A stretch of 22,599 nucleotides of DNA from Verrucomicrobiia bacterium (lineage in GTDB: Bacteria; Verrucomicrobiota; Verrucomicrobiia; Opitutales; Opitutaceae): NCBI GenBank assembly GCA_030424825.1, contig JAUHWE010000007.1, positions 1 to 22,599 on the forward strand, written 5' to 3'. This document shows positions 1 through 22,599 of this stretch, piece by piece; position 1 is the stretch's first letter, and each line of letters begins with the position of its first letter. The notes under the pieces were generated by a model. It did not search any database, had not been told where the DNA came from, and was given only the letters and a program-made list of their open reading frames with translations. The position numbers and the translations under genes are program-made.

Positions 1-1
1 A

Positions 2-589
2 AAGGGCCTTGAGAGGATTTCAAGCTACCGACTTAAACAAGACGAAAGTGACTTGACCGCCAGCGAACTGAGATCTTCCATATCCAACAAATTGATACTG
101 AATCCACTGAGTATCTGCGCACGCGCAATAGCCGGGAGATCGCAACCTCGTGAAGACCTACAACAATCATACCTGTCGATTCACCGCGAAAATAATCGAA
201 GTATTCTATCTCCATTCAGGGCATTCATAACGCATTACGCGATCGTTCATCTCAATGCGAAGACAGGTGCCGCAACACTGAAGAAGAACGCCAACCTGGA
301 AAAATTCATAGAAACTGGGGCCACTAGAGTGGCCCGGGAAGCTAAGTTCGTACACACTGGGATAATTATTGCAGCAATCGGATGGCTTGTATTTTTAAGC
401 ATAAAGCATTTCCAAGGAGATAAGGAATGGAAAGAACTGCTAGGCTGGGTTTCTTTAGTTGGAGCAACAGCGCCGATAGCTTTAATCTGCAGCATGATTT
501 GGAAAAGAAAAGCCTTTCTCGATTGGTATCTGAACTTCAAATTCAAGCTGTTCGGAGGCACAAAGTACAACGATCTAAACGGACATTAG
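2..589 (+). CDS. Unknown membrane protein, C-terminal part (5' end outside the window)
   Basis: The frame is open from the left edge with no stop, so the gene probably begins upstream. A TTG at 53 is the only start-like codon early in the visible part, which supports truncation. The visible protein has a long soluble part without a motif I recognise, then two predicted membrane helices about 105-120 and 132-152 codons after that TTG (the first contains TGIIIAAIGWLVFLS, the second LLGWVSLVGATAPIALI). It ends in a basic/aromatic tail (FKFKLFGGTKYND). Codon and base use is AT-richer than the efflux operons downstream. It is separated from the metal genes by the convergent merR1 and shows no metal-binding motif, so it may not belong to the island. 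I do not recognise the family. Reading frame fairly confident, function unknown. Confidence 0.5.
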   Translation, partial: KGLERISSYRLKQDESDLTASELRSSISNKLILNPLSICARAIAGRSQPREDLQQSYLSIHRENNRSILSPFRAFITHYAIVHLNAKTGAATLKKNANLEKFIETGATRVAREAKFVHTGIIIAAIGWLVFLSIKHFQGDKEWKELLGWVSLVGATAPIALICSMIWKRKAFLDWYLNFKFKLFGGTKYNDLNGH

Positions 590-687
590 TATCAAGCACG
601 ATATATTTTCCGATCTCAAATGTTCTATCTCTCATCCAATGGTCTTCGACCTTTCTAACTCGGTTGTTTTCAATGAGCCCAACGCTT

Positions 688-1089
688 TCAGTGATTGCTG
701 CGTGCATAAAACTCATCAAGAACCGCACACCTAGAATCGCAGCTGGATTCGCAAGCATCAAGCAACCGCTTGAGCGATTTCGTAAAACTCCGCATCTCCC
801 GAATCTTCGCATCCAATTCACCAATACGTTTCTTGAGAAGTTCCTGGACATCAGGACAGGCTTCGTCAGGCAGGTTTTCCCAGTCGAGAAGGATCTTGAT
901 ATCGGCGAGCTTCAGACCGCAGCCTTGAGCGTGTTTGATGAAACGGAGACGCTCAAGAGCGTCCTCGTCATACTCGCGATAGCCTGAGTCGTATCGACGC
1001 CTCGCTTCTGGCAATATGCCCTCCCGTTCGTAGAACCGTAGGGTTTGGGTATTGAGCCCAGCAATCTTCGCTAGTTCGCCAATTGTCAT
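688..1089 (-). CDS. MerR-family metal-sensing transcription regulator 1
   Basis: A 133-residue MerR-type activator/repressor. The N-terminal winged helix-turn-helix starts at residue 1 (MTIGELAKIAG...TLRFYEREGIL), followed by a long dimerisation helix and a C-terminal metal loop. The Cys pattern is diagnostic. C77 and C112 are 35 residues apart, the same spacing as C82/C117 of MerR and C79/C114 of ZntR, and C120 takes the place of the third ligand, with an extra C116 in the loop (CESSCDSRC). This places it with the Hg/Pb/Cd/Zn sensors rather than the CueR copper or SoxR redox groups. The exact metal cannot be read from sequence. It is transcribed leftward, away from an operator at 1107-1139 whose 32-bp core recurs before merTP at 3428-3459, so merTP is probably its target. 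Start chosen at the canonical MerR N-terminus. Confidence 0.9.
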   Translation of the reverse strand: MTIGELAKIAGLNTQTLRFYEREGILPEARRRYDSGYREYDEDALERLRFIKHAQGCGLKLADIKILLDWENLPDEACPDVQELLKKRIGELDAKIREMRSFTKSLKRLLDACESSCDSRCAVLDEFYARSNH

Positions 1090-1106
1090 CTCGTTTGAGA
1101 AAACAA

Positions 1107-1139
1107 CTTTACCTTATACCTTACTGCAAGGTTTATAAT
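1107..1139 (+). promoter_or_regulatory. MerR-type promoter/operator, copy 1 (between merR1 and merR2)
   Basis: A -35 TTTACC at 1108-1113 and a perfect -10 TATAAT at 1134-1139 are separated by 20 bp, the over-long spacer typical of MerR-controlled promoters (usual spacing 17). The spacer holds the inverted repeat ACCTT (1118-1122) / AAGGT (1128-1132). The 32 bases 1107-1138 are identical to 3428-3459 before merTP. Predicted transcription starts near 1146 and runs rightward into merR2. The site also lies 18 bp upstream of merR1, so MerR1 could autoregulate through it. Confidence 0.8.
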
Positions 1140-1142
1140 GAA
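1113..1142 (-). promoter_or_regulatory. Possible divergent promoter for merR1
   Basis: On the minus strand a weak -35 TTCATT (complement of 1137-1142) and a -10 TATAAG (complement of 1113-1118) are 18 bp apart. They overlap the MerR operator and would start transcription about 17 nt before the merR1 ATG. Overlapping divergent promoters are usual for merR genes. The -35 is poor, so this is tentative. Confidence 0.35.
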
Positions 1143-1177
1143 GCCTACGTTTCTTTCGTAAAACTTCATGATGAGGC

Positions 1178-1209
1178 TTGACCCTGTACCTAACTACAGG
1201 GTGTAGACT
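1178..1209 (+). promoter_or_regulatory. MerR-type promoter/operator of merR2
   Basis: A -35 TTGACC at 1178-1183 and a -10 TAGACT at 1204-1209 have a 20-bp spacer. A perfect 8-bp inverted repeat, ACCCTGTA (1181-1188) / TACAGGGT (1195-1202), fills the spacer, as in ZntR/CueR/MerR operators. It differs in sequence from copy 1, so it is probably bound by MerR2. A start 7 nt after the -10 falls on the merR2 ATG at 1216, which implies a leaderless message. No Shine-Dalgarno is visible before that ATG. Confidence 0.82.
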
Positions 1210-1215
1210 GCGTTC

Positions 1216-1635
1216 ATGATCGAGCAATCTCAGGCTACATTTACCCGGTCAACTTTAGCCGAACATGTGGGTGTCAACATCGAAACGCTTCGATTTTACG
1301 AAAAGAAAGGACTTTTGCTGCCCGCCTTCCGTGACAGCTCCAACTATCGCCGCTACGGCAAAGAAGCCGCAAAGCGAGTCCGTATCATTCGTTCCGCAAA
1401 GGAGCTTGGCTTCTCTCTAGCGGAGATCGCTTCGTTCCTCGAACTCTTCGAGATCGAGGAGAACCCTTGCCCAAGCGCTAGAGCTCAAACCATTGCCAAA
1501 ATCGATCTCATAGACGGAAAAATCGAAGAACTCGGCAAGCTCAAGAACGAGCTCGAGGCGCTCGTGGAATCCTGCGAGCGCAAGGAACCTTCGGGCTGCT
1601 GCGCCATTCTCGACCGTCTCGAAAACGCAGACTAG
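1216..1635 (+). CDS. MerR-family metal-sensing transcription regulator 2
   Basis: 139 residues. The MerR DNA-binding domain (residues about 9-78, with ETLRFYEKKGLL) is followed by the dimerisation helix and a Cys metal loop. C85 and C120 are 35 residues apart, as in MerR, and the loop ends C128-C129 (SCERKEPSGCC). This matches the three-Cys Hg/Pb/Cd/Zn site with one extra Cys. The ATG at 1216 is the only plausible start because the HTH begins right after it. The predicted transcription start of its own promoter coincides with this ATG. It heads a rightward group with the CxxC protein at 1682, the secreted HMA protein at 2015 and the barrel at 2549, which are the likely targets together with itself. 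The two MerR proteins differ throughout, so they are not a recent duplication. Confidence 0.9.
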   Translation: MIEQSQATFTRSTLAEHVGVNIETLRFYEKKGLLLPAFRDSSNYRRYGKEAAKRVRIIRSAKELGFSLAEIASFLELFEIEENPCPSARAQTIAKIDLIDGKIEELGKLKNELEALVESCERKEPSGCCAILDRLENAD

Positions 1636-1681
1636 CCCCGATTCCCAATCGGAAAATAGAAACTGAAAGAAAGAGAAAACC

Positions 1682-1939
1682 ATGCCATTGAAACGAAAAG
1701 TTGAAATATTCACTGCCGGCTGCGCCATTTGCCGAGACACCATATCTAAGATCGAATCCGCGGCCTGTTGCGATGGCTGCGAAACGGTAATCGTCGATAC
1801 CCAAAAAACGATTGGGGCTGAACGGGCGAAAACGCTTGGTATCTCGAGTCTGCCCGCTGTCGCCATCGACGGCAAGTTGCTTAGCTGCTCCACAGCTGAC
1901 TCGGTCGATTTGGACGAGCTAAAGGAAGCCTGCACGTAG
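1682..1939 (+). CDS. Small thioredoxin/glutaredoxin-like CxxC protein
   Basis: 85 residues with no signal peptide, so probably cytoplasmic. The layout fits a minimal thioredoxin fold: a first beta strand (KVEIFTAG), an active-site-like C14-A-I-C17, a second cysteine cluster C29-C30-x2-C33, then SLP58AVAIDGK, where the proline sits at the cis-Pro position of thioredoxins, and further cysteines at 69 and 84. Small Cys-rich proteins of this type are found in thiol-metal resistance clusters. Here it could shuttle metal or reduce disulfides for the neighbouring products. It follows merR2 by 46 nt, with a purine-rich stretch (GAAAGAAAGAGAAAA) before the ATG. The fold assignment is good. The exact role and metal are inference. 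Confidence 0.72.
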   Translation: MPLKRKVEIFTAGCAICRDTISKIESAACCDGCETVIVDTQKTIGAERAKTLGISSLPAVAIDGKLLSCSTADSVDLDELKEACT

Positions 1940-2014
1940 TGAATTATTTGAAACCGCAATGCGAAAACCGCTTCGCGACCGAATTCGCAAACCTAGACTA
2001 ACGCCCAACAGATC

Positions 2015-2539
2015 ATGAAGAAAACCTTATCTCTCATCTTCATCTTTTCACTCATCGCCGCCAGTAGCCTCGCCCAAGCCGATTTCACCATCACTCAAGG
2101 AATCGAGCGGATCGAATTAACGGTCGATGGACTTGCTTGTCCCTTCTGCACGAAGGGTCTGGGGATGCGACTGGAGAAGGTCGAGCATGTCACGAGCATC
2201 TCGATTCACCTCCAAAAAGGTGTCGCTGAAATAGGCTTCGACAAGAAATCCCTGCCGGATTTTCGAGCCCTATGGCACGCGGTCGGAGAGGCAGGCTTCA
2301 CGCCTTCGAAACTCAGCATCGAGGCGGTCGGAAAATTGGCAGGTGAGAAAGGAACGCTGCATCTCTCGGTATCGTTCAATGGTCAAAACCTTACGATCCC
2401 TCTAAGGAACGAAAGCTCATTACTCAAAAATGTGAATACATCGAAATTCGTAAAAATAGCCGCCTACACGAACTTTGACGAGGGACCTCGATTCAATCTA
2501 GGAATAGCCGATTCTGTTATAATGCCAACCAGCCACTGA
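2015..2539 (+). CDS. Secreted heavy-metal-associated (MerP-like) protein with C-terminal extension
   Basis: 174 residues. The signal peptide covers residues 1-22 (basic start, hydrophobic core LSLIFIFSLIAASS, cleavage near AQA), so the product is periplasmic. An HMA fold follows at residues about 30-100 (RIELTVDGLACPFC), with metal ligands C42 and C45 in a CPFC variant of the usual MxCxxC. A C-terminal part of about 70 residues (from GTLHLSVSFNGQ) has no motif I recognise, so the protein is longer than MerP (about 90 residues). It lies 75 nt after the thioredoxin-like gene; that gap contains a small GCGAA/TTCGC hairpin at 1961-1976. The next gene starts 9 nt downstream. Likely role: periplasmic binding or hand-over of a soft metal. 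Hg is suggested by the MerR and MerTP context but not shown. Confidence 0.75.
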   Translation: MKKTLSLIFIFSLIAASSLAQADFTITQGIERIELTVDGLACPFCTKGLGMRLEKVEHVTSISIHLQKGVAEIGFDKKSLPDFRALWHAVGEAGFTPSKLSIEAVGKLAGEKGTLHLSVSFNGQNLTIPLRNESSLLKNVNTSKFVKIAAYTNFDEGPRFNLGIADSVIMPTSH

Positions 2540-2548
2540 TTCAATGCC

Positions 2549-3415
2549 ATGACGCCCAAAACGATCATCGCATCTTTCCTATTGGCAGCCCAAGCGACAG
2601 CGGCACCCATTACCTTCAATACGGCTCTGCCAGTAGCAAAGGAAGACTACGTCATACGTTTGATAAGCAGCGATTCGACCATGGAGAATGATTCGGAATC
2701 AAGGCTAGATGTATCCAATATTTCATTCATAGCAGCCTATGGAATAGATAGCGACCTCGCCTTCTACGCGGCAATACCGATTCTCGAAAAACGCTACTCA
2801 AGCGCAGGTCGCGTACTCGGGACAAACGGACTTGGCGATACAAGGCTGTTCGCACGCCAAACCCTTTGGCAACACGACCGGCGCGGCGCCACCTCCCGGT
2901 TAGCGACGTTTGGAGGTATCGAAGTCCCGACCGGCAAAAATGATATCTCAGATGCCAACGGGCTGTTGCCACGTCCCTCTCAGTTGGGATCAGGAGCCTG
3001 GGACACCTTCCTCGGGTTTGTTTTCACCCATCAGGAATTCGGCTGGCAAGTCGATCTCTCGACAACACGCAAAATCCAAGGGACGCACGAGCAATTTAAA
3101 GCAGGAAATGAAACGCGACTCGACCTATCCCTCCAAAAACGAATGCTTCCCCATACGCTGGTCGACGATGATTGGAAAGGATTCCTTTACGGAGTAGTCG
3201 AACTCAATGCCTTGTGGAGCGAAAAAGCCGTAACTCAAGGCAATCTCGACATAAGAAACGGGGGCGAAGATATCGCATCGGCGATCGGCGTCCAGTACAT
3301 AACAAGATCTTGGATACTCGAAACCGCCTACAAATTCCCAGTTTCTCACACTCGCCACACAAACGCCATGTCTCTAGAAAAAGGCATCGTTTTAAGCCTT
3401 CGACGCAACTTCTGA
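2549..3415 (+). CDS. Outer-membrane beta-barrel transporter-like protein
   Basis: 288 residues. A signal peptide ends about residue 19 (FLLAAQATAA). The rest alternates polar and hydrophobic residues in short strands and ends in an aromatic residue (SLRRNF), the C-terminal Phe typical of barrels assembled by BAM. Segments such as GLGDTRLFARQT and GGIEVPTGKND resemble the 'transporter' / MetA-pathway phenol-degradation barrel family (PF13557 type), which is seen beside metal genes in several phyla. It starts 9 nt after the secreted HMA gene with no clear Shine-Dalgarno, so it is probably translationally coupled. It is the last gene of the merR2 group; the merTP promoter begins just after its stop. 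An outer-membrane route for the metal or its carrier is an inference. Confidence 0.75.
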   Translation: MTPKTIIASFLLAAQATAAPITFNTALPVAKEDYVIRLISSDSTMENDSESRLDVSNISFIAAYGIDSDLAFYAAIPILEKRYSSAGRVLGTNGLGDTRLFARQTLWQHDRRGATSRLATFGGIEVPTGKNDISDANGLLPRPSQLGSGAWDTFLGFVFTHQEFGWQVDLSTTRKIQGTHEQFKAGNETRLDLSLQKRMLPHTLVDDDWKGFLYGVVELNALWSEKAVTQGNLDIRNGGEDIASAIGVQYITRSWILETAYKFPVSHTRHTNAMSLEKGIVLSLRRNF

Positions 3416-3427
3416 AACCACAAACGC

Positions 3428-3460
3428 CTTTACCTTATACCTTACTGCAAGGTTTATAAC
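3428..3460 (+). promoter_or_regulatory. MerR-type promoter/operator, copy 2 (merTP promoter)
   Basis: A -35 TTTACC at 3429-3434, 20-bp spacer and -10 TATAAC at 3455-3460, with inverted repeat ACCTT/AAGGT in the spacer. The 32 bases 3428-3459 are identical to 1107-1138, which strongly suggests the same regulator (probably MerR1). The predicted start falls at about 3467, one base before the merTP ATG at 3468, so this message should also be leaderless. Confidence 0.82.
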
Positions 3461-3467
3461 GCAGACG

Positions 3468-4091
3468 ATGATTGAGGAGGGAGAATCGAAGCAGAGAAAC
3501 TGGCTGCTGACAGGAGGACTGGGGGCGGCGTTCCTTGGGTCGCTTTGCTGTATCGGACCGGCCGTCTTCATCGCCTTGGGTTTCGGAAGCTTCGCGGCGG
3601 GAGCATTCTTCGAGAGCATTCGCCCCTGGATGGGAGGGCTCGCAATCATCGCTTTAGCCTTCGCGTGGCGACAAGCGCTTCGCAAGAAACCCTATCTAAA
3701 TGAGGCATGCGAGGTCCACCCCAAACGAGACAAAGGGCAAATAGCCATGCTAAGTATCGGGACACTGCTGGCCGTTGGCCTTCTGGCATATCCCTACATT
3801 TCGGAAAGAATCCCCGAAATGCGAAATGCGGATTCAATCGAGGAAGCTGATGGGGCGACCCGTCTCACCGTATCGATTCCGAGCATGGATTGCGCGTCCT
3901 GCGCGGTCGGCATTCAAAGCACACTCGTCGAACTAGAAGGCATCGAAAATGCCCGCATCACTTACGAATCCAAGCTCGCTCAAATCGCCTACGATTCGCG
4001 TCAGATTACGGAAACAGAGATCCTAGAAACCATTGAAGCAACCGGATTTCCTGCAAAGCAAATTCCTCCCAACGAAAATCATGTCCAATAG
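3468..4091 (+). CDS. merTP: MerT-MerP fusion, mercuric-type transport protein
   Basis: 207 residues. The N-terminal part is MerT-like: three predicted membrane helices (about 13-40, 50-70, 92-111), with the vicinal pair C27-C28 in helix 1 (GSLCCIGPAVF), the hallmark of MerT, and one Cys (C81) in the cytoplasmic loop where MerT usually has two. After a linker, residues about 131-200 form a MerP-like HMA domain with M140-D-C142-A-S-C145. In the known system Hg(II) is captured by MerP, passed to MerT and delivered to cytosolic MerA. Here capture and transport are fused and no merA is present. The gene is driven by its own MerR-type promoter. The ATG at 3468 is the only start compatible with helix 1. 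The next gene overlaps its end by 11 nt. Hg is likely, but other thiophilic metals are possible. Confidence 0.88.
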   Translation: MIEEGESKQRNWLLTGGLGAAFLGSLCCIGPAVFIALGFGSFAAGAFFESIRPWMGGLAIIALAFAWRQALRKKPYLNEACEVHPKRDKGQIAMLSIGTLLAVGLLAYPYISERIPEMRNADSIEEADGATRLTVSIPSMDCASCAVGIQSTLVELEGIENARITYESKLAQIAYDSRQITETEILETIEATGFPAKQIPPNENHVQ

Positions 4092-4320
4092 CCAGAGCGT
4101 CAAACCCGATTCGAGAATCACATGTCCGCATTGCGGCCACAGCCAGACCGACACAATGCCGACCGACCGCTGTCAGTTCTTCTGGAAATGCCCGAGCTGC
4201 GAATCGCTCCTCAAGCCCAAGAAAGGAGACTGCTGCGTGTATTGTTCTTACGGAGACACGCCTTGCCCGCCTATTCAGCAAGGAGATTGCTGCGGACGAT
4301 CTTTACCTACGGATTTGTAG
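4081..4320 (+). CDS. Small Cys-rich 'GDCC' zinc-ribbon-like protein
   Basis: 79 residues with 12 cysteines and no signal peptide. There is a CPHC (15/18), C31, CPSC (37/40) set that resembles a zinc ribbon, then the striking block GDCCVYCSYGDTPCPPIQ (C51, C52, C55, C62) and a final QGDCCG (C70, C71). I remember similar GDCC-x2-CSYG proteins of unknown function next to mercury transport genes. I give no further function. The start at 4081 was chosen over an in-frame ATG 48 nt upstream because it gives the compact domain and an 11-nt overlap with merTP, typical of coupled genes. Possible roles are a cytosolic Hg or Zn thiol buffer, or an acceptor for metal brought in by MerTP in the absence of MerA. 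Confidence 0.75.
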   Translation: MSNSQSVKPDSRITCPHCGHSQTDTMPTDRCQFFWKCPSCESLLKPKKGDCCVYCSYGDTPCPPIQQGDCCGRSLPTDL

Positions 4321-4595
4321 AAACACTTTTTCTCTCAAAGCTAACGTATTCAGCTGTTTCGAGGTAAAGCCTACACCGTCAACACTACTTTTCTTCCTAA
4401 AGCTAGATCGAAAGGAGCCAAGGCCCCATCGCGATTCTCCCATCGTCGAGAGAGATGGCAAAATCGAGCGGAACCCTGTACGGTAACCAACTATTTGCAA
4501 AGCATTGGCGTTAAGAAATTAAAATGTTTGAAAAAGATAATAATCTTGATAACTGAAGCAATATTAAGATAGGTCTCGCCGTCTACTAGTTAAGA
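4321..4595 (+). other. Non-coding region before the first efflux operon
   Basis: No convincing gene is visible. 4505-4575 is strongly AT-rich and is the likely promoter region for the CzcI-like gene. It holds a short palindrome AAGAT-AATA-ATCTT (4534-4547) and hexamers resembling a -35 (TTGAAA 4528, TTGATA 4546), but no -10 at good spacing. An isolated 9-bp match to one half of the merR2 operator (ACCCTGTAC, 4473-4481) is present without its partner half. Confidence 0.4.
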
Positions 4596-5033
4596 ATGAA
4601 GTTCTCCGCTACAGCACTTTGCCTCCTGACCATCGTCGTAAACACGGCGACAGCGTTTTCGGGCGGCACGCTGTTCTGCAAGCACGAGACTGGCGATTCG
4701 CATGTGATTTCTAAGGTGGCTCACGAGTCCGAGTCCCACCTAGACAGTTGCCACAGCCCAGCAGCCGAGCTGGAACTTGGGCACGACCATCCCCAGTCCT
4801 GCAACTCCTGTACCGATACCGAAATCGAAAACAAATCGGATATGGACAGGGCTACTTCGGGAAGTGATCGCTCATTGGTCAAAAGCCCTGCGGCTCTCTT
4901 GTGCATCGTCCAGCAAATCGCTCTGGAGCTGCCGACACCGCGCCTCATAGAGGGATCACATCCCGCGAGAGCGCCTCCAATTTTTGAGTACACGTTCGCG
5001 GTCCATATAGAATCGACCGTTCTGAGAGTCTGA
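4596..5033 (+). CDS. CzcI-like secreted Cys/His protein, copy 1
   Basis: 145 residues. The signal peptide ends near residue 20 (NTATA). The mature part has C28-K-H-E, a His-rich stretch (SESHLDSCHS, GHDH), C69-N-S-C72-TD and a C-terminal SHPARAPPI, ending STVLRV. From memory, CzcI of Cupriavidus, the first gene of czcICBA, shares a signal peptide, a YCQHE-like motif, a His stretch, DCGVC and a late ARAP. Gene position agrees: it precedes the outer-membrane factor, adaptor and pump. It is paralogous to the protein at 14058, with C28, C69 and C72 at identical residue numbers. CzcI is thought to affect expression of its operon, so a regulatory or metal-binding periplasmic role is plausible. Its stop codon sits one base before the RNA structure at 5035-5125. 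Confidence 0.68.
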   Translation: MKFSATALCLLTIVVNTATAFSGGTLFCKHETGDSHVISKVAHESESHLDSCHSPAAELELGHDHPQSCNSCTDTEIENKSDMDRATSGSDRSLVKSPAALLCIVQQIALELPTPRLIEGSHPARAPPIFEYTFAVHIESTVLRV

Positions 5034-5130
5034 TACTCCTGAATGTCTAGCTACGCTTGGCAGCTTCCTGCCGAGCGATCTCCCACACTCCTTGAGAGTG
5101 CGGATAAGCTAATCCATTCAGGAGTTTTTT
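5034..5130 (+). promoter_or_regulatory. Structured intercistronic RNA that buries the Shine-Dalgarno, copy 1
   Basis: Seen directly: a perfect 11-bp closing helix pairs 5035-5045 with 5115-5125 (ACTCCTGAATG/CATTCAGGAGT). After a 2x3 internal loop a 5-bp helix pairs 5048-5052 with 5107-5111. Inside are two hairpins: 5054-5063 with 5068-5077 (10 bp, one GU, loop CUUC) and 5086-5090 with 5096-5100 (5 bp, plus 2 bp beyond a mismatch). The Shine-Dalgarno AGGAG (5120-5124) of the downstream gene is fully paired with CTCCT (5036-5040). The helix begins one base after the upstream TGA (5031-5033), so a terminating ribosome would cover its 5' arm. Six Ts (5125-5130) follow the helix, so a terminator role is an alternative. 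The same architecture recurs at 14487-14602. Confidence 0.75.
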
Positions 5131-6405
5131 ATGTTCAGATTTTCTCGATTAACCATATTACTAGCACTACACGTATCCATAGCTTCAGCAGTAACCGCTG
5201 AAACGAAAATCAGTGACGCGCTCTCGAAAGAAGAGCTCGTTCAACTCGCCCTCAGCCAGAACAAGTATCTGCAGGCTGCCCAAAAGACGGTAGAACAAGC
5301 TCAAGCTCGCCGCTTATTAGCCGGCAAGTGGGACGACCCGGAGCTGTCCATCGACTATTCGACTGATTGGGTGTTCAACAACGAAGGTGAATCCACTTTT
5401 GGCATCGCCTTCGAGCAGCGCTTCCCCATAGCCAAGCGCATAGGCCTCCAAAAGGAGATCGCGGAAATCGAAATCGAGCTCGCCCGAGCGGAGATTCGAA
5501 ACTTCCAGCGTGTCCTCGTAAGAGACCTAGAACTAGCGGTGAACGACATCGCCCACACTGACGCCCAACTCGATTTGCGGCATTCGTTAGTGAAGCTAAA
5601 CACGGAATTCGCCGAATTCGTCGAATCTCGCATCGCGACCGCAGAGGCTTCCGAACTCGACGCCAACCAGGTTAAGATCGAGCTCTACGTCATTGAACAG
5701 GAAATACAGAATCTGGGCAACGAGCGTAATGCCCGCCTTGCCGACCTGCGCGGGCTCGCAGGTTTCGAACCCGATCAGGATCTAGATGTTTCCGAATCGC
5801 TCAGACACTTGAACGGGCAGCCAGACTTGCCTCGCTCAAACCTCGCGGATTTGAATTCCCATCCGGAATACCAGCTTAGAACGCTGCTCTTGGATATTGC
5901 CGACAAAGAGACCAGGCTGGCCATGCGCAGCCGCTGGGAGGACGTTACCCTTGGAGTCGGTTTTGAAAACGAACGATCCGTGGATGAACCCACCGGAATC
6001 GGTACGGATCGGTTCTTCGGAGTCAGCGTCTCGATCCCGCTTCCGGTCCGTAATCGCTATGAACCAGCGCTCAAGGAAAGCGTTGCTAAACAGGGGCAAC
6101 TGCAGGCTGCACTCCAAGCGACGTCTCTCGACCTGAGAACCCGTGCGGAGTCATTGAGGCAGCAAGCTCTCAACCTCTATGAACAGGCGAGACACTACGA
6201 AACCAACATTACGCAACTCGTAGAGGACAACCTCGAAAAATTGAACGCCGCCTATGGGGCTGGGCAGGTAAGCCTCAATGAGCTCTTCCGCTCACAGGAA
6301 CGGCGAGTGAAAATCCAGTCGGCGCACTTGACCATGGTCCACGACTACCGCCAAGCGCTGGTCGAATGGGAAGCCGCCACCGCCCGAAACATAATCAATC
6401 AATAA
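5131..6405 (+). CDS. TolC/CzcC-family outer-membrane efflux factor 1
   Basis: 424 residues. A signal peptide ends about residue 23 (SIASAVTAE). The mature protein has the two-fold outer-membrane efflux protein architecture: long amphipathic helices (ALSQNKYLQAAQKTVEQAQA, then EIAEIEIELARAEIR...DLELAVNDIAH) alternating with short strand segments, repeated in the second half (GIGTDRFFGVSVSIPLPVRN, then a long helix to VSLNELFRSQERR). Length is typical of CzcC/CusC. No lipobox is evident, unlike CusC. It should form the trimeric outer-membrane channel with the adaptor and pump encoded next. The ATG at 5131 has Shine-Dalgarno AGGAG 6 nt upstream, which is sequestered in the RNA structure before it. 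The adaptor gene starts 15 nt after the stop. Family assignment is secure. Confidence 0.92.
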   Translation: MFRFSRLTILLALHVSIASAVTAETKISDALSKEELVQLALSQNKYLQAAQKTVEQAQARRLLAGKWDDPELSIDYSTDWVFNNEGESTFGIAFEQRFPIAKRIGLQKEIAEIEIELARAEIRNFQRVLVRDLELAVNDIAHTDAQLDLRHSLVKLNTEFAEFVESRIATAEASELDANQVKIELYVIEQEIQNLGNERNARLADLRGLAGFEPDQDLDVSESLRHLNGQPDLPRSNLADLNSHPEYQLRTLLLDIADKETRLAMRSRWEDVTLGVGFENERSVDEPTGIGTDRFFGVSVSIPLPVRNRYEPALKESVAKQGQLQAALQATSLDLRTRAESLRQQALNLYEQARHYETNITQLVEDNLEKLNAAYGAGQVSLNELFRSQERRVKIQSAHLTMVHDYRQALVEWEAATARNIINQ

Positions 6406-6420
6406 ATTCACTCTTACGAA

Positions 6421-7545
6421 ATGAAATCGAAACTTTCTATACTCGCGCTCCTTACCGGAGCCAACTGCCTGTTCGCCCAAGACGCCAGTAACATGGTGAT
6501 CCTAGACGAAAACGGCATACATAACTTAGGTATTCAAATTGCGGAGGCGGAAGAAATGGAATTCGAAACTACCGTATTCGCAATCGGCAGAATCGAAGAC
6601 ATTCCCTCGAACCGCTCCGTCCTGTCCAGTCGCATTCCCGGTCGGGTGATCGAGCTCACCGCGTTCGTGGGCGACACCGTATCCGCGGGACAAACACTTG
6701 CTAGAATCGAAAGCCGTCAATTAGGCGACCCACCTCCAAGCATCGAACTAAAAGCGCCTCAACAGGGAAAAGTCATCGATTCCCACGTACGTCTCGGGCA
6801 GCCAGTCGAACCAGATGCCGAGCTCCTCGACATTGCAGATCGCTCACGCATGTGGGCAGTGGCGAAGATCCCCGAGCAGGAAGCCGCTCTCGTTCGCATA
6901 GGCTCCCAGGCTCACATCCGCATACCTGCGCTGGGCGGCCAACTGATCGACGCTACGCTCCAGCGCTTCGGAGTCGATGCCGACCGCCAAGCGGGCACCG
7001 TTGAAGGGATATTCGTCCTCGATAATCCCGACTTGAAGCTAAGTCCTGGCATGCGAGCCGAGTTCTCTATCGTGCTCAGTTCTCGCGAAAACGTTCTCTC
7101 AGTACCCAAGGAATCTATACAAGGAACTCCTGCGGAAAGAGTCGTTTTTGTTAAAGATTTCGATTTGCCAAACGCATTCATCCGCACGCCCGTTCGCCTA
7201 GGCGAGCAAAACGACCAGTTCGTCGAAATTGTAGGCGGGCTCTTCCCAAGTGACGAAGTCGTCACCCGAGGCTCCTATTCATTGGGCTTCGCTGGAGGAG
7301 GGAGCGGCGTATCGCTAAAGGACGCTCTGGATGCGGCCCATGGCCATGAGCATAACGAAGACGGCTCTGAGATGACCAACGAACAAGAGTCTGAAGGCGA
7401 CCATGGACACGATCACGGCGAGGAAGGCGGATCCCATGCAGGATCATCAAACCCGCTCTGGATGATCTATTCCGGAATCACGACTGTGATTTGCGTAGTG
7501 CTTGCCCAACTCCTTTGGAGAAAGCGTTCCAACTCTAATTCATAA
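6421..7545 (+). CDS. RND periplasmic adaptor without helical hairpin, with His-rich tail and C-terminal membrane helix
   Basis: 374 residues. The signal peptide ends about residue 19-20 (CLFAQ). Residues about 65-140 form a lipoyl/barrel-sandwich domain: GRVIELTAFVGDTVSAGQTLARIES, then KAPQQGKVIDSHVRLGQPV. The two lipoyl halves are joined by only about ten residues (around RQLGDPPPS, 99-107), whereas CzcB/CusB-type adaptors carry a long alpha-hairpin here that reaches the outer-membrane channel. Beta-barrel and membrane-proximal parts follow to about 290. The C-terminus is unusual: a His/acidic stretch (residues 307-339, HGHEHNEDG... and GDHGHDHGEEGGSH), then a hydrophobic helix (about 345-365) ending in WRKRSNSNS, so it is probably anchored in the inner membrane at both the pump and the metal-binding tail. 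The pump gene begins 5 nt downstream. Confidence 0.88.
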   Translation: MKSKLSILALLTGANCLFAQDASNMVILDENGIHNLGIQIAEAEEMEFETTVFAIGRIEDIPSNRSVLSSRIPGRVIELTAFVGDTVSAGQTLARIESRQLGDPPPSIELKAPQQGKVIDSHVRLGQPVEPDAELLDIADRSRMWAVAKIPEQEAALVRIGSQAHIRIPALGGQLIDATLQRFGVDADRQAGTVEGIFVLDNPDLKLSPGMRAEFSIVLSSRENVLSVPKESIQGTPAERVVFVKDFDLPNAFIRTPVRLGEQNDQFVEIVGGLFPSDEVVTRGSYSLGFAGGGSGVSLKDALDAAHGHEHNEDGSEMTNEQESEGDHGHDHGEEGGSHAGSSNPLWMIYSGITTVICVVLAQLLWRKRSNSNS

Positions 7546-7550
7546 CGGCC

Positions 7551-10500
7551 ATGCTCAATCATCTTATACGATTTTCACTCAAGCAAAGAGCGCTCGTCAT
7601 AGCGGCAGCCTTGGTCGTCTTACTTTGGGGAGCTAAAACTACACTCGAACTACCCGTCGATGTACTCCCAGACCTGACCAAACCCACCGTTACACTCCTC
7701 ACCGAAGCTTCCGGCTTCGCCCCCGAGGAAGTGGAGACGCTCGTCACCGTACCACTAGAAAATGCCCTCATGGGCGTGACTGGCGTGACCCGCCTTCGCT
7801 CGGTCAATGACATCGGTCTTTCCCTTATTTTCGTAGAATTCGAATGGGGCACCGATATCTACCGAGCTCGACAGTTCGTGCAGGAACGCATTACCGGCAC
7901 AGCCGAAACGCTGCCAGAAGGAGTAAGTCCCTACATGACCCCCGTCGCTTCCCTCATGGGTAACATCCTGCTCGTCGGCCTCGTCGACCCCAGCGGGAAG
8001 ACCGATGCTAGGGACCTTCGAACGCTGGCAGACTGGACCGTCGCTCGCCGGTTCCAATCCATCCCTGGAATCGCCGAGGTGCTCTCCATGGGTGGAGGTG
8101 TCAAGCAAGTGCAGGTACAGCCGAATCCCGACAAGATGCTAGCGCTCGGTGTAAGTTTCGATCAAATACACAATGCCGCCCAAAAAGCCGTAAAGAATAC
8201 CACTGGCGGCTTCCTCACCGAGTCCGCGCAAGAGATCATGGTGAGGAACCTCGCCATGACAACAGATCTCGATGAGATCTCGGATACCGTCGTAAGCTAT
8301 GAGAACGACCGACCGATTCGGCTAAAAGACGTGGCGGAAATTCGCTGGGACATCGAACCCATGAGAGGCGACGCCGGACTCGGCAGCAAACTGCTGTCGG
8401 AGTCGGGCTCCCACGATGAGGCAGAAGGCTACCTTGGCGTGATACTCAGCGTAACAAAGTCGCCTGGGTTCGACACTTTGAGCCTTACTAAGGAGGTCGA
8501 AGACGCGATGGCCGAACTGCAGGAAACTCTTCCCGAAGGCGTGAAGCTCTTGACCGTTTACAGGCAATCCGACTTCATCGAACTCTCCATCGGCAATTTG
8601 GAGGAGGCTCTGCGAGACGGAGCGATTATGGTCGCTCTTGTCCTTTTTCTATTCCTCCTGAATTTCCGCATCACATTCATTACGCTCACGGCGATACCGC
8701 TCTCGCTAGGCATAACCGTGATAGTATTCGATTTATTTGGACTCGGCGTCAACTCCATGACGCTTGGCGGACTCGCCGTAGCCATCGGCATGGTGGTCGA
8801 CGACGCCATCGTTAACGTGGAAAACGTATACCGGCGACTACGTGAAAACTCCGCCAAGAAAAGCTCTCAGCCAGCACTCGAGGTTATCGCAGAAGCCTCA
8901 GCCGAGGTAAGGTCTTCGATTCTCTACGCCACGATTCTAATTATTCTCGTATTCGTTCCGCTTCTAGCGCTCAGCGGCGTGGAAGGTCGGCTCTTTTCCC
9001 CCATAGCGGTGGCGACCATTGTGAGTATGGCGGCCTCGTTCTTTGTATCGATAACGGTTATACCCGTTCTCGGCTCCTTCCTGCTCAAACCGAAGGACAA
9101 CAAGCAGCACAAAGACGTGTTCTTCGTGCGTTTCCTTAAATGGGCATTTAGCAAGACCTGGCTCAACTTGTCGCTGACACACCCCTTTCTCGTGTTCTTG
9201 ATAACTGGCGGACTTCTCTACTTCGCTTACGTATCCTTTATGGGGATGGGCGCCAACTTCCTGCCAGCATTTCGCGAACCTACCGTCGTGGTCGCTACGA
9301 CTACCGCTCCGGGGACCTCGCTCAAGCAGACTACCGAGATCGCTTCGACCCTACAGGACCTGCTGCTCGAGATTCCAGAGGTCGAAACGGTGGCATTCCG
9401 CGTTGGCCGCGCCGAACGCGGGGACCACGTCGTACCTGTATCCACCGTCGAGTTCGATGTGGAATTCAAAAGGGAACGCGAACGCGAACGAGGCGAGATT
9501 CTCGCCGACATCCGCGCTGCGACTCAAAGCCTGCCTGGAACCTTCAGCGCTCTCAGCGGCCCGCTCGCAGACCGTATCGGGCACATGCTTAGCGGGGTTT
9601 CCGCAAAGGTTGCGGTAAAGATCTACGGACCAGATCTCAACGAACTGAGAAAGCTAGGCACCGACATCGCCGACATCGCTCGAAGCATTCCGGGGCTCGA
9701 GGAAGCTCGCGTTGAACAACAAGCGCCCATCCCTCAACTCCGTATAGAAGTCGACCGCAAGCGAGCACTCGCATACGGTATCACACCGGGCGACCTCAAC
9801 GAGCAACTTGCTGCGCTCATGGGCGGCGAGGCCGTTTCTGAAATCTATGAAGGCCAGCGCGTCTACGACCTCGTCGTGCGGCTCCCGCTTGAGTGGCGCG
9901 AATCCCCACATCGTCTGGCCAAACTCTACATCGATACTCAGAGCGGTCAGCGTGTCCCTCTCAGCTATGTAGCAAACATCAGGCAAGCGACAGGGCCAAA
10001 CACCATTCTTCGCGAGAACACCGTTCGTCGATTCGTCGTATCCATAAATCCCACAGTCGACGACCTCAACTCCGTGGTCGAAAGACTTCAGGCGGAAGTC
10101 AATGAACGCATAATGCTCCCAACGGGTTACACCATAGCTTTCGAAGGAGAATACCAAGCCCAGCAAGAAGCGAGACGAATCATCTTCATAACGTCCTGTA
10201 TCATCATGCTGGTGATCGTCTTCCTGCTCTATAGCTATTTTCAGGGGTTCGGCTTCGTCGCGCTCGTGCTGACGATACTACCGATTTCGCTCATCGGTAG
10301 CGTCATCTACACGCGGTACACGCTCGACAATATTAGTATCGCAACGCTTGTCGGTTTCATCGCCGTGGCAGGAATCGCTGCGCGAAATAACATCATGCTC
10401 ATTTCCCACTACCTCCACATGATGAGACACGAAGGCGAGAAATTCACGCGAGCGATGGTGGAGAGAGGAACGTTGGAACGCCTTGTCCCCATACTTATGA

Positions 10501-10712
10501 CCGCCATCTCAGCTGGACTAGCGCTCATTCCTCTGGTTCTCGCTGCAGACGAACCGGGCAAGGAAATCCTAAACCCTGTCGCCATCGTCATTGTCGGCGG
10601 ACTCGTCAGCTCCACATTTCTGGGCTTGGGCGTCACGCCCGCGCTTTTCTATCTCTTCGGCCGCAAAGCATCCGAAAGGGCCATCAAACTTAAGGCCGCT
10701 GCATCCGAATAA
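7551..10712 (+). CDS. Heavy-metal RND efflux pump 1 (CusA-like TM4 triad)
   Basis: 1053 residues, the normal length for CusA/CzcA-type proton antiporters. N-terminal helix 1 (residues 8-30) is followed by the porter domain (ELPVDVLPDLTKPTV, then GFAPEEVETLVTVPLE), six helices, a second porter domain (GANFLPAFREPTVVV) and six more helices, the usual duplicated 12-helix plan. The TM4 proton-relay segment reads AIGMVVDDAIVNVEN (411-425): A411, D417, E424. This matches the spacing and identity A399/D405/E412 of CusA rather than D402/D408/E415 of CzcA. However, the region matching CusA M573 (YMPST) reads VATTT here, so a Cu/Ag assignment is not secure. It follows the adaptor by 5 nt and is followed by the His-rich protein at 10743. 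Confidence 0.95.
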   Translation: MLNHLIRFSLKQRALVIAAALVVLLWGAKTTLELPVDVLPDLTKPTVTLLTEASGFAPEEVETLVTVPLENALMGVTGVTRLRSVNDIGLSLIFVEFEWGTDIYRARQFVQERITGTAETLPEGVSPYMTPVASLMGNILLVGLVDPSGKTDARDLRTLADWTVARRFQSIPGIAEVLSMGGGVKQVQVQPNPDKMLALGVSFDQIHNAAQKAVKNTTGGFLTESAQEIMVRNLAMTTDLDEISDTVVSYENDRPIRLKDVAEIRWDIEPMRGDAGLGSKLLSESGSHDEAEGYLGVILSVTKSPGFDTLSLTKEVEDAMAELQETLPEGVKLLTVYRQSDFIELSIGNLEEALRDGAIMVALVLFLFLLNFRITFITLTAIPLSLGITVIVFDLFGLGVNSMTLGGLAVAIGMVVDDAIVNVENVYRRLRENSAKKSSQPALEVIAEASAEVRSSILYATILIILVFVPLLALSGVEGRLFSPIAVATIVSMAASFFVSITVIPVLGSFLLKPKDNKQHKDVFFVRFLKWAFSKTWLNLSLTHPFLVFLITGGLLYFAYVSFMGMGANFLPAFREPTVVVATTTAPGTSLKQTTEIASTLQDLLLEIPEVETVAFRVGRAERGDHVVPVSTVEFDVEFKRERERERGEILADIRAATQSLPGTFSALSGPLADRIGHMLSGVSAKVAVKIYGPDLNELRKLGTDIADIARSIPGLEEARVEQQAPIPQLRIEVDRKRALAYGITPGDLNEQLAALMGGEAVSEIYEGQRVYDLVVRLPLEWRESPHRLAKLYIDTQSGQRVPLSYVANIRQATGPNTILRENTVRRFVVSINPTVDDLNSVVERLQAEVNERIMLPTGYTIAFEGEYQAQQEARRIIFITSCIIMLVIVFLLYSYFQGFGFVALVLTILPISLIGSVIYTRYTLDNISIATLVGFIAVAGIAARNNIMLISHYLHMMRHEGEKFTRAMVERGTLERLVPILMTAISAGLALIPLVLAADEPGKEILNPVAIVIVGGLVSSTFLGLGVTPALFYLFGRKASERAIKLKAAASE

Positions 10713-10742
10713 TCGAATCAACCAATAACCATGTAATATATT

Positions 10743-11306
10743 ATGTATACAACAATTAAAACGCTTATTACTATCCTAGCCTCGTTCGGCGCGTTCGCTC
10801 TGGCCAACGCTCAAGACCGTGATCACGACCATGATCATGGCGATCATGCCGGTCACGATCACGAAGACCACGGACACGAAGGTCATGAGCACGGCGAGAT
10901 CGAAGCCCCAAACGGAGGTCGAATCGTTGATTCAGTGGAACCGCATCTCGAGTTCTACGTCGACGACAGCGGAAAAGTGAAAATTACTTTCCTCGACGAG
11001 GAAGGGCACATCGTTGCTCCTGGTGACCAGCATATCAGTGTCATCGGAGGAGAACGTTCGAATCCTACGCGTTTGAGCTTCACGAAATCCGGAAACGCTC
11101 TCGTTTCCGATAAATCGCTACCCGAAGGAAACAACCTTCCAATTATCCTTAACATCAAGGCAAGCGCGCGTTCCAAAACCGTTCGAGAAAAGTTTAATCT
11201 CAATCTCAGCGAATGCCCGACGTGCGACCACCAAGAATACGCCTGCGTATGCGAACACGGTGAAGATGACCACGAGGAGCATGGTCACGAAGGCCACGAC
11301 CATTAG
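10743..11306 (+). CDS. His-rich secreted metal-binding protein
   Basis: 187 residues. The signal peptide ends about residue 23 (FALANAQ). The mature N-terminus is a dense His/Asp run (residues 28-50, HDHDHGDHAGHDHEDHGHEG). A central beta-rich domain follows, starting APNGGRIVDSVEPHLEFYV and running to about residue 155, like the NGGR/PHxEF-type small domains often found beside RND metal pumps. The C-terminus has C158-P-T-C161, then C168-V-C170-EHG and a second His cluster (DDHEEHGHEGHDH). The pattern suggests a periplasmic Zn/Co/Ni/Cu buffer or donor for the pump encoded 30 nt upstream. The CxCEHG motif echoes the CxEH modules of the adaptor at 15981. No close named homologue is recognised. 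Metal binding is likely, specificity unknown. Confidence 0.78.
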   Translation: MYTTIKTLITILASFGAFALANAQDRDHDHDHGDHAGHDHEDHGHEGHEHGEIEAPNGGRIVDSVEPHLEFYVDDSGKVKITFLDEEGHIVAPGDQHISVIGGERSNPTRLSFTKSGNALVSDKSLPEGNNLPIILNIKASARSKTVREKFNLNLSECPTCDHQEYACVCEHGEDDHEEHGHEGHDH

Positions 11307-11341
11307 TCCAAATACGAATTGCTCACAGACAGCAACCCATC

Positions 11342-11375
11342 GCTGCCAGCATTCGACATTATGAAGGCTGGCAGC
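11342..11375 (+). other. Strong hairpin between the His-rich gene and the first GxHxHI gene
   Basis: A perfect 9-bp inverted repeat GCTGCCAGC (11342-11350) / GCTGGCAGC (11367-11375) with a 16-nt loop, in the 91-nt gap. No T-run follows, so it is not a standard intrinsic terminator. It could be an mRNA-processing or stability stem that separates the efflux operon from the next genes. Confidence 0.5.
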
Positions 11376-11397
11376 ATGAAAGATACCACACTACTGT

Positions 11398-11832
11398 ATG
11401 AAAACGAATCAATCTGTTAGTCATATCGCAAGAACAGCAATGGCCATCTCCCTATTGTCGATTCACTCTTTAATCGCGGGAGATAAACCAAACGAATATT
11501 CACCAACTATTGAAATAGAGAACGAAGGGCGTGTTGTTGAGGCCCTTTCTGTGAAAGCTGTTACTAGGAAAGACAATTTATGGCTACGTATTAGAATGTC
11601 TAGGCGCAGTTCTATGAACTTTCCTGGAGGATGCCATCTACACATCGAACTGTACAATAGGAATGGCGAGCTCTTAAAAACAGACTACCAGAAAATTTCC
11701 CCATTCGGTTTTCATCGACATAAGATTGGAAGATTCCGAACACGGACAATACACTACAATTCTGAGTTAAATCCGGCAGACGTAGAAAGAATATCAATAC
11801 ATGCCTATCAGCAAAAACACGACAACGAATAA
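11398..11832 (+). CDS. Secreted GxHxHI-family protein, copy A (unrecognised family)
   Basis: 144 residues. A probable signal peptide covers residues 1-27 (AMAISLLSIHSLIAG). The mature domain has beta-rich segments and the motif G78-C-H-L-H-I83 followed by ELYNRNGELL, and ends near residue 141 with ISIHAYQQKH. The same two motifs, about 61-65 residues apart, recur in the proteins at 11845 and 13556, so the three are paralogous. I do not recognise the family. The two His of the first motif plus the His of QKH suggest a metal site, and copy A adds a Cys. Codon use is more AT-rich than in its neighbours. It sits 12 nt before copy B, so the two are co-transcribed. Function is unknown; a periplasmic metal chaperone is a guess from context. 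Confidence 0.68.
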   Translation: MKTNQSVSHIARTAMAISLLSIHSLIAGDKPNEYSPTIEIENEGRVVEALSVKAVTRKDNLWLRIRMSRRSSMNFPGGCHLHIELYNRNGELLKTDYQKISPFGFHRHKIGRFRTRTIHYNSELNPADVERISIHAYQQKHDNE

Positions 11833-11844
11833 CCATACTTTCCG

Positions 11845-12312
11845 ATGTACCCAGTTAAAAGCTACCTTTACCTAAAACAAGCGATCGTTCTTGTGATCGC
11901 TTCGTCGATGAGCACCGCCGCTTTAGCGGAAACGGTATCAGCTTCTAAAATCGAGCTTCCGAACGAGCACGAATTCATTCGCATTGAAAACGTATCGATC
12001 GTTGAAAAGGAGGGTAAAACCGCGATCAACGGCTCCGCGATCAAGTTTAGAGACAGATTCATGATCTGGGGTTCCCATCTGCATATCGACCTCGTCGACC
12101 TGACGACAAACGAAGAGGGCGAGGTAGTGGAAGTTCTACTTGAGAGAGAAGTCTACAGATTTCGCCGCAACGACTTCGACGATGGCGAACGACTCGAACG
12201 ATTCTTCAAGTATGTCGATCTATCCAATCCCAATATAGACAAGATCGTTCTCGAAACGTACACCCAGAGGCACGATGACACGTGCGGCCTTGAAGAACAG
12301 GCCTCCGATTAA
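11845..12312 (+). CDS. Secreted GxHxHI-family protein, copy B (unrecognised family)
   Basis: 155 residues. The signal peptide ends about residue 29 (STAALAE). The mature protein contains G76-S-H-L-H-I81-DLVD, then GEVVEVLL, a charged stretch (YRFRRNDFDDGERLERF) and the closing IVLETYTQRH (QRH 141-143), continuing into an acidic tail with one Cys (DDTCGLEEQ). The spacing of the two motifs (65 residues) parallels copies A (61) and C (63). Overall identity to A and C is low outside the motifs, so the duplication is old or the copies have diverged in role. It follows copy A by 12 nt and precedes the small basic membrane protein by 24 nt. Probably periplasmic. Metal binding is suggested by the conserved His residues but not demonstrated. 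Confidence 0.7.
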   Translation: MYPVKSYLYLKQAIVLVIASSMSTAALAETVSASKIELPNEHEFIRIENVSIVEKEGKTAINGSAIKFRDRFMIWGSHLHIDLVDLTTNEEGEVVEVLLEREVYRFRRNDFDDGERLERFFKYVDLSNPNIDKIVLETYTQRHDDTCGLEEQASD

Positions 12313-12336
12313 CCTTAAACCTTCGTTGACTAAGGA

Positions 12337-12627
12337 ATGCCCAAGAGCAAAAGCCGAAAGCGACCAAGGCAGATCCGACAAGGCGGGCGACTTCAACGAG
12401 CTAAAGAAAAGAAGCTAGCCGAGGACCAGAAAACGAATCGGAATCTGGCAATCGGCCTTGGCCTCGCTACGCTCGTAGTATGGATCACTCTGTATATATT
12501 CAAGCAGAGAGATCTCGCTACGCAAGGGTACTCGCGAGTCCCAATTGTATTCTACATACTCAAGTGGAGTCTCGCAGCGTTCTCGGCCGGCGCCATCTTC
12601 AGCTGGGTAAAGAATCGCAAATTCTAA
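12337..12627 (+). CDS. Small basic-headed two-helix membrane protein
   Basis: 96 residues. The first 33 or so residues are highly basic (KSKSRKRPRQIRQGGRLQRA and on), followed by two predicted membrane helices (about 37-54 and 71-90), a short loop (KQRDLATQGYSRVP) and a basic end (KNRKF). By the positive-inside rule both ends face the cytoplasm. No metal-binding residues stand out. AAGGA lies directly before the ATG (12332-12336). The CDF exporter gene begins 11 nt after its stop, so it is likely to be co-expressed and could be an accessory of that exporter. A protein with the same plan occurs at 22020-22277 on the other strand. I do not recognise the family. Confidence 0.62.
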   Translation: MPKSKSRKRPRQIRQGGRLQRAKEKKLAEDQKTNRNLAIGLGLATLVVWITLYIFKQRDLATQGYSRVPIVFYILKWSLAAFSAGAIFSWVKNRKF

Positions 12628-12638
12628 GAAACGCCATC

Positions 12639-13553
12639 ATGAGTCACGACCACAGCCATGGAACAGAGGAAGTTTCCGACAAGGCCCTTTTCTGGGCCCT
12701 TTTACTAAATGTCGGCCTCTCGGTCTTCGAGTTCGCTGCAGGCATAATCGCCGGAAGCGTCGCGCTCATGGCGGATGCCTTGCACAATACAAACGATGCA
12801 GCAGCCCTGCTTATTGCCTACGTTGCCAGAAAGATTTCCCGGAAAGGCGCAGACAGGGCCTACACCTTCGGCTACCGAAGGGCCGAGCTCATTGGAGCTA
12901 TGATCCAGCTCACGGCCCTCATTCTCGTCGGACTGTATCTGGTCTATGAGGGCGTCACTAGATTCTTCAACCCACAGCCGATTCTAGGCGGCTGGATGAT
13001 GGCCGCTTCCGGCGTCGCGCTCATTGTCGATCTCGGAACCGTTTGGCTGTTATGGGCCATGTCAAAAGGAAGCCTAAACGTCAAAGCCGCCTTCCTGCAC
13101 AACCTCACCGACGCTGCGGCTTCGGTAGCCGTTATGGCAGGTGGAGCCGCCGTGTATTGGCTTTCCTGGGACTGGATCGATCCCGCTCTCACGCTAGTTA
13201 TAGCCGGATACATCCTCTACATGTCATTCGGCCTCATCCGGAAGACCTCAAAGATCCTTATGCAAGCCACTCCAGACGGGCTCGATCTTGAGGAATTGAA
13301 AACCAAGACCGAAAAAATCGAAGGAGTCTGCGAAATCCACCACCTGCACGTCTGGGAACTAGACGAGCACCACCGAGCCTTAGAGGCTCATATCGTCATT
13401 TCCGACGAAAGATTACGGGATATTGAAACGATCAAGTCGCGAGTTAAGAATCTCCTTAAAACCCGCTACGACATCGCCCACTCCACTCTGGAATTCGAAA
13501 CGTCTTCCCAAGCTTGTGGAGAGGAACACAACCATTTCATCGCTAAACATTGA
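12639..13553 (+). CDS. czcD: CDF cation exporter (CzcD/ZitB type)
   Basis: 304 residues, typical CDF length. It begins MSHDHSHG, a His motif common in CzcD. Six predicted helices follow. The transport-site pairs are H49-x3-D53 in helix 2 (ADALHNTNDA) and H154-x3-D158 in helix 5 (FLHNLTDA), the HxxxD arrangement of Zn/Cd/Co-exporting CDF proteins such as ZitB. The cytoplasmic C-terminal domain (from about 205) contains HHLHVWELDEHHRALEAH, a regulatory metal-binding fold, and the tail ends CGEEHNHFIAKH. A longer open frame extends upstream, but it overlaps the preceding gene and lacks CDF sequence, so the ATG at 12639 is chosen. It should move Zn2+ or similar ions from cytoplasm to periplasm, where the RND systems can pick them up. 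Confidence 0.92.
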   Translation: MSHDHSHGTEEVSDKALFWALLLNVGLSVFEFAAGIIAGSVALMADALHNTNDAAALLIAYVARKISRKGADRAYTFGYRRAELIGAMIQLTALILVGLYLVYEGVTRFFNPQPILGGWMMAASGVALIVDLGTVWLLWAMSKGSLNVKAAFLHNLTDAAASVAVMAGGAAVYWLSWDWIDPALTLVIAGYILYMSFGLIRKTSKILMQATPDGLDLEELKTKTEKIEGVCEIHHLHVWELDEHHRALEAHIVISDERLRDIETIKSRVKNLLKTRYDIAHSTLEFETSSQACGEEHNHFIAKH

Positions 13554-13555
13554 AG

Positions 13556-13975
13556 ATGATTAAGCTAAGCCGTATTGTTTTGTGGCTCACATTCGCCACC
13601 ACTCTGGCGATTCCGGTCGGCTCTGCCACCGAAATATACGTCTCCCAGCAAAATGGTTATCTGACTTTCAAGCAACCCCGTCTCAAGAACGACAAGAAGG
13701 GCGCGAAGCTGGTTGGGCGGCTATACAGCAAGCATTTTCACCGGATCAAGCAAGGAAGCCATATGCATATCAATGTGTACGATGCCGAAGGAACTCTGCT
13801 CGAAGACATCCTTGAATCCACCGATAGAAGAGTCTTCCATCAAAAGCATAAACGCGACCGAGGTTACATATTCCCCGCCCACGTCATCAGATTAGAGTCC
13901 AACTTCGGAGAAATCGCTCTCATTAAAATTTACGTATACGATCAGAGACACTACGAATTCGAGATCTATGACTAA
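13556..13975 (+). CDS. Secreted GxHxHI-family protein, copy C (unrecognised family)
   Basis: 139 residues from the ATG at 13556. A TTG at 13550 would add two residues but overlaps the CDF stop (13551-13553), so the ATG is preferred. The signal peptide ends about residue 24 (IPVGSATE). The mature domain holds G67-S-H-M-H-I72-NVYDAEGTLL and closes with IKIYVYDQRH (QRH 130-132), matching copies A and B. Extra histidines lie before (SKHFHRIKQ) and after the motif (VFHQKHKR). Placed 2 nt after the CDF exporter, it is probably translationally coupled to it, which is the strongest contextual link between this family and metal export. Function unknown; a periplasmic metal-binding protein is a reasonable hypothesis. 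Confidence 0.7.
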   Translation: MIKLSRIVLWLTFATTLAIPVGSATEIYVSQQNGYLTFKQPRLKNDKKGAKLVGRLYSKHFHRIKQGSHMHINVYDAEGTLLEDILESTDRRVFHQKHKRDRGYIFPAHVIRLESNFGEIALIKIYVYDQRHYEFEIYD

Positions 13976-14057
13976 CAGACATTAATGAGAGCCGATCTCA
14001 AAAAAGGCTTGATATTTCGGCAATCTGGACCGATTAAGAACCGTACATTGAAATGTA

Positions 14058-14486
14058 ATGAGATCTCTCGTCGCACTCAGCTTCTCAATCGCCCTCGCTT
14101 GCAATTCTGCACTAGCGGGCGTTGGTGGTTTGATCTACTGCGTCGAGAATGACTCTGGGGAGGTTTGCAGCGTCTCGGCTGAGAATGCCTCTGGCATCCC
14201 GGAAACTTGTTGCCCGTTGGAGCAAGCCAAGGGTCTTGCAAGCTTTCCGCTTCCTTTCGAATGCGATCATTGCACAGACTACGAAGTCGATGTGAGCGGT
14301 GAAGGCGCCACTCCGAAAGTCGACCGAGTCGTCGTGAAAGCCAACGCTGTCATGGCTTGGATCTCGACGGATCTGATTGTCGTTCGCAGTAAAAAGGCAG
14401 TTTTTAAGAAGGCCCCTGCAAGAGGTCCTCCGATACAGAACGGAGCATCTCAGCTATTTGCAGACACCATCGTGTTCCGCGTCTGA
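14058..14486 (+). CDS. CzcI-like secreted Cys protein, copy 2
   Basis: 142 residues. The signal peptide ends near residue 20 (CNSALA). The mature part begins GVGGLIYC28 and has additional cysteines (C37, C51-C52), then C69-D-H-C72-TDYEV and a late PARGPPI, ending ADTIVFRV. Relative to copy 1 (4596), GG-x3-[FY]C, C-x2-CTD, PAR-x-PPI and the terminal [LF]RV are all conserved and the three key cysteines have the same residue numbers, but the His-rich stretch of copy 1 is missing. It heads the second efflux operon, as CzcI heads czcICBA. The stop codon is followed at once by the second structured RNA. A weak TTGATA at 14009 is the only -35-like element I see before it. The role is probably regulatory or metal-binding in the periplasm. 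Confidence 0.65.
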   Translation: MRSLVALSFSIALACNSALAGVGGLIYCVENDSGEVCSVSAENASGIPETCCPLEQAKGLASFPLPFECDHCTDYEVDVSGEGATPKVDRVVVKANAVMAWISTDLIVVRSKKAVFKKAPARGPPIQNGASQLFADTIVFRV

Positions 14487-14602
14487 TATTCTGTTTTAGA
14501 TTCGATCCCATCCTAAGCACGCCGTTGTGCTTCGGACTACGTTGACCGCGATTCCTCAAAGGAAAATCGCGTCTCACATTCGAAAATGAAACAGGATATT
14601 TC
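14487..14602 (+). promoter_or_regulatory. Structured intercistronic RNA that buries the Shine-Dalgarno, copy 2
   Basis: Directly after the TGA (14484-14486), 14487-14498 pairs with 14587-14598 (12 bp including two GU). A symmetric 2x2 loop is followed by a 5-bp helix 14501-14505 / 14580-14584. Two internal hairpins follow: 14515-14520 / 14527-14532 (AAGCAC/GTGCTT, plus 3 bp beyond a mismatch) and 14547-14553 / 14565-14571 (CGCGATT/AATCGCG). The Shine-Dalgarno AGGA (14593-14596), 6 nt before the ATG at 14603, is paired. The plan matches 5034-5130 with a largely different sequence; only the GTCTGATA around the stop, the CTG arm and CAGGA are shared. This indicates a conserved fold, not a recent copy. 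Confidence 0.75.
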
Positions 14603-15961
14603 ATGCCCTTCCATCAATTTTCATCTCAAATAATAGCGCCAAAATGGCGTTGCAGATTATTAACTTATTCGCTCGTAGCCTCGCTATCACTAGGGTGTTC
14701 GGTCGCATACGGACAAGCCCCTGTTTATACGGCTCCTCGTGACATTCCTAGCGATAAGGGAGCTCCTAGGGTTCTAGGTACGGTCACACTTCGACAGGCT
14801 ATCTCGCTAGCCATCGAGCACAGCCCAGAGTTTCAAGCGCTCGCATGGGATGCCAACGGTTCGCTCGCCAGAATTCGCCAAGCTCGCCTCTGGCCAAATC
14901 CGGAACTTGAATACGAACGCGAGAATTTCGGGGGCACAGGAAAGTTCGACGGCTCGGACTTCGCCGAATCCACGCTAAGCCTCGCCCAAAGTCTCCCGCT
15001 TGGCGGGGACATCAAGCAACGACGCAAGATTGCAGAGCTGGATTCCCAGCTCGCCGACTGGGACTATCATGCAGCCCGTCTTCAAACAATTGCCGAAGTG
15101 ACGCGGCGATTTGTCGTCGCTCTCGCTGCGGACCGGAGTCTGGAACTCGCCAAGCAAGAGCTTGAGCTCGCTCAGGCCACAAAGAAGCTCACTCAAAGCC
15201 GCGTTGACGCGGGTGACGCATCGCCGGTAGAACTGTCCCGCGTCGTCGTCCCTGTCATCAAGGCCGAGCTTGCTCTCAAGCGGGCGGAGAGGCTTAGCGA
15301 TGCCGCTCATCGCAGCCTTTCCCTAAGCTGGGGAGAAAGAGTAGTGACGTTCACGGAAATCGCTGGCGACCTGGAGGAACTGTCGCCAGCCCCCAGCCCC
15401 GAGGCCTTGGTCCAGCACCTAGGCGAGAATCCAAATGTCGCTCGCTGGGCCATCGAAATCAGCGCTCGAATCACCGAGCGTCATCTCGCAAAGGCCGAAG
15501 CCATCCCAAACCTCACAGGACGAATCGGACTCAGGAGGGACAACGAAAGCGGCGACGAGGCGCTCGTAGTGGGTATTTCTCTACCGCTACCTCTATTTGA
15601 CAGAGGACAAGTGCAAATCCAATCCGCCCGAGCAGGCGAAGCTTCGGCCCGTAGTCGCCAAAGAGCTGCTGAACTTCGCCTAGAAGGACTCCTCAGTGAA
15701 GCCTATTTCGATCTGGCTAACGCCTACGATGAAGCCGTCGCCATCCGCGACCGAGCCCTCCCCGCTGCGGAAGATGCCTACCAAGGTACACAGCTCGCGT
15801 TCAAAGAAGGCAAACTCCCCTTTCTCGATGTCCTCGACGCCCAGCGAACCCTCTTCGAGCTCCAAGAAAGCTACCTTCAAGCCCTCCAAGCCTACCATCT
15901 CGGAACCGCAAATATCGAATCGCTTATCGGTCGGAGTCTCGCCGATCTGCATAACAAATAA
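14603..15961 (+). CDS. czcC: TolC/CzcC-family outer-membrane efflux factor 2
   Basis: 452 residues. The N-terminus has a basic stretch, then a hydrophobic core (LLTYSLVASLSLGCSVAYGQ). LSLGC could be a lipobox, giving a lipoprotein like CusC, or the signal may be cleaved at YGQA. The mature protein shows the two-fold efflux-channel pattern: VTLRQAISLAIEHSPEFQAL, ARLWPNPELEYERENFGG, long helices with many Ala/Glu, then VVGISLPLPLFDRGQVQIQS in the second repeat and KEGKLPFLDVLDAQRTLFEL near the end, which are standard CzcC-type motifs. Translation starts at an ATG whose Shine-Dalgarno lies in the RNA helix described before it. The adaptor follows after 19 nt. It is only distantly related to the channel at 5131, so the two operons are not a simple tandem duplication. 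Confidence 0.92.
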   Translation: MPFHQFSSQIIAPKWRCRLLTYSLVASLSLGCSVAYGQAPVYTAPRDIPSDKGAPRVLGTVTLRQAISLAIEHSPEFQALAWDANGSLARIRQARLWPNPELEYERENFGGTGKFDGSDFAESTLSLAQSLPLGGDIKQRRKIAELDSQLADWDYHAARLQTIAEVTRRFVVALAADRSLELAKQELELAQATKKLTQSRVDAGDASPVELSRVVVPVIKAELALKRAERLSDAAHRSLSLSWGERVVTFTEIAGDLEELSPAPSPEALVQHLGENPNVARWAIEISARITERHLAKAEAIPNLTGRIGLRRDNESGDEALVVGISLPLPLFDRGQVQIQSARAGEASARSRQRAAELRLEGLLSEAYFDLANAYDEAVAIRDRALPAAEDAYQGTQLAFKEGKLPFLDVLDAQRTLFELQESYLQALQAYHLGTANIESLIGRSLADLHNK

Positions 15962-15980
15962 CCTTCCAAACAAAACAATT

Positions 15981-17576
15981 ATGAAAACAAAAAATACGTA
16001 TTCAAATATCGGATTGTCTACTTTAGTAGCAATCCTCCTCGGAATCGGAGCCCTCTTTTCGAGTGGTTGCGGCCAAGAGAAGTTAGAAACCGTCAACGCG
16101 GGTGACCATGCAGGACCTGCCCACGCCGCTGAGGTAGCCTATACGCCGATCCCTCACAGTCATGAAGTGGCGGGCGAAACCTGTTTCATCTGCGACGCTT
16201 CCAAACGCGACAAAGGCCGCCTCTGGTGCACGGAGCACGCCCGGTACGAAGATCGTTGTTGGCTCTGCCATCCGGAATTGGAAGACAAAAGCCGACTTTG
16301 GTGCAAAGAGCATTCCCTCTACGAAGACGAGTGTTATCTCTGCCATCCAGAGTTGAGGAAGGAAGCTGGAGGCTCTGCCTCGGTCACCCCTTCAGCCAAA
16401 ACCAGCGAGGGCGGTCACGCCCTTTTTTGCAACGAACACAACGTGCCCGAAGCGGAGTGCGGAATCTGCCAGCCAGACCTCGCCGCATCGCTCCTACCGG
16501 GCGACGACATGAAAGTACGCTTCATATCCGAAGCCTCTGCGGGCAAGGCGGGCATCCGCACAGAACTTCCCCGCATGAGCGAATCTGCTCCCGTCATTGC
16601 CGCCATCTGTGAAACGCAATACAATCTCAACACACTCGCTAAGGTTTCCCCCCTCGTCGGGGGCGTCGTCCGCTTTGTGCACAAGGACGTAGGCGAGAGG
16701 GTCAACGCAGGCGAGCCGCTCGTCGAGCTCCACTCCGCCGAGGTCGCCGCCGCCAAGAGCGCTTACCTTTCCGCTGTCGTCGAACTGGACATACGCAAGC
16801 AATCCTTCGACCGCGAAACTCGCCTACAAAAGCAAAGTGTAACTTCGGAAAGGGAGCTTCTCGAAGCACAAGCCGACTACCGCAAGGCCAAGCTAGCCGT
16901 TAGCAATCTTCGCCAACGCCTCCTCAACCTCGGCCTCGAAACCGACGAAATCGCCCGCGTCGAAAACGAGCAGGACACCTCCGCCCAGCTCATCGTCTGT
17001 GCCCCGTTTTCAGGAACACTGGTCGACCGCAAATCCGTTATCGGAGAAGCCGTCGAAGCGGGGCACCCGCTCTTCACGCTCGCAGACCTCTCCACACGCT
17101 GGTTGGAGATATCCGTTCCCTCCGATCACGTAGGCCAGCTTCAGGTCGGACAGCCCGTGGAAGCCGTTTTCCCGGAATTGCCAAACGCTCGCGTTGCGGG
17201 ACGCATTACATGGGTGGACACCTCAATCGACCCAGACACCCGCATGATACGAGCGCGTGCCCTCGTCACAGAGAACGCCGAACAACTAGCTTCGGGCCTT
17301 TTCGGGAAAATCTACATCGCAATAGGCAAGAAAGAGCTTTCCGCAATCGTACCCAGGGAATCAGTTCAGCGACACGAAGGATCTGATTTCGTATTCGTGC
17401 AGAACGCTCCCGACCTATTCGCCCTCCGCCGCGTCTATCTCGGCGCCGCGAGAAACGGCCAAGTGCAGGTGCTTGCGGGACTGAGCCCACGCGACTCCGT
17501 CGTTACCGACGGCAGCTTCATTGTCATGTCCGAATTCCTCAAGTCCCGCTTAGGGGCTGGCTGCGTGGACGACTAA
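15981..17576 (+). CDS. czcB: CzcB-type RND adaptor with N-terminal Cys/His modules
   Basis: 531 residues. The signal ends in FSSGC30, a lipobox, so it is probably a lipoprotein on the periplasmic face. Before the adaptor core lies a Cys/His region: HSH, C68FIC71, then three modules of the form C-x-E-H, about 6 residues, C-x2-C-[HQ]-P: C83/H86/C93/C96, C108/H111/C118/C121 and C150/H153/C160/C163. The first two are tandem 25-residue repeats. The adaptor core follows: barrel-sandwich (VSPLVGGVVRFVHKDVGERV), a full alpha-hairpin about 250-320 (SAEVAAAKSAYLSAVVELDI, RELLEAQADYRKAKLAVSNL), the second lipoyl half (VCAPFSGTLVDRKSVIGEAV), beta-barrel and membrane-proximal domain. Start at ATG 15981; longer upstream frames overlap the channel gene. 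The modules probably bind Zn or a similar ion. Confidence 0.92.
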   Translation: MKTKNTYSNIGLSTLVAILLGIGALFSSGCGQEKLETVNAGDHAGPAHAAEVAYTPIPHSHEVAGETCFICDASKRDKGRLWCTEHARYEDRCWLCHPELEDKSRLWCKEHSLYEDECYLCHPELRKEAGGSASVTPSAKTSEGGHALFCNEHNVPEAECGICQPDLAASLLPGDDMKVRFISEASAGKAGIRTELPRMSESAPVIAAICETQYNLNTLAKVSPLVGGVVRFVHKDVGERVNAGEPLVELHSAEVAAAKSAYLSAVVELDIRKQSFDRETRLQKQSVTSERELLEAQADYRKAKLAVSNLRQRLLNLGLETDEIARVENEQDTSAQLIVCAPFSGTLVDRKSVIGEAVEAGHPLFTLADLSTRWLEISVPSDHVGQLQVGQPVEAVFPELPNARVAGRITWVDTSIDPDTRMIRARALVTENAEQLASGLFGKIYIAIGKKELSAIVPRESVQRHEGSDFVFVQNAPDLFALRRVYLGAARNGQVQVLAGLSPRDSVVTDGSFIVMSEFLKSRLGAGCVDD

Positions 17577-17616
17577 GCCACTTTTCATTCCATTTATCTA
17601 GAACCGGATTTTCATC

Positions 17617-20600
17617 ATGCTTTCCAAACTCGTCGAATTTTCTCTCAAGAACCGCCTGCTCATCGTGCTTCTGTTCGCCGCTGCCAGCGTAGTTGGAATC
17701 TGGAGGCTGAGCATGCTGCCAGTCGACGCGTTCCCCGACACCACACCGGTTCAAGTTCAAATCAACACGGTCGCGCCCGCGCTCAACCCCGAAGAGATCG
17801 AGCAGCAAATCACTTTGCCCATCGAACTCTCGGTCGGAGGGCTCCCCGGACTCAGCAACGTAAGATCCGTATCCAAATTCGGGTTCTCCCAAGTCGTCGC
17901 CACCTTCGACGACGAAACCAAAATCATCGACGCCCGCCAATACGTCTTCGAACGCATCAACTCCGTCGAACTGCCCGACGGTATCGAACGCCCGCAGCTC
18001 GGACCCATCGCCACCGGACTCGGCGAAGTCTTCCACTACATCGTCCGTTCCGAAGACCCAAACCGCACCCTCGAAGAGCTGCGAACCCTGCACGACTGGG
18101 TAGTGAAACCGGAACTACGAAAAGTCTCCGGAGTGGCCGAGGTTAACTCCTGGGGCGGCGAAGTCCGCCAGTACCACGTCGTCGTTTCGCCCGCCGCGCT
18201 TCTCAAATACAATCTCACGCTTGACGACGTCTACGAAGCGCTCGAATCCAACAACAGCAACGTCGGCGGCGGCGTGCTCACCGCAAGTGGCGTCTCCCAG
18301 CTCGTGCACGGCATCGGCCGCGTGACCAATATCGAGCAAATCGAAAACATTGTCGTCGACTCCTTCGACGGCAACCCCATCCATATACACGACATCTCCG
18401 AAGAAGTGAAGATCGACCGCGAAATCCGACGCGGAGCGGTAACCGCCGACGGCCGCGGCGAAGCCGTCCTCGGGCTCGCCTTCATGCTCATGGGCGAAAA
18501 CAGCAAGGTCGTCACCGAAAACCTCAAGAAACAGCTCGACCAAGTCCGCCCCGCGCTTCCCGACGACGTGATCGTCGAAATCGTTTACGACCGTACCGAG
18601 CTCACCACCTCCGTCATCGGCACCGTGCAGCACAATCTTTTTCTCGGAGCCATTCTCGTCATCGTAGTGCTATTTCTGCTGCTCGGAAATTTCCGAGCCG
18701 GGCTCCTCGTGGCTTTCGCCATCCCACTCGCCATGCTCCTCGCCATCCTCGGCATGTACGAATTCGCCATCGCCGCCAGCCTGCTCAGCCTCGGAGCCAT
18801 CGACTTCGGCATCATCATCGACGGCTCCGTCGTCATGACCGAATCCAACCTGCGAAACCTTTCCAAAAAATCCAAGCAGCTCGGCCGCCCACTCACCAAA
18901 GCAGAGCGGCTGCAAACGATTATCGAATCCGCCAAACAAGTCGCCCGACCCATCGCCTTCGGCATCGGCATCATCATCATCGTTTTCATTCCCATCCTCA
19001 CCCTCGAAGGGATCGAAGGAAAGATGTTCAAGCCCATGGCCTGGACCTTCATCTTCGCCTTGCTCGGGGCCCTTGTCCTCGCTCTCACGCTCTCGCCCGT
19101 GCTCAGCTACTACTTCCTGCCCCGCACGCAAAAGCACAGCCAGGGAGTCGTGGAAAAAGCCATCCTCGGCGCCTATAGCTTTTGCCTCAACGGAGCCTTG
19201 AAAGCCAAGAAGGCAGTCCTCTTAACAGTCCTCGCCATTCTAGCGCTATCCGGCTGGCAAGCCTTCCGCCTCGGAGGCGAATTTCTCCCGCGACTCAGCG
19301 AAGGGGCCATCGCCATCAACACCATCCGCCTTGCCGGGATATCCGTAGACGAATCCACCGCCTACAACACCCGCATCGAGCAGCTCCTAAAAGAGAACTT
19401 CCCCGACGAAATCCGTCACGTCTGGAGCCGCATCGGCACCGCCGAAGTCGCCACCGACCCGATGGGAACGGAACTCACCGACATCTTCGTCTCCCTCAGT
19501 CCACGCGACCAGTGGACCAAGGCCGATAGTCAATCCGAGCTTGTCGCCGCCATGCAGGAGGAAGTCGCCGATCTGCCGGGCCTCAACATCGTCTTCACTC
19601 AGCCCATCGAAATGCGGCTCAACGAAATGGTGTCCGGCATCCGCTCCGACCTCGGCATCAAAATCTACGGCGACGACTTCGACGAACTCGTCCGCATCAG
19701 CGACGACATACAGCGCGTCCTGCTCACCGTCCCAGGAGCGACCGACATCGCCGTCGACCAGCTCACCGGCCAGCCCACCTTGCAAGTGCGCGTCGACCAG
19801 CAAGCCATCGCCCGCTACGGCGTCCCCGCCAACGACGTGCTCCAATTCGTCGAAGCCGTTGGCGGCCGCGAAGTCGGCGAAGTATTCGAAGGACAACGAC
19901 ACTTCGACCTCGTAGCCCGGCTCCCCGACGAGCACCGCAGCGACGCCACCACGCTCGCCAACACCATCGTGCCCACCGAGATCGGCCAACGCCTGCCGCT
20001 CCGCACCCTCGCCAACATTGAAGAAACTGCAGGCTCCGCCACCATCAACCGCGAGTGGGGCCGCCGCCTCATCCGCGTCCAGTGCAACATCGCCGGACGC
20101 GACGCCCGCTCCTTCATAGAAGAAGCCAGAGAAAAGATAGAGCAATCCGTGTCGCTGCCAGATGGATACGTCGTCGAATGGGGCGGGCAGTTCGAAAACC
20201 TCGAACGCGCTCAAAACCGCCTCATGCTCGTCGTGCCCGCCACGTTGTTGCTCGTCTTCATTCTCCTCTTCTTCAGCATGAAGAATCTCCGAGACGTGTT
20301 GCTCATCTATACCGGCATTCCCTTCGCCCTCATCGGAGGCGTATTTGCTCTCTGGATGCGCGACATCAACTTCAGCGTCAGTGCAGCCGTCGGCTTCATC
20401 GCGCTATCCGGCATCGCCGTTCTCAACGGGCAAATCCTTGTCGTCGCCATCCGCAACTTCATCGACGAAGGGCAAGCCATCGGAGCCGCCGTCAAAAACG
20501 CCGCTCTGCAACGCCTCAAGCCCGTCCTTGCCACCGCAGTCACCGACGCCGTCGGCTTCCTGCCCATGGCCCTATCGACCGGCGTAGGGGCGGAAGTCCA

Positions 20601-20724
20601 ACGACCGCTCGCCACCGTCGTCATCGGGGGCGTCGTCACCTCCACCATCCTAACCCTCGTCGTCCTCCCGATCCTCTACACGATGTTCGGAAAGAAAAAA
20701 CCGGAAGCTACAGATGGAATGTAA
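17617..20724 (+). CDS. czcA: Heavy-metal RND efflux pump 2 (CzcA type)
   Basis: 1035 residues, full length. It begins MLSKLVEFSLKNRLLIVLLF and MLPVDAFPDTTPVQVQINT, typical CzcA openings. TM4 reads DFGIIIDGSVVMTES (396-410), with D396, D402 and E409. The 6- and 7-residue spacing equals D402/D408/E415 of Cupriavidus CzcA, the residues required for proton-driven Zn/Co/Cd efflux. This fits the DFG-x3-DG signature of divalent-metal pumps. Porter-domain motifs (GGEFLPRLSEGAIAINTIR, VSGIRSDLGIKIYG) agree. Base composition is clearly GC-richer here (one 60-nt line counted at 68% GC) than in the left part of the window, with codon third positions mostly C or G. The HMA-CDF gene overlaps its 3' end by 11 nt. 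Zn/Cd/Co export is likely from the family. Confidence 0.95.
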   Translation: MLSKLVEFSLKNRLLIVLLFAAASVVGIWRLSMLPVDAFPDTTPVQVQINTVAPALNPEEIEQQITLPIELSVGGLPGLSNVRSVSKFGFSQVVATFDDETKIIDARQYVFERINSVELPDGIERPQLGPIATGLGEVFHYIVRSEDPNRTLEELRTLHDWVVKPELRKVSGVAEVNSWGGEVRQYHVVVSPAALLKYNLTLDDVYEALESNNSNVGGGVLTASGVSQLVHGIGRVTNIEQIENIVVDSFDGNPIHIHDISEEVKIDREIRRGAVTADGRGEAVLGLAFMLMGENSKVVTENLKKQLDQVRPALPDDVIVEIVYDRTELTTSVIGTVQHNLFLGAILVIVVLFLLLGNFRAGLLVAFAIPLAMLLAILGMYEFAIAASLLSLGAIDFGIIIDGSVVMTESNLRNLSKKSKQLGRPLTKAERLQTIIESAKQVARPIAFGIGIIIIVFIPILTLEGIEGKMFKPMAWTFIFALLGALVLALTLSPVLSYYFLPRTQKHSQGVVEKAILGAYSFCLNGALKAKKAVLLTVLAILALSGWQAFRLGGEFLPRLSEGAIAINTIRLAGISVDESTAYNTRIEQLLKENFPDEIRHVWSRIGTAEVATDPMGTELTDIFVSLSPRDQWTKADSQSELVAAMQEEVADLPGLNIVFTQPIEMRLNEMVSGIRSDLGIKIYGDDFDELVRISDDIQRVLLTVPGATDIAVDQLTGQPTLQVRVDQQAIARYGVPANDVLQFVEAVGGREVGEVFEGQRHFDLVARLPDEHRSDATTLANTIVPTEIGQRLPLRTLANIEETAGSATINREWGRRLIRVQCNIAGRDARSFIEEAREKIEQSVSLPDGYVVEWGGQFENLERAQNRLMLVVPATLLLVFILLFFSMKNLRDVLLIYTGIPFALIGGVFALWMRDINFSVSAAVGFIALSGIAVLNGQILVVAIRNFIDEGQAIGAAVKNAALQRLKPVLATAVTDAVGFLPMALSTGVGAEVQRPLATVVIGGVVTSTILTLVVLPILYTMFGKKKPEATDGM

Positions 20725-21511
20725 GAAAACGACCTTTAGAATCAAAGACATGGACTGCCCTTCCGAGGAGCAGATGATCCGCATGAAGCTCGAGCCGCTA
20801 GAGAACGTCTGCCGTCTCGACTTCGATATCCCTGAACGGGCTCTTGAAGTCTACCATCACGAAAGTCCACAAGAGATATCCGAAGCGCTGACCGAGCTCG
20901 AACTCGGCTCTGAAATGCTTTCAACCATCGACGCGTTAGCACCGAGTCACTCCGAATCCCAAATTCAGCGAACCGCCCTCTGGTGGGTGCTCGGAATCAA
21001 CTTCGGCTTCTTTATCATCGAAATGACGGCTGGCTGGATCGCCCATTCGATGGGGCTGGTAGCGGATTCGCTCGACATGCTCGCCGACTCCATGGTCTAC
21101 GGCCTCAGCCTCTTCGCTGTTGGGGCGGCCGTCGCCACCAAAAAGAAGATCGCCAAACTTAGCGGCATATTTCAGATGGGCCTCGCCATGCTCGGCTTCG
21201 CCGAAGTGATTCGGCGCTTTTTCTTCAGCTCCGAAACGCCACTCTTTGGTTGGATGATTCTCGTGGCAGCTCTCGCTCTTATCGCAAACGGCATCTCGCT
21301 GCTCATCATCACCAAAGCCAAAAGCAGCGAAGCCCACATGCAAGCGAGTGCCATTTTCACCTCCAATGACATCATCGTAAACGGCGGCGTCATAGTTGCA
21401 GGCCTCCTCGTCTACTCCCTTGAATCCCGCTGGCCCGACCTCCTCATCGGAGCCATCGTCTTCGCCTTCGTTATGAAAGGCGCCCTTAAGATCCTGAAAT
21501 TGTCGCGTTAG
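20714..21511 (+). CDS. HMA-domain/CDF fusion cation exporter
   Basis: 265 residues. Residues 1-70 form a heavy-metal-associated-like domain with only one ligand Cys in the usual loop (KDMDC15PSEEQM), plus C3 and C33. A linker leads to a short CDF-type membrane domain of about six helices from residue 87. Helix 2 carries ADSLDMLADS with D121-x3-D125 in the transport-site position, and helix 5 has FTSNDIIVNGG, the SND-x3-N version of the second half-site. The CDF cytoplasmic C-terminal domain is absent: the protein ends right after the last helix (KILKLSR), so the N-terminal HMA domain may replace it as metal sensor. The 11-nt overlap with czcA indicates translational coupling. Family placement is good, substrate unknown. 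Confidence 0.85.
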   Translation: MECKKTTFRIKDMDCPSEEQMIRMKLEPLENVCRLDFDIPERALEVYHHESPQEISEALTELELGSEMLSTIDALAPSHSESQIQRTALWWVLGINFGFFIIEMTAGWIAHSMGLVADSLDMLADSMVYGLSLFAVGAAVATKKKIAKLSGIFQMGLAMLGFAEVIRRFFFSSETPLFGWMILVAALALIANGISLLIITKAKSSEAHMQASAIFTSNDIIVNGGVIVAGLLVYSLESRWPDLLIGAIVFAFVMKGALKILKLSR

Positions 21512-21681
21512 AGCCGTTTCCCAACGTCAGAGCGTCAGAACCAACCCCCAAGACGGCTCATGAGCGAACAGACCTCGCGTTTTGATTGTCACTCCATCGC
21601 GAGGGATAACTTCGCCGATACCAAAAGACCTCTACCAATCCGACAAACCTAGCACTAGGGCCTTCTAATTTTCAACATCCC
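21512..21681 (+). other. Convergent non-coding gap with inverted repeats
   Basis: No gene is seen. Two perfect 7-bp inverted repeats are present: GAGCCGT (21511-21517) / ACGGCTC (21553-21559), which begins in the stop codon of the CDF fusion, and CCTCGCG (21573-21579) / CGCGAGG (21598-21604). Neither is followed by a T-run on either strand, so they are weak candidates for termination between the convergent gene groups. Confidence 0.4.
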
Positions 21682-22023
21682 TCACTGGCAACAGGGAGGC
21701 CTCTCTCCTGGGTTCTTCGGAGGCCAAGCGGTCCACAGAGAAACCGCAATCAAAGCAAAAACGCCGATCGGGACCAAATCCTCGGCTCCTTGAGAGAGCT
21801 TTCCTAAAAAAACGAGGATAGCTCCGACCAATCCATAGCTCACTGGCCTGTATCCACGCCACTTGGACGCTTTCCAAGCGAGAGCGATGAGATTGAGAAG
21901 GACGGCGAGACCAAAGACAAAACGCATCAATTCCCATCCAAGGGAATGGTCTAGAGCGTAGGCAGCAGCAGTCGCCATGGCCCCATAAACGGGGTAACGA
22001 TAGATTTTCATTTTCTCGCTCAT
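21682..22023 (-). CDS. Small multi-helix membrane protein with C-terminal CC
   Basis: 113 residues from the ATG at 22023, which overlaps the stop of the upstream gene in an ATGA arrangement; an ATG 30 nt further upstream is less likely. Three or four predicted membrane helices make up nearly all of it (for example WELMRFVFGLAVLLNLIALA, PVSYGLVGAILVFLG, LVPIGVFALIAVSLWTAW). It ends GERPPCCQ, a vicinal Cys pair on the tail. MerT/MerF-type transporters also use vicinal Cys pairs, but in a membrane helix, and the sequence is otherwise not recognisable as one. It is co-transcribed with the gene at 22020-22277. Function unknown. Confidence 0.6.
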   Translation of the reverse strand: MSEKMKIYRYPVYGAMATAAAYALDHSLGWELMRFVFGLAVLLNLIALAWKASKWRGYRPVSYGLVGAILVFLGKLSQGAEDLVPIGVFALIAVSLWTAWPPKNPGERPPCCQ

Positions 22024-22277
22024 TTGCTCGATTCTGGACGATGGCGCCACCAATCACGCACGCACCATGCCGCTAGGATTACCAAAATACCTCCGGAGCC
22101 TATCGGCAGGAATATCTCTTCCTGATGAGTTACCGAGTACCAGACGTAGATGGAAAACCCGATGATGAACAAGATGGCCGCAGCAGAGAGCCAAGCGGCC
22201 ATGCTCTTGCGATCTCGTTGTTCCTTGAGCAGCTGGTGCTTACTTCGCTTACTAATCCGTTTTCTGGATACCCTCAA
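22020..22277 (-). CDS. Small basic-headed two-helix membrane protein (second instance)
   Basis: 85 residues. The N-terminus is strongly basic (RVSRKRISKRSKHQLLKEQR). Two hydrophobic helices (about 27-47 and 56-71) flank a short loop (SVTHQEEIFLP), and the tail is basic (RDWWRHRPESSK). Plan and size match the protein at 12337-12627, although sequence similarity is weak, so they may be distant relatives or a shared architecture. Its stop overlaps the start of the next minus-strand gene by 4 nt (ATGA), a sign of coupled translation. No metal ligand pattern is visible. I do not recognise the family. Confidence 0.6.
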   Translation of the reverse strand: MRVSRKRISKRSKHQLLKEQRDRKSMAAWLSAAAILFIIGFSIYVWYSVTHQEEIFLPIGSGGILVILAAWCVRDWWRHRPESSK

Positions 22278-22319
22278 AGTATGTCATCTAGTTCGTGGCG
22301 CAACGAACCTATTCACTCG

Positions 22320-22350
22320 AAGAATGGGGCTTCGGGTCAAAGCCATTCTT
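22320..22350 (-). terminator. Hairpin just after the stop of the right-edge gene
   Basis: A perfect 8-bp inverted repeat AAGAATGG (22320-22327) / CCATTCTT (22343-22350) is extended by CTT/AAG across a two-base bulge. It starts at the TAA of the minus-strand partial gene. No T-tract follows, so it is a weak terminator candidate. A second small hairpin GTTCGT/ACGAAC lies at 22291-22308. Confidence 0.4.
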
Positions 22351-22599
22351 TATTGGCTATGCCCACTATGGTCGTGGGAGCTTTTCTTTTCGTCCATCTT
22401 ACCTTGATCCATGTGGCCTTCATGACCGCCTTTAGCGGTTGCGAGTGTGTCCTTCACGGAACCGCACTTGAGCATCATCGCTCCGTAATATGGGTTGGCG
22501 AGATCCTTGCTGTTTTGCAGCCAGTCTCCGCCCTTGTTGTTGAAGGCCATTGGACAGTGCATCTTGATGACATCGCTCTTACCCGAAGTGCCGACATGC
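22350..22599 (-). CDS. C-terminal part of a metal-binding protein (DUF3347-like; 5' end outside the window)
   Basis: The frame is open to the right edge, 12 codons beyond the first in-frame ATG, so the gene is truncated by the window. Visible sequence: HVGTSGKSDVIKMHCPMAF, GGDWLQNSKDLANPYYGAMM, then LKCGSVKD. The combination CPM...WLQ...NPYYG..M..CG is a pattern I associate with DUF3347-type domains and with CusB-like adaptors that carry such a domain, where the two Cys and Met residues bind soft metals. The tail is His-rich (GGHEGHMDQGKMDEKKSSHD then HSGHSQ). It probably belongs to another metal (perhaps Cu) module that continues to the right. A hairpin lies right after its TAA. Family call moderate, full-length identity unknown. 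Confidence 0.65.
   Translation of the reverse strand, partial: HVGTSGKSDVIKMHCPMAFNNKGGDWLQNSKDLANPYYGAMMLKCGSVKDTLATAKGGHEGHMDQGKMDEKKSSHDHSGHSQ

Follow-up and report, generated by a model that had tools for sequence, protein, structure and literature searches.

The window, that is, the whole stretch of 22,599 nucleotides analysed from a Verrucomicrobiia bacterium, comprises two metal-efflux operons, each of which opens with the gene of a small Cys/His leader with a hydrophobic start, followed by the gene of an outer-membrane channel. In the first operon, the space between these two genes is filled by a compact RNA predicted to pair the Shine-Dalgarno sequence (SD) of the channel gene, raising the question of what opens this RNA and to which signal the opening responds. 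The evidence points to a translational gate opened by the ribosome that completes the leader and, at lower confidence, to an arrest of leader translation that metal would relieve.

The RNA junction and its copies in the genome

The RNA at 5034-5130 folds with an energy of -47.2 kcal/mol (z -7.5), a stability reached by none of 200 shuffles, and its minimum free energy (MFE) structure coincides with the centroid. The leaders, RNA elements and channel genes of both junctions lie on the forward strand. Directly after the stop codon TGA of leader 1 (5031-5033), the predicted structure comprises (i) the closing helix P1, with 11 bp between 5035-5045 and 5115-5125; (ii) an internal loop between P1 and P2 (5046-5047/5112-5114); (iii) the helix P2, with 5 bp between 5048-5052 and 5107-5111; (iv) the hairpin P3 (5054-5077), with 10 bp between 5054-5063 and 5068-5077; and (v) the hairpin P4 (5083-5103), in which 2+5 bp flank a 1x1 mismatch (5083-5084 and 5086-5090 with 5096-5100 and 5102-5103). 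The SD of the channel gene, AGGAG at 5120-5124, lies within P1 and pairs with CTCCT at 5036-5040, as the preliminary description had read from the letters and as the fold bears out. The remaining helices of that description stand as well, except that it had counted only 5 bp in P4. The downstream gene encodes the outer-membrane efflux channel 1 (OEP, CzcC-like; 5131-6405; PF02321, E=1.8e-35).

The second copy of the RNA reported earlier is real. The junction at 14484-14605 differs in sequence and follows the same plan, with a folding z of -5.7. The 5' arm of its P1 (14485-14498) begins inside the stop codon of leader 2 in the MFE structure, and the 3' arm (14587-14600) contains the SD AGGA (14593-14596), followed by the outer-membrane efflux channel 2 (OEP; 14603-15961; PF02321, E=4.7e-46). 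A third leader/RNA copy of the same genome is located on contig C784. A dispersed repeat was considered and rejected, given that the search of the own genome for related DNA beyond the window copy returned just five stretches of 14-17 bases. At the gathering score, Rfam release 15 contains no match to the junction in the window or in the loci of 20 relatives; the only Rfam match among the loci of these relatives is a tRNA gene upstream of the operon (929-1000 of locus L049, genome G039).

The SDs of the two gated channels, AGGAG and AGGA, are strong, and 10 of 12 other gene starts examined in the window (2015-20714) lack AGG, GGA, GAG or AAG 4-16 nt upstream; a strong SD may be used at the gated channels since it can be locked. 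In addition, the window contains other features related to metal handling. A 52-nt direct repeat (1101-1152 and 3422-3473, 85% identical) contains ACCTTATACCTTACTGCAAGGT, which we take to resemble a MerR-type operator; one copy lies between two MerR-type genes and the other just upstream of a MerT-like gene. Positions 3468-4091 encode a MerT-like transporter that carries a fused heavy-metal-associated domain, and the second periplasmic adaptor carries a Cys/His-rich segment in two 72-nt copies (16209-16280 and 16284-16355, 75 nt apart, 76% identical).

Occurrence among relatives

Of the 11 genomes of the genus, 8 contain a leader match, as do 36 of the 372 of the order; these searches with a leader profile gave 50 matches in total and 49 readable junctions, the leader of G002:C267 being cut by a contig end and left out. 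A weak early leader match with an internal stop (G008/L017) was not recovered by the profile and was not used. The closing-helix RNA fills the gap in 47 of the 49 protein-found junctions. Its state varies: in L029 the closing helix is short and interrupted, and in L061 the helix is kept without an SD. L036 represents a natural broken gate, with a gap of 316 nt in which the 5' arm of P1 is gone and the SD-bearing 3' arm is kept, and nothing comparable to the gate fold was seen at the L032 junction; both L032 and L036 were excluded from the set of 63 junctions.

The non-redundant set comprises 54 junctions, with those at least 90% alike removed, and includes loci found later by the RNA model: 41 are protein-found and 13 were found by the RNA model, which favours pairing. 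L087, L091 and L116-L119 were left out of the leader-motif, SD-opening, shuffle and P1-pairing analyses. Across the 54 junctions, the distance from leader stop to channel ATG ranges from 81 to 120 nt, and the CCT that pairs with the SD begins 1-6 nt past the leader stop (50 junctions). The gene downstream of the RNA encodes an OEP in 52/54 cases and HupE/UreJ in 2/54. Named relatives with the leader and RNA include Opitutales, Opitutaceae or Opitutae bacteria, a Coraliomargarita and Puniceicoccus vermicola.

A search of related genomes with a covariance model, suggested in the preliminary description, finds the RNA again at leader junctions. The model R2, built from 25 junctions, replaced the model R1, which was too narrow and missed known copies of the own genome. 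In the 372 genomes of the order, R2 gave 43 matches in 31 genomes at E<=0.5, 20 of them training sites. Outside the training sites, 22 of 23 matches have a leader upstream and a metal gene downstream (a channel gene in 20 and HupE/UreJ in 2); one of these 22, G002:C174, has most of its leader beyond the contig end. The remaining and weakest match (G209, E 0.448) falls within a coding region and seems to be a chance hit. A search across the phylum (387 genomes) gave matches at E<=0.05 in 11 genomes; two of these, G467 and G539 with three matches between them, are not members of the order, and there too the RNA is located between leader and channel. The RNA travels with the leader, not with the channel.

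At two loci, L098 and L112, the RNA follows a His-rich leader and precedes a HupE/UreJ gene confirmed by Pfam, which suggests a nickel or cobalt version of the system. A further variant, L118, is the fourth leader-channel junction of genome G368, with a shorter RNA and with RSPP 17 residues before the leader stop.

Pairing and covariation

The pairing of P1 was evaluated with anchors placed solely on the CCT after the leader stop and the AGG before the ATG. In 44 of the 47 protein-found junctions, near-duplicates included, 505 of 660 cells pair, versus 180-297 when one side is slid. L027, L061 and L067 could not be anchored; L027 is the second copy in the window and has a U-G wobble. In 50 of the 54 non-redundant junctions, with L096 as a further locus that could not be anchored, 437 of 550 cells pair, the shuffle maximum being 386. 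Double-change cells number 76, versus a shuffle maximum of 51 and 23-47 in slid versions, controls that do not remove relatedness; the number of pairs showing any double change, eight, is not above that of the slid versions (5-8). At the pair adjoining UCCU/AGGA, the genus of the window has both G-C and A-U, and another family shows A-U there as well. Compensatory change, on whose presence in homologous junctions the preliminary description had made the structure depend, is found: judged from these alignments, the closing helix that holds the channel SD covaries.

The interior of the junction folds into two hairpins in 52/53 cases, compared to 48% of shuffles, with a median z of -3.0. An alignment of 23 diverse members confines the invariant columns to P1, the SD and the start codon, with the hairpins poorly aligned. 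MAFFT aligns the hairpins poorly across subgroups, and they were thus judged by folding against shuffles and not by covariation. These data bear on the suggestion that the junction itself senses a metal or another ligand, which has fared worse than the gate. A metal-binding aptamer acting as a riboswitch would be consistent with the regular two-hairpin interior; nevertheless, the lack of an invariant interior column in the 23 members, read through that poor hairpin alignment, and a shape that is kept while its letters are seemingly free speak against it, and such an aptamer is very improbable.

A second suggestion was that the RNA, with its T6 run, serves as a terminator. As a transcription attenuator, P1 and the U-rich spacer that follows it would terminate transcription unless a ribosome blocked the 5' arm, and at least five T in a row do follow the helix in 30 of 51 junctions. 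The run is absent in the other 21, P1 encloses about 70 nt, and invariance within P1 is confined to the SD and its complement. In addition, a scan restricted to loops of 3-8 called no terminator-like site in 4300-5400. Together these observations make an attenuator quite improbable.

Computed opening of the Shine-Dalgarno sequence

The cost of opening the SD was computed with the mRNA under the ribosome held open, assuming a cover from 18 nt before to 13 nt from the A-site; this set, like that of the interior shuffles, comprises 53 junctions, with L061 left out. The median cost is 9.84 kcal/mol without a ribosome and 2.04 kcal/mol with a ribosome at the leader stop, and it falls by at least 3 kcal/mol in 49 of the 53 junctions, gating being weak in L029, L055, L064 and L097. 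When the ribosome is moved in six-base steps, the median stays at 9.6-10.3 kcal/mol at positions between 75 and 15 bases ahead of the stop, reaches 8.68 at nine bases and drops to 1.83 at three. Shuffled junctions open at 2.82 kcal/mol, and a drop of at least 3 kcal/mol is seen in 0/159 of them. The gating is unchanged for a leading edge of the ribosome of 9-15 nt (27 junctions).

Pairing of the SD with 16S rRNA is assumed in these genomes. A 13-base pattern for the 16S anti-SD was matched in 6 of 19 genomes, the one match checked being no rRNA, and an rRNA model search gave no match in four genomes.

The proposal that a ribosome finishing the CzcI-like protein would free the SD of the channel is thus strongly supported, on comparative and computational grounds, by the covariation of P1, by the context of the R2 matches and by the computed opening. 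On the basis of covariation and computed folding, channel synthesis very probably depends on complete translation of the leader.

The leader protein

Leader 1 (4596-5033, 145 aa) is an apparently secreted CzcI/CutF/CruR-like Cys/His peptide with a CxxC motif, CNSC (4800-4811), as candidate metal site, and with RAPP (4968-4979), 17 residues before the stop, as candidate arrest motif. Leader 2 (14058-14486, 142 aa; 26% identity to leader 1) displays the same arrangement, with CDHC at 14262-14273 and RGPP at 14421-14432, again 17 residues before the stop. The gap between CxxC and RAPP or RGPP is 52 and 49 residues in the two window leaders. Leader 1 has no Pfam or NCBIfam match of its own.

The motif [RQ][AGV]PP, hereafter RxPP, is present in 44 of the 54 non-redundant leaders (29 RAPP, 8 RGPP, 6 QAPP and 1 RVPP) and in both window leaders. 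It stands exactly 17 residues before the stop in 36/54 leaders (26/41 among the protein-found ones alone) and 15-18 residues before it in 44/54. Any CxxC occurs in 22/54 leaders, and three cysteines are nearly invariant (51, 47 and 47 of 53 leaders). The mean relative entropy is 1.66 at the N-terminus, 1.04 in the middle and 1.80 in the last 22 residues. The C-terminus, which adjoins the gate, shows a conserved L-R-[VIL]-stop, with the third-last Leu in 40/54 leaders and the penultimate Arg in 50/54; five different codons encode this Arg, indicating that selection acts on the peptide. The fixed RxPP spacing and the C-terminal motif could alternatively stem from what the protein does or from an additional stall at the stop.

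By analogy, the upstream protein looks like a regulatory nascent peptide of the CruR/CutF type, a likeness that the preliminary description had overlooked and that is drawn from features and not from a profile. RAPP and RGPP are established arrest motifs (PMC10951233; PMC12992588), and according to the available text of one source they are strongly avoided in bacterial proteomes and enriched near the C-termini of small secreted proteins (PMC12992588). This distribution, together with the stronger conservation of the last 22 residues compared to the middle, counts against plain translational coupling, in which the gate would merely tie the channel to leader synthesis and the RxPP and C-terminal motifs would serve the mature protein with no metal sensing. 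On the other hand, plain coupling would accommodate the 10/54 leaders that lack RxPP and keep the RNA. Six of these leaders, among them that of the third copy in this genome, belong to the genus of the window, where most leaders lack RxPP and keep the gate. Strongly conserved residues also occur elsewhere in the leader (C28, C52, C72 and D74). We consider plain coupling fairly unlikely.

With the ribosome at RxPP, the SD opening cost falls by at least 3 kcal/mol in 0/44 placements. Given that none of these placements unlocks the SD, an arrest at RxPP should keep the pump off and its relief should turn the pump on.

Proposed mechanism

In the proposed mechanism, the strong SD of the channel would be locked in P1 of the compact two-hairpin RNA, and only a ribosome reading the leader to its end would cover the 5' arm of P1 and free the SD. 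RxPP would arrest the ribosome about 54 nt before the stop. The leading edge of the arrested ribosome would then be about 40 nt away from the stop and would not reach P1, leaving the gate shut and the pump off. Metal bound to the Cys/His sites of the leader would relieve the arrest, allowing the ribosome to reach the stop, P1 to open and the efflux channel to be made.

We infer both that the ribosome arrests at RxPP and that metal relieves this arrest, as well as which metal acts. That the leader acts as a metal-sensing nascent peptide, whose arrest keeps the gate shut until metal relieves it and efflux is made, has about an even chance, and the whole explanation, joining the translational gate to a metal-released leader arrest, has a probability of roughly 0.6. 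More tentatively, at somewhat below even odds, the loci might form one family of metal sensors, with an arrest at a near-fixed position about 54 nt before the RNA gate and a ribosome, freed by metal, that opens the gate at the stop. Turning the pump on by relief would be the sensible sign for efflux, and it matches the metal response of CruR.

The opposite sign deserves consideration. As in SecM or CutF, a stall at or next to the leader stop, within L-R-[VIL]-stop, could be strengthened by metal and hold P1 open. The computed gate does open exactly at the leader stop, and the penultimate Arg is under selection as an amino acid, as its varied codons indicate. We know of no described arrest motif of the form L-R-[VIL]-stop, which counts against such a stall. 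In the available text of the sources, CutF is published with this sign (PMC9973294), and the arrest of CruR was mapped to RAPP, by toeprint, with the two Pro codons in the P and A sites (PMC12992588), a position that here lies about 54 nt too early. A metal-strengthened stall at the stop is unlikely, and the release of an RxPP arrest by metal is preferred.

If this preferred mechanism is true, RND metal efflux in Verrucomicrobiota would seem to be controlled post-transcriptionally.

Comparison with known systems

The leaders resemble CzcI in being small proteins encoded ahead of czcCBA-type genes (PMC9973294, in its available text). The CzcI profile NF045614 gives weak matches only, in 3/53 leaders at E<=1 (best 0.012), with none for the window leaders at E<=0.1. 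A plasmid search for proteobacterial relatives yielded two stretches, of which one junction was folded: this leader-TolC junction of a Cupriavidus plasmid (L114) has no comparable gate, a ribosome at the stop changing its SD cost from 6.2 to 4.6 kcal/mol. Full-text searches of the open literature, with subscription papers mostly outside their reach, led to work on CruR, CutF and RAPP in general, and the available text of these sources mentions neither this RNA nor an SD gate between czcI and czcC.

Compared to SecM-secA, MifM and VemP, the proposed system shares an arrest peptide upstream of an SD-sequestering stem-loop; those peptides, as described in the accessible part of the source, monitor protein localisation, and their arrest opens the stem (PMC10987492). 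The proposed gate would reverse this logic of SecM and CutF, in which stalling opens the stem, and would use a response of the CruR type, in which metal relieves the arrest.

CruR from Bordetella pertussis is likewise a leader with CXXC and RAPP; its CXXC senses Cu, and copper relieves the RAPP arrest (PMC9426467), as is proposed here for the Verrucomicrobiota leaders. According to the portion of that report available, two differences stand out: (i) the RAPP of CruR lies three residues from the end, whereas here a 17-residue tail usually follows RxPP; and (ii) CruR turns a TonB-dependent transporter off by Rho-dependent termination, whereas the predicted SD gate would turn efflux on (PMC9426467). 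If the mechanism is true, the arrest chemistry of CruR would give the opposite output, a pump switched on instead of an importer switched off, set only by the position of the motif relative to the stop and the RNA; one metal-responsive arrest motif would thus be wired to opposite outputs by geometry alone.

A parallel in layout is CutF/cutO from Rhodobacter capsulatus, where a stem-loop between the two genes conceals the SD and where Cu, as proposed there, favours a stalling that opens the stem (PMC9973294). The available text of this source supports several likenesses: a small secreted leader with a Cys metal site and a Pro-containing C-terminus; the SD of the next gene hidden in an intergenic stem, there with leader translation required; and a position of CutF-like genes ahead of OEP genes or, where the protein is rich in His, ahead of HupE/UreJ genes, with most such gaps below 100 nt, the same two contexts in which the model R2 found the RNA (PMC9973294). 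The profile of DUF2946 (PF11162), the family of CruR and CutF, matches 4/53 leaders at E<=1, the best (L043) at E 0.033, that is 15.4 bits and below the cut-off of 23.7, with none for the window leaders. The match of L043 ends at its RAPP, so that by sequence the tail after RAPP appears to be an extension relative to the DUF2946 family. The cutF-cutO stem-loop occupies a gap of 40 bp (PMC8456105, as far as available), whereas the RNA described here is a two-hairpin structure of 81-120 nt. A stall near enough to open the stem, as in CutF, is also not what RxPP provides in the computed placements; about 54 nt before the stop, an arrest should keep the gate shut.

The general design therefore has a precedent in the smaller SD-hiding stem-loop at cutF-cutO, to which the present system compares as an SD gate joined to a regulatory nascent peptide. 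If the mechanism is true, a well-supported RNA family would be added to the SD-locking elements read by a nascent peptide.
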